A DNA stretch of 64,000 bases, from the NCBI GenBank assembly GCA_028753945.1, contig JAPNXP010000004.1:2604001-2668000 (forward strand), written 5' to 3'. The notes below the pieces were generated by a model. That model saw only the letters and a program-made list of their open reading frames with translations, was not told the DNA's origin and did not search any database. Below are positions 1 to 64,000 of this stretch, piece after piece. The translations under genes were made by a program, and so were the position numbers. Within the stretch, counting starts at the first letter, position 1. Each line of letters starts with the position of its first letter. This stretch comes from Hexactinellida sp. DTS-2022 (taxonomy: Eukaryota > Porifera > Hexactinellida).

Positions 1-117
1 AGCTACATAGTATTACTAATTCACTGCATGCCTTTGAAGCCACAGGTAAACTGTTCCATACAGGAACCCGTTATTGGGTTTTATCATCAAGAGTCCAGCC
101 CAGAGATGCAGCGTTCT

Positions 118-330
118 GGACCGGACCGGACCAACCGGTCTCATGTCGGTCCGGTCCGCTTATTTTCAAGTGCGGTCTGGACAGGTCCAAATTAACGATA
201 TAACGGTCTGGACGGTTCATCGGTCTGGCCCGGCCCAGATCGATCCAATATTTTGATCATACGGTCTGGACCGGTCCTGACTGTCCAGAAAAAAATCATG
301 ATTGTCCGGTCTGGTCCATGAAATTTCCGT
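118..330. repeat. GC-rich ccggtc-type simple repeat
   Basis: Irregular repeats of ggtccgg/ggtctggacc words run through an otherwise AT-rich area. The pattern is a degenerate short tandem repeat with many self-complementary ccgg cores. The short open frames here are by-products of the repeat. No gene is supported. Confidence 0.6.
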
Positions 331-1856
331 CCCAAGCTTCTGGAGTAGGTACCCGTCGTTCAATTTGCTCACTAGTGCACCATATTCCAGACTGATATGC
401 AAATCGTTTAGATTGTTGTAGTAGTGCATCCCGGATAAGCGGTATTCCCTCTATTGTTTTCTCCTGACAACAAAATTCTTTCTTGCTTCATCCACATACT
501 GCAAATAATTTGCTTTGTCATAAAGAATAACAGTGAAGCGTTCTGTTGCATGAGATTTTGAGGCACCATGAGATTTGAGGCACCATGAGATTTTGAGGCA
601 CTTGTATAGGTGAACCAAGAATACACATCTACCATGAGATTTTGAGGCACCATGAGATTCTGAGGCATTATACTCATTACTGATTACTAATATTGATTGC
701 TCAATAACGCATATTAAGTTGCATTCCAATAAGGTGCAATTATGAATTCTGATTTCATTATATTATTTTAGACTGTATTTAAAATTCCAAGCAAATAAAC
801 GAGTCTTGATATGTGTACAATTTTGAGATATTTGCAAATTAAGCATTTGTTTAAGCAAAACTAAATATGTGGAATTAAGTACATAGATGAATGGCCTGGT
901 ATTCTTCTCTATCCATAAGTGTGGAAATAGATATGCATATATTAATTCTAACAAATGATACAAATTAAACGGGATTAATGTAATTGTATTCCTGAGTTAG
1001 TGTATTAAGTTATAACTCTTGGAAATACAGTGTAGTCTAAAATATATATCATATAGAAGAATCGAATTCCAATAGCTTAAAGACTGAGAATAAAAGAGAT
1101 TGTTGCGCTATATATATATATTGGGTGACTCATACTTAGGGCTGTTTCAAAATGGAACTAATAATAATCAATATAATGCCTCAGAATCTCAGGGTGCCTC
1201 AAAATCTCATGCAACAGTTCCACCAGCAGGAAATGCTGAAGATCGAATTCTACTTTTGTATAAGGTTGAGTGCAATGTAGGTAAAGGCAACTGTCACATC
1301 ATGATAACAGTTCCATGCATCCCATGCTGACTTCCGGAATCTCCCAAAGAATGCAGATGTAGTTTCACATCCCGTGAAACAATGGAAAACAGGAAGGGCC
1401 AGAGATTCTTCGTAGATTGCATTGATATGATAGTATGTAAAAGTTCTTTCCTGTACCAAAAAGCTAACCCAAATGTTCACATCTTTGCTTATGGCAATCA
1501 AGTGGTGTAACTTTCCAACAAGGATCACCAATACTACATCCTTGTCAAATGTGCGCACTATACACTTAGTATAGCTATTGAAAAGGGCATTCTGTAAAGG
1601 ATCAGCAGTCTGGTATCAGCTTCCCCATGATCACATCGTGTCATAGAACGATCAAATCCTCGAGAATAGCTGTGGCGCCAGTCGTGATGATTATTTATTT
1701 GCCTCCGGGACAATTCACATTGGCAATCTTGTTGGAAAGAAATGCAAACAGTTCTTGTTCATTAGTTGGATCACGTAAGAAATCAGCCCCATTTCTTGGG
1801 AGCTTATTCTTACTTGCAACCTTTCTCCGAATACCTTTACCTCAAGGTTGAAACCG
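301..1856 (-). pseudogene. PIN/XPG-like nuclease-family gene carried by mobile elements, decayed and interrupted
   Basis: Read on the - strand, pieces of one protein lie in order. Near 1780-1850 is a segment with NGADFLRD and NKIANVN. Near 1600-1640 is CDHGEADTRLLI. At 1250-1558 come DKDVVLVILVGKLHHLIA and FHCFTGCETTSAFFG. At 430-540 is ERFTVILYDKANYLQYVDEA, and near 320-430 IPLIRDALLQQ and SGIWCTSEQ. The EADTR, D-V-hydrophobic and FTGC-(D/E)-TTSAF motifs are those of a large, poorly characterised family in aquatic-animal genomes that resembles PIN/FEN-type 5' nucleases; the catalytic function is inferred from that resemblance only. Several frameshifts and stops break it, the usual FTGCDT aspartate reads E here, and the element at 541-1217 lies inside the coding sequence. 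It is clearly dead. Confidence 0.55.
541..1217. mobile_element. small non-autonomous element with tandem-array inverted ends
   Basis: The left end holds about five copies of a tgagattttgaggcacca unit (548-668), beginning gttgcatgagattttg. The right end (1178-1217) holds the same unit in inverse orientation, ending caaaatctcatgcaac. The element splits the PIN-like pseudogene: ERFTVILYDK on one side and the FTYIALNL segment on the other belong to the same protein. The interior is AT-rich and non-coding. No clean target duplication is visible. Terminal inverted repeats built of short tandem units resemble the MULE and foldback elements elsewhere in the window, but the superfamily is not determined. 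Confidence 0.6.
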
Positions 1857-1860
1857 AATA

Positions 1861-2487
1861 ATGATATATTTGGTTGAACCGAATATTATTTGCCGAATAG
1901 TTGATATTTGGTTGCAAACCTGATATCATTATTCGCATTCGGTAGGGCAACTATTCATGAATACTGATATTCCGTTCGAGAGGTTTTAACCTTGCAACCC
2001 ACTCTTTTCTCTAGTAGATTATTTGGTGCTCCTGGGACTACTAAATGTAATTTAACTTTTAAAGTGATACTTAATCCAATCTAGAAATAGGATATTCGTA
2101 ATCAGCATGGAATTTCCGTTAATTAGAGGGATTACATGACCATATTAGATTAAAAAGTTTCCTTCACAACGGTGGAATGTTGAACATTCCATCCTCAAAA
2201 ATGATAGCAACCCTACCGAGTGGACCATCTTTCGACAGCGACACTGTTCTGATAACGACTATGCATATAATAACCTTATACGAAGAAATTTGACATGAGT
2301 TCGTGAATGCGGACTTCTGTCCGAATAATATTAAAGTGACCATTTTGAAAATGCATGATGGAGGTCATAATGTATCCGGCGGAAGTGGATCCTACCAAAA
2401 ATCAAGTGCCAAAGTAATGGTCTGTACGTGGAAAATTTGGTGCTTTAGTCCGGGATGTCCACGTCCATTAGCTAATTTGCCCTACTA
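1861..2487. other. unassigned intergenic DNA
   Basis: It holds gttgaaccgaata-type imperfect repeats near 1850-1990. A 61-codon open frame (2303-2488) has no recognisable domain. I see no supported gene. Confidence 0.4.
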
Positions 2488-3101
2488 GTAACTTCCTATT
2501 CATCGATGATACATTTTCTATGCCTAACATCAATAATCTTTGAGATAATGAGATAATTAACACTTAAATCATTATTAGGTAATGACTCACTATCTCAAAA
2601 ATTATTGAAGTCAGGCATAGAAAATGTATTGTCGATGAATAGGAGGCTACCTATTCCGAATAGATCATGACCAGCCTAGTTTACATAACATTCATAGTTT
2701 TTGAGTTATGGTACATTTAGGAAATCTAGATTTTCCATGGCAACCGAGGAATGTGTAAGATTCCATTTACAATTCCGATATATTTTATTCTACTACTTCT
2801 GGGTCTAACCATGTTCCAATTTAGAACATTTATAACGCGTTTATCAATGTTAAAAGTATGCTGGAAAAGCAGGATAATTCGCAACCAAAATTAACAAAAC
2901 GTCATCAGATGATGACGTATCACAATTCTGGAGGGTGCTATGTATACCTGGATGGCATATTCCTATATAGTTATAATACACTTTTCACCTCTATCATCGC
3001 TAATTATTGGAATAAAGATCAATTCCCCATTTTTCAATGCACTTGAAGTAATCCATGGTTCAACCCACCACTCAGACCTTTTAAATCGAAGGTCATGGCA
3101 G
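2488..3101. mobile_element. truncated copy of the 37.7-38.8 kb palindromic MITE family
   Basis: From gtaacttcctattcat onward the sequence matches the right half of the complete palindrome at 37718-38787: the shared blocks tataacgcgttta, gaaaagcaggataattcgc and gtcatcagatgatgac lie in the same order. It ends in gaaggtcatgg, matching the ggtcacgg terminus of the full copy. The left half is missing, with the truncation near the palindrome centre. The 62-codon frame inside it is a shadow also present in the full copy. Confidence 0.7.
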
Positions 3102-3375
3102 AACTTGTTCTTGATGTGATGCTATGGTATCATTTGTCAAATACATATATTGCCGGATAACCGGATAATTGAGCACCGGATATCCGGGTCCGACCGGAGT
3201 AGAGAATCTCTAATCCGGTACAGCTCTAGTAAAAGAATAATAAAGGCAGTGAGATTAGAACTGGGAAACTACTAAAATATAGTCGGCACAGTAATAAAGG
3301 CAGTGATTTCAATACTAGGTCACTATACTCTAGTATAGTCGGAATAGTAAATATCGTTAAATAACTTGTATATCA

Positions 3376-3888
3376 TCTATACTGTCAAAACACAAGCCTG
3401 GGTCTGGGTGGGTGTATAGATATATATATTTGTTTGTATGTTACGAGTTGATTGAAGAAAGTGGACGGTTTCCAAATGTGATTTTTGGCATATAAGGGTA
3501 ACTTTTGGCACCCGCCAACAAGTTGAGGTTTCCACTCAAAATTTCTCACACCTCGACAAGTTATGACGTCATTGTCACATTTCGAGAAGCCTGAAAATTC
3601 ACTTAATCGCACATAATTCGAGCCCTCTAAGAGATAAAAATCTGAAAATTTAATAGAACATGTACATTAATGATGCGGACACATTGGTCACACCAGATCA
3701 CCAATATGCCTACTCATTATCGCATGATGACGTAATCACTAAAATTTCATATTGTTAAATTTGACTATTTAGGCCTATTTACGCTATATAATAAAGATTA
3801 GGAGTATATAAACCACACACCAACCGCGAAGCGGGTGGTGTGTGGTTGTGTTCTGCCGCGAAGCGACCTAGCAAGCGAAGCGCGCTAG
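3376..3888 (+). mobile_element. non-autonomous Helitron, 513 bp
   Basis: It begins TCTATACT after an A and ends with a GC-rich hairpin region (ccgcgaagcgacctagcaag), then CTAG directly before T. This is the Helitron rule of 5'-TC, 3' hairpin, CTRR and insertion between A and T, with no target duplication. A shorter copy at 41965-42196 shares both ends and internal blocks such as tgttacgagttgattgaag, which supports the boundaries. No Rep/helicase is encoded, so it depends on an autonomous relative elsewhere. Confidence 0.75.
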
Positions 3889-4010
3889 TGAAATATAAAA
3901 CTAGAAACAATTTCCAAAAAAGCGGGAAGGTCGGGAGGATGCGAGAGAAAAAATGACAAAAATGCGGGGAGTTGGGCAAACCTGCCAGAGGTGCTACGCG
4001 CCATACGGAA
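3889..4010 (-). repeat. fragment of the CCCGC-rich interspersed repeat
   Basis: On the - strand this reads catcctcccgaccttcccgc followed by ggaaattgtttctag, the same words as the repeats at 24774-25600 and 11290-11800. It directly abuts the Helitron 3' end. Confidence 0.5.
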
Positions 4011-4048
4011 CATTTGATGAATAGGAAAAAGAACATGAAATAAATTAA

Positions 4049-4915
4049 GGAGATAGAGGCTCAAATCAATATATATTATTAAATAATGCTAAAATTCTTG
4101 TTTAAGCAATCCAACTATACATTATAGAGTATCTATCCAATTCCATAGGAAAAATTCGATTCGGTAATTGTTTAAGTTTTTAGACTCCACCAAAGGTCCA
4201 AATCATCGTCTTATAGAATAATATGGCCATCGAATCACCAATTATTGTAAATTTATGAAAAAGGATAAATTTTAGTTTAGCCACTCCTAGATATACTTTT
4301 ACATGCCATCTATCCAAATCCAAAAGAAAATTTGATTCGGACATTTTTTTGACCATTTTGACGTCAACAAAGTTCAAAGTCGCAATCATTTTGTTAAAAA
4401 AAATTCCGCGAGATTTCCGCGAAGTGACCTTTGCATGGCTCTTATATCTCAAAAAGTATAAGTCGTAGAGAGAAAAAACTTTCCCTCAAAAATGATCCTT
4501 ATCAGTAGTAGGTTCTTTCCCGCCAGGTCGATTTTCAACTTTAGTACAAAGTTATAGAGTTAATAATTATATAATGACAAATTTCTGATAAAATCAAGTG
4601 ATTATTTGAAAATCTATAGGAAAAAGATTAAAATCGAAATCGACAATTCTGTGTGGGGGGAAAACTTGTACTAATAGAGTAGAGTTAAATTGGCACTAAA
4701 TTAGAACTTGCGCCAAACAAAGAAAAATGCTAGAAATGCCGTTGACTAGTATGGATTCACTATTGCGCTATTTTAAACTATCAATATCAAATTCCAATTT
4801 TTCGATTTTAGAAATTAAGAGTTTCTACGTCCTTCTTAGAATAAAATGTACTGTCCAAAAACGCAATAATATAATTAGGGGTTATTGGGTGTCGAAAATT
4901 TGAGCCTCTATCTCC
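4049..4915. mobile_element. TTAA-flanked non-autonomous DNA transposon (piggyBac/Kolobok type)
   Basis: Perfect inverted ends GGAGATAGAGGCTCAAAT and ATTTGAGCCTCTATCTCC are each flanked by TTAA (4045-4048 and 4916-4919). TTAA duplication is known for the piggyBac and Kolobok superfamilies; ends starting GG fit Kolobok better from memory, but this is not decisive. No transposase is encoded in its 867 bp; the 90-codon - strand frame has no recognisable domain. Confidence 0.8.
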
Positions 4916-4919
4916 TTAA

Positions 4920-6285
4920 CTAATGTGTCACGTGAAATAACTGAAAAATAAAGTATACACTGGACTGTGTAATTTAAATTTTCAAGATATTGTCAGTAAG
5001 ATCAGAACCAATCAGTGCATTCCAAAGCAAATAGATTTTCAATAATATTGGTGAGAACCATCTCTCAGGATACCAAACCCTGAATTATTTTTGCTGTGAA
5101 AGCACTTCGTATGCTACGTAACCGATTTAGAAATGTATTTACGCACAACAGTGTGTTGAAAGCGCATTTCGCTTCATTCAATGCATCATGTAATTTGTCG
5201 ATAGACTTTGGCTCATAAGGGAAAAGTTACTGAAATTTAGTCAAAAGTGGATCGATTTTGGATGATAAGCTTATTTCAACTATTGCAAGATAGAAAAATA
5301 ACGGTTGTTGTGGTTGCTTAAAAAATGGGGGTGTAAAAATCTCATATCGGCCAACCGTACAGGGATTACCTGTACTTTGCTGTGATCTTAACTATTTTTG
5401 CTATTCTGTACAGGAGTACAAGGATTTTTAGTTTAGTCAAAACTGTGATGCGAGTGCAATAATGCCTACAAATGTATATACCCAAAATGTAGCATTTTGT
5501 TTTGAGTAAATTAACTGTCCCTATTCAAGCGAAGGGATACCCTGTAGTCAATTTAATTCAATTTTTTTTTCCTTCCCAATATGATTAACTTATTTGTGTC
5601 CAGTGGGTTATCCACAGGAATTAGGGTACAAAATTAAAGTTCCAAAATTGATTTAAAAACGTTCCCATCGTTTTTGTCATAGTTATAAAGTAAGAAAATT
5701 TATATAAAGTTAATTATAAGTATGTAACGTAATACTATTCAACTTACAAAGGAATTAATACAGTAAATGATTAATGACATTGAATGTTTTGTAATTATCA
5801 AATTATACTCCAGACATTGCATGAGCTCATGAAATATTACAATAAGTTTGTTATATTTAGAATAAGAATAAAAATGCCTTCCAAATTGTTTATGCATAGA
5901 GCAGAATTTTTAAGCTTAGACGAGCGAGGTCATCCCCCCAACGAAATTTACCTCATAATTGTAAAAATTTGTGCATATGAATGCAATGCTTGATTAGTGT
6001 AATCTCTCTTAGTATAAGTGTATATGAACCATAGACGAGCGAGGTTAGCGAGATTGATATTTTTTGGGATATCCAGGGAATTTGGTCAATATCAAGTGGG
6101 GAATTGGAGACGTACAGGGAAATGACCTAAATAGATCAGAGGGTATGTGAGATTCATGTATTGTACCGGAATTTAATTAATTTGGTTTGTTTTTAAACGG
6201 AGTATATTATACTGAGAGATTCTATAAAATAATCAAAAAGTAAATTAATTAAAACATGTAATTATTGGAGGTGTTTAAAAATTAC
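4920..6285. other. unassigned intergenic/intronic DNA
   Basis: AT-rich sequence without recognisable coding content. If 6286-6432 is an exon, this would be the start of its downstream intron on the - strand. A 69-codon + frame at 5784-5993 shows no known motif. Confidence 0.35.
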
Positions 6286-6432
6286 CATTTTAAACCAAAG
6301 GATAGCATCATAGGTTACATCTTCTTGCATAAGACTAGTAACATCTGAAACTAACTGATCAAACAATTCATTAAATTCTTTTCGATCTTCGGTCAATAAT
6401 CGCTTATGGTCGCGAATCGTTGGTGTAAAAGT
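6286..6432 (-). CDS. probable internal exon of a farnesyl/polyprenyl diphosphate synthase-like gene
   Basis: The open stretch contains LLTEDRKEFNELFDQLVSDV and then VTYDAILWFKM, ending exactly at a GT donor (ATG|GTAATT on the - strand). A plausible acceptor, TTTGCAAG|AC, precedes it at 6432. The pattern matches the N-terminal helices of farnesyl diphosphate synthases, where an acidic (D/E)-x2-(E/D)F-x2-F-x2-(I/L)V segment is followed by DA-I-x-W and, in the next exon, an L-x-YN-x-PGGK segment. I did not find that next exon in the window. These enzymes condense isoprenyl diphosphates in the isoprenoid pathway. Identification rests on a short segment with no catalytic DDxxD motif, so it is moderate; an unrelated helical protein is possible. 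Confidence 0.42.
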
Positions 6433-6574
6433 CTTGCAAAGAACGATATATGCCAAAAACATGCTCGAAACTAATTTTACGAACTAGTTGAATATAATAT
6501 ATTCCTAACAGATAAAAATATTGAAAAGAAAGAGGTGGTTACTAGGAATGAAACGAAAATACAGTACCTCTGAG

Positions 6575-6639
6575 ATGTGTCGTATCTAGGGAATGGGCGA
6601 CGCCCCCCCTCAGTTAAAAAAATTCTAGTTACGCCACTG
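6575..6639. mobile_element. 65-bp hAT remnant with intact 8-bp target duplication
   Basis: CCTCTGAG occurs at 6567-6574 and again at 6640-6647. The right end reads ctagttacgccactg, a standard hAT-type terminus (CAGTGGCG inverted). The left end atgtgtcgtatctaggg is a mutated version of the same repeat. Only about 30 bp lies between the ends, so this is an extreme internal-deletion derivative. Confidence 0.65.
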
Positions 6640-6649
6640 CCTCTGAGAT

Positions 6650-9405
6650 GAGGACCTTTCAGATACAGGCACCTCCCTCTACCGGGCAGCCTTATTAGTG
6701 TGAAGCCAGGCTGAATATGCATTCATTTAACCAAGAGAGGATTTTATTGACAAATTTAGATTACAAAATAATAACTTACATTCCACAACATGTTGAAAAA
6801 ATCAGTTTTTGATTTTTGAATGAATCTAGAAAATATGGAATATACCGTTTGGCATTGCGCATGCTCTAACCATTGGGGAATTCCATGTCAAGTCAACCAG
6901 TCATTTCAACACTATCGATCGATTTGTCTGTAAATTGCTGTGTGACAAGCTACAAGCAAGTCTATACTTTCATCAAAATGTTAGACTAATCGGTTAAGTG
7001 ATTTTTGATTTATGACGTCACACATTTTCATTTTCTGTTGATTATCCAAAGTGCTCAACAAATTAGGTGGTTTGGTGGCGATAGCCACCAAAAATCTTAT
7101 TTAAGCTACCAAATTTTGCCTTTGGTGGCTTAACTAATCTACCATAAATTGTGAATAATTTTTTCGTTGCATCATTTGTATTAAACTGATCTGAATAATT
7201 TAAAAAAATATTAAAAGACCTGTTTCAACGGATTTTGATCTATTTCCTATTAATCAGTAATAGTTACATATCATGGATCTCCAAATAAGCTACGGATTTT
7301 GATCATGTCTACGGATCTTGATCACTTCCTATTTGAGTAGTATTATAAATAAATATGCTGCCAATCTATTCTAACTAATTTTATTCTATGTTTCTAGAAT
7401 GGAGTAATTGAATTTGAACAGATTCAGAATTTTCTCAAGAATGGAACAATTCTTTAGAGTTGAAGAGCTACAAGAGAAGGAATTTTATTCGTAGATGCAG
7501 TGTGTACCGAATGGGAAGACATTTGGATATTCAAAGAAAGGAATATTTACTCAATATATTTTCAACATAGTAATTTTTTAAATTAATTATTATACAGTGT
7601 TTGGCATCCCCTTATGATTTTATTATGTCATAAAATACAAATTAGATGCCGCTGCCGTCCTTAGAAAAATTATATAAGCAAAGCGAATAATTTATTTATT
7701 TAATCATCAATCAATGAGATGATGATAATGAAATGCTGACGGCCGCATAGTGGTTTATTGACAGGGAGTTGGACAATTTTTTACATATTCTGATCTTCAA
7801 AAACGTTTTTATCGTGTTCAGCATAATCGAGAACCTAGGTAACTGTTTTTACAGTTAAAAATTCATAGTAGAATTAGAAATATGATGCAGTGTCTATAGA
7901 TTCAATGGCTAAATAAAATAGAAGAAATTTTGTGGTTAACTATTATGAATCATTTCATGCTCGTGTATCTCATTAGGTTTCGATCACAATCAGCTAATAC
8001 TTTCACAGTGTTTAATTATAGTTTATATCATCTTAAAATGTTGAATACTCTTCATAGAATTATTGTCCTTTAGTATAATTATCATTGCAAATTATGATTA
8101 GCTGGAAGCGTCCGAACTGCTAAATTCCATGTATTGGTATTGCGTAAACTTGTAGTGTCGTGTCGTGTCGTTTTACTAGCCCGATTTTTATATAAAGTTT
8201 AACTATATAGCTTGAATTTTAACCACTTTCCAGCCCCGCGCAACCGCGCGCAAAATAAAATCTACTTGTCTTTATACGGGGGCTTTGAAGATTTATATAC
8301 GAAGATTTTAATTTCTTTATCAAAATTTCATCAATTAGTAAACTAAATGAATAATTTAGAAGCGTGGGATTACCTTACAACCAAGGAAACTATACGGGTT
8401 GCTGTAAATTTAATAGAAAATGCAAGGGTGATCAAATGCCAAAATTGGAACAAGAAAAACTGGTCGAACCGTTGATGTTAAAAAAGCTGGTTATTTAACT
8501 GGCCTAGGCTCTCGAATTACATTATCAACTTAATTTATATCTCACCATGCATTTATTTAGAGATGCATATAAATGAATTAGCTCTAGTTTATTTGAAAAT
8601 ACTAATTTAGCTAATATTTGTGGAATTATGGGAATAAATAAAACACTATGACGTCATAACTTAAAAAATTGAAGCCGTGCTAATTTCTGAGTCCATAAAT
8701 GGATTCACAGGTATAGATAACCCATGGGTATATAATACATTTGATAGGTCTATCTGCTCTGGAAATACCTACTTCCTGTGAATGATCCAAATAAACCACT
8801 GTGGCCCGGCATCCTCAGAATTTTATATGGAGCTAAAACAATACTACCATTTAATTAATACTGGCCTAAAACATAAACGTGTTCATCAATATTTATAATT
8901 TAATACAATAGCTTTCGCGATCGTAAAGGAAGTGAGACCTTCCTCCAAGTCCCGCCTCAGTCCGACGTGTTGGGATTCTGTCAGCATCATAATGATGTCA
9001 CCATACTGGAGGCCGAACAACAATAGAGGCAATCCGCAATAAATACAATTGGAATGGATAATATAAATATGTTGAAGACTATGTAATGTTTCAAAATATC
9101 GAAATATTAAACAAATGTAGTGTCATCTATAAATATTATTTAATCATTTATGTTAGAAGTTGTTCTATGAATGTCAGATGAGTGCTCCATTACCACCTCA
9201 ACCACATCGAGAACTGCAGCCCATTTCTCCTCCTGAAGCCTCGACCCGCACTCTTAAAAATTCTTTTCCGATCCTATCCATAGTTATATCAGTTTAAGCC
9301 TACACTATACTGATAACAAATCCACCATCAGAATTGATTTCGAATAATATTCGCTCGAGTGATTGATTATAGTTCCAAATTGCGTAATATTAAATTCCTA
9401 TACCT
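6650..9405. other. unassigned DNA, about 2.7 kb
   Basis: No recognisable gene. Visible items are a small hairpin near 7065-7140 (ggtggtttggtggc with its inverse), a gtgtcgtgtcgtgtcg run near 8155, and a relatively GC-rich patch at 8925-9010. A 39-codon proline-rich frame starts at 9178 after an acceptor-like tgtcag. The last two could be exons, but nothing identifies them. Confidence 0.35.
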
Positions 9406-9422
9406 GACTAAAAATGGGAACG

Positions 9423-9706
9423 TGGAATAATATCTAAAGTTGAAGTTGGAATAAGACCTAAATTGAAGTTGGAATAAGACCTAAAATGAAATATGTTGCA
9501 ATAAGCCCTAAATGGTTAAGTTGGAATAAGACCTAAATTATTGTCCAAGTTGGAATAAGACCTAAATGAAATATGTTGGAATAGGACCTAAAATGGGTTA
9601 AGTTGGAATAAGACCTAAAATATTGTCCAAGTTGGAATAAGACCTAAAATGAAATATGTTGGAATAAGACCTAAAATATTGTACATGTTGGAATAAGACC
9701 TAAATA
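9423..9706 (+). repeat. terminal tandem array of the foldback element, left
   Basis: About ten copies of ttggaataagacctaa separated by alternating linkers (aatgaaatatg, attgtccaag, atgggttaag). Sub-families of linker alternate in order, and the right-end array shows the same set inverted. The array forms the outermost part of the inverted repeat and could serve as multiple transposase-binding sites, as in other foldback elements (inference). Confidence 0.85.
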
Positions 9707-9924
9707 ATTAGGGGTGAACTATCTGGAACTAAGACTTATTTTTATAGGAAACTCGTCAATACTTGTCTTAATGTGCTTTTGTCTTGTAGAGTGTCGAGAA
9801 GAATTATGAAGTAGGAACTAAATGGAAAATTTATTATGAATTGAATCAGTGTGTAGAAAGTGTAATACATATTAAATGAGGAAAGAGAATGTGGAAAATG
9901 TAATAATTAAATGAAGTATTTTAA

Positions 9925-10135
9925 TAATGGTAACAACGCCTAGATTAACTTTACTGAAAGAGCCTCGTTATAGCAACAATTTCTCCGCGGCCTATGGGCA
10001 TTTCTGTTTCAACTCAATTAAAGTATTCGCACATCTCTCACAAATCCTCCATGTGCTAAGCCTTCGTGTAAAAAGGCAAAATTTCCACTTCGCCTTTCGA
10101 GACATACGTGGCATCGGGGCTTCCTATAGATGACT
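9925..10135 (-). pseudogene. RING-finger gene 3' part, left arm copy
   Basis: Read on the - strand, one frame gives VCLERRSGNFAFLHEGLAHG and, after a frameshift, RICERCANTLIELKQKCP. A second shift then gives RGEIVAITRLFQ and a stop. The C-x2-C ... H-x-GG-(F) ... C-x2-C ... CP order is that of the C-terminal half of a C3HC4 RING finger, an E3 ubiquitin-ligase-type zinc domain; the CPIC cysteine is lost. It points toward the element end, so it would be the 3' end of a transcript terminating in the terminal array. A RING at the C terminus also occurs in the FLYWCH-MULE element at 55474-57774. An overlapping 68-codon + strand frame is a shadow. Confidence 0.55.
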
Positions 10136-10252
10136 GTTATACTATAACACTAATATTTCTATTCATTAATAGGTTATCTGTTTGTTACTAACGTTTGAAT
10201 ATACTATATATGTACTGAACCACTATATGCTAGGTATTATTACTTGTCTTGA

Positions 10253-10696
10253 ATGGAATTTTCAATTGTAGAAGGGAAAAGAATAAATTCTTTCAACAAT
10301 ACATCAGATGGGTATCGCTATACCAAGTGGCGCGAATCAAATGGAACAATTTACCTACGTTGCACTCTATTCAAGAAATCTGCGTGCCTTATGTTGGCCA
10401 AGATTTGTAACAATAGTAATTTATTAGATATTACTAAACCGCATAACCATTCAATTTCCGATTATAAAACTGATAGTATCGTTCTTGCTAATCAGATAAA
10501 GCGCGTTGCAGAATCAACTACAGACAATTTAAGGGAAGTCTTTAACAATGAATGTCGTTCTTCAGTGGCAGCATCAACTATAACTTTTAAAGAAATTGAA
10601 AGCGCCATGTATAAAAGGCGGAAAATGAATTTTCCTAGCCTTCCATCAACCCCCGAAGAGTTTGTCGAATTATTGCATGACTCCTTTCTCGACTAA
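10253..10696 (+). CDS. FLYWCH zinc-finger protein, left arm copy (MULE N-terminal type)
   Basis: The 147-codon frame contains INSFNNTSDGYRYTKW, then IYLRC (C37), KKSAC (C45) and KPHNH (H64, H66). This is the C2H2 layout and F-Y-W-C-H signature of a FLYWCH zinc finger, spanning about residues 3-68. Residues 85-147 (NECRSSVAASTITF, RRKMNFPSLPSTPEEF) resemble the linker that follows FLYWCH in MULE transposases of animals. It starts about 120 bp from the divergent RING gene, so the two could share a promoter region. No MULE catalytic domain follows on this strand. FLYWCH domains bind DNA; here the likely role is recognition of the element ends (inference). The right-arm copy is truncated, so this is the more complete one. 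Confidence 0.65.
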   Translation: MEFSIVEGKRINSFNNTSDGYRYTKWRESNGTIYLRCTLFKKSACLMLAKICNNSNLLDITKPHNHSISDYKTDSIVLANQIKRVAESTTDNLREVFNNECRSSVAASTITFKEIESAMYKRRKMNFPSLPSTPEEFVELLHDSFLD

Positions 10697-10726
10697 TCAC
10701 AAATTAACGGTCGTACACACATTTCC

Positions 10727-10920
10727 GTAAAATTGGTGAAAATGCCTAGAGTTACTCTTGGGGGCATTTTACGCGACCAATCCCTAGAGTAACTCATGGG
10801 GGCATTTTACGTGACTTCCCCCTGTAGTTACTCTTGGAACGATTTTACGCAAGCAACCTATTGACGTATTTTATTAACACAGGTGCAGTAGCCTTTATAT
10901 ATGGGGGGATTTTACGCGAG
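10727..10920. repeat. short tandem repeats gggggcattttacgcga
   Basis: Four imperfect units of about 40-50 bp combine agagttactcttggggg and cattttacgcga. They lie in the part of the left arm that is missing from the right arm. Confidence 0.6.
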
Positions 10921-10996
10921 TTGGACCTTTCACCTAAATAAGCCTATTTATGATTACCTCCCACAGCATTATGGCCATAATTGGCCTTGAAATCTC

Positions 10997-12195
10997 CAGT
11001 GGCGGCGCTAGCTCATCAAAAGAGGGGGTGCAACGAGAGGTGCTGTTTTATTTCAGGGGATGCAAACATTTTGTTCAGTTACAGCCTGCCAGAATGTTTG
11101 AATGAATACTGTTTGATCCTATTACGGATGTTCTTTTATAGAAAGTAGATATAATACTTTAGGTTTCACTCAAATCTAATATTCGGAAACTTTAAACTTG
11201 TTTAGCAATACTATGAACATACAGTGTTATCAAATCACTTAGTGCTAAATTTAAAATTTGAAGTCATTCTTGCCTATCCTTATATATTTAGGGTTGCCAA
11301 CTATCCCGCTTTTCTGCCTTATTATTGCATCCTCTCGGTCTCGCGCCAAACTTTTCAAACTCCCGATTTTTTGGAAATTGTTTCTAAATTTAGATTTTAT
11401 GATATTTATAAGTAATTAAAGGATTTTTTGATAAAATTAGTCAAGATACGAGTAACAAGTTCTGTTCTACTCTTATACTTGTAAGTTAGTTAAGATTGTT
11501 TAGCCCACTTATTAATGCACGATACTAATTTTTTTTAATTCGAATTTGGAAGTTCTTAAAAATATCCCGGCTGGCCTTGTGCCTACATCCTCCAGAAAGT
11601 TGTTATACTAGATACAATGCAGAATTTTTTCTCGTTTAGTTTATATGTTGATCCATTCACCACGGGTGAAATCAGTTTTTCAACACATTTTACAAATTTT
11701 ATGGCCTAATCATCAATAAATTCCTTGAAATTTCAAGCAAAATGTCCATAAATTACGAGAACCTTTGACAATATTTAATTCTGCAATTTGTTTTGTTGCA
11801 TTATTGCATACATTGTCTCCTCACGAGATACGCGGGAAGAGGTTTGATATTTCCTGGTTGTAGATATCCAAACATACTAAATATGATTTTGTATCGTCTA
11901 TTCATGTAGATTCTAAATAATAGTATGTATTTGAGTTTCCTGCCTTTCACCCACTTTTTCCACTTCGACCTCACGCTTTTTTTGGTAAAACTCTCGCCAG
12001 GTAGGCAAAACCCCGGCTTTTCGGTTTCCAGAAGTTGTCATTCCTGATGTATTGAAGTGGGCTAGTTATGCTATTCTACCTGAATGCAAGAGATTCTAAA
12101 TACACCATAATTTTCAAAGCAGCCCCACTAGGGGTGCTGACACAGTTTCAGGAGGTGCCGTAGCACCCCCTAGCATCCCCTTGGCGCCAACCCTG
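10997..12195. mobile_element. non-autonomous hAT element, 1.2 kb, with 8-bp target duplication
   Basis: GAAATCTC flanks both sides (10989-10996 and 12196-12203). The left end is CAGTGGCGGCGC and the right end GGCGCCAACCCTG. hAT transposons duplicate 8 bp and have CA-G starts, so the class is clear. The interior includes a copy of the CCCGC-rich repeat (about 11290-11800) and no hAT transposase. It inserted into the left arm of the foldback element. Confidence 0.85.
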
Positions 12196-12988
12196 GAAAT
12201 CTCACCTAGTATTTTAATTATTTATACAAACTATTATATGCTCAGCCAAACTCGCTTAATTCAAATAAACTCAATACGGTAAATAGTAGTGGACTTTGCC
12301 TATTAGCAAGTCTTAGAGTCTATTTGCGCCTTTGGCTAATAGTCGAAGTTGGTAATAAAGAAACAAAATTAATACAAAATATACTCTTGGGACTTTTTAT
12401 AAAAAAATAATAAGCGAATTCCACTTTATTATAATTATAGTTGAACACAATTACATAATTTTCTCGAAACAGTAGCATTCGATGTTCCTATAGATATGGT
12501 ACCTATTACTCATCTGTTTCTAAATATTTTAGCTATTTCTCGATTAGTTATAGTTGCTGAGTTGATCACTTATTAAATATGTATAATTATCTTACTTACT
12601 CAGAAAATATGTTCATATAAAATTAATTGCCTAAGAATATTAGAACGAATCATAATCTCAAAATAATCACTATAATTTACAGTATACGTTCAAACCACTA
12701 ACCCAATATTTCTGTTTAATTTCTGATTAGCTTTCTAGATTATAAAGACATTACGCTCTAGTGTTTAATATCAAACAATTAAACTAGCAAAGTCCATTCT
12801 GACCATTATTTACTTAGGTTCCAGCAGGATTATACTCAAATACTAAGAACTCACTAACGAAAATATGGTTAATACTTAATAGCTTATCCACGTCAGAATA
12901 GGCATATTATTTTGTACGTAATTATATAGTCAGGTTCACTTATTATCAACCTTCAGGGACGAGTGTGAAGTTGGCTTAGTATTCAACC

Positions 12989-13700
12989 GAGCACACTTTA
13001 AATCTCTATTTGATCCGCTTCCTGTCATCCGATTGATTCAAATTTGGTATCATTAGAAAGACTAGCGAAATAGGTTTCATTAGATATGAAAATTAATTTA
13101 AAAATTCCAAAAATTCCCTTAAAAAACATTTTTTTTACAAATTTTCTTTCGAGCACACTTTAAATCTCTATTTGATCCGCTTCCTGTCATCCGATTGATT
13201 CAAATTTGGTATCATTAGAAAGACTAGCGAAATAGGTTTCATTAGATATGAAAATTAATTTAAAAATTCCAAAAATTCCCTTAAAAAACATTTTTTTTAC
13301 AAATTTTCTTTCGAGCACACTATAAATCTCTATTTGATCCGCTTCCTGTCATCCGATTGATTCAAATTTGGTATCATTAGAAAGACTAGCGAAATAGGTT
13401 TCATTAGATATGAAAATTACTTTAAAAATTTCAAAAATTACTTAAAAAAAATTTTTTTACAAATTTCTTTTCAAGCAAACTTTAAATCTCTATTTGATCC
13501 GCTTCCTGTCATCCGATTGATTCAAATTTGGTATCATTAGAAAGACTAGCGAAATAGGTTTCATTAGATATGAAAATTAATTTAAAAATTTCAAAAATTC
13601 CCTTAAAATTAATTTTTACAAAATTCTTTTCGAGCACACTTTAAATCTCTATTTGATCCGCTTCCTGTCCGCCGAATGATTCAAATTTGGTATCATTCGA
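12989..13700. repeat. 160-bp tandem array, left arm
   Basis: Units begin gagcacactttaaatctc at 12989, 13151, 13313, 13473 and 13632 (period 159-162 bp), the last one partial. Each contains gatccgcttcctgtcatccg and tagcgaaataggtttcatta. The inverse array in the right arm (20555-21270) has the same period. It marks the inner boundary of the inverted repeat. Confidence 0.9.
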
Positions 13701-13919
13701 AGAATAGAGACTATTCTAATATTATATCAATATGAATAATATATTGTAAATTTTGTTTGGCTGTTTAATAATCGTAATTCATTCAATAGTCATTTAATAC
13801 AAAAAATTGATAAAATGGGATAGTTCATACATGTATAATCACTTTTCCTTTAATTATGCTAAATTTGAAACTTAATTTTGTTAACAATTAGTTGTCAATA
13901 TAGTTTGTTGATGTAGCAA

Positions 13920-14155
13920 TTAATAGAGATTTTGATGGAGAAGTTGATAGAGATGTTGATAGAGTTGATAGAGTTGATAGAGATGTTGATGTAGATGTTG
14001 ATAGAGATGTAGATGTGGATGTTGATAGAGATGTTGATAGAGATGTTGATGTAGATGTTGATAGAGATGTTGATAGAGATGTTGATGTAGATGTTGATAG
14101 AGATGTTGATAGAGATGTTGATAGAGATGTTGATGTTGATAGAGTTGATAGAGCT
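13920..14155 (+). repeat. GATGTTGATAGA-type minisatellite
   Basis: Six- and twelve-bp units of gatgttgatagagatg run for about 230 bp, followed by a T-rich stretch to about 14320. A 78-codon frame of alternating DVD and DRD arises from the repeat and is not a supported gene. Confidence 0.85.
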
Positions 14156-14426
14156 TGTTTGTATTTTTTGTTATATTTTCTTTTTTTTGTAGTTGTTTTA
14201 TTTTTTGTGTTTTTAATTTTTTTGTACTTTTTTTATTTTTTGTGTTTTTAATTTTTTGTAGTTGTTTTATTTTTTGTGTTTTTTATCTTTTTAATTTATT
14301 TCTATATTATTATTATTTCAATAGAGAATTGTGCGCCGAATGAATAGTAAGAGAGTACCTGGTAGTATTTAATGAATGAATGAAAAATAGTATTAAGCTA
14401 ATTAAACATACGAATATACCAAAAAA

Positions 14427-15325
14427 TTAGCATTGATATAATTCTAAAATAGGTTCGTAATGGTTGCTACTATGTCTAATGTATAAAGATCCATTCTGAT
14501 TAGCTGGCTTTGTTATTTCATCCAAACTGGCCCCGTTTCCTGAAAAGACCATCCATTTTTTGCCCAGGTCACTTGTATACACCCATATATCAGTTTTAAA
14601 AAGCATGGCCACAGTGAATAACTCCAAGTCTGTACCCCAAGTCTTATTATTGCGCATATTTGATTTGATTAGGTAATCTTTTGTATTACGATAATTAATA
14701 ACCGACCTCGGAAATTTGTTTCTAATAAATTTGTGACATACGTCATGAAATCTACCCATCATATTATCAGTTATAGTTAATCGCATTTTATGATAATTAT
14801 CAATACTACCTGTAATCAAATAAGTGAGAGTCGTAAATAAACAATTCCCATCTTTTGGAATGGGAAACATTCGTGAAGGCTTTAATTGATTTAATTTATG
14901 CTTATATTTACTATTGCTTATGCAAATTACAGGATTGATTTTAGTAAATCCTAATTCATCGCAAATTTGTATTTGGCCCAAGAGAGAAAGATTTTTTAAT
15001 TCAGGCAGTAAAATTCGACGCTCCCTAATGCTAAAATATCTAAATCGGTCATGATTTCAACATTTTCTGCAGGAATTGTTAATTGTTGTTCTGAGGTGGC
15101 ATGTGTTGTTATTGTTAAATGGGAAGTTTTACAACCTTCAAGGCTATCAGCTAAAATTTTAATCTTTTTAGTTTTTGAGGAAGCGGCATTCCTATCAAAA
15201 TCTTTAAATTGACTAAATACTTTTTCAATCTTACGAGGAAGTGGGCTAATGTAACTAGTTTTTACCTTTTTCCTCTTTGCCCATTCCTCTTTACAATGTA
15301 CCTCATTAACTAATTCACTTTTCAA
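14427..15325 (-). pseudogene. OTU-family cysteine protease domain, C-terminal part of the transposon protein
   Basis: The 184-codon frame at 14427-14981 contains FPIPKDGNCLF with D44-G-N-C47 (the OTU nucleophile motif), and WGTDLELF. Near its C terminus is SNHYEPI with H174, the OTU catalytic histidine. OTU enzymes cleave ubiquitin or ubiquitin-like chains. A second frame at 14996-15325 joins to it through one frameshift near 14990 (LPELKNLSLLGQIQICDELG reads across), and itself carries a basic, low-complexity segment. It lies downstream of the transposase on the same strand, separated by a badly decayed stretch at 15330-15850. A cysteine protease beside a DDE transposase could process the transposon protein or counter host modification (inference). 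Confidence 0.65.
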
Positions 15326-15850
15326 ATTTTTTTTAAAAACATTTTCTGAGCCAAAGGTTGAAATGCAAATTGAAAGGCTGCCATCCTATATGTGAGAATA
15401 TATTGTACGAATGAAATCACCAGGTCTTATATTAGTTTCAGATTTAAATATTGAATGTTTAACAATTTTGAACCAATTTCTACTACTGCGTTGCTATCAG
15501 TCGTTTTTTCACTTACTCTTACTGTGCTTAGTATGATTCCAGTACAAAAGGGAAGTATCGGAAAATAATAGGTCAATAAATATTCAAGAATATCTGGAAA
15601 ATACGATAAATTAACTATTTTGTTTAAACGCGATGCATCTTCAGATTGAATTTTATCTAAGCAATTGTTATATAATGTATCAAAATGTCTGCCAAATGGA
15701 GATTGTTTTCGATAAGTCAGACCATTTCCATAAATTTTGATTCTTTATCTATTTGTTCTTGCTGAAAATCATTTATCTCCATTTCTACTTTAACTAATAC
15801 TTCCAAATCTAGCAAACTACGATTAACGGTAGAAGACATGAATTCACTGC

Positions 15851-18141
15851 TCAATAAATAACAACGATGTGAATACAAGGTTTATTTCTAGAATTCTGAG
15901 ACTCTTCAAAATTGTGCCAATTGCATGTAATATTAATTGTTTCAACTTTCAAGTGTTTTTTTATTTTATAATTTTTCTCCAATTTATAACTTAACCCATG
16001 CATAATATGTGCAGAGCAGAGATGGAAAACAGTTGGAAAATTTATTTTTGTTGAATTGAGATTAACGAATTCCCAGCAATGATCCAAATAACTAACTATG
16101 TTAATTCTATTAAATGCTAAGCAGACACTATGCATCATCACCCAGCTATAATCCATTTCAATTTGGGAAACATATAACTCTCTATTTAAAACTAATTTAC
16201 TAGTTAAAACCCATTTGTTTAAAAAGTGAGTAAATTCTGCAGTGCCATGATCACTGCTTATCATTTCAGCAACAGGCATTGGACTAATGAAAACATCTGG
16301 ATGCTGTAAAGTGAGTGCATAGTAATAAATCTTATTAGCACAAGTAGAGGGCTTACTAATGAGCGAACCGGTTGCATCCAAATTCAATACGATGTTAGAT
16401 TTCTTGAACATTTTAAATAATTCTATCTGCTTTTTTGAATAAAGATGTATAATAAATGGCTGCTGGGCTACATATTGAATATACCCGAAAACAGGGCCTT
16501 CCGCTAATAGCGAACGGAAATATTGTTGAGTTGCTAAGATATCTTCCATATAATCATTAGAAAATCTACATTTGGATTTAAACTCTGATTTAACTCGTCG
16601 TAAACATGCTTGAGATTGTATATTAATAAAAATTTTATGAGGCAACCCTTTATTGTTAGTGCTATTGAACTGTTTATAAAATATGGTATTAATAGAACTT
16701 TGAACTAAAACGTTCCCCATTTTTTCCCTTTCAATGCCTGATAGATTGCGAGAATGGGTAGTACTACCGTCAAAGTGTTCTAGTGAAAAAGTTCCTTCGC
16801 ACTTAAATTGTACAGCAACCGTGTCTATTTCTTTTGGGTCAATCTTTTTCTCAATGGAAAAATGAAAAGATAAACAGTTCGTAAATTTGCAAACTGCCCA
16901 TCCTTGAAAATATGGGGAATGTGATTTTCGGCTATTGTCTTTCTTTATCCAATAATTTTTAAATTTCAGGACACATTTCGGATTTAACTCAGACAACTTC
17001 TTTGCGAATAAATTGGTCCAATTTCTATTTAACCTTAGACTACCAGCTGAATCTGGAGAACTCACATTGTGCCATTCATCTAATTCCAGATAAAACTCAC
17101 CATATTCCAGATCACAATTAGGGAGCACATCAGTTTCAGAGGAGCATTCATCAATGGCTTTGTCATATGATTTATCATCAATTGCGTATTTAGATAGTGC
17201 TAGTAATTGATCAACAGCATCAGCTGATGAATCTCTTGTAAAATTTTGAAATTTACATACATAATTTGTATATAGTATTTTCAAATCTCTTAGTCCTTTA
17301 TTTGATTCGCTTTTCAATTTATGGAACCAATTAACAAAATTCGTGAGTATGTCACTACTCAAAAGAATATAGTTCTGATCGAAAAGATTTTCAATTAGTC
17401 TAATACTGTGATAATCAGAATCCTGCAATGTGGACACAATCCACAAAATCAGCAATGGACTACTCCCAATTATTTTCTCATTGACCTTTGATATTAATGT
17501 AGATCCAAATTTCTCACATTCGTCAATGTGACTTAATTCTACAAATTGTAAAAAACCAGGAATAACTCGAGCTGCATTACAATCAAAATATTTGCAGCCA
17601 TCGAGCCATAATTTTGATTCCCAATTAAGGAAAGTATGAAATAACCTTTTCCCCATACAATCTTCTGATTCTAGAACATTGGATTTAAATTCTTCTATTA
17701 GATTATTGTATATGGTGAATTCAGATGCTGCGGAGGAGCAAACGATTAGCAAGTTAGTATCATTTAAATCAAGCTCAATTGACTCCCAAATTAACTCACG
17801 TGCGGATAGTTCACCAGTGATGTCCTTCATAATCATTTTTTCACAAATTGATCTGATCACAACTGAGGTGACGAGGGAAGTTCTGATCTCATTCGATAGT
17901 AAATTCAAATTCAAACTTATACAAAATGTTGTTTCTGCATTGACTGAATAAGTTTGCTCCACAATAGTTTGAATGCCGTATGAGTTTTTAAACCATTTAA
18001 GATACAATTTAAGTCTCAACGAAGGTCTGTTACGACCGTATGATTCTTTTGAAAGCTTGCCCCAAACAGAATTCGGAAGTGTATGACTATTAGAGAGGTC
18101 TTTTTTCAACAAGGGGAATGATTTCGATCTGTTTGTTATTA
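15851..18141 (-). pseudogene. DDE (RNase H-like) transposase of the foldback element
   Basis: A 753-codon frame runs from a TTG at 18112 and stays open to the hAT insertion boundary at 18141, so the true start lies beyond that insertion. Motifs near the C terminus: LNLDATG (D579), ISSDHGTAEFTHFLNKW, EMDYSWVMM (D654), and LCSAH (C699, H702). A D...D/C-x2-H layout is typical of MULE, P, Kolobok and hAT relatives. The third acid should lie downstream in the region wrecked by stops (15330-15850). N-terminal residues 1-560 have no motif I recognise, but residues near 440-500 contain an acidic GTFSLEHFDGSTTHS segment. RNase H-like enzymes of this kind cut the element ends. The hAT insertion at 18150 and the lost third acid make this copy inactive. 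Confidence 0.6.
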
Positions 18142-18149
18142 TGTCTACG

Positions 18150-18865
18150 CATAGGCGTCGATATTTTTGGTATCCTTCAAAATCTGGGGGGGGGCCAAAA
18201 AAGGTTTATCTCTATAAAAAAAAAAAAAAAAAAATTAAAAATATTTCTCGAGTGACTAATCATAATTTTCTGGAATGTTTCATCATTCTGAAAATTATGA
18301 TTAGTCACTCGAGAAATATTTTTAATCAATCACGTAATTGCTTAAAGCTCTCTGTCGCCCCCGTGCTAGTAGTTAGTACTAACTATATAGGCATTAACAT
18401 CGCATTGATAACTACCCAAATTTCAGATCTGACTCTGTTTATAGAAAAATTTCAATTAATGTTGTGGTCAATCATTTGTCCTTTAGTTCCATATCCACAT
18501 ACCTTGCTGTATCTCGGGAAGTATATAAGCTAGAGAGTCAAACTTTGTCTTAAACAATAGATAATTGGAAGGGATATTATGAGACAGACTAACGTGCCCA
18601 AGTGCAATTTAGATTTCCAGGGGATACTTAACCTTAATATTATCTCATTATTAATATCACTACACAATTAACAATAAATTAACAATTTGTTTTTGTAACA
18701 CCTTGCGAATGAATCTGTAGAATGAATAGTCGCATTCATTGTAAAAAACAATCAATCTATGAAACATCGAGGTTAATAAACTGGGGGGGCCTGGGATACT
18801 CGGCCCCCCCAGTTTTAAAAACTAGGGGGGCCTGCCCCCCTGCCCCCCCATTAATGACGCCTATG
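18150..18865. mobile_element. non-autonomous hAT element with 8-bp target duplication TGTCTACG
   Basis: TGTCTACG at 18142-18149 and 18866-18873 flanks inverted ends CATAGGCGTC and GACGCCTATG. G- and C-runs follow each end, and a nested remnant related to the palindrome at 27534-28233 lies within (about 18250-18540, sharing aacatcgcattgata). It interrupts the 5' part of the transposase reading frame; the open frame resumes on the far side (18874-18935). Confidence 0.85.
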
Positions 18866-19146
18866 TGTCTACGAATTGTTGTAGATCATGAGGTAATTCG
18901 AAAGAAATAATACAGAATATGATTTATTGTTCTATTTACACAATAATTTTATTCATATGGAACTTACCTTGGAACGATTCCATACAGAACTAAGTAAAAG
19001 TTGCCTGAAGCAGTGGTGATTGTTGAGTGATGATAGATATGGTATGAATGAATATAAATTTCGGAAATATGATAGTTAGTATTATTTCTTTGTATAAATA
19101 GTTTTTTTAAATGATCTTGTTTACAATTCGTCACTACATTGGTTAA

Positions 19147-20021
19147 GGTTCAGGTATACTCTAGAGCACTTCTACCAAAACTATTTCCCCGAATTAATTA
19201 AATTTTTTACAGCGGATTTACTTCATCTTCTAACCGGCAAAAATGCAATAATATTCGATCTAGGTAACTCAGTGAAAAATATTTTTTCTAGAAAATCGTA
19301 TTTTGCGGAACGGATAGGTTTTTACCTGCTAATGATTAGGAGTAGATTGTTGCTGCATTGCATTAAGAAACTCCTAAACTATCATATGAGTGCAAGAATT
19401 CTTTTAATCACGTATGAGTCAAATTTTTCATCAATAAATGTGGACATCACTTTTTTCATCATCAATAAATTAAATAAAAATAAAAATAAAAGTTAAAAAT
19501 GAAATTGCTGCACTCATATAATAGAACTAATTGAGATCTGTCCAAAACCGTTGAGATTTTGTTTCTAGGTGGTATATGAGTAATAATATGACTTCCGCAA
19601 TGGCAATAATTGTGTTTGGAGATAGCGAGGTTTGAAAAAAAGTGTCCCCTATGGCAGTGGCTTAGGTAGAGGACACTAAAAAGTCTGTATCATTGAGGGT
19701 TTTCAATATTCTTCCATAATATTTGAAATTAAGATGCGATATATGCTGTTCTATCCAAATATAAGATAAAACCTATATGTGGCAATGTCCCGAAATTATC
19801 AAGTTTCCATGGTATACTGCAACCGGCAACCAAAACCAGAACCCAAATATTTCTTTCAAAACTCGAAGTGAGTCAAACTGGAGAAATAATTGGAATTTTT
19901 CTTTGAAATTTCGTCAAAGTCCACATGGGTATCCACACAATCCGAAAATGCAATAAAAACGATATTTACCATAGTTTGGGGTTTATCGAAATTTTGGGAT
20001 TTTCTAGAGTATACCTGAACC
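19147..20021. mobile_element. TTAA-flanked non-autonomous element, 875 bp
   Basis: TTAA at 19143-19146 and 20022-20025 flanks inverted ends GGTTCAGGTATACTCTAGA and its complement. No transposase domain is seen; the 74-codon frame inside is not recognisable. piggyBac/Kolobok-type target site. Confidence 0.8.
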
Positions 20022-20077
20022 TTAATTACATTGCAATGTTTTCCAAAATAACAAGTCCCATTTATGTAGAGCCTTTA

Positions 20078-20508
20078 CAGGGCCGTGCCACTAATGCAAA
20101 CTGACCAGGTCAAACCTGGGCAGATTTTTTCCAGACCAGGTTCTGACCAGGTTGACCTTGTCATTTAACCAGGTCAACCTGTTCATTTAATCAGGGTAAC
20201 CTGTTCATATAACTAGGTCAACCTGGTCATTTAACCAGGTTCTAACTAGAGAGAGAGATTTTCAGTGCTTTATACGTATAATATATATTTAATACTCAAT
20301 AGTCATAACAATAATAATTGTTTTGAAACTCATCAGCTAGTGAGAACCTGGTTAAATGTCCAGGTTGACCTAGTTATATGAACAGGTTACCCTGATTAAA
20401 TGAACAGGTTGACCTGATTAAATGACTAGGTCAACCTGGTCAGAACCTGGTCTGGAAAAAATCTGCCCTGGTTTGACCTGGTCAGTTTGCATTAGTGGCA
20501 CGGCCCTG
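20078..20508. mobile_element. palindromic hAT MITE with 8-bp target duplication
   Basis: GCCTTTAC at 20071-20078 and 20509-20516 flanks CAGGGCCGTGCCACTAATGC ... CACGGCCCTG. Almost the whole 431 bp is an inverted repeat composed of aggtcaacctg and aggttgacctg words around a short spacer. A related, more diverged element is at 47355-47998. Confidence 0.85.
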
Positions 20509-20554
20509 GCCTTTACGACTTACAATGTATTTGTACACAAAGGTAACCAGTTAC

Positions 20555-21270
20555 TACTCTTTCTAATGATACCAAATTTGAATCAATCGGATGACAGGAA
20601 GCGGATCAAATAGAGATTTAAAGTGTGCTCGAAAAGAATTTTGTAAAATTTATTTTTTAAGGGAATTTTTGAAATTTTGAAATTAATTTTCATATCTAAT
20701 GAAACCTATTTCGCTAGTCCTTCTAATGATACCAAATTTGAATCAATCGGATGACAGGAAGCGGATCAAATAGAGATTTAAAGTGTGCTTGAAAAGAAAT
20801 TTGTAAAAAAAAAATTTTTAAGTAATTTTTGAAATTTTTAAATTAATTTTCATATCTAATGAAACCTATTTCGCTAGTCTTTCTAATGATACCAAATTTG
20901 AATCAATCGGATGACAGGAAGCGGATCAAATAGAGATTTAAAGTGTGCTTGAAAAGAAATTTGTAAAAAAAAATTTTTTAAGTAATTTTTGAAATTTTCA
21001 AATTAATTTTCATATCTAATGAAACCTATTTCGCTAGTCTTTCTAATGATACCAAATTTGAATCAATCGGATGACAGGAAGCGGATCAAATAGAGATTTA
21101 AAGTGTGCTTGAAAAGAAATTTGTAAAAAAAATTTTTTAAGTAATTTTTGAAATTTTTAAATTAATTTTCATATCTAATGAAACCTATTTCGCTAGTCTT
21201 TCTAATGATACCAAATTTGAATCAATCGGATGACAGGAAGCGGATCAAATAGAGATTTAAAGTGTGCTCG
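20555..21270. repeat. 160-bp tandem array, right arm
   Basis: Units begin ttctaatgataccaaatttg at 20561, 20721, 20881, 21041 and about 21200. The sequence is the reverse complement of the left-arm array. Identity between units is very high, which suggests homogenisation or recent amplification. Confidence 0.9.
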
Positions 21271-21635
21271 GTTGAATACTTAGCCAACTTCACACTCGTC
21301 CCTGAAGGTTGATAATAAGTGAACCTGACTATATAATTACGTACAAAATAATATGCCTATTCTGACGTGGATAAGCTATTAAGTATTAACCATATTTTCG
21401 TTAGTGAGTTCTTAGTATTTGAGTATAATCCTGCTGGAACCTAAGTAAATAATGGTCAGAATGGACTTTGCTAGTTTAATTGTTTGATATTAAACACTAG
21501 AGCGTAATGTCTTTATAATCTAGAAAGCTAATCAGAAATTAAACAGAAATATTGGGTTAGTGGTTTGAACGTATACTGTAAATTATAGTGATTATTTTGA
21601 GATTATGATTCGTTCTAATATTCTTAGGCAATTAA

Positions 21636-22875
21636 GGATGCTTGCCGCCAAAAATGTATTAGCGATATGGGTGGTTTCCACAATATTTTGAATATTGCAT
21701 TGAAGCTCTCTATACTAGACTGTAATTACATAACTAAGCATGTAATGACCACTGTATAACTTACTTTGTTCTATTTTCGGAATTATTTTGAATAACATTG
21801 TTTAAGGCTTCCTATCTCGGTAATACTATCGATATCAAAGCGTGACCAAGATTTCTAGGAAACTAACTAAGCAATGGTTCTATAAATTAATCTATATAAT
21901 CAACAGTATTAGATCTACAAATTTGACCATTTTCAGACTGATTAGATGATAGTAAAGTATTCTAGAATTACAAACTCCTGTAAATGCGTGAAATTCGTTA
22001 AAATTTCCCATTTTATGCCTTTTTATCTGTCACTGAACAGGAACCAAATCTTAGTTTTGTTCATTAAAGGTCAAATATGTTAGTTACAGTGTATACTAAT
22101 ATACATAAAAATTTCATTGAGCAAAATTCAATACTTCCTCTAAAATCTTGGTTGAAAGCTCCAAAAATCTGGAATTGAGCAATCGACGCTCAAAGTTTTT
22201 GCCTGCAAATTCAATTAGAACTAATCTACTACAATGTGTTTCATCCCGGGATGTATTCATAAGTTAAGCTCCCATTTAAATAAACATTGTATTTCGAATA
22301 TTGTGTAGGTTTGGAATGAATTGGAACTGTCAATAGCAGTCCAAGTTCTTTTGGGACACTTTTTAAAGCAAAATGAAATTCAATAACTATCTGAAATTGT
22401 TATTTTTGTCATTATACATGTCAGTTTAGCTTTGGTTTTATGTACTTAGTCCATAGTGTATAAGATTATAAGAATAATGCTTATGAATTTGTATATTGTA
22501 GTTCATTGACAAAAAGACATACCAGGTTTGGGGTTCGAACCCAGGAACACTTGCATACTGTTCCGATATGCTACCAACTGAACTACTGGAACTTCTAGAT
22601 AGTAGAAAATGTATTCTATTCCATATAAATGGAATATAGAATATAATACATGTATATAAATGTGAATAAATGTGAATAAATGTACATATACAATCATTTA
22701 ATTGCCAAAACATAAATAATGACGTCACTAAAATGTCCCCTGAAGGGGATAGAGGACTGAATTTTGAAAATTTTCAATTCCAGCATAATTCCATGATACA
22801 GTAGTAATATATTTCACACTAATCTCGAAATTCAACTTTGTTGATTAATTCGCCAGAATTCCGAAGCAAGCATCC
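21636..22875. mobile_element. TTAA-flanked element, 1240 bp, replacing part of the right arm
   Basis: TTAA at 21632-21635 and 22876-22879 flanks inverted ends GGATGCTTGC and GCAAGCATCC. In the left arm the matching positions are two different TTAA sites, 10529-10532 and 12623-12626. The right arm therefore lacks everything between those two sites and carries this element instead. The interior holds a tRNA-like sequence (22520-22597) and no transposase. Confidence 0.8.
22520..22597 (-). tRNA. tRNA-like sequence or tRNA-derived SINE head
   Basis: On the - strand there is an A-box-like TAGTTCAGTTGGTAGCAT and, with about 30 nt between, a B-box-like GGGTTCGAACCCC forming a T-arm stem. The flanks agttccag and cctgg are only weak acceptor-stem partners and the anticodon arm (cggaacagtatgcaagtgttcc) is irregular. 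It is probably a tRNA pseudogene or the promoter part of a SINE inside the TTAA element, rather than a working tRNA. Confidence 0.4.
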
Positions 22876-23155
22876 TTAAATTGTCTGTAGTTGATTCTGC
22901 AACGCGCTTTATCTGATTAGCAAGAACGATACTATCAGTTTTATAATCGGAAATTGAATGGTTATGCGGTTTAGTAATATCTAATAAATTACTATTGTTA
23001 CAAATCTTGGCCAACATAAGGCACGCAGATTTCTTGAATAGAGTGCAACGTAGGTAAATTGTTCCATTTGATTCGCGCCACTTGGTATAGCGATACCCAT
23101 CTGATGTATTGTTGAAAGAATTTATTCTTTTCCCTTCTACAATTGAAAATTCCAT
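22876..23155 (-). pseudogene. FLYWCH zinc-finger gene, right arm copy, truncated
   Basis: The first 94 codons are the same as the left-arm FLYWCH protein, including the C37/C45/H64/H66 zinc ligands. After STTDNLR the sequence runs into the TTAA element, which replaces the C-terminal linker with unrelated codons. On this strand FLYWCH lies upstream of and co-directional with the DDE transposase, the usual order in FLYWCH-MULE proteins. Confidence 0.65.
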
Positions 23156-23274
23156 TCAAGACAAGTAATAATACCTAGCATATAGTGGTTCAGTACATAT
23201 ATAGTATATTCAAACGTTAGTAACAAACAGATAACCTATTAATGAATAGAAATATTAGTGTTATAGTATAACAG

Positions 23275-23470
23275 TCATCTATAGGAAGCCCCGATGCCAC
23301 GTATGTCTCGAAAGGCGAAGTGGAAATTTTGCCTTTTTACACGAAGGCTTAGCACATGGAGGATTTGTGAGAGATGTGCGAATACTTTAATTGAGTTGAA
23401 ACAGAAATGCCCATAGGCCGCGGAGAAATTGTTGCTATAACGAGGCTCTTTCAGTAAAGTTAATCTAGGC
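23275..23470 (+). pseudogene. RING-finger gene 3' part, right arm copy
   Basis: Inverted duplicate of the left-arm RING remnant, with the same ICERCANTLIELKQKCP segment and the same two frameshifts. The shared lesions show that the arms were copied or homogenised after the gene had decayed. Confidence 0.55.
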
Positions 23471-23689
23471 GTTGTTACCATTATTAAAATACTTCATTTA
23501 ATTATTACATTTTCCACATTCTCTTTCCTCATTTAATATGTATTACACTTTCTACACACTGATTCAATTCATAATAAATTTTCCATTTAGTTCCTACTTC
23601 ATAATTCTTCTCGACACTCTACAAGACAAAAGCACATTAAGACAAGTATTGACGAGTTTCCTATAAAAATAAGTCTTAGTTCCAGATAG

Positions 23690-23908
23690 TTCACCCCTAA
23701 TTATTTAGGTCTTATTCCAACATGTACAATATTTTAGGTCTTATTCCAACATATTTCATTTTAGGTCTTATTCCAACTTGGACAATATTTTAGGTCTTAT
23801 TCCAACTTAACCCATTTTAGATCTTATTCCAACATATTTCATTTTAGGTCTCATTCCAACTTAACCCATTTTAGGTCTTATTCCAAACTCATTTTAGGTC
23901 TTATTCCA
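23690..23908 (-). repeat. terminal tandem array of the foldback element, right
   Basis: About eight copies of ttaggtcttattccaac with the same linkers as the left array in inverse order. The array ends ggtcttattcca at 23908. The outer copies have variant spacing (ttccaaactcatttt). Confidence 0.85.
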
Positions 23909-24770
23909 GCGACTCCTAAAAATATGTGCGCAGTTGTAACAATTAAACCACATAAGTTTAAGCGCTGATAGAGCTTAATTTATTCAATACAATACTAGTG
24001 CTAAACCGACACCACTTTCTTATTCAATTTCAATGCATTCTACGAAATTATTTGTCATCAAAGTGAAACCTAGACAATGATTCATTATTATTTGGCATTT
24101 TTGGATTCAAAATCTTATAACAATTCTTAATATGTAATTGGAACATTATATTAAGGTGTCGGTTATGTACTAACATACTCTTAATAATCCTGAATACAGA
24201 AAACATCAAATACTTGATGGGATTTTTTTCTAGGCTTGCGCATGTGACATCATTTTGCTATAAAAATTATTTTTTTTAATTGGACATTTATTTGGAGAAG
24301 AATGTACTTCGGTGTTGATATTTCCCAAAGTATTTGGAATTTCTGAATGAAACTTTCAGCCAATACTCTAGAGTTATAAAGCTTGCTAAATATGCACTAA
24401 ATATTCAAGTTGTCTACTTTTGGATTTATGTCTGGGGAGTGCGAGTCGAGCCTGAAGAACCCTTGAAACAATGTGGAATTGACCTTGATCTGTGACATGC
24501 CGGCTAATTCATTAGGATTTCATTACATCTTAGTTGTTGTATGCTATCATACCAAATTTGCAATTGCCGTGCACTCAAGAGAAGTATTAGACAACCTGCA
24601 AGATATTACATAACAATTGAGAATTCACAAGCAAGGTATCTCATCTAATCGGGATACCTTCTTATGATTACAAGCAATAGCTGATTTATACTGACATAGT
24701 TTAAATCATGACTTTATATGGTTACGCAGTCTCTAATGTCTCTATACCTGTTTAGCATTGAAACTCTCAT
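23909..24770. other. unassigned DNA
   Basis: No recognisable gene or repeat. It forms the immediate right flank of the foldback element. Confidence 0.35.
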
Positions 24771-24773
24771 CAA

Positions 24774-25600
24774 GGTCCCGCTTTTTTGCCTTTTTTTCTC
24801 CCATCCTCCCGACCTCCCGCCAAACTTTTCAACTCCCGCATTTTTGGAAATTGTTTCTATATTATTATTTTATGATATATAAGTAAATAACTGGATCTTT
24901 TGCAAAAATTAGTCAAGATACGAGTACCAAGGTTTAATCTACTCATATATACTTATAAGTTAGTTATGATTCTTTAGCCCCTTATTAGTACACTGTACTA
25001 TTATGTTTTAATTCGAATTTGGAAAAAATTCTTTAAAATATCCCGGATGGCCTTGCGCCTACATCCTCTAGAAAGTTGTTATACCAGGGTACCAACCCTC
25101 CCGCTTAGGCGGGACTCTCCCGCTTTTTTTCTATTTTCTCCCATCCTCCCGACCTCCCGCCAAACTTTAAAAACTGCCGCTTTTTTGAAATTGTTTATAT
25201 ATTTAGATTTTATGATATATTAGTAAATAAGTTTAAATGACTGCATTTTTTGCTAATTAGTCAAGATACGATTGCTAAGTTTTGTTATATTCATATACTT
25301 ATAAGTTAGTTAAGATTATTTAGCCCCATTATCTATACACTGACTAATATGTTGTAATTCGAATTTGGAAAACATTATTTAAAATATCCCGGTGGATTTG
25401 TGCCTACATCGTCCAAACAGTTGTTATACTAGATACGAAGCTGAATTTATTCTCGTTTAGTTTATATGTCGATCTACGCACCACGATTGGAATAAGCTTT
25501 ACAGCACATTTTACATATTTGATGGCTTAATCGTCATGAAATTCCTTTAAATCTCAAGAAAAATGTCCATAAATTACGAGAACTTTGCAAGATATTGAAA
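24774..25600 (+). repeat. CCCGC-rich interspersed repeat, two tandem copies
   Basis: A unit beginning tcccgcttttttgcc, with ctcccatcctcccgacctcc, attagtcaagatacga and aatatcccgg blocks, occurs at 24774-25085. It repeats at 25090-25600, where it extends further (tctcgtttagtttatatg, aaatgtccataaattacgag). Another copy is inside the hAT element at 10997-12195 and a fragment is at 3889-4010. Class unknown. Confidence 0.7.
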
Positions 25601-25609
25601 ATGCTACAT

Positions 25610-26260
25610 CTACGTATATCTGATAAAAAACATAATTATTCATTAATGTTTGAATTGTGAAGACTTCAAATGTCTAAATTAATTATAGATTAATTATTAC
25701 AATTAGGAATACGTGTAATATTTACGTTACTATTTTAAATAATAGAATTGACATCATCATCAACTTGTAAAATGTACCAACTTCCAAGTGTTTTCATTGC
25801 ACTTGTATGAAACACATATTCACTTACAAACCAATCAATAACAGTAATTATCTAGCAGATAGTAGGCTTATGCAATATGTTCTACAGTATCAGTATACTA
25901 ATATATCGTAATTACAATATGGAGTAGATGGCTGATTTATGTAAATAATCGTTAAGTCGTATTCACTAAGATTGGTATTCACTAAGATTTTAGTTCGTAC
26001 TTAAGTTCCAACTTAAGGGGGACACTTAGTGAATTTTCAACATTCTATTTGAGAAATTTAAAATTGCCATTAATTTTCTATAACTAAGTAGTTTATATGC
26101 ATAAAAGCCATAATATTAGAACTTAAGAATTCATATATCCTCGGTTATTGCTTAATCAAATCTCTATACAACATGAATCGATACTAGCCAATTATCGACG
26201 ACTTACTATCTAGAATTAAAATTTCGAATAGTAACCTCAATTATGAAGTGTTCCCTAATC
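25610..26260. other. unassigned DNA with attcactaag/aacttaag words
   Basis: No coding signal. The words attcactaagatt and acttaagttccaacttaag near 25970-26030 resemble the element end at 41470-41645, suggesting a degraded copy. Confidence 0.35.
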
Positions 26261-26264
26261 TATT

Positions 26265-26415
26265 TAGCGACGTCTGGCCATGAAGAATTTTGATTTTGGA
26301 CTTAAAATTTATAAATTTTATTTTCAGAAATTTGAAGTCAAATATATAGATTTTGGTATCAAAAAAATTATTGCTCAATTATAAAAATTCTGTCATGGCC
26401 AGACGTTAGTAAATG
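26265..26415. mobile_element. short hairpin MITE
   Basis: Ends gacgtctggccatgaagaat and attctgtcatggccagacg are inverted over 150 bp. The interior is AT-rich and non-coding. No certain target duplication. Confidence 0.5.
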
Positions 26416-26669
26416 TTCTTATACTCCTTTTTTAGAATGTATGTCCTTTTCAAAAAAATTAGTTTTTTGGTATCGCTACTAATGAAAAATTGACTAAAAA
26501 TATTATCTTTTTATTTTTTCTCTTTTTTCTCAATAAGTACGTAGTATTCAAAAACAACGGACTTTTGTACTGAAACTATATATTTATAATTTCTTGTTTA
26601 TATTTTTATATATTTTCTCTAAAAGTGACGTCACGGCTGTATTTATTTCTCATATTTTTCAATGTATTA

Positions 26670-26874
26670 CAGTAGAGCCTCTGAACAACGGACACCTTGG
26701 GACCGGAACCGTTGTCCGTTATTTAGAGGTTGTCCGCTATTTAGAGGTTGTCCGCTATTTAGAGGTTGCTTTTCTATTAGACATATGATAAATAAATAAA
26801 TCCGTGCCACGAGGGTTGTCCGTTATTTAGAGGTTGTCCGCTATTTGGAGTGTCCGTTATGGGAGGCTCCACTG
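26670..26874. mobile_element. pogo/Tigger-type MITE with TA target site
   Basis: TA-CAGTAGAGCCTC ... GGAGGCTCCACTG-TA. Inside, gttgtccgctatttagag is repeated five times. CAGT(A/G)GA-CCTC ends with TA duplication fit the Tc1-mariner/pogo group. A truncated inverse relative is at 58584-58700. Confidence 0.75.
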
Positions 26875-27156
26875 TATTCCTATTTACCGATTTGGCTACA
26901 AATATTTTTCACAATACAAGTTTCTCATGTAATATGATATTTAGAATTCTTTGTCATAATATCACAATATATAAATATCAATAGGCAATCTATTATTCGG
27001 AGTGCGTATAATTATTACTTGTAATGTTATTTCAATTTATCCTGAATTATTGTATACATTTTTCTTTAGTTTTGTTTTTTCAATTCTACATTCATTGGTA
27101 TTCTTTTGTATTATCTTCTTTTTAGCTTTGAATATTAGATTTATTATTTCAAATAA

Positions 27157-29703
27157 ATGTCTCAACACGATGGAGACTATATTCTGGAATCTTCTAGTCA
27201 CTTTGAATTCGAATTCCAATCTGATGATGAACCCGTCACCACTCTCAGCTGTTTGTCACAAAGTTTCGATTTGTGTGCACTTCACTCTCAATCTGGACCT
27301 CCTGCACTTTACAGGAAATATATTGGGAAGAGGAAATTTGGATCGGTGAAGAGAAAGCTTTCCGAAAATATCATGAAATCACCATTTAGAAAGCAGAGTT
27401 TGCCAAAGAAGATCTGCCCTAGTAGTCCAAGCGCGGGCACTTTGATTGCTTTACCATCCGCAACACCAAAGACAACACGGAATTCTAGCGCAACCACCGC
27501 TGAAACTAAAGTTGGGTGTCAGCTTCGATTTAAGGCCAGGGACCTTCTGGAAATAGGCTACTGAACGCCTAAATTTTTATATTAGAATCCACTAGCTTAT
27601 TCTATTAGCTATATATTCACAACAAAGTTTGAATCTCTAGCTCATATAGTTTCCAAGTTACAGCAAGGTATGTGAATATGGAACTAAATGACGAATCATT
27701 GTATTTAACATTATTTGAGAATTTTCTATTCACTTTCATTTCCAGGAAAATTGAGTAGTTATCAATGCGATGTTAGTGCCAATATAGTTAGTACTATCTA
27801 GCTAACTTTACGTAATTGAGCGTTTTAATTGATATCGTGTTTACTTTCAACACTGTCGTAATGTTAAGTTGGAATTTCTCACCTTTGAAAAAAATTCCAC
27901 ATAGTCATTGGTGTAGTATTGAAAGTAAATAAGATATCAATTAAAACGCTCTATTACGTATAGGTAGCTAGATAGTACTAACTTTATTGGCACTAACATC
28001 GCATTGATACTGCCCAATTTTCCTGGAAATGAAAGTGAATAGAAAATTCTCAAATAATGTTAAATACAATGATTCGTTATTTAGTTCCATATTCACATAC
28101 TTTGCTGTAACTTGGAAACTATATGAGCTAGAGATTCAAACTTTGTTGTGAATATATAGCTAATAGAATAAGCTAGTGGATTCTAATATAAAAATTTAGG
28201 GGTTCAGTAGCCTATTCCAGAAGGTCCCTGGCCTTCATTGAGAAAGAAACTCCGCATGAATTATTGGTAGATCTCCTAATCTGCGTGTCAAGTTGGTAAC
28301 AGTAACCGCAGTTCGTACAAATATTGTGATCGACCCTGCCGTCCTCAAGGATATTTTAGATAGTTGCTCTGTTTGCAAGATATGCCATAGAGGTAGTTTG
28401 CATACGTATCTGGGACAAGGGAACTAAGATTTGTTTCACAACTATCTAACGATGCGTTGTGATCATTGCAATAGCGGCAAAGATTTTGGACTCTCTCTGG
28501 AAAATCCAATCAAAAATCGAGATAGGCCCTCACAAAATCACCAAACGTAATGACACTATGTATCAGTGCATTTTAGCCTCACGTCTTATTGGTATCGGAA
28601 AGAATTCCCTAGATATTTACCATTCTATGATTGGCATAGGACTATCGCCTTCCGTCTTTTTCGATGCCCAAAGAGAACTGCTCTATGTCGCGGAATATAT
28701 AGCTCAAAGATCCATGGATGATGCTGCTATCGAGCTTGAAACTGAATTTGGCTTTGACGAAAATAATCTGATTCATTCCATCACTTCCTTTGACGGAGCT
28801 TATCAGAAGAGATCTACTAGGAGTGGAGGTGGGATACTCTAGATATTGTTTTGGATCCGCGATATCGATGTTCAATGGCATTGTGCTAGCCTATGATGTT
28901 GCTTGCAATAGTTGTAGTGCTTGTACACAATTTGAAAATCTTTTAGATGACGGGATTATCACGGAAGATGAATACATGAAGAACATCGGAGACCACAAAG
29001 CCAACTGCCCAGCCTTATACGCAGCGTTTTCCAGTGTGTCGCTCGAAAGCGAAATTGCTCCTAAAATTTTAGCCCAAGCCCTCAAGCGACGAATAATTTT
29101 CGACGGATTAGTATGTGATGGCGATAACAAGACATTCTCCAAAATATCAGATCTCAAGCCATACGAAGATATATACCCAGGACATGTAGTAAAGCGGTTT
29201 GAGTGTTTAGCCCATTTGGTAAGCGCATGAAGTGTCACTTGATGGATGAGCAGGACAAGTTACTAAAGGCGAAACGTGCTGATAAAATGCGGAAGGAAAT
29301 ATGCATCGAGGATTCTGTGGCTATTGAATTCCAGGAAGCACAGAAAAAGAAGCTAAGGAAGCAATTTGCAGGCACTTTGGTGAGAACTCAGATCCCGCGA
29401 GGTTCTTGGACTGATACGCTCCCAGCTAGGTTATTTCCTTCTCCTGTACGGCCATCTAAAATAGAAACACAATCGAAGAAAGAAAAAGGTCCAGTTGAAT
29501 TGAAATACCTTAGTGAAGAAATGTGCACTCGAATAACATCTTTCTATCAACTGGCAGTGAAACAACATTTAGGCGACAGTGATTCTATTTTACAATCAAT
29601 TAGAGCTGTTGCGTGTAAAATTGAAGCACGTGTAATTTTGAGTCAAAGCATTAGTGGACCATGGATATTACTTTACCGTGTAATTTTGACTCAAATGCAT
29701 TAG
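27157..29703 (+). pseudogene. Mutator-like transposase gene, split and frameshifted
   Basis: A 135-codon N-terminal frame (MSQHDGDYILESS) runs into the palindromic element at 27534-28233. Beyond it, frames at 28459-28842, 28790-29230 and 29203-29703 overlap and together carry the motifs SFDGAYQKRS, FNGIVLAYDVACNSCSAC, HKANCPALY, LVCDGDNKT and RFECLAHL, then a Lys/Arg-rich tail. F-DG-(A/T)-(Y/W)-xKR, a C-x2-C pair, CDGD and EC-x2-H are the landmarks of the domain usually called Mutator-like transposase (Pfam PF20700 from memory). Its expected activity is DNA strand transfer. At least three frameshifts plus the insertion make it non-functional. The N-terminal part is assigned by position only. 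Confidence 0.65.
27534..28233. mobile_element. palindromic TTAA-type MITE inserted in the Mutator-like gene
   Basis: The 700 bp is one large inverted repeat with ends GGCCAGGGACCTTCTGG. It is flanked by TTAA on the left (27530-27533) and TTCA on the right (28234-28237), the latter explainable by one substitution in TTAA. A hAT reading (CAGGGACC ends) was considered, but no 8-bp duplication exists. A diverged half-copy is nested at about 18250-18540. Confidence 0.65.
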
Positions 29704-29745
29704 TGGACCATGGATATTACTTTACCGTGTAATTTTGAGTCAAAC
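29630..29745 (+). repeat. tandem duplication at the end of the Mutator-like frame
   Basis: Two and a half copies of a 51-bp unit (cgtgtaattttgagtcaaag ... ggaccatggatattacttta). The duplication supplies the last codons of the open frame, so the natural C terminus is lost. Confidence 0.7.
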
Positions 29746-29752
29746 CAAGTTC

Positions 29753-30301
29753 CTTTTGTGTAATAATACATACAGTCCGACTCAATCTTATTTTGACAAA
29801 GATAATTTTTAAGATTGTATTAATTTGATTGAATAATTTAACAATTGACGATCAATTAAAACTCAATTCAAGAGCTCAGTTGGAACTCGTTTTCTAGAAG
29901 TAGTCAACCAATTACCGGGACTAATAGTAATTTCTAAATACCGTATATACTCTAATAGTAGCCCCTATTCGAATAATCGCCTACCTCCAATAATAGCCTC
30001 CCCAAATTAGCAAATACAAATGTACTACCGGTACACTGAGTAAATTTATTTATCTAATATTGGTCGCAATACGATTATCAACCGACCATACTAAATAAAT
30101 TGTATCAAGATGTGATATTCTCGAAAAGCAACAAAAATTATTTGTCTGAAAATGGCCTAAAAAACAATAATCGCCTAGGCTACTATTTGAATAAATACGG
30201 TATTCAGATAAAATTGAACAAAGAAACATTTTATAACTTCTATAAGTGTTTATAGAATCCGCTATAATATATATTGGACTGTATGTATTATTACACAAAA
30301 G
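29753..30301. mobile_element. MITE with perfect 26-bp inverted ends
   Basis: Ends cttttgtgtaataatacata (continuing cagtcc) and the inverse are identical over 26 bp. GTTC lies outside each end (29749-29752 and 30302-30305), a possible 4-bp target duplication. No coding content. It separates the Mutator-like pseudogene from the LINE remnant. Confidence 0.65.
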
Positions 30302-30307
30302 GTTCCG

Positions 30308-31549
30308 CTATAATATTTATTAGAAGTAATTGATGAGTGGACACTAGCAATTGACATGGGGCGGCCCACAGACGTTGTATATATCGACTTTGAGAAAGTT
30401 TTCGATAAAGTTCAACATAGTATTTTAATTGACAAGCTGGAATGCATTGGTATAAGAGGAAATCTTTTAAATTGGTTTGAATCATATTTATCTGGAAGGA
30501 AACAACGTGTTAGAATTGGTGGTTCATTTTCAAACTGGTCCAGAGTCTCGAGTGGCGTTCCGCAAGGATCGGTACTGGGCCCTTTATTATTTCTGGTGTA
30601 TATGTATGATTTTCCTTCTAATTCAGATTACAGTTTGTTTAAGTTGGATGATTTCACACATATTTCATCCTTTGCCGACGATACCAAGTTATACTGCAAC
30701 TCACTTTTTTCTCAAGGCCATGCATCGTTATCAAATAGCTTAGTTGATATCGTTACTTGGTCTGAGTTAAATTTTATGTCTGTAAACCTTGATAAATGTC
30801 AAGCCTTGTATATTGGAAAATCAAATCCCAAGTTGCCTTACTTCATCAACTCAAATGAAATTGAAGGGAGTAATTTAGTCAAAGATTTGGGCGTGTGGAT
30901 AGACAACAGACTTTCTTTCTCTGATCACGTAGCAAAAGTTTCGTTCAGCGCAAACAGACTAATTGGCTTGTTCCAAAGAACATATATTCTTATAACACCG
31001 GACATTTTTAAAACTTTTTACAAGACTTTTATAAGGCCAAAGCTTGAATACGCAAGTATTATATGGTCCCCCTTTTTAAAATCGGATATCCTGAAGCTTG
31101 AGAACATTCAAAGAAGGGCTACTAGATGTGTGAAAACGTTGTCCCATCTTCCATACAGAGAGAGAATGCTCAAGCTGTGTTTGATCTGTTTAGAAAATAG
31201 AGGAAGAAGAGGTGACTTAATATTCATATGGAAGTTACTAAATCGGATGACTTCGTGTAATTTTATTTTACCGCCCACACTAAGATCTTTATCCTTAGAT
31301 CGGTCTAGAGGACACTCTTTAGTCTTGCTGCCTCCAACTGAGAAACCACCCAAGTCTAGAATTAGATCAAATTTTTTTACAGAGAGGACATTAAGAATAT
31401 GGAACAAATTGCCTAATAATATTGTTTTAGCTCCATCAATATCTACCTTCAAAGGAAGACTAGACCAGTACTGGACGGATGAAAGAAATCTACCCAGTTG
31501 CTCATGTGACACTCCCCACGGATTTTGTATACCTGTTCATTTAACTTAA
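30308..31549 (+). pseudogene. 5'-truncated non-LTR retrotransposon reverse transcriptase (Jockey/CR1-like)
   Basis: The open frame enters from 30311 (EVIDEWTLAIDMGRP) without a start of its own; the first ATG is at 30356. From that ATG, D11 in VVYIDFEKVFDK is the first RT catalytic aspartate, SGVPQGSVLGPLLF (66-79) the template-grip motif, and FADD (106-109) the catalytic pair. A thumb and a C-terminal region follow to HGFCIPVHLT and a stop. The 397 codons form the C-terminal part of an ORF2 protein; the endonuclease and early RT motifs are missing. The uninterrupted frame makes this one of the younger insertions in the window. About 90 bp of 3' UTR leads to an ATT microsatellite tail. 5' truncation is typical of LINE insertion. 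Confidence 0.85.
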
Positions 31550-31637
31550 CTTTTTAAACTAGATTGAACTGATTCTTGACGTGCTTTAGGCCTTTTATTA
31601 GGCAGAACACATTACTGTCTGTACTTTTATTACCCTG

Positions 31638-31670
31638 CACTAATTATTATTATTATTATTATTATTATAT
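31638..31670 (+). repeat. ATT microsatellite, LINE 3' tail
   Basis: About nine attatt trinucleotides follow the LINE 3' UTR. Non-LTR elements of several clades end in such short simple repeats. Confidence 0.7.
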
Positions 31671-31924
31671 AGGACTGATCGGTTATAATACTTTCGGTAA
31701 ATTTATTAAAACAAGCGAAATACTTTCGCGCATGCGCACAATTTGCAAAAGGTTCACCCAAATTGGCATAATTTCTCAAACTATACAGGTCGAAACTGTC
31801 TGTTTACATTTTAATGACGCTTCGCAATCTGTAGCATCATTAAAAGTAAACTTTCTCGAGCAAAACAGACGAAATTCGCTAGCAACAACTTTGAAAATAA
31901 CACGGTAGCAATGAGAGCAAAAGT

Positions 31925-32419
31925 AATTTAGGTGTGAAGCTAAATTAGCACCATTCCGATACAAACTTTGCAAACCAGAGCCCTTGTAGTCAGAGATCGA
32001 CGTTGTATCACTTTTTGCAGTAGAAATATAAAATTAATGCTGTGCCATAGTATAAACATGGTTGAAAATAACAAAAAAACAAATTTATCATGTCTAATCT
32101 AGGTGTGAAGCTAAATTCACACCATTTCTATAAAAGCTTTGCAAACTAGAGCCCTTTCTAGTCAGAGATCGAATACCATCCTCAAAATGACGTTTTATCA
32201 CTTTTTAGCATGAGAAATGTAAAATTAATGCTGTGCCATAGTATAAACATGGTTGAAAATAACAAAGTTATCATGTCTAATTTAGGTGTGAAGCTAAATT
32301 CACACCATTTCGATACAAACTTTGCAAACTAGATCCCTTGTAGTTAGAGCTCGACTTCTATCCTCAAAATGACGTTTTATCACTTTTTTGCAGGAAAAAT
32401 GCAAAATTAATGCGGTGCC
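31925..32419 (+). repeat. 180-bp tandem satellite, three units
   Basis: Units start taggtgtgaagctaaattca near 31930, 32100 and 32285 and end gctgtgccatagtataaaca. The third unit is cut at ccatagtat by the P-type foldback element. The array resumes in the same orientation at 37125, so it is the target of that insertion. Confidence 0.85.
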
Positions 32420-32426
32420 ATAGTAT

Positions 32427-33010
32427 CATAAACTCCTTTAAATAAGGACTATAGGCGCTCATTCTCGGGTCCTGGTACTTGGGTCCTTTAGGTATTTCGT
32501 AATCGGTTAAAGTTAGACACATATAATGTATTATTGTCGTATAGGAAGTCATAGTTAAGGAGTCCAACGGTCATATTGGATTATCGAAAATATTTGTTGA
32601 ATGTTATTATGCGGTTTTCACACCTTTCCATATATGGTAATATTGTTAAAATCTCGAGATCAGTTAGCTTTAGACATATGAAATGTATTATTGTAGTATA
32701 GGAAGTCATATTTTGGGAGTCCAACGGACATATTGGATTATCGAAAATATTTGTAGAATGTGAGTTATGCCGTTTTCACACCTTTCCATATATGGTAATA
32801 TGAATAAAACCACGACAACAGTTAGAGTTAGGCATATTTAAATATATTATTTGCGGATAGGTAGTATAATATGGTGAGCTATTTGTCGTGATAATTATTT
32901 GCTATACCTCTAATGTTTAACTTACAAGTTTGGATTTGATTAGTATGATTGTTAGCATGGAGAAAGTATTATCAGTACATTGACTGTATCTAAAAGTGTT
33001 AGCAAATTAA
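32427..33010 (+). repeat. inverted arm of the P-type foldback, left
   Basis: Contains two related blocks with tataggaagtcatattttgg and cacctttccatatatggtaa. It ends near gcatggagaaagtattatc, whose inverse gataatactttctccatgc is at about 36565. Confidence 0.8.
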
Positions 33011-33121
33011 TCATTTTCTTCTTGTAACTTTCCCTCCGTCGAAGACATCCAAGCTGTTGCTCACGATCACTGAAGTGGTAAACTTGAGCTTTTAAGAGAG
33101 TATTAACTAATGAGTATAGAG

Positions 33122-34634
33122 CTAAATTGTCTTCAGCAAGAGGATGATCAAAAATGAAAGGAATTTAATTACATTTGTTCGACAACTATTTTTGGCCCTC
33201 GGAAGTAACTCAAGAAGATTAACAGCAGTTTGAACAAAACCAGTCGTGGACAATGTTGGCACTCTCAGCCCTCCCCTGTCGAGTTCTTGTAGAAATTCAG
33301 TAGATACTAGGTCCCCTTCCATTTCACCATGCTTAAATGTTATATATCCAGCAATGAACACTACTTTGTGCTTTAAAGTATTGCCTGAATCAAGGAGGAG
33401 TTGCGTGTCCTCAATACTGATCTCTTGCATTAGCTCTATATCTCCCAAACAGACTGGCGTTGTACATTCTGGGCAGCTAAACTCTGGAATTCCTTGAGAA
33501 ATTATATTGTATTTCAGCAACTGATGTAATCGCTGTGCTTTGGCTGCTGAGAGTACATCAACAATATCAATGTAACAGTTTCCTCCATTGCGCTATCTGG
33601 CTATTCCAAAAAAATTTCCAAGGGGTCACCCGAGAAACCGCAGGAAGAACATACTGAAAATTGTGTTAAGTCAATAGATACGTGGCGGCTACAATACTAT
33701 ATTTTGTTGTGATCTTAAAAGCATCGGCAGTGAATTGAGTAAGCTTTTTTGTCGAAATCTTCCTCTTTCCCATCGACAGGAATCTATAACGTCGCACATT
33801 GCTGATAGTTTGCTAAAGTTGTCACAATTCAATGTCCAAAGTGCACGATGTGGATCATGAAGATGTATTGTGCTAAACTTGTCTTTTAGGTTCATCATTC
33901 TGACCAGTTTGTTTTCAATGTGAGAAATATAAAAGTTCCCTCCTGTACCCTTTAAGACTTTGAATGCTGCAATCGTCTTTTCATGAAAGCCTTGACATAC
34001 CAGCGGTACGCTCTGTCTTTGTAGTTGTTTAGGAAAGACTGAGGTATGAGTAAGCTTTGTAAGACGTAATTGCATCTTTTATATTCTCATATAGAGCTTG
34101 GATGTCTCTCCAACATGCCAGATATTCTACATCGTTCTCTTTAAAGGACAATTCCCAGGTCCTCTCAGTTATCCAATTATTCCTCAATTTTTTTAGGATA
34201 TGAACGTAATCATAAATTAAGTACATATCGACACCGCATACCTCCACTTTCCCAGGACCACCAAGTAAGCGGTACACACCTTGATTTATCGGACAGTTAT
34301 CACAGATAAAGGATATTGGCTGGATATCCATTTTTCTCAATCCTTCAATTATTTCCCCATCAAAATATCTCGAGCCTTCGCTGCATATTTTAGAAACTGG
34401 ATGATCACCAATCACTAAGCGTGGTCCTCCGTGATGGCAAACAATTTCTATACAAAAGGCAGATGTAGCAACTGCCTCTGTGGCATTAGTAGCATAACCA
34501 ATGATGTGGCCGGCTGTTAAGCGCGTGTTCTTCAATAACTTTACCTCATCAAATAGTATGTCAACAAGACGTTGCTCAGGTTTCAGTACTTTGAATATGA
34601 GCGGCAGATTGGTGTTTGCGAAACAACGAGACAT
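33122..34634 (-). pseudogene. P-element/THAP9-type transposase, frameshifted
   Basis: The main frame (34029-34634, 201 codons) contains RLTAGHIIGYATNATE, IEIVCHHGGPRLVIGDHPVS, FICDNCPINQGVYRLLGG, DYVHILKKLRNNWITE and ELSFKEND. These are the RNase H-like core and GTP-binding-insert region of P-element/THAP9 transposases; D in ICDNC is the expected second catalytic acid. Frames at 33689-34075 and 33122-33520 (KHKVVFIAGYITFKHG) continue toward the C terminus after frameshifts. An upstream piece at 34890-35375 is coiled-coil-like. No THAP zinc finger is seen. The gene is inactive. Confidence 0.75.
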
Positions 34635-35099
34635 TAAATTTCGAACAAGTTGTTCCCTAGGGGCTTAATTATTCTGTAATTTCTTATCATCCTGTAAACA
34701 GCTGGAGATATACAAAGAAGTTCTCCAGCAAAAATCAGTATGTGTTTTGTATACCGGATATTATTAGCTGAAATCTAGAGAAATTCTAGCTGGGTCTCTA
34801 GGAACTGAAAATGTGTTGATTCTTGTACATCTATTGTCATTTGTTTCAATTCTTCCATGGCCTTTAACAAATGATCATTGTTAGAAGTTTCTTAATTATT
34901 AACAATCGAGAGGATTTCTTCCATCTGAGACCATCTATGAAGGAGGCTATTCTTCTGTAGATTGAAAATTATCTTTGTGGTTTCATAACCATTCTTTTCT
35001 ACCTTAGACAAATGAAGAAACCCAAAGCAAGACTCTACTTTCTTAAAAAGCAGAAATACTTAACCACTTTACTCCCTAATTCATCCACCATGAAAACTG

Positions 35100-35375
35100 T
35101 CAATTTTTCTCCGTGATTTCTAACGCTGAATGATGTGAATCGTCTTTCAAATTCTCTGCAAAAGTGGTGAAATCTAAGATCTTATCACACTCGTCAATAT
35201 ACTCTCTCTGCAATTTATCCCTTACAGCAGAAGTAGTCTTTCTTGTTTGGATGTGTAATAGACTGCTTCTGACAAGACTTGGGCACACCTTTAAAATATG
35301 TAGGAGGTCCAATTGGTCGCTTCCAATTGGACCTCCTACAATTGGTCGCCTCCCCGTACAGTTACCCATTTGCAT
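35100..35375 (-). pseudogene. possible N-terminal piece of the P-type transposase
   Basis: A 91-codon frame on the transposase strand contains AVRDKLQREYIDECDKILDF. Its start overlaps a local duplication (ttccaattggacctcctaca repeated with ccaattggtcgc). The assignment depends only on position inside the element; no known domain is visible. Confidence 0.3.
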
Positions 35376-35881
35376 TAAAAGTGTGATGAACAGACAAATA
35401 TCTCTTTTCGATATTTAAGACTCCCAGGTTCATTAGGCATGGCCTCAATCCATCTTGTCCTTTCAACCCTATCTGTGAGAAAACTGACAACTTGACTATA
35501 TGGTCATTGGCGCAAGTTTTTCATGTTCAGCGCAACTGTCGTGGGTACCCGAACTGTCGTGGGTACCCGAAGCAGTGGTAAGGTTGAAGAGAGACATGAG
35601 GCAGCTGTTGAAAGGAATGAGAAAAGGTCGAAGTGATGATTTCTATTCTGTGACATTAAATTTATCGATTAAATTTGTTAAGAAATTGTATTTATTAACT
35701 AAAAATATCAAAAAAATTCTGTCGTGGGTGCCCTGGCACCCAGGGCACCCACAGGTTTTGCGCCTATGTATATGGTTCCCCATCATAGTTACCACGACAG
35801 TTGAATGCTGCACAACGTTTTGGCATAATTACTGTGTTACTTGTGAGATTATATGCTAAATTTTGTAAATACGAAATAAAA

Positions 35882-36018
35882 TATAAAAAATCCAAAATTG
35901 CAGCTGTGCCGACGTATTTCCTTTGGTGGCACTATCTATTGGTGGCTACCGGTTGGATAATTGATAGTGCCTCCAAGGAAAATACTGTCGGCACAGCTGC
36001 AATTTTGGATTTTTTTTC
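35882..36018. mobile_element. hairpin MITE, copy 1
   Basis: aaatccaaaattgcagctgt and its inverse enclose ttcctttggtggcacta with its partner. Related copies are at 42215-42330 and 49985-50120. It could fold into a nearly complete hairpin as RNA. Confidence 0.7.
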
Positions 36019-36529
36019 GCCATGCCATCATCACTATGAAGGTGTTCAGAAAGTGAAATAATGAAAAAGATAACAATTATATAATTTATATTTTAAATTA
36101 TACTTCGCTAGAATTAATTTGTACTTCAATGGAATTAGCTAAACTGAAATGATGCAGGTGGAGTCAGTGAATTAAAGACTTCTTACTCTCGACCAATTAA
36201 ATTACAGCTTCGGTTAGGCATTCTATATGCACACTAACAATTGATAGAAAATCCTTTTATACTAAATGGATGCTAGCTGCTAATCCATACTGGGACAACC
36301 CTCGAACTAATTGACTAAGCCATAATTGGATTAAATAGGTGTTAAAATTATTTGATCATAAATCGTAACCCCAGGTGCAAATTAAAAGGGCACTCCGCTG
36401 CCAAGTTTCAGCTCTCTATGTATAAAGGTGTGGCCAGGGCACCGTCTAATGAGAAAAAATATATATATTAAAGGCAGTAAGATTAGAACTGGGCCACTAT
36501 ACTATAGTATAGTCGGCACAGTAAAAACT

Positions 36530-37124
36530 AAGCATTATTATTCTTTACCATCAACATTTAGTTCGATAATACTTTCTCCATGCTAACAATCATACTAATC
36601 AAATCCAAACTTGTAACTTAAATATTAGAGGTATAGCAAATAATAATCACGACAAATAGCTCATCATATTATACTACCTATCCGCAAATAATATAGTTAA
36701 ATATGCCTAACTTTAACTGTTGTCGTGGTTTCATTAATATTACCATATATGGAAAGGTGTGGAAACGGCATAACTCACATTCTACAAATATTTTCGATAA
36801 TCCAATATGTCCGTTGGACTCCCAAAATATGACTTCCTATACGGCAATAATACATTCCATATGTCTAAAGCTAACTGATCTCGAGATTTTTACAATATTA
36901 CCATATATGGAAAGGTGTGAAAACCGCATAACTCACATTCCACAAATATTTTCGATAATCCAATATGACCGTTGGGACTCCTTAACTATGACTTCCTATC
37001 CTATACGACAATAATACATTTTATGTGTCTAACTTTAACCGATTACGAAATACCTAATGGACCCAAGTTCCAGGACCCGAGATTGAGCGCCTACAGTCCT
37101 TATTTAAAGGAGTCTATGTATTGT
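36530..37124 (-). repeat. inverted arm of the P-type foldback, right
   Basis: Reverse complement of 32427-33010 with scattered substitutions and small indels. The blocks ccatatatggaaaggtgtg and ccgttggactcccaaaatat recur twice. Confidence 0.8.
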
Positions 37125-37131
37125 ATAGTAT

Positions 37132-37320
37132 AAACATGGTTGAAAATAACAAAATAACATTGTTAGCATGTCTAATTTAGGTGTGAAGCTAAATTCACAC
37201 CATTCCGATACAAACTTTGCAAACTATAGTTCTTTGAAGTCAGACTAAGACTGCCACCCTCAAAATGACGTTTTCTAACTTTTTCTGCAGACAAATGTAA
37301 AAATAATGCTGTGCCGTTGA
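37132..37320 (+). repeat. satellite unit resuming after the P-type insertion
   Basis: Starts with the interrupted taaacatggttgaaaataac and adds one further unit (taggtgtgaagctaaattca to aatgctgtgcc). The direction matches 31925-32419. Confidence 0.8.
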
Positions 37321-37712
37321 ATAAAAATCGTTTAGAATAACACAATAGCATATCAGGATTTGTATTTTGGGGTAAAACATCTTGTAAAACTAATATGAAA
37401 TTTTCTAGGGAGAATAATTTTTTTAAATAAATAGAGAGAATTTGTGACGTTTCGAGGTGTAAACTGACCTCAAAGGTGATTTTTTTTCAAAATCTTCAGA
37501 AATTGACATCCTGTAATATTTCTCGATCACAATCAATTTAAAAAAATAATAAAATTCCCAAAAGTATTCATTAAATTCACTAAGTGTTCCCCTTAAGTAC
37601 GAACGTTAAGCTAGCTAGGGAGGTTGCTTAAGTAATTTTGTATTAGACTAAATTAAGAATTTATTCGGATTCGTAATAATAATAGTATACTTTTATTCTA
37701 CTCTCTAATTTG
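37321..37712. other. unassigned DNA
   Basis: Nothing recognisable except a short attcactaag/cttaagtacgaac motif near 37570-37605, like that at 25970 and 41470. Confidence 0.35.
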
Positions 37713-37717
37713 GTAGG

Positions 37718-38787
37718 CCGTGACCTTCGATATATAAGGCCTGAGTGCTGGTTTGAACCATGGATTACTTAAAGTGCATTGAAAAATGGAGAATTGTTCT
37801 TTATCCCAATAATTAGCAATGATAGAGCTGAAAAGTGTATTATAACTATATAGGAATATGGTACCCAGGTATACATAGCACTCTCCAGAATTGTGATATG
37901 TCATCATCTGATGACGTAATGGTAATTTTGGTTGCGAATTATCTTGTTTTTCTAGCATACTTTTAACATAGTTAAACGCGTTATAAATGTTCAAAATTGG
38001 AACATGGTTATACCCATAACTAGTTGAAAAAAATATATCGAAATTATAAATGGAATGTTGACACATTCCTCGGTTGCCATGGAAATGTATATTTCCTAAA
38101 ATGTGTCATAACTCAAAAACTATGAATGTTATGTAAACTAGGCTGGTACTGATCTGTCCGGAATAGGTAACTTCCTATTCATTGATAATACATTTTATAT
38201 GCCTAACTTCAATCATCTTTGAGATAGTGAGTCATTACCTAATAATGAATTAAGTGTTAATTATGTCATGATCTCAAAAGTTATTGAAGTTAGGCATATA
38301 AAATGTATTATCAATGAATAGGAAGTTACCTATTCCGGACAGATCAGTACCAGCCTAGTTTACATAACATTCATAGTTTTTGAGTTATGACACATTTTAG
38401 GAAATATACATTTCCATGGCAACCGAGGAATGTGTCAACATTCCATTTATAATTTCGATATATTTTTTTCAACTAGTTATGGGTATAACCATGTTCCAAT
38501 TTTGAACATTTATAACGCGTTTAACTATGTTAAAAGTATGCTAGAAAAACAAGATAATTCGCAACCAAAATTACCATTACGTCATCAGATGATGACATAT
38601 CACAATTCTGGAGAGTGCTATGTATACCTGGGTACCATATTCCTATATAGTTATAATACACTTTTCAGCTCTATCATTGCTAATTATTGGGATAAAGAAC
38701 AATTCTCCATTTTTCAATGCACTTTAAGTAATCCATGGTACACAAATTTTCGCTTAGCACTCAGGCCTTATATATCGAAGGTCACGG
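37718..38787. mobile_element. 1.07-kb palindromic element with 5-bp target duplication GTAGG
   Basis: GTAGG occurs at 37713-37717 and 38788-38792. The element is an almost perfect inverted repeat from CCGTGACCTTCGATATATAA to its complement, with the centre near 38250. Both halves contain a mirrored open frame, which is a shadow of the symmetry and not evidence of a gene. Superfamily unknown. Five-bp duplications are known for Transib/RAG elements among others, but the ends do not start with CAC. Confidence 0.75.
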
Positions 38788-38844
38788 GTAGGCATAATAC
38801 AAGTAAAATCGTTATATTTCTGCACACTATCTAGTCTAGCTCTA

Positions 38845-38991
38845 GGGCGCTGGCGACACGGGTGCACGGTACACCCGTTGCTCCCGTCAATTTTTTGAAG
38901 TGGGGTGCAGGGGCTTTGCCCCCCGCCCCTCCGGTTTTGGTTTATCATTTCTACTTGTGCACCCGTTGCTCCGGCGGGTCGCGTGCGCCCC
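38845..38991. mobile_element. small GC-rich element with inverted ends
   Basis: GGGCGCTGGCGACACGGGTG at the left matches the inverse of the right end (acccgttgctccggcgggtc then gcgtgcgcccc), imperfectly. A central block is C/G-rich (tgccccccgcccc). It lies between the palindrome and the Harbinger genes and may have removed the Harbinger left end. Confidence 0.5.
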
Positions 38992-39039
38992 AGTTAGCTA
39001 ATAACAAAATTTATGATTTTTCTAACAGCTTCTGACGTT

Positions 39040-39850
39040 TCAGCCTGAGTACTCCCTCTGCTCTTCAATTAGCTGAAGTTGTGCTGCGATTACAGCCATC
39101 TGTTGTAACAGCACCTCCTGCTGTAAAGGGAGTAGGTCAGCTACCTTCATTTCCGGCTGCTGCTGGGACTCAGTTTGACGTTGATAATCTGTTGGATCAA
39201 GTCTTCGCTTCCTAGTTTTCTTTTTTTCCCGTCACGATTAACGTTAATGTTGGGTTCTTCGGGAGCATACAAAATTGACTTATAGTCTACAGTACCTAGC
39301 TGAGGAATCTGTTCGCTGCTGGCTGCTGTTGATGGTGATACGAAATTATCTACAGCACCTGACATTCCGATAAAAGCTGGGGTGGTCTCAAACATCTCTC
39401 CTATTCTATCAGAATTATTTATACTCCTTCTGCAACTAAAATTAATACGTCTTCGTCTTCGACAATTCCAGCGGAGTTTGAGCCCCCTCCTGTTATTCTA
39501 GATTCCCTAAAGCTAGCATCAACTTTTGACTTGGCAGCTAACTTCAGGTTATTCCATTTCTTTCTTAAGTCTTCTACCCTTCTATTATTTCCATATACAG
39601 CGTTTACTTTGCCTGTAATGTTTTTCCACATTTCCTTCTTCTTATTGAGGTCAGCGCTGTTTCCTGAACCTCTCAATAAGTCGCCAGCAGATTCAATTTC
39701 ACCAATGAGCGTGCACACTTCTTCCTTAGTCCAATTTATCTTCCTGGATTTTCCATTCCGTTTAGAATTGGTTTTGTTCAACAGCAATTTATACAAATCG
39801 GAGAATGAACATTGATCATGAAAATTAATCTTCAATGGAATTATATGCAT
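39040..39850 (-). pseudogene. Myb/SANT-like DNA-binding protein of a PIF/Harbinger element
   Basis: The frame at 39419-39850 contains RKINWTKEEVCTLIGEIESA, EMWKNITGKVN and VEDLRKKWNNLKLAAKS. This trihelix Myb/SANT layout (W ... W ... KW) is the one that accompanies Harbinger transposases and helps them enter the nucleus and bind DNA. After a single frameshift near 39410 a second frame (39147-39395) continues, and a glutamine-rich tail (QPEMKVADLLPLQQEVLLQQ) reaches about 39045. It is downstream of and on the same strand as the transposase. Confidence 0.7.
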
Positions 39851-40076
39851 TTGCTAGTTTGGCATCAAAGCTACTTTGTATATGTTTAGATAATTTAACT
39901 GTTTCATGTACAGAGAACTTAACTGTTTTATGTAGTATAGAGAACTTAACTGTTTCATGTTTTGACAGACTGCCGTACGTAGACACTCCTCTAAATGTTC
40001 TTACGAAGCACTTGTCTACACACCAGTAGTATATTTCTTTTTTGAATTAATTAAATATACTTCAACTAATTTATCT

Positions 40077-41113
40077 TCATTTACATATATAAATACAATC
40101 AAAATTATGAATAGCAAATTGGTCTCTGTAATGCTTAGCAGCCAAATGTCCCAATTCTTCAATTACAATAGGTTCTTCCATAAGTTGGTCAATAGGCGAA
40201 TCGTCCAGCATTGGTTGCTTCCAAACTATAGCCATGTTATGTAGCACAGCACATGAAGCAATAATGGTGCAAACCTTGTCAGGAGCCATTCGGATCTCCC
40301 CATGTAGACAATGAAATTTGCGCTTCCATCTTCCAAAAGTTTGTTCAATCAGTACACGTGTTTTGTGTGTGCATAATTATAGTTTTGTTGGGCTATTGAA
40401 GCAGGTTGTCTATATGGTGTCAACAGACACTGCCTCAACATATAACCACTATCCCCTAGTATTTGTTCTCCGACAAAGGAGTTATTTTCTACAAATATTC
40501 CGACTTGGTCTAGAATCGTGCACTGATCCTGGAAATCTTGCTAACACGTCGGAGAATCTTCCATAAGGTCTACAGATAGCTCGAACATTTATTGAATGGT
40601 AGAAGTGTCTGTTTACATAATCAGCTTCAGAAGGCTTCTGGATGCGAGTATGTGTTCCATCCACAAGTCCAAGAACTCCAGGCAAATGGTGTGACTCTAA
40701 AACTGAGACTTAATCGTTGCTTTCTCAGGAGGACTTGGCATACTGATAAAAGTTGAATACACTGATTGCAGCCCAAGTGCAACAGCTCTTATGTACCTAC
40801 ACGCTGATGGTTGACTCACGTGAACTCCATCTCCTCAAATAATTTGAAACGTACCAGAAGCAAAAAATTGTAGAGCGACTCATACTTGTACGTGTGGATG
40901 TACAGTATGGGATCTATCAGTGCAGTTGAGATGATGATTTTGTATCAATTCAGTTATCTTCAAAATTGCTGACCTTGAGAAGCGAAAACGTTGCACTAAT
41001 TCGAGATCATCATAGAAATCTAATGGATCACTACAATCCCTGAAAACTCGCTCCCGAGCTAGAGATTCTTGTTGTTGTTGTTCAGAAATGATTAGTAGAA
41101 CCAAACCCGCCAT
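40077..41113 (-). pseudogene. PIF/Harbinger DDE transposase (HARBI1-like)
   Basis: Fragments in order on the - strand: MAGLVLLIISEQQQQES and FYDDLELVQRFRFSRSAI (N-terminal helices, 40880-41113), [12 protein letters not shown] (first D) and [23 protein letters not shown] (second D, about 40450), RVLIEQTFGRWKRKFHCLHG (catalytic E, about 40330), and the C-terminal IASCAVLHNMAI. This is the complete D-D-E set of the family. Frameshifts and stops separate the pieces, so it is inactive. A possible right element end with gtgaatacgccccc is at 41645. Confidence 0.8.
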
Positions 41114-41469
41114 TTGAAAATAAATTGTGAAAAGTAATATACTAGTTAGTCTTTGATGTATTTACGGTATTTTGTATTGATTATTTTATCTTATACTCAT
41201 GTCTATACACTAGTAATTAATCATAATCTATCAACGTTTATGTCAATTGTTATGTGCGTAGTGATTAATAAATGTGTTTACATTCCTTTCACCGCGTACA
41301 AGCACTTGGACTTTGATTATTTAGAGTATAATCTAAGTTATTTTATATGTATTCTTTAATAAATAAGAGATTCACAAAACATTTAGGCAACAAATATTTA
41401 TGTAATAATAGGTATATTTAACTATATTATTATCTGAGGCCAATTCCAAACTCTAAGAGAATAGAAATT

Positions 41470-41645
41470 GAGTGAAATAAAATTAAAAGTAAAAGTTCAT
41501 ACTTAAGTTCAAACTTAAAACTATGTTTGAACTTAAGTTTGAACTTAACTCTTAGTGAATACTACTTAATTTCGAACTTTACTAAGTTTGAACTTAAGAC
41601 TTAAGTTCAAACTTAGTGCTTAAGTTCTTAGTGAATACGCCCCCT
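41470..41645. repeat. palindromic aagttcaaactta array, possible Harbinger end
   Basis: Alternating ttaagttcaaacttaa words end in cttagtgaatacgccccc. A GGGGGCGTATTCACTAAG start is compatible with Harbinger-type ends. A matching left end is not seen near 39000, so the autonomous element is probably truncated. Confidence 0.45.
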
Positions 41646-41964
41646 GTTGTGCACCGTAGTAGTTTTACCTCCTTAAAATAATGCCGCATCTTTGAATTAT
41701 ACTGATTATGTATTATGGCTAATGCCTCTAGGAAGCCGGAAATTTCTACCTCCATAATAAAGTGCCAGCCCCACGAAAATCCTTGATAAACCCCTGGTTG
41801 GGTGAATACCCAACATGCACATAAAAAATGCTGGCTCGTGACCTATTATATTATACCGAAACTTGCATATCTCTGAATTGAAAGAGCAGAAAGGAAACTT
41901 CCGACTCACTTTGCGTCGTTGCCTTCCGAAACATCTTTCTGAAATTGTTTCATCACCTTTAATA
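41646..41964. other. unassigned DNA upstream of the Helitron
   Basis: The 92-codon - strand frame (41706-41984) has no recognised domain. It may be part of the SPT6 upstream region. Confidence 0.3.
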
Positions 41965-42196
41965 TCTATACTATTAAAACACAAGGCTGGGTTGTGCTAT
42001 ATTTGTTTGTATGTTACGAGTTGATTGAAGAAAGTGGACGCTTTCCAAATGTGATTTTTGGCATTTAAGGGTAACTTTGGCCCCCGCCATCAAGTTGAGG
42101 TTTCCAATCCAAATTTCTCACACCTCGACAAGTTATGACGTCATTGTCACATTTTGTGTTCGGCCGCGAAGCGACCTAGCAAGCGAAGCGCGCTAG
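41965..42196 (+). mobile_element. non-autonomous Helitron, 232 bp, upstream of SPT6
   Basis: A|TCTATACTATTAAAACACAA at the start and ccgcgaagcgacctagcaag ... CTAG|T at the end, the same ends as 3376-3888 but with about 280 bp less interior. It ends about 200 bp before the SPT6 start codon. Confidence 0.8.
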
Positions 42197-42214
42197 TAGT
42201 GATGATGCCATGAC

Positions 42215-42330
42215 AAAAATGTCTAAATTACACTTTGCGACAGCATTTCCTTTTGGAAGCACTATAATCTTTCATCGACCAAAATTCGTGCTTCATAAGA
42301 ACATGCTGTAGGCATAGCTGTAATTTTAGA
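42215..42330. mobile_element. hairpin MITE, diverged copy
   Basis: aaattacactttgcgacagc and its imperfect inverse (catgctgtaggcatagctgt, aattttagattta). It is related to 35882-36018 and 49985-50120 and lies 64 bp before the SPT6 ATG. Confidence 0.55.
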
Positions 42331-42393
42331 TTTATAGTGATTTTGACTAGCATTTATATTTATGAGGATTTTTGTATGTAACCTTTCTTAGCA

Positions 42394-42926
42394 ATGAGTA
42401 TTGAAACCAAAAATGACAATTTATTATTTAACGAATCTTATCCTGGTGAAGAAAATAATCCTTCACCATATTCATCTGAAAGCGATGTTGATTCCTCTGA
42501 TAGAAACGTTGAAGGCTTAATTAACGATGAATCTGAATCTTCTGCTTCTCAAAATGATCAAGATTTTCCTTCTATTCCCTCTAATACTGTTAAAAAAAAG
42601 AGATTGGCCAGTGTAAAATGGAAGGAAAATGATAAGAGGGAAGAAAATCTCTTGGAAGATGATGATTATGAACTTTTGGAAGAAAATCTAGGTATATCAG
42701 TTTTGAATAGGAGGCGTAAATATCGACGTGTTAGGGTTGGGAGTAGTGGAGATGAAGCAGAAAATGATATTGAAAATGAATTATTCCCTGAAGATGAAAA
42801 TCCTGTTCCTCAAAATTTCCAGAATACTTCCCTCGAAATGGATTTGGAAATTCATTCAAGTTCAGAAGGAGAGGATGTTGACGACTTCATTGTTGATGAT
42901 GATGGCCAACCCATTCGCAAACACAG
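42394..42926 (+). CDS. SUPT6H: SPT6 N-terminal exon (transcription elongation factor / histone chaperone)
   Basis: The 178 residues are rich in acidic and serine residues. LEDDDYELLEENLG (87-100), KYRRVRV (109-115) and DVDDFIVDDDGQPIRKHR (161-178) match the conserved acidic N terminus of SPT6; the DDFIVDDDGQP block is nearly invariant in animals. SPT6 binds RNA polymerase II and histones and keeps chromatin intact during elongation; this disordered region contacts Spn1/IWS1 and H3-H4. The exon ends at CACAG|GTATCT, a consensus donor, after two bases of a split codon. The ATG at 42394 follows tttcttagca, an acceptor-like site, so a 5' UTR intron or trans-splicing is possible. Codons are intact, unlike the neighbouring transposons. 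I could not find the next exon; the transposon-filled + strand downstream would be a very long intron. Confidence 0.88.
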
Positions 42927-43016
42927 GTATCTATACTAGTATACTATCTTTGTCTACATTGACTTAAGTTCTTTTAGTTGATTCAAAATATTTTATATAG
43001 TACGTACTATCTAGAG

Positions 43017-43172
43017 CAGAGATTCCCAACCTTTTTCAACCGTGGACCCCCTATAGTAAATATTAGACATTCTGTGGACCCCCTCCCATTGTCCGTAATA
43101 CATCCTGTGGACCCCCTACAGGGGTCCGTGGAACCCCCAAGGGGTCCATGGACCCCAGGTTGGGAACCACTG
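43017..43172. mobile_element. hAT MITE with 8-bp target duplication ATCTAGAG
   Basis: ATCTAGAG at 43009-43016 and 43173-43180 flanks CAGAGATTCCCAACCT ... AGGTTGGGAACCACTG. The interior repeats gtggaccccct. The CAG-GGTTCCCAACCT terminus is classic for Charlie-like hAT MITEs. It lies inside the presumed first SPT6 intron. Confidence 0.9.
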
Positions 43173-43180
43173 ATCTAGAG

Positions 43181-43845
43181 TCTAGACTTATTATTCTAGA
43201 TTCTAGAAATAGATTAACTTGTCTTCCACGATTTCGCATTTTCATGGGCGGTTTCTTGGATTCGAAGCAAGAGGTGACATAATCTTCACCGGATCACCCA
43301 ATAGGCTAAGTAGGCTGTGGGCCTGCAGCCTAGGGGCCCATTAGTTCTGGGCGCCCCCATAAAATCTGCTCGTCGTAAGTTTAGAACAAAACCGTAATTC
43401 TTGGCCTACTAGTAAGTAATGACATTACAATCTATTTATTAAAAGCACGACTGTTGTTTGAGTGTGTGTTGTCCAGAATTTTAATGGTAAAGACCACAAG
43501 CTCTACAAATCTGAAAAGTTGTATGCAGGGGCAATTTACACCCTGACAACAATCTATTGGTTTTTAAAAGAAATAACGGGATTTGATGTCCCAAAGATAT
43601 ATTTTGGAATAACTCTTTTTTTTAACCAATTCGCACACAATTCAGATGCAAAACAACATGCAATGAGACACACGTATGCCGATTTCTGAGTTTATGACGT
43701 CGCGTGGGATTTAATTTTTATTATTATTAGAATTTCGTTAAAATCATTGCGCATATTAACATATTAAAATCACTTCACATTTTGATGTTTTGTGACTATC
43801 TGCTTACTCTCCTGCATGATTTCATTTAGTTATTTCTATTAGTGA
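43181..43845. other. unassigned presumed-intron DNA
   Basis: A GC-rich patch at 43295-43375 (cctaggggcccattag) may be another decayed element. The 75-codon frame at 43462-43689 shows no known motif. Confidence 0.35.
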
Positions 43846-44560
43846 TTTATTGATAACTCACAGATATTCCTCCGTTTAGATCTCTATTCTGTTTTCCACC
43901 TTGCGGTGGGTAAAACTGCGAAGCAATGTTAATTACATTACGAGTGTCTACCACGAACCAACAATGGTCGCAAAGCGACCTTTGTGAGAGAGTGATCCGT
44001 CGCAAAGCGAACGAGACCGAAGAGCTCGTATTATTAAAACTCAATTGTTTAGTGTTTGTGTGTTTGTCCGGATTGTATTAAAGTGTTGGGGATTGGAAAC
44101 CGCATTCTATTTGAGATATATACTAACTTCCAAATGTTATAAACCAGTATGCTGATTTTGAATTTCGCATTTACAAATTTCTAATATGAATAATTGTTGT
44201 TGTTTACACAAATAGATAGACAAATTAAACAACACTCAAAATCAACCTAGAAGTTTGCTTTCAACGGGTATTATAGGTAAACAAGTGTGCTAAACACGAA
44301 TTTCGCATTTTAAATTTACAATATGAATATTTATTGTTGTTGTTCGCATAAATAGGTAAACAAAATTATTGAAAATTCAAAATCGACCCAGAAGTTAGCT
44401 TTCAACAGGTAAACTAATTATAAGTATGGAAAATGCTTAAAAGGATGTATATATCTGTATAACTATGACAAATATTTACTAACTATGTAATCAATTGTTT
44501 AGTGAGGAGCAAGGCCGCATAGCGGCCGTTAATTTGAGACCGAAGGGCTCGTATACTTAA
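43846..44560. mobile_element. Helitron-like remnants in tandem
   Basis: tattattaaaactcaattg followed by tgtttgtgtgtttgtccgg at 44030-44070 is a Helitron-type 5' start. The segments cgcaaagcgaacgagaccga (about 44000) and ggccgcatagcggccg then gaccgaagggctcgtat (about 44515-44560) look like the GC-rich 3' ends of this family. The CTRR terminus is not clear, so the limits are approximate. Confidence 0.4.
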
Positions 44561-44646
44561 ATAAAGTTACTTTGTTATCCATATTTGGTTGAAGGGGGGA
44601 AGGGCCCATAATTCTACCCAGCCTATGATTCCAGAGACCCATGATC

Positions 44647-44860
44647 AGTGGCGTAGCCAGGGAGGGGGTGCACCCGCACCAGGCCCGGCTGGCGCAGCTG
44701 AGGCTCTGGTTGTCGAACCTAGGGTGGGGCCCATTCCCTCAGTATTTCAATCTTGGAGCCCACTGAAATCCTGCAATGGCAGATCCATCCCAATGTTGGA
44801 GTGCATTGTGCAAACATATTTTTTTCTAATGGATACTTCTACTCTACTGCTCTAATATTG
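44647..44860. mobile_element. hAT element left end, truncated
   Basis: CAGTGGCGTAGCCAGGG followed by a G-rich segment is a standard hAT terminus. No matching right end or target duplication is visible. Confidence 0.45.
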
Positions 44861-45667
44861 TTCACCATAACTTCATGATATATAATACTCTACTTTCTCT
44901 AGTTTTAGTGTTAATTTTAATTCACTAGTGTAATTTTTGATATTCCGGGCTCGTTAGACCTTGTTCGGATAACTGAAGTTCGCTATAGATTGGCCACTAT
45001 GTAATATGATAGGACCTGGTGCCAGTGGGAGTTCGGATAATCAAAATTTCTAGAGGGCTAAAGGCCTAAAAATTTATGAACGCTCGGTGTTCATAATGTT
45101 AAATTTCCAAAGGCTTCGTACCCAAGGAAGATGTATAGTTAGTTTCCAGTGAACCTATTCCTTCAGGAGAAATTACGCTGCTGATAACAAAAATTTTCTC
45201 TGGATCCCCTCCTGAAGGTTAAAATTGCGACCAACTTTTTTTAACTTAATGCCTTTGAGTGTAAAACAAGTTTACAATACTGAATTCAGCAACATATATA
45301 TAGTCAACACCAGGGTGTTATCCAGGCGTGCTGGATGCGCCTCGAGGCTCAAATTCTTATCATGGATCATATTAGGCGTAAGAAAACATCAGTGCTTGGC
45401 GTAGCGCATACGCCCATTTAGGAGCGCTGCATACGCCTAACTTTTGTATTAATTTATTTACTTATTTTCTTAAATAGGATTATAACATGAGTAGTTACAA
45501 TTGGAGTGTAAATAACTAGGGGAATTTACAAATTAACTACAAATAAAGTTTGTAATAAATAATAACTTTGAAAGCGTTCTTAAATAAATAAGTATAAAAA
45601 CGCATCACAATACAGGACCTAATATGGCCTCCTTCAGAATTAAAACTTTATTGGACTCATTCGTCAA
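44861..45667. other. unassigned DNA with an element-end-like motif
   Basis: gggtgttatccaggcgtgct at 45312 resembles the gggtttcatccaggcgg start at 48080 and gttttatccaggagcgcg at 61150. These are probably ends of one diverged family. Confidence 0.35.
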
Positions 45668-45886
45668 TTATTTCTTCAAATTAACGTATTTGGTGATATA
45701 TTTTATAAGATAAAAGGCCATTGTATATCCAATATTTGGGAAATTCAGGTCCTTGTTGACTAATTGTAACAAGATCTCCCTCGTGAGAGAGTGTAAGAGC
45801 AGATCTTGAATCTGAACATATTCTTGTAGAATACGAAAACTGCGTTCGACAGCACAACTACCCAAAGGTAGTACTATCAACATCAA
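45668..45886 (-). pseudogene. hAT transposase C-terminal dimerisation domain fragment
   Basis: LPLGSCAVERSFRIL followed by LLLHSLTREILLQLVNKDL is the hAT C-terminal (hATC) signature (S-x-A-x-x-ER-x-FS with a downstream R-x-x-L ... L helix). Only the last 72 codons survive. It is the only hAT coding trace in a window with at least seven hAT-type elements. Confidence 0.7.
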
Positions 45887-46299
45887 CGTTGAAACACAAT
45901 AGTATTTCGTTCAGTTCTCTCTATTCGTCCACTTCTCTATTTATCCACCTGAAACTCGTTGTACATTCCTATTCAGAATTATTTAGTTATACGCGTTTTC
46001 TTATAGAGTTTTAGATAAAATATTCTGCTTTCCATTAGTCTAATTGTCCACTTTTGTATTAGGTTACTTTCTTAATAAATATTAATTTGGATATTGTATA
46101 TGCCATAATGTACTTAAATGCTAAATTAATTACATTGCATTCGGTTCTACTATAATTAAAACCTAGAAAAATGATACTATTAGTTCTCAAAGTTATACAT
46201 GACGTTTAAAATTCCCTGCCTAAAAAGCTCAAATATATATTGTTGGCATACGTTGGTATATTACAATGCGTTTGATTTTAGGTAATTCAAAAGCATATA

Positions 46300-46465
46300 C
46301 ACTAGAACCTCGTTAGTACGAACACGGTTATTATTGATTTCTGGATAAGACGAACAAACAGGTCCACAAAATCTGTCCCTACAATGGCTATTCAATGGGT
46401 ATTACTCCTGATAAAGCGAACATATTTTACCGTCCGTTGGTATTCGTATTAACGAGGTTCTACTG
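46300..46465. mobile_element. pogo/Tigger-type MITE 2
   Basis: TA-CACTAGAACCTCGTTAGTAC and GTATTAACGAGGTTCTACTG-TA inverted ends over 166 bp with TA duplication. Confidence 0.75.
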
Positions 46466-46760
46466 TATGTGTATTATTACACATTATTTGATTCAGGGTA
46501 TTATATAAGTCTAGAATTGGACGCCTTTTTGAGCTTAAAAATTAGTTTTGTATTACTCTATGGGGACTTTCGCCGCTCCTAAACGCAAACTTATCTCAAA
46601 TTATACTCCACTAGACGTATGGCGCGCTACTGGATAAACCCCTGATTTGATTCATCATACTAGTTTGCAAACAAACTATTGATGGAGTTTGAAGAAGCAG
46701 TTGGTAAATAGATATTATATTAGTATTTCCTGAATTTATTACACAATATTGAAAATAGTA

Positions 46761-46914
46761 CAGTGGATTATGCTTATTCGGGAGACGGTTGGTCAAGACC
46801 AGGTTTTGGAACCAATTCGTGTCAAATTGTGTAATGCATATCTGTTAATAGGGAAACCGGATAAACGAGACTAAATAGCTAATCCGAGGCGTCCCGATTA
46901 AGCGGCTTGCACTG
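46761..46914. mobile_element. pogo/Tigger-type MITE 3
   Basis: TA-CAGTGGATTATGCTTATTCG and CGATTAAGCGGCTTGCACTG-TA, imperfect inverted ends. The TA duplication is present. Confidence 0.65.
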
Positions 46915-46929
46915 TACTAAACTACAAAT

Positions 46930-47350
46930 TTTCTATAGGCGCGAATTGCTTTTAAGTGGCCTAGTAATGTGAACTACTAGCTAGAAAGTGTTGGAGTCTC
47001 ACGCAGCGCATGACGAACTCCATACTACATACTAATTCAATTTTTTATTATTGTTAATATGACTTTCGAGCTATGTTACTAATACAAATATTCCAAGCTC
47101 CCAACCCCGATCTAATTTAATAAAAAAACGGGGTTTTATTTTTTCCCATTTGCACATACAACTTTATTGACTATTTTTCTATCTAATTCTACAGCGAATA
47201 TTTATTTACGTTAATTATTATTGATTTGAAACAGTAAAAATGTTCAAAAATCTACATTTCGGATAATTTTACGTTGAACTATTTTAGAAGCAACTTTGGG
47301 ATCAACGAGAGGTATTCGGATGTTCCGAGTTTGCACAGTATTTGGTTATT
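46930..47350. other. unassigned presumed-intron DNA
   Basis: AT-rich, nothing recognisable on either strand. Confidence 0.35.
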
Positions 47351-47354
47351 GACA

Positions 47355-47998
47355 CAGGGCCATGAGAGACCATTTTCATGCCCAGGTCAAACCTGGATGT
47401 TACACATTACATACCAGTCTCCAGGGATTTTTAGTTTGAGCAAACCTACTGTATTTCAACTCAATGCCTGATTCTGTGTTTTTTTTTAAATCACTTAGTT
47501 ATACATTTTATTTTTGCAAATTAACCGTAGTTATTCATGAACCCAGGATTTGGAACTGTTTCACCATGTCAATATTGTTTATACGAACACCGAGCGAACG
47601 AACCTTTTTGACCCCCTTGGAAGGGAAATGAATTAATGCCCGAGGAATCTGATTATTTAACTTTACATTCACTAAACCATACTTGGGCAGATTAATTTGC
47701 TCATTTGCTTGAGAGTATACTTAGTATAGTATATATCTGTGGAGGGGTTGGTAGTTGATACTTTTATAAAGATTGTTTACTTAGCGACAATATAATTTCG
47801 CTTACCTGGGCTGGGGAAATAATTTCTATCTTCAACCTGGGCAGTTTGCATTACTGGCACCACCCTGCATGAGATTCGTGTTAATTGTTTTGAAACTCAC
47901 CATGAATTAGTGAGAGCCTGGTTAATTGACAAAGTCACAACCTGGTCAGAACCTTGTCTGGAAAATTCTGGTCAATTTGTATTAGTGGCACGGCCCTG
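47355..47998. mobile_element. hAT MITE related to 20078-20508
   Basis: CAGGGCCATGAGAGACC ... attagtggcacggCCCTG; both ends match the 20078-20508 family. Inside, the aggtcaaacctgg and cctggttaattgac words recur. TTGACA is present on both sides, a partial target duplication. Confidence 0.65.
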
Positions 47999-48092
47999 TT
48001 GACATATTCATAATAGCATCTTAGATATTGCCCACAGAAATATTAACCAAAATAATGCAGCTAGTACGATGCCGATACAGGGTTTCATCCAG

Positions 48093-49948
48093 GCGGAATG
48101 GCGGAACTTTCGTCCCTGGAATTTTCATCCCCGGAATTTCGCCCCGGAATTTTCGCCCCCGGTATGGTCCCCTTAGGAAATGACTTAATTTAATATAGTT
48201 TAATTAATAATTGAGTATACAAACGAAAATAAGTAATTAAAAGCTAAAGTTGTAGGCAATACCCCTAAGGTAAGTTAAAGTATCTCGATTTTCATAACCG
48301 GATACGAGTGCTTGAATGCGCTCATTTTGCGGTCAATTTCCTTCTTTGTGTGAACCCTTGTCTCACCAGCCTCCCATTATGTTAAAATTGCTTCCTGAAG
48401 CAACTGTTCATGCTGCAATACTTCAAGTAATTTACAGATTGTAGGGTGGGAGCAGGCAATACTGGTCTGAAATGCATTATGCCATCCTTCAACATTATTT
48501 GTAGTGCGGGCTAGATGTTCTTTGACCCTTTGATACATGCTCCAAATTCTAATGGGGAATTGGGAGATTAGTCTACTTTGATCATGGAGCCTTTTTCCAA
48601 TGTACGTTTCCTCAAAATATTGTGCAACAGTGATCGCTTGCTCCGGGAATTCTGTCATCAGGCTAATAAAGCAATCAGGAACATCTTGCTCAGGGACGAA
48701 AGCAAGACCCATGAACATTCTCAATTTAATTTGAAGTTCGCCATCGGCTTGATATTGAACATTCAATCCTTCACTTTGAATTTTCCTCCATATATTTTGG
48801 GAAAGGTGGAAAAAAACATCCAGAAATCACTGCAATAAAATTATTTTCGAATGAGTTGATCGCTGCCTTCTCATATCAACCATGACAGTTTTAGGGTTTA
48901 AGTCGGGTTTAATTTCAAGTAATTTTCGAAGCAGTGTGTTGTAAGTAGATTCCTTTTTATTCAGCAGTAGAGCAAAAATACGAGGAAAACGAAACCATCC
49001 TTTTCAGCGTGTATGGTATATAATTTGAAAAAATATTCGGGAACAACTTTAAATGTCCCGTCTGCAAACCAGGTATTTGATTCTTTGAGAATCGAAACGA
49101 ATTTAGAGCAGAAAAAATTATCATACGATTATTTTCACCATAGCCTGAATCATAAAGTTAAAATGGCTCATCTTTTAATGTCACTTTGTATTTTTGTGGG
49201 ATTTGTATTTCGGCAGCACATGTTGGATTACCCAGCTTATTTCAGAAACACTCTTGCACTTACGAATGGTTCTCTTCACAGAGGTCAATTTAGGGAGTTG
49301 TGCTATGCTTGAAGAACTCATTTTCTCAATTCCATTTGACAGTATGGGCCTGTTACTTTCCTCGGAGTTAAATGAACGTTCTTTCACCTAATTGTATCCT
49401 CTAATCATTCCAATGCGTGCAGGATCCGATCCATGTGTATTACTTGAATGAATCTCTTCCAAGGATTTCGGCATAACTACATCATTATTTTTCGTATCCA
49501 TACGTGATTTACAAACCCCTCGCTTTTCACATACCCACTGTTGAACATCTACTGATGACTTAGTCAAAGTATAAGCAAACCCTTCGAGTGTCGCTTTATT
49601 TTACCTCTCGTACTCTTGATTAATTCAATTGTGAGTGGAAGTGCCATGTTGCAAATGGGAATGAAAGTTTACACGAAATATTATATTTCTCTATTGAAAT
49701 CAAGTTTATTTATAGTGTTTTATAGTGTTGTGTTTATTTTCATTAAGATTGTTTGGCTGCCCACATTCAGCCATTCAATTGTTCAGATGTATACTATCAC
49801 CTTTCAATCGTTATATGTAACACTAATTAAAAGGTTTCTTACAAACCCGAATGTTAATGCAAGACACGAAAAAAAACAAATTCCGGGGACGAAAATTCCG
49901 TGGGACGAAATTTCCGCGGGACGAAAATTCCGGGGTATAAAATTCCGC
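48093..49948 (-). mobile_element. FLYWCH-MULE element 2 with tandem-repeat ends
   Basis: Both ends are arrays of a cggaattttcgtcccc unit in inverse orientation (48093-48175 and 49870-49948). The interior encodes a MULE-type transposase pseudogene on the - strand. Target duplication not certain. Confidence 0.6.
48377..49600 (-). pseudogene. FLYWCH-type MULE transposase 2
   Basis: In order on the - strand: FLYWCH-like finger LEGFAYTLTKSSVDVQQW, CEKRGVCKSRMDTKN and HSSNTHG; linker QLPKLTSVKRTIRK; WFADGTFKVVPEYFFKLYTI with the first catalytic D of MULEs (about 49055); then DGELQIKLRMFMGLAFVPEQ and NNVEGWHNAFQTS, the MULE C-terminal signature. Three or more frameshifts separate these segments. 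Homologous to 59665-60908. Confidence 0.7.
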
Positions 49949-49984
49949 TACCCATTATTAATATTTAATTATCAATGAACCATA

Positions 49985-50120
49985 TTTAAAAATCCAAAAT
50001 TGCAGCCTGTGCAGACGCATGTTCCTTTGGTGGTACTATATTTTGATGGTGGTTTATTGATAGTTCCTCCAAAGGAACATGCTGTCGGCACAGGCTACAA
50101 TTTTGGATTTTTTCGCCAAG
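49985..50120. mobile_element. hairpin MITE, copy 2
   Basis: aatccaaaattgcagcctgt and its inverse; the same family as 35882-36018, including the shared tcgcca downstream flank. Confidence 0.7.
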
Positions 50121-50253
50121 TCATCAACGCCGCAAGGTGTCAAGAATCATTTGTTAATTGGTCCGAGTCACAAGGAACGGTAGATAAATTTGAAGTTTGT
50201 TTCTATCATAAACCATCTTGAGTTTAATGCCATTCATTCATTATATATTGTCA

Positions 50254-51594
50254 GGGACTTCTTTAATATAGGGACTGTAAACTTCGTTTACGGTAAAATT
50301 AGCGTAGGCCTAAAACAGAATTGTTACTTATTGATATCCCGTAATCCGCTAATGCTAGACACAGGAAATGTATTATTGTCGTATAGGAAGTCATATTTTG
50401 GGAGTCCAACGGTCATATTGGTCTATCGAAAATATTTGTGGAATGTAATTTATGCGATTTTCACAGCCTTCCATATATGGTAATATTGTTTAAATCTCGA
50501 GATTACTTAACTTTATACATATTAAATGTATCATTTTCGTACAGGAAATCATATTTTGGGAGTCCAACGGTCATATTGCTTTATCGAAAATATTTGTGGA
50601 ATGTAAGTTATGCGATTTTCACACCTTTCCATATATGGTAATATTGTTAAAATCTTGAGATTAGTTAACTTTATCCATATGAAATTTATTATTGGCGAAT
50701 GGGAATGGGAATTGATATTTAGGGACTCAGTAGATCACATTGATTTACCTAAGGCGTTCCCCTTAGCCTATATTATTATTTTGGCACTCTCCACAGGAGG
50801 ATTGCCCCGACCCTGTTTTGTAGTTTAGCTAATTCTTACCTATCAGATATCTGTAATTAAGTTGTTTATTAAAAAATTTATTGATAAGTTTCTTTCAAAT
50901 CTATATTTAAATCAATGTTGTCCAATAAAATTTATTAAGTGGTGATGAGAAATGGATTTAGGACTACATATTCTGATAAAATTCAAAAAATTTAATACTT
51001 TATACATTAATTTCCCAATAACTCTGCTGTTATTCAACAGACCGGCTAACTGTTTAATAAAATCTCTAACCGTTAACAGATGTCAGCAACGGTTAACTGG
51101 TTAACCGAATCCAGCCTTGTTGTTTTTTAAATAAACAACATAATGACAGATATCTGATAGGTAAGAATTAGCTAAACTACAAAACAGGGTCGGGGCAATC
51201 CTCCTGTGGAGAGTGCCAAAATAATAATATAGGCTAAGGCGAACACCTTAGGTAAATCAATGTGATCTACTGAGTCCCTAAATATGAATTCCCATTTCCC
51301 ATTCGCCAATAATAAATTTCATATGTATAAAGTTAAGTAATCTCGAGATTTTAACAATATAGACCATATATGGAAGGGTGTGAAAATCGCATAACTTACA
51401 TTCCACAAATATTTTCGATAAACCAATATGACCGTTGGACTCCCAAAATATGACTTCCTATACGACAATTATACATTTCCTGTGTCTAGCATTAGCGGAT
51501 TACGGGATATCAATAAGTAACAATTCTGTTTACGGCCTACGCTAATTTCACCGTAAAACGAAGTTTACAGTCCCTATATTAAAGAAGTCACTGG
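50254..51594. mobile_element. palindromic relative of the P-type foldback
   Basis: Ends gacttctttaatatagggac and its inverse resemble actcctttaaataaggactg of the 32427-37124 element. The arms (about 590 bp each) contain the same gtccaacggtcatattgg and ccatatatggtaatattg blocks. TATTGTCA and TATTGTTA flank it, an 8-bp duplication with one mismatch. A central spacer of about 280 bp has no transposase, so it is a deletion derivative. Confidence 0.7.
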
Positions 51595-51602
51595 TATTGT
51601 TA

Positions 51603-51930
51603 ATAAATTCACAGTGGTTTAAAACGGCATTTTGTAGGGAATAGGTATTTGGGTGCCAGATAGACTTATAAAATGTATTATGAGCCTATATGTTATCGCC
51701 AATTTGGAATTGATTTGCCATATTATTATTTCTGTATGGTTTCGTTTTACCAAACTATAACTCGTCAATATTAATATATATTTATTTTTTACATTTTTTA
51801 CATTTTTATTTAGAATATACTACACATACTTCGATAAGTACGATGGTTATTTCTTGGACTGAGTTGGGATATATATATCAGTATATATTTTTACAGTATA
51901 CAGAATACATTAAATACATAAACTAATAAA
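51603..51930. other. unassigned DNA, AT-rich
   Basis: ggaataggtatttgggtgcc and gcctatatgttatcgcc resemble the tandem repeat at 61350-61615, which lies at the same position relative to the second RAG1-like gene. It may be the 3' flank of the RAG1-like element family. Confidence 0.35.
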
Positions 51931-52727
51931 TTCTAACAGAACTTATTAACGAATCTACTAGAACATCAATATTAAAATTGGATTCAATTTCTTTCTTACA
52001 TTTTCTCAAATGGCCACATTCTCCACAACTCGGGCGAATTCAAATTTTTCTGAAATTGAGCAAAACTAGGTCACTCTCAGAAGCCAGCCTGACGAAAATA
52101 TCCATTACATTCGACTCAAAACTATTTTTCCTGGACAAATTGTCCCTGAATTGCCTGATCAATTTGTTGCAAGACTCTAGACCTTCTTCTGAGAAGCACC
52201 ATAACCAGAATTACAATCGCGTATCAATTCTTCGGAATGGGCAAGCAGTTTGTGAAGAGTTGGAGTAATGCTGGCCCAAGGAAAAGAATCGAGAATGAGT
52301 AGGTAAGTAATTCTACATAGATTACCGAGTTCTTCTGTATTTGCTCTCCTCTCAGAATTAAAAATCCTTTCTATAGCTGCAAGTTGATAGTGAATTATAG
52401 AGAGGGCTGGTCTATGCTGATTTTCTACCACGCTTAACACAAATTCAATTTATTTAGCTTCAACTGAAAATTCTTTTCGGGCAACGTTACCAGTTGATGA
52501 TGTACCTCCTTTAGGATCTGGTTGATCTACTTTAAGCCCTGTTTGGTCCTGAATTAATCCACGAACGAATACCATATATTGCTTTATATGGACAGAGTTT
52601 GGAGACCATTGATATTTTCCAGAGTTTAGGTGATAAATTAACAAATTAAACCACCTAAAACACACGTATAGGAGTGAAGTGGTGATGCTGAATTGATATC
52701 AATTGTTGAAATGGGTTCATGTGTTAA

Positions 52728-53617
52728 GGAGTCAAGAGGTTAAATATGGCCAGTTTCTATATAACGTCTCTACAAAGTAAATCAGAACACTCCAATTTTT
52801 ATATCCGCACGACTGGAAGCACATAAAAAGTCATCAAATTTTTTTCTAGAATATCCTAATTTATATTCTTGTCAGGAAAGTACAAAACGTCGCAAAAATC
52901 CGCTTGAAATTCGGACAAAAGGACACTAAACCACGTGGCACCGATCATTTATAACGGGTATAAATTCCTTTGTTATATAATCATAATCCTGGTAAAGAAG
53001 TCTAAAATCTGCCGCTGTTAGTGTCCGGAAGTTAGAACTAAGCTCTAACGAAGATTTTATTTTTGCTTACGTCATCAAATTGTGCCGCATGACACATCCA
53101 TATATGGTATACAAAATCATAGAATGTAAAACTACATGGTTATTAGTCCCAATTTGTTGCACAGTGAATTTATATTGATTAATTTACATCGTTACATGGT
53201 TAGAGCTAGTCGCAACGACTTCTCATTCTTGAGAAAATTAATTGCTCCGTTATCAAAAGTGGCGCATCCATATGACCGACCATATATGGTCAAAAAAATT
53301 AAAATTTGCAGAAATATGCATATAGTATCTCAACTGTTTAGAGTAATTCTAATAGGTCTAAATCCAAATTTGCTAAGCAATATGATTGAATTTGACGGAC
53401 TTATAGCTGATGGTCCATTTTCTGCCCCCTGCAGGTGTTGGATTTACGACGTTTTGATCTATCCTGACAAGAATATACCATACAATCTTCTAGACTAGAG
53501 TAAATTATAAATGACTTTTATTGGACTTCCAGTCACGTCCATAAAAAAATTGTAGTCTTCTGATTAACTTTGTAGAGACGTTCGATAGAAACTGGCCATA
53601 TTTAACTTTATGACTCC
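52728..53617. mobile_element. TTAA-flanked element inside RAG1-like copy 1
   Basis: TTAA at 52724-52727 and 53618-53621; inverted ends GGAGTCAAGAGGTTAAATAT (left) and an inverse ggagtcataaagttaaatat (right). Excision leaving one TTAA restores RFNLTHEPIS in the host reading frame, which proves TTAA duplication. The 120-codon frame inside is not recognised. Confidence 0.9.
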
Positions 53618-54706
53618 TTAAGTTGAAGCGTTGTTTGGAGGGAAGTGAGAAAAATGATTCAATGTCTTCCATTTCTCCAAACATCTCAACTGCATCTGAT
53701 ATTCTCCTATTTATGGGGAATCCTTGAACAACGAGTTAACGGTCTTTAAGATCTTTGTGAGTTGCGGTGCACATTTGACAACTCGCTCCTCCAGCCCCGG
53801 AAAGTAATGCCGACATCTTTCCATCAAAATTAGATCGAATGATGTTGATATTGACATGATCACCATTCGCGAGATCTATTCCACTTTGCTTCATAGTTTA
53901 TGTGTCTTTGTTTATCAATTCATTCCTGAAAGTACGAATTGTTTCCTCGCACTCCCTTGCTGCGCAGAGAAAAATGGGTCTTTGTGCAAAAGAGAATTTG
54001 GACTCGAATTTTGCCAACTATATGTCCAGAATGCGTAGTAATAGATATTGGCTTGAAACAAAATAATATGTAATTCTTAGTTGAGGTGTTAGTAGATACT
54101 TGGTTATGGATAGTGTGGCTACCGGAGCCATCTAATCCATCAGCCATTTTGAAAGTAAGGGGAAACTCTTCTGCAGATGTCGGACTAATTACGCTTAGTA
54201 TTCGCTCAACGGTATGTTTAACAAATGAAATATACGAAGTACATACACCAATTGATTTAGGATTGGGATAAAGTGAATATGATCTCGTAAAATCAAAGAA
54301 TCCCTGAGTTCAGCGAGCTTTTTGTAGGCAGGAAAGTTAACTCCACAAGGGAGCAACAATTGACGTAATTGAGTATACTTCCTTCTTCCTAGTTCTAATT
54401 GATAGACTAAGAAGAGAGATTTGCTGATTGGAACATCTTTTACTAATTCTTTGCCAAAGTTTCCACCAAAAGCTATACTTTTCGCGGTAGAAGCGATATC
54501 ACGATCATTGCTTTCAAAAGCTAAAAATTACAATACTAATGGAGCAATTGTAATTTGGGAAGTTCCTTCACTCTCTGCTACAAGTCTAACACATTCTAAA
54601 ACAGATTCTAACCTTGTTCGCTGTTGCTTGATGGTTAGTGATAAAAGATGCTTACGAAATTGTTTAGAAACTGTAAAGGAGGTAACACTTTCTGTATGGC
54701 CAAGGA

Positions 54707-55063
54707 CAGTGGCGGCGGAACCACGGGTGCTACGTGGGCTATAGCCCTCCTGAAGATAATTAAGGGGGGCTTAGCCCCCCTAAAGGTCAGGCTTGTATAG
54801 GATTATAGGTCAAGTACTGTGATATACTTGTTTAATCTTTACCTGGCTAAAAGCAAATTTTGTATTTACACATCAAATCACGAATACTGTTTATTGCCTG
54901 TGAAAGCTGTCCTAATTTAATTTCCACTTTAAGTAGTAAATTCCACTTTATGTCTTACTATTAAGAAGCACTTCGTATAATTATATACCAACAATCACTA
55001 ATATTACCTATAATTTTCTGTTACGATTTCAGCCCGTATAAATTTTTTAAATTCCCGCCACTG
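54707..55063. mobile_element. hAT MITE inside RAG1-like copy 1, TSD GCCAAGGA
   Basis: GCCAAGGA at 54699-54706 and 55064-55071; ends CAGTGGCGGCGGAACC and ttcccgccactg. Removing it with one duplication restores RKNINILGHTES in frame. Confidence 0.9.
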
Positions 55064-55473
55064 GCCAAGGATATTGATATTCTTTCTTGGACATGGTTGC
55101 CAGTGTATTTCATGATTCCACCATTTATTTTCGGTTGAAGATTCAATCGGTTTGTGAGATTTCTTTAGACTAGTGCTTATTCTTCTAAATAGAGAAGAGA
55201 CTGAGTCTTTCTTATCTTCATCCATTCCAAGTACGTCCAATAATTCATTTATTGAATCATTCACATTGAAATGAAGTTTCTCCAGCATGAATGCTAAATC
55301 AAGTCGTGATTTCGGATTCAGCCATAATAATATTTTGATTATAAACTGATTTCTGTCGATTGTAAATTTGTACAGGTTATAATATGTTATTGTTTCTACT
55401 TATATTTATGATAATATGATAAATTCTTTGATCGAAGTTTTTTTTCCGGAGGCTGAATTGATAGCCTGGAATG

Positions 55474-57774
55474 AGGAGCTTGCAATTGAGCAAAAAATGA
55501 GCTTAGCAATTGGTCAAATTTCGATGGTTTGCTATTGATCAACTAACCTTTGCCATTGATCAACTAACCTTTGCATTTGATCAACAAATGTTTACAATTG
55601 CTCAACTATGTACATAGTTTACAATTGATCAACATAAACTATATTGTTAATCAATTGGCAACCTCTAATATGCTAGGATTTACATCATATTGATTGTTTC
55701 TCACTTTAGGTTCGCAATTGATCAACTCACTCATTGTTCAAAAAATTATATTGTTGCTTATAGTATGTGAAGTTCAAAACACAACCGTATAAAATATATA
55801 TATACTTGTAAATAAGTACCAAAAGTACCATTTGTTATGTTATTTGTCACAATTTCATGGAATAATCTTGTAATATCTACAAACATAAGAGAGGATGCAG
55901 TTACACAACATCGGATGGTTTTAAATACTCAAAGATAAGGAAATACAGCAATGTAACGTTTCTGAGATGTGTTTTACATAGCAATTTCATTCGATGTCAT
56001 GGAACAGCTAAACTGGATGAATTTACTAATGTAGTTCAACCATCCTCACAACCATCAAATATCAGAATATCACACTGAACTCTAGGAGTTAAAATCTAAA
56101 TGCAAATCGGCTGCTAAAAAATCACAGGGGAGGTTGAGTAAGGTCTTTCGGGAATGTACTCGAAACGAACCAGCTGCCAGTTTATTGTCCTATAAAAATC
56201 TTGAAACGACGATGTATAGGTCAAGACGTGAAATTGAACCCATAATCCCAAAGTCTGCAGCTATGTTTTGTCAACATTTAGTGTCAACAAGATACGCGAT
56301 ATATTATAGAGGGGCTGTACAAGTTGATGAAGATATAGGAGCAATTTTTTTCTTCTGAGAAGATGAATGAAGTTCTTACTGGAGTTGAAGAAATTCAATT
56401 TGACGATACCTTCTATACTGTCCCCATTCAATTTTATCAACTTTGGACTGTGTTTGCAAGCAATAGAGGACATGTTACTCGTTGTATTCACTGACTTTTG
56501 ACAGGAAAACAAGAAACACTAAACTGAAGTACTTCGGAAGATTCGTGGGCTTGTTCCTCAATTACAGCCAATTCGAGAAATGTCAGATTGGGAGAAGGCA
56601 CCTAGAAATTCTCTAAAAATTGTATTTGAGGGAATTCATCTTCAGGGATGCTTATTTCATTATACGCAAAATATTTGGAGAAAGTTACAAAAACTAGGCA
56701 TTACAAATCTCTACCATAGTAATAGGGAATTTAGAAAATTAGTAAGAGCTCTGATGAACCTACCATTTCTCCCTGAAGAATCTATATTGCCTGTTTTTAA
56801 CCTTCTTAATGTGACTTCTTTGACCATAGTTTGGGAAAATTTTCTCAGATTTACGAAATTTAAAAGGTATATTGAAAAACAGTGGATTAGAAGACACCAG
56901 CAAACGAATTATCTATATTTAATGCCATTCAAACCACTAATAATGGAGCTGAAATATATCATGCAAAACTTGAGAGTGAAGGTGTTGTGAAGCAACCAAG
57001 AATATGGCATTTTGTTCAAGTTTTGAATAAAATTATTGCCGATACAGATATAGATTTAGAACGCTTAAGGATTGGTGTAGAGATTTCTCGCCCGATAAGG
57101 AAGAAGAGCATCCTAAACGCAAAATTAAGGAGAGAGTGTAAACAGAAGCTTGAAGATGGGGAATACACACCTCTTCAGTATCTATATGCATTGGAGGATT
57201 CAAATGAGCCGGATATAAAATTTCCTCAACAAAGTGAGGAGACCTTGTCAGAGACCGAAGAAAATTACGATGAGGAAACCAATCAGGCTGTTTGTTGTGT
57301 TTGTTTACAACCGAGAGTGTCTACAATATTATTTACCCTTGTAGACATGCTAAATTTTGTCAATGCTGTAGTGACCAAATTGGGAATTCATGCCCTATTT
57401 GCCGCTCAATTATAACAGATCGAATACAGATCTCACCTAATAATTAATCTACCACTTCTTAGCATCACATATTTTCTCTATAATATTTATTTATGCTACT
57501 ATGTACTTATAACCCAATAAACTATAGTTATATTTGATAAAAATATATTTTGTTCTTCAATTGCAAAGGTTAGTTGATCAATTGCAAAAGTTAATTGATC
57601 AATTGTCAATGTTACTGAAATCCTACAATATGAGAATTGATCAATACTGTATTTCCTATTGTTGATCACTGCAAGCGGTCTAGTTGATCAATTGCAAACA
57701 TTGATTGATTAAATGCAAACCTTGAAAATTTGATGAATTGCATACTGTTGTAGTTGATCAATTGCAACACCCTC
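55474..57774 (+). mobile_element. FLYWCH-MULE-RING element, 2.3 kb, with 9-bp target duplication
   Basis: CCTGGAATG lies at 55465-55473 and 57775-57783. The inverted ends aggagcttgcaattgagcaa and agggtgttgcaattgatcaa lead into tandem ttgatcaactaacctttgca units at the left and their inverse at the right. A 9-bp duplication is diagnostic for Mutator-like elements. The single gene inside reads + and is broken. Confidence 0.9.
55890..57447 (+). pseudogene. FLYWCH-MULE transposase with C-terminal RING finger
   Basis: Domains in order: FLYWCH finger (SDGFKYSKIRKY, FLRCVLHSNFIRCHGTAKLD, about 55930-56060); linker LSKVFRECTRNEPAASLLSY and YRSRREIEPIIP (56134-56260); TPase segment SDWEKAPRNSLKIVFEGIHL, QGCLFHYTQNIWRKLQKLGI (C-x2-H of MULEs) and LPFLPEESI (56580-56850); TTNNGAEIYHAKLESEG (the C-terminal NN-x-x-E motif); then CCVCLQPRVSTIL and, after a one-base deletion near 57335, CRHAKFCQCCSDQIGNSCPI with CR following. 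This is a full C3HC4 RING ending at a stop at 57447. The first catalytic aspartate region (about 56390-56420, QFDDTFYTVP) is also visible. Three frameshifts make it inactive. A RING suggests ubiquitin-ligase activity of the transposase or self-regulation (inference). Confidence 0.8.
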
Positions 57775-57783
57775 CCTGGAATG

Positions 57784-58583
57784 TGTAATATTAGAATAAT
57801 TTTGTAGAAATTCATGCCACAAAAGAGCATATCATATATCTGTAATAATAGAGTTTTATTGTGATGATACATTATTTAGATATAATAACATAACTAAAAT
57901 TAGATCATCTCATTCCCTAGCAACAGATAGTGTATAATGGAATGTATGATCAACCTATAGTTGCACTAATTTTTGGGTCCTGAAATTTTACCATCTCTCC
58001 AGAATATACTAAAGATCGCCTAGCAAGAGTATTTCGTTGACCTTTATGACCTTTTTTTTTGCGGACATTTATCTTCTGTCTAAATGTTAATAGTGAGAAT
58101 CGGACAGTGGCCAATTCAAAATTGCAAAAACAACAAAACTTGATGACTATCAAAATATATCGTTCAACTATAACGAATAAACCATAGACGGAATCACTAG
58201 AATAAGTGTTACATGTGTAGTGATGTCAATATAACTAAAGATATTAAAGAATGCATGCATATAGAAGAGATTTTAAGATCTCACCGTTATCCACGGTGTG
58301 TGAGTTAAGTCAATAAGTCCATTTATTAAATTAATTTATTTAATCCTTTGTATAGTAATACTACAATTAAATAGAAACCAGCTGGAATTTATAATTTAAA
58401 TCAATATATTTATCGCAAGTTGAAACAATAGAATTAGATTTAACAGTTTTTTATTGAACTGAAGTGTTTGTAGACAAAGGAAATTTGCAACTCAATTGTA
58501 TCACAAACTAAGGTCAATTTGAAAATCCGTGCACTGTAAAAAGTGTAGAATTTTATCTCTATCGAATGCATATAAATTGAATA
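57784..58583. other. unassigned DNA between the MULE and a pogo MITE
   Basis: AT-rich; a 67-codon - strand frame (57950-58153) has no recognised motif. Confidence 0.35.
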
Positions 58584-58700
58584 CAGTGGAGCCTCCCATA
58601 ACGGACACTCCAAATAGCGGACAACCTCTAAATAACGGACAACCCTCGTGGCACGGATTTATTTATTTAGCATATGTCTAATACAAAGCAACCTCTCTCG
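58584..58700. mobile_element. truncated pogo-type MITE
   Basis: TA-CAGTGGAGCCTCCCATAACG and the inner ggacaacctctaaataacgg match the inverse of 26670-26874. The other end is missing. Confidence 0.65.
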
Positions 58701-59640
58701 TCTGTAAGGATAGAGTGGTGCTCTCTACCTATGTAATTGTTTTCGAAATAGTTGGCTACGAATATTGCATTTACAGGAAAATCTTTTATCAATTTATTGA
58801 AACAATCTTCACGTCGATTTCAGGGACAAAGGCAAGACTGGGTAACATATTAATTTTCAATGATATTACAAATGTAAATACAAAACAATCTTTAAACTTA
58901 CGCACTTATTTAGCTCTATAAACAGCTATTTTGTTTTCTACTACTAAGTTCATCAACCTTTTTGTATTCAAATAAATAACACATACAAAATTTCCCTCGA
59001 TTTTTGAACTAAATAAATTGGTCCAATCTGTAGAAAATACTAGAGTCCATGAATTTGTGTAATATTTTTCTATTCCATTCCACTTAGCAAAAGTTGACCA
59101 CAGATCTCCTCCATAAACACGGAATGTTCAACTATGACTTCATTATCCACAGTACTGTCATCTACTGATGGCACTAGCAAGTAGGTTTTGGGGATATTGG
59201 AGGTAATTTCAATTTCTGGTTTCGGTCCATCAGTAGATGACAATCCCGATACTTGTTGATCTGAAGAAGAAGAGGTATGATGCAATTTAGGGACAGAGAT
59301 TCATGAAATGAGCTTAAAGTATCTGAACTTTCTCGACAAGATAGAATAAAGCTAGTGAATAAATATAGTTGTTGGACTGTGATAGCTATACTTATATGAA
59401 TTCCCAAATAGTAAACTGACATTTCGTCGCATGGACATTTCGTCGCTAGGTTGTTTTAAACAGATGCTTTTCTTTCAATATATAGATTATACTTCACACT
59501 ATACAATTGATAAAATCACACTAATACTTATGATTTAACTCCAATTTGGTCTATTTGTTGCATCTAACGAAAAAGAATATATGGGTTCTGTCATGGAATA
59601 TATACGTATACCTTCATAAATACAAATTATCAATTGAAAT
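58701..59640. other. unassigned DNA, possible MULE 3 left end
   Basis: gacatttcgtcgcatggaca then tttcgtcgc near 59420 is a short duplicated motif like the array ends of the other MULEs. No partner is seen on the right. Frames at 59070-59422 are not recognised. Confidence 0.3.
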
Positions 59641-59664
59641 CAAATGGCTACATGTTCTATTCCA

Positions 59665-60908
59665 TTTACTATTGAAATGTTCAAGACAAGCAAAGATAGA
59701 GATAAGGCTTGCATAGAGGGTTTTATGTATACGCTAAGTAGATCAACTTCAGCAGGCTCACATTGGGTTTGCGAAAAGCGTGGAACATGCTAAGCCAGTT
59801 TCATAACACAAATAGGAATGTCATAAAAACGACTGACATGACTATTATTCACTCATCTCAACACACGCGCCAGATTGTTCATGAGTGCAAATGGTTAGTG
59901 GCTTGAACACAATGAACATCTAGCTATGAACTCTAATGATAGCACTAGATCAATATTGGCCACTAGATTGGAGACAATGACTGACTCAACTATATCTAAA
60001 TTATATAAATTTGACTCTATAAAGTGGACAATCCGTCGCCAAAAATCTCAAAAAATTTTACATCATCCGCATTGCCTGAAGAAATCCCAATTCCTGAAAA
60101 ATTCAAGATTACATTAAAAGGACAACAATTCTTACTATTTGATTCCATGATTGGTGATTTTGAAATACTTCTGATATTTGGCACTATACAAATGCTACGC
60201 TACTGCTTGATTCAAGCAGTTGGTTCGCGGATGGCACATTTAGAGTAGTACCAAGTAAGTTTTTCCAGCTATACACACTTCATTTTTAAAAAATGGGTAT
60301 ATCATTCCATATGTACCTATACACGTATGCACTAATGACAAACACGAGTGAAATTACCTACATAAAACTCTTTAGCAAATTGGTTTACTCGAACCAGATT
60401 TAAACTAAAAAATACAATCATGATAGAAAAGGCAGCTTTTAATGCTTTAGAAGATCAATTTATTGCGTAAATTCCGGATGCTTTTTTATTTGTCACAAAA
60501 CCTCTTCCGGAAATTCAGTCAGTCTTTCAACTCAATATATGGATGACGAAGAGTTCGCAGTCCAAATGAGAATGTTAGAAGTTCTAGCGTTCGTTCCAAA
60601 ACGTGATGTATCTGACTCCTTCGTCATACTAATGCCACAGTTTCATCCTACTTCAGTGGAAATAGCGGATTACTTTGAAATTAATTACATGGGTAGAAGA
60701 CTCCCGGATCAAAAGTGGAAGGACACCACCGTACCCAATAAGTATCTGGAACATCTTCTTTCGTGTAATATCCAGGACCGCATGGACCAACTACGCTGTT
60801 GAAGGGTGGCATAATGCCTTTAAGTTTGGGGTAAGTTGTCCCCACCCGTGTTTTATTAAACTTTTGAGCCATTTGCAGAAAGAACATTCATTACAAGAGC
60901 AAATGTAG
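59665..60908 (+). pseudogene. FLYWCH-type MULE transposase 3
   Basis: FLYWCH-like finger (IEGFMYTLSRSTSAGSHW, CEKRGTC, 59690-59800), linker MTDSTISKLYKFDSIKWTIR (59980), the PIPEKFKITLKGQQFLLFDS segment, SSSWFADGTFRVVPSKFFQL (first catalytic D, about 60225), then MDDEEFAVQMRMLEVLAFVP (60541) and YAVEGWHNAFKFG (C-terminal MULE motif, about 60795). The middle third (60290-60470) is largely lost or unreadable. Closely related to the - strand copy at 48377-49600. Confidence 0.7.
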
Positions 60909-61052
60909 TTAAATGGGAAGCAGGGAAAATTTCAAGCATTTCAAAAAATTGCGAGACGAGAAACGAGAGAATTTTCAATATTGTCTCGAATTACGAAAAC
61001 AGAGAAACGCGCTTTCCTACTTACGTGGAATCAGGGCTTTTCCAGGAGCGCG

Positions 61053-61116
61053 AAATCTCTTATATAGAATATACAGTTCAAAAGATTTTGAACTGTATAT
61101 TCTATATAAGAGATTT
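61053..61116. repeat. perfect 31-bp hairpin with a 2-nt loop
   Basis: aaatctcttatatagaatat (continuing acagttcaaaa) is followed by ga and then its exact complement. The arms are mismatch-free in a region where other repeats are decayed. Confidence 0.9.
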
Positions 61117-61129
61117 TAAAGGTGACAGG

Positions 61130-61349
61130 CGATAGTTACTCTCTCATTAGTCAAGGGTTTTATCCAGGAGCGCGCCCGCCATACGCCTAGAGGCGTATAA
61201 ATGGGAAGAGTTTTCGTTTAGGAGCGCGAAAACTGCCGAAATTCCCTATATAGTAATACAAAACTAACCTTTTAGGCGTACAAAATTCATACTATTGTCA
61301 CCCTAGGACAGTTAGGAGCAGGGTTGGCACAGTGGGCAAAAACATGTAG
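61130..61349. other. diverged element-end motifs
   Basis: Contains gttttatccaggagcgcg and ggagcgcgaaaactgccgaa; similar motifs are at 45312 and 61035. Unclassified. Confidence 0.35.
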
Positions 61350-61615
61350 ATCAGCCGTAATAGGTATTTAGGTACAAGTTAGGGCTATTAAATGTATTAG
61401 TTGCCTATGGGTTATCACATATAGCGAGTTGATTGGCAACAAAAAATTTTTGATATGGCTTCCACTATTCAAATTATGATGACGTGGCACAATGTATAAA
61501 ATTAGGTACACAGCCGTAATCGGATTATAGATAGATATTAGTGGATTAATTGTATTATTTGCCTATGGGTTATCACATATAACTAGTTGATTGGCAACTA
61601 AAAAAATTTGATATT
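61350..61615 (+). repeat. two tandem copies of a 140-bp unit
   Basis: gcctatgggttatcacatat and agttgattggcaac occur at about 61400-61440 and 61560-61600, with gccgtaat and attag blocks before each. The unit lies just downstream of the RAG1-like copy 2 stop codon. Confidence 0.65.
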
Positions 61616-61797
61616 ATTTATATTATTCCTGTTGTGATGACATAGCAAAAATTCATAAATTTTCATTTCACCAATATTTTAATTATCATGAGCGAAATAG
61701 TTGAACTAGTCATACTAGTTGTATACGTCTATAAATGGATTACAGATGATCGAGTTGCAAGTTATTTTTCACTATGAAATAAACTAAGAATCTAGTA

Positions 61798-63931
61798 TTA
61801 GAACATAACTAAACTTTGAAAAAGTTCTTCATTTTTTGAAAGATGGTTTGATGGTTTTTTACACTTTTTGCTTCCAATAAGCTTTCTTTGGGAGAATGCG
61901 ATATAGTCAGATTGAGAAGTTAGACGAATAAAGATATCTTTTATATTCTGTTCGAAAGAAAATTTCCTGGCTAATTGTTCGCGGTAACGTCGAATATGCT
62001 TATGACACGCCTCCAGACCTTCTTCTGAGAATGATTTCATCCCTCTACCATCATTGTACTCTTCAATCAATTGAGCAGCATGAGCTAGTACCTTATGCAA
62101 GGTAGGAGTGATACTAACCCAAGGAAATGTTACGATTATTGATTCGTAAGTATCTCTACACAATGTTGTAAATTTTTCGATATCGATTCGCTCGTCACAG
62201 TTAAATACACGCAGTATAACAGCTAAATTTGTGTATATAATGTTGAGTGGAATGTGATATTCACAAGGAATTAACGTTGTGATCCAGTAAAAAAAATCCT
62301 TCTTATTATCGTCCATTCGTTGAAAGCAACTCCGAGCCACATTTCCTGTCGAAGTTGTACCTCCTTGAGTAGAAGGACAGTCTATTTTAATGTGTATATT
62401 TTCCCAGAGGAAGCTACGGACAAACACCATTGATTGACGAACTTTGGCTTTGGATGGTGCCCATTTTTTCTCTCCAGCTTGTAAATGGTATACCAGTTGC
62501 ATAAACCATCCAAATATTCTCAAGTATCCATGGAGAGGGGAAACTGAGAGAATATTTTCATCTGATATGGGTTTATGTGTAATTCCAAATCTGTCTTTGC
62601 TCGAAAGAGAAAGAAATTCTTCTTCATCGGTGTCTTCAAATATCTCAAATGCAGAATCAATTGAACGGTTAATAGGGAAACCCTGCTTAATAAGATCAAT
62701 ATCCTTCAATTGATCTCGAGTTGATGTGCATAAGTGGCAAGATGCTCCACCTGCTCCGTCTAAGATAGATGCTATTTTAGTATCAAATAAGCACCTTGTG
62801 AGCTCGATATTAACATTTCCAGCTGTTAATTGGATTCCATCTACCTTTAAACTTTTAGTAGCAGGATTAATTATAGAATCCATTAAATACTTATCGCTAT
62901 CTTCGCTTTCACCTAATGCCAATATGGCAACTGGTCTCATAGAAAAAGGGGAATTTGGAGAAGGGTTCGTCCATAAAGTGTTCCCTAAAGAATCTTTTAG
63001 CCAGAGTATTTTAAATGCGAACAAGAGAAAACATTTAGTTGTGAGGTCTGGATGATTTTGCATTTGGTTGAAACCGTGTGTGATCCTGAGCCATCTAAAC
63101 CATCAGTTAGCTTTGCGGTAAGAGGATAATTAGCATTTTCAGATATTTCCCCCTCAACTATCTGGCGAATTGTTTGCGCTACGATCAATTTGTAAGGAAG
63201 GTAGATACCAACTGGAGTGCCAAGGTCTTTGTGAAAATATTTCATTTCATTTACTAAACAGTTGTCCTGACGAAATGTGGCAACTCTGTTGTAAGATGCG
63301 ATTAAAATATTATCTTGCTGTAAAAAACGTCTCAATTCCCGATACTTGAGTTTCCCAATTGAAAGAAAATCCAATAAGAACAAGGAATTTCTATCAGACA
63401 GGGATGTATTGTTCAGTTCTCCATACGTTCCCTTCTCAACAATTTCTTTGCAAACTCCAATGGTAGTATAATCCTTTTCTTCATTGGAAATTAGCATGAG
63501 ACATAAAGATGCCACTGTCTTTGGTGTAACTTCCTCAAGTTCAGCTATGGACTTTATGTGTGTCAATAGTGACACGAGTCGGTGTCTAAGTTGTTGAAGG
63601 TGTAACTTTAGAAGTGGCGTTCGGATTTCTTTATTGGAATCAAGTTCAAACATGAGTTTTGGCGTCGGCTCAGTTGAGAAATCGGATGACTTACGCTTCT
63701 TCAAGCTCGATGTCTGAGTAAATGGAATATTAATGAAGTGCATTAGTTCCCAACTCCCTATATCACCATTCTGCACAAATTTTCTTCTAGTGTCCTTGAG
63801 ATGCATTAACTTAGAACGTATGCTAGGTAATTCTGTCTCGGTAATTGGGACTCGTAGAGTATTTGTTCTGACGCTTCACGAGTATTGTTGTTGCAGGATT
63901 CGAGAATGTTATATGCTTGAATATTGTTCAT
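61798..63931 (-). pseudogene. RAG1-like transposase, copy 2 (nearly complete)
   Basis: It starts MNNIQAYNILESCNNNTREA (63931); one frameshift near 63850 joins ITETELPSIRSKLMHLKDTR and the 269-codon frame, which ends at TDGLDGSGSHT. A one-base deletion near 63085 leads into the 421-codon frame (numbering below from its ATG at 63063): FKILWLKDSLG, D94 in CLFDTKIASI, C109 and C112 in GGASCHLC, GGTTSTGNVARSCF (234-247), H323 and H328 in TLHKVLAHA, and E347 in FSEEGLEACHKHIRRY. Mouse RAG1 uses D600, D708, E962 and zinc ligands C727, C730, H937, H942; the spacings here (C-C 3, H-H 5, H-E 19) almost equal RAG1 (3, 5, 20). About 710 codons cover only the core; no N-terminal RING and no kelch-type RAG2-like gene is seen. 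RAG-like enzymes cut at inverted repeats and make 5-bp duplications. Two frameshifts probably inactivate it. Confidence 0.85.
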
Positions 63932-64000
63932 GTTTTCGTTATAACTAATAGATTTAGAACTACCCAAAATAAATCAACACAGTTTAATTATAATTTAAAA

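Follow-up and report, generated by a model that had tools for sequence, protein, structure and literature searches.

Two decayed copies of a probable Transib-type transposon with RAG1-like features in a hexactinellid sponge contig

Introduction

A stretch of 64,000 nucleotides from contig JAPNXP010000004.1 of Hexactinellida sp. DTS-2022, here called the window, contains on its minus strand a decayed transposase that is of the DDE type and belongs to the RAG1/Transib superfamily (copy 2, 61798-63806, identified by PDB and Pfam searches). A more decayed relative, copy 1, lies on the same strand. The Transib family is the transposon kin of RAG1, the enzyme that assembles antibody genes. Judged by its residues and similarities, copy 2 is a RAG1/Transib-type transposase that is best filed as Transib, probably of the Subgroup I kind. 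Our favored explanation, which we regard as reasonably likely, is that the two copies, now dead, separated long ago and belong to a cut-and-paste Transib-type transposon of Subgroup I (Tao et al., 2022; PMC9435367) that acted without RAG2. Within the literature searched, the two Transib subgroups are described only in that paper. The coordinates of the features are collected in Table 1.

Table 1. Features of the two transposase copies and of the related element ends (positions in the window).
Feature	Coordinates	Strand	Basis or remark
Copy 2 N-terminal frame, 269 aa	63000..63806	-	Putative nonamer-binding-like and dimerization region; first catalytic Asp
Copy 2 C-terminal frame, 421 aa	61798..63063	-	Pre-RNase H, most of RNase H, zinc-binding region, C-terminal domain, tail
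First catalytic Asp D235, N-terminal frame (TDGLDGSGS)	63102..63104	-	Equivalence to RAG1 D600 by eye
Second acidic active-site residue E52 (GES)	62908..62910	-	BbeRAG1L E764 by alignment
Second catalytic Asp D94 (FDTKI)	62782..62784	-	BbeRAG1L D811 by alignment
ZnC2 ligands C109-x2-C112	62728..62739	-	Alignment
ZnC2-to-His insert, at the RAG2-docking alpha11-alpha12 place of RAG1	62533..62727	-	Aligned with BbeRAG1L and zebrafish RAG1
Active-site His H178 (PLHGY)	62530..62532	-	BbeRAG1L H894 by alignment
GGTTSTGNVAR, GN-x-AR segment	62332..62364	-	PDB alignment; GTT as in HzTransib GTTNDGNTAR
ZnH2 ligands H323-x4-H328	62080..62097	-	Alignment
Catalytic Glu E351 (FSEEGLE)	62011..62013	-	BbeRAG1L E1063
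Decayed counterpart of the CxxC-GH-xxx-C tail, copy 2	61831..61863	-	DNA alignment; codon pairing by eye
Copy 2 3' end, two tandem ~160-bp units	61328..61650	+	CACAGTG at 61328, CACAATG at 61488
Copy 1 transposase remnant, fragmented, containing stops and frame changes	51998..54659	-	tblastn, frames
Nonamer-binding-like core of copy 1 (RKHLLSLT...RL)	54453..54659	-	Pfam RAG1 positions 12-81
Element inserted in copy 1, ~180-bp inverted repeats (79% alike)	52724..53621		Breaks the tblastn match
C-terminal CGECGHLRKC of copy 1, C,C,G,H,C order	51998..52027	-	Stop five codons before
Copy 1 3' end, starts CACAGTG	51610..51760	+	End homology
Third end of the same family, starts CACAGTG	8652..8803	-	End homology

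Homology and decay of the transposase copies

The 421-aa part of copy 2 carries the assignment. It matches 18 PDB sequences at E<=10, and 17 of these are Transib, RAG1L or RAG1. The best match is HzTransib (6pqn, E=5.4e-24), followed by the amphioxus BbeRAG1L (6b40, E=3.8e-9) and by fifteen vertebrate RAG1 sequences (E 2.9e-5 to 1.4e-3), while the single unrelated match has E=1.6. At the sequence level, the resemblance to HzTransib and BbeRAG1L is not due to chance. In one search a Pumilio chain (2.7e-6) ranked slightly ahead of HzTransib (3.3e-6), although none of its stretches was significant taken singly (1.2 and 0.14). The RAG1-like identity proposed in an earlier sequence-only reading is thus borne out for this part, since both the PDB matches and the Pfam RAG1 model point to it and the Pfam search found no other DDE family. 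The RAG1 profile proposed there as a check did return the Pfam RAG1 model, but below threshold (20 bits, cut-off 25; E=2.1e-4). A search of NCBIfam, a prokaryote library, returned nothing for the 421-aa part.

The 269-aa part lies in a different reading frame. Searched alone, it has an unrelated ribosomal protein as its sole PDB match (0.8) and no Pfam match, and its first-Asp region matches copy 1 at E=2.8e-6. The distance from D235 to E52 is 194 nt, or 64.67 codons. As this is not a whole number of codons, the frame changes between the first Asp and E52, and one frame change in copy 2 is certain. The sequence-only reading had described two single-base frameshifts within an open frame of about 710 codons. 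One of them is real, but the second joins a 53-aa stretch (63806-63967) that lies beyond the 269-aa frame and shows no homology. Its matches in the window, besides itself, have E of at least 2.4, and its single Pfam match, to a phage protein, has E=0.06 and 12.7 bits where the cut-off is 26. Because the 269-aa frame has its own ATG and the 53-aa stretch lacks homology, the frame of about 710 codons is not established.

Copies 1 and 2 are 48% identical over 319 aligned codons, with pN 0.36 and pS 0.76 and differences of 0.46, 0.27 and 0.61 at the three codon positions. The 319 codons come from six stop-free pieces, with piece 52644-52727 and the N-terminal pieces left out. The comparison suggests that the copies parted mostly while they were functional genes and decayed afterwards.

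Active-site and zinc-binding residues

For vertebrate comparison we take the relevant mouse RAG1 residues to be D600, E649, R848 and E962. Residues E649 and R848 are named in the excerpted texts of PMC7204232 and PMC8355894, and E962 appears in structure entry titles. The active site of BbeRAG1L is D701/E764/D811/H894/E1063 (PMC7204232, excerpted text), and all five positions have a counterpart in copy 2. The three catalytic residues D, D and E listed in the sequence-only reading are present, the two Asp residues in the motifs it gave (TDGLDGSGS and FDTKI). The Glu has to be moved: E1063 of BbeRAG1L lies three residues past the E of 'SEG', so that the catalytic Glu of copy 2 is E351, the last Glu of FSEEGLE and not one of FSEEG. 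The first Asp, which sits in the separate frame, was aligned by program with copy 1 only, where the motif is kept as ADGLDGSGSHT, and with RAG1 by eye.

The proposed C-x2-C / H-x4-H zinc site in RAG1 order is found as C109, C112, H323 and H328. Likewise, GGTTSTGNVAR does align as the GN-x-AR segment at the place of NG-x-FAR in RAG1. Counted from the second catalytic Asp to the Glu, copy 2 has a spacing of 257 residues, mouse RAG1 of 254, BbeRAG1L of 252 and HzTransib of 211, where 11 HzTransib residues missing from the alignment printout were counted as X.

Placement between Transib and RAG1

Copy 2 is very probably a Transib-type transposase by its similarities. Its best-stretch BLASTP scores are 101 bits with HzTransib, 57 with BbeRAG1L and 37 with mouse RAG1, so that similarity to RAG1 or RAG1L does not exceed that to Transib. 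The reference pairs score 41 (HzTransib and BbeRAG1L), 34 (HzTransib and mouse RAG1) and 188 (BbeRAG1L and mouse RAG1). With BbeRAG1L as the query, HzTransib reaches only 0.0045, and copy 2 is therefore nearer to HzTransib and to BbeRAG1L than those two are to each other. The sequence-only reading had suggested a RAG1-only or Transib-like branch; between RAG1L and Transib, the Transib side is favored. Two residue features are also HzTransib-like, namely the GTT of GTT-x2-GN-x-AR and a Pro at the place that we take to be RAG1 E649.

HzTransib is a transposase-only element with heptamer-like ends (PMC4411706 and PMC8289069, excerpted texts). Unlike it, copy 2 has the longer Asp-Glu spacing given above and a zinc region that is 35 residues longer: the second zinc Cys and the active-site His lie 66 residues apart in copy 2 and 31 in HzTransib, compared with 65 in mouse RAG1 and 61 in BbeRAG1L. 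In the PDB alignment the insert of copy 2 shares I-x-R and K-D-x-F-G...P with BbeRAG1L, and copy 1 also carries a zinc-region insert. The alpha11-alpha12 place thus appears, from alignment, to be retained in copy 2. Bacterial and Subgroup I Transibs have preserved the RAG2-binding alpha11-alpha12 region, which Subgroup II has lost, and Subgroup I Transibs also retain a RAG1L-type tail (PMC9435367). From its short insert HzTransib would belong to Subgroup II, an assignment that is ours and is not so worded in PMC9435367.

A tail that may correspond to it is seen after a stop in copy 1, with a decayed counterpart in copy 2. The CTT motif of RAG1L is Cx2Cx3GHx4C (PMC7204232, excerpted text), and the copy 1 tail keeps the C,C,G,H,C order as Cx2C-GH-x3C, with a shorter spacing of (2,0,3) against (2,3,4). 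Compared by description, Subgroup I Transibs (Tao et al., 2022; PMC9435367) share with the present element the Transib-like character, the alpha11-alpha12 place and a CTT1-like tail. Five-sequence trees, which included part of copy 1, are unrooted and give no placement for either copy, and HzTransib is the sole Transib sequence compared; the subgroup placement therefore rests on these features. An ordinary, HzTransib-like Subgroup II Transib in which a RAG1-sized insert expanded independently is the strongest competitor and still unlikely. HzTransib is the best match, and most of the Transibs identified earlier fall in Subgroup II (PMC9435367), but the insert aligns with that of BbeRAG1L, is present in both copies, and is accompanied in copy 1 by the ordered tail.

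A nonamer-binding-like core is supported in copy 1, if weakly in statistics. The Pfam RAG1 model matches at 54453-54659 with E=0.026 and 13 bits (cut-off 25). A 144-aa piece of copy 1, with X at one stop, matches 16 PDB sequences at E<=10, and all 16 are vertebrate RAG1; HzTransib and BbeRAG1L are absent among them. The best match has E=0.0034 over the whole sequence, and its best single stretch reaches 0.13. These matches include 3gna, which we take to be the nonamer-binding-domain structure. In copy 2 a similar core is plausible, with weaker matches than in copy 1; a profile (A4) for this region placed zebrafish RAG1 (0.57) second to an unrelated protein (0.56). Such a core would presumably take part in DNA recognition.

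Copy 2 is like vertebrate RAG1 in its active site, zinc ligands and insert length (65 against 66), and the core of copy 1 reads RKHLLSLT for RQHLLSLT. It differs in having Thr at the R848 place, by an ungapped count from GN-x-AR, and in that no RAG2 and no N-terminal RING were seen, the upstream side of copy 2 being outside the window. With ProtoRAG and its BbeRAG1L the element shares the D-E-D-H-E active site, the C2/H2 zinc ligands, an insert of similar length (61 against 66) and the tail order of copy 1. It is unlike them in its lower similarity, in other residues before GN-x-AR, in the shorter tail spacing and in that no RAG2L was seen.

Search for an adjacent RAG2 gene

From the stop codon of copy 2 to the 3' end of the element there are 470 bp, which leaves no space for a convergent RAG2L gene on that side. 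When 54301-61300 was scanned in six frames with Pfam at E<=0.1, it matched RING, FLYWCH, MULE and RAG1 and showed no kelch. These two results agree with the earlier observation that no RAG2-like gene is adjacent, and the element presumably lacked RAG2. The region upstream of copy 2 is outside the window and so outside this search. In most of the RAGL elements described, RAG2L is convergent with RAG1L (PMC7204232, excerpted text). The alga Aureococcus has its RAG2L upstream of RAG1L (PMC9435367).

The transposase could instead be the RAG1L of a RAGL (RAG1L-RAG2L) transposon whose RAG2L was lost or lies upstream beyond the window. The RAG1-like insert length and Asp-Glu spacing, the vertebrate RAG1 matches of the copy 1 core and its CCGHC-like tail would fit this, as would an Aureococcus-like arrangement on the side that the window end cuts off. 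We consider it improbable, as copy 2 scores 44 bits higher with HzTransib than with BbeRAG1L, its GTT and Pro are Transib-like, the usual convergent partner would have just the 470 bp, and kelch is missing from the scanned region.

We retain the reading as a Transib-type transposon. By analogy with HzTransib and RAG, the intact element would have had one known protein, the RAG1-type transposase. Its N-terminal nonamer-binding-like and dimerization regions would bind and pair both element ends, and nicks would be placed 5' of the CAC in the CACAGTG ends. The D-E-D-H-E active site would make hairpins on the flanking DNA, and the freed ends would be joined to new target DNA cut with a 5-bp stagger, presumably giving a target duplication. 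The whole reaction would proceed without a RAG2 partner.

We see about even chances for a broader view, in which a Transib lineage had a full RAG1-like architecture (here nonamer-binding core, RAG2-docking helices, CCGHC tail and an RSS-type heptamer at the end) and never had RAG2. The docking surface and the nonamer-binding domain would then be older than RAG2 and V(D)J recombination. A similar argument has been made from other Transibs (Tao et al., 2022; PMC9435367). A further family with a nonamer-binding core, a docking insert and an RSS-like end would help to date the parts of RAG1 relative to RAG2. Since both copies are fossils, their value is comparative unless the host genome holds intact relatives.

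Element ends

The sequence-only reading had pointed to ends beginning CAC(A/T)(A/G)TG, and all three recognised ends begin with CACAGTG; the end recognised for each transposase copy is its 3' end. CACAGTG is also the RSS heptamer. The commonest heptamer in Ig loci is CACAAAG (PMC8355894, excerpted text). Unlike in vertebrate RAG1 substrates, inspection of the copy 2 end by eye showed no nonamer at 12 or 23 bp. The local alignment of the copy 1 and copy 2 ends starts exactly at the heptamer (score 43 against a maximum of 16 in 200 shuffles), and that of the copy 1 end with the third end, near 8.8 kb, begins right at it (35 against 18 in 200 shuffles). The copy 2 end and the third end align with a score of 30, against a shuffled maximum of 16, and this alignment extends outside the heptamer. 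The heptamer alone was rejected as evidence, with six CACAGTG in the window against 3.6 expected from a first-order Markov model. Because the motif is not rare here, the evidence for the ends is the homology boundary and not the heptamer itself.

Between the N-terminal piece of copy 1 and 61328 there is no CAC(A/T)(A/G)TG in the needed orientation. As the 5' end of copy 2 is beyond the window and no 5' end was recognised for copy 1, neither an inverted-repeat pair nor a target duplication could be read. The shared ends also bear on whether the sequences are a domesticated RAG1-like host gene. Apart from the long open frames of copy 2, little speaks for such a gene and we regard it as extremely improbable: there are two broken copies, 48% identical, with heptamer-led ends in common, a third end without a transposase match by tblastn nearby, and transposon-dense surroundings.

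Besides these ends, 8004-8803 may be a short non-autonomous element, as CACAGTG stands inverted at its two ends, but its 5-bp flanks differ (ACTTT and GCCCG). A model of the Transib 3' ends gave seven further matches (E 2.6e-4 to 0.009) at 32427-37118, 37754-38742 and 50252-51593; in the reversed window it gave no match at E<=1. The seven matches sit in 158-160 bp tandem units within the inverted repeats of a P-like element and of short palindromic elements. In the P-like element, 34032-34664 matches a TNP-like RNase H (PF21787, sub-threshold). Unrelated transposon families thus seem to have one subterminal unit of roughly 160 bp in common. The literature searched contains no description of tandem subterminal units of about 160 bp in Transib, which is no proof of their absence.

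Predicted structure and wider searches

AlphaFold gave low-confidence models, with a mean pLDDT of 32.6 from the single sequence and 43.9 with seven copy 1 pieces (alignment A5, in which MAFFT misplaced piece 53901-53990). With the second model as a Foldseek query, RAG1 chains rank 1-12 among the best 50 of 63 matches; the best has E 0.17 and a TM-score of 0.19, and none has E<=0.001. Relatives were found neither in viral contigs (scans with P1, of 421 aa, and with A2 and A3), nor in genome contigs (P1 and A3), nor by tblastn in plasmids and phages at E<=0.01. The collections cover viruses, prokaryotes and plasmids, and absence from them carries little weight.

Other transposons in the window

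The window contains many eukaryote-type DNA transposons and one reverse transcriptase frame, which by our reading is LINE-type. An element of about 9 kb at 12623-21635 has inverted repeats of about 1.08 kb that are 97% alike. Its frames include one for an OTU cysteine protease at 14430-15056 and one of 783 aa that has no Pfam match at E<=0.01. The element is enclosed by a second pair of inverted repeats (9497-10534 and 22874-23908, about 1.04 kb, 98% alike), which contains 27-29 bp repeats around TTTAGGTCTTATTCCAAC and a sub-threshold FLYWCH-like frame (10256-10693). At 55480-57767 lies a broken MULE-type element with a sub-threshold MULE match, inverted 21-bp end repeats and a RING finger frame. 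The sequence at 37754-38742 is a near-perfect palindrome, with 477-nt arms that are 99% complementary and 35 nt between them.
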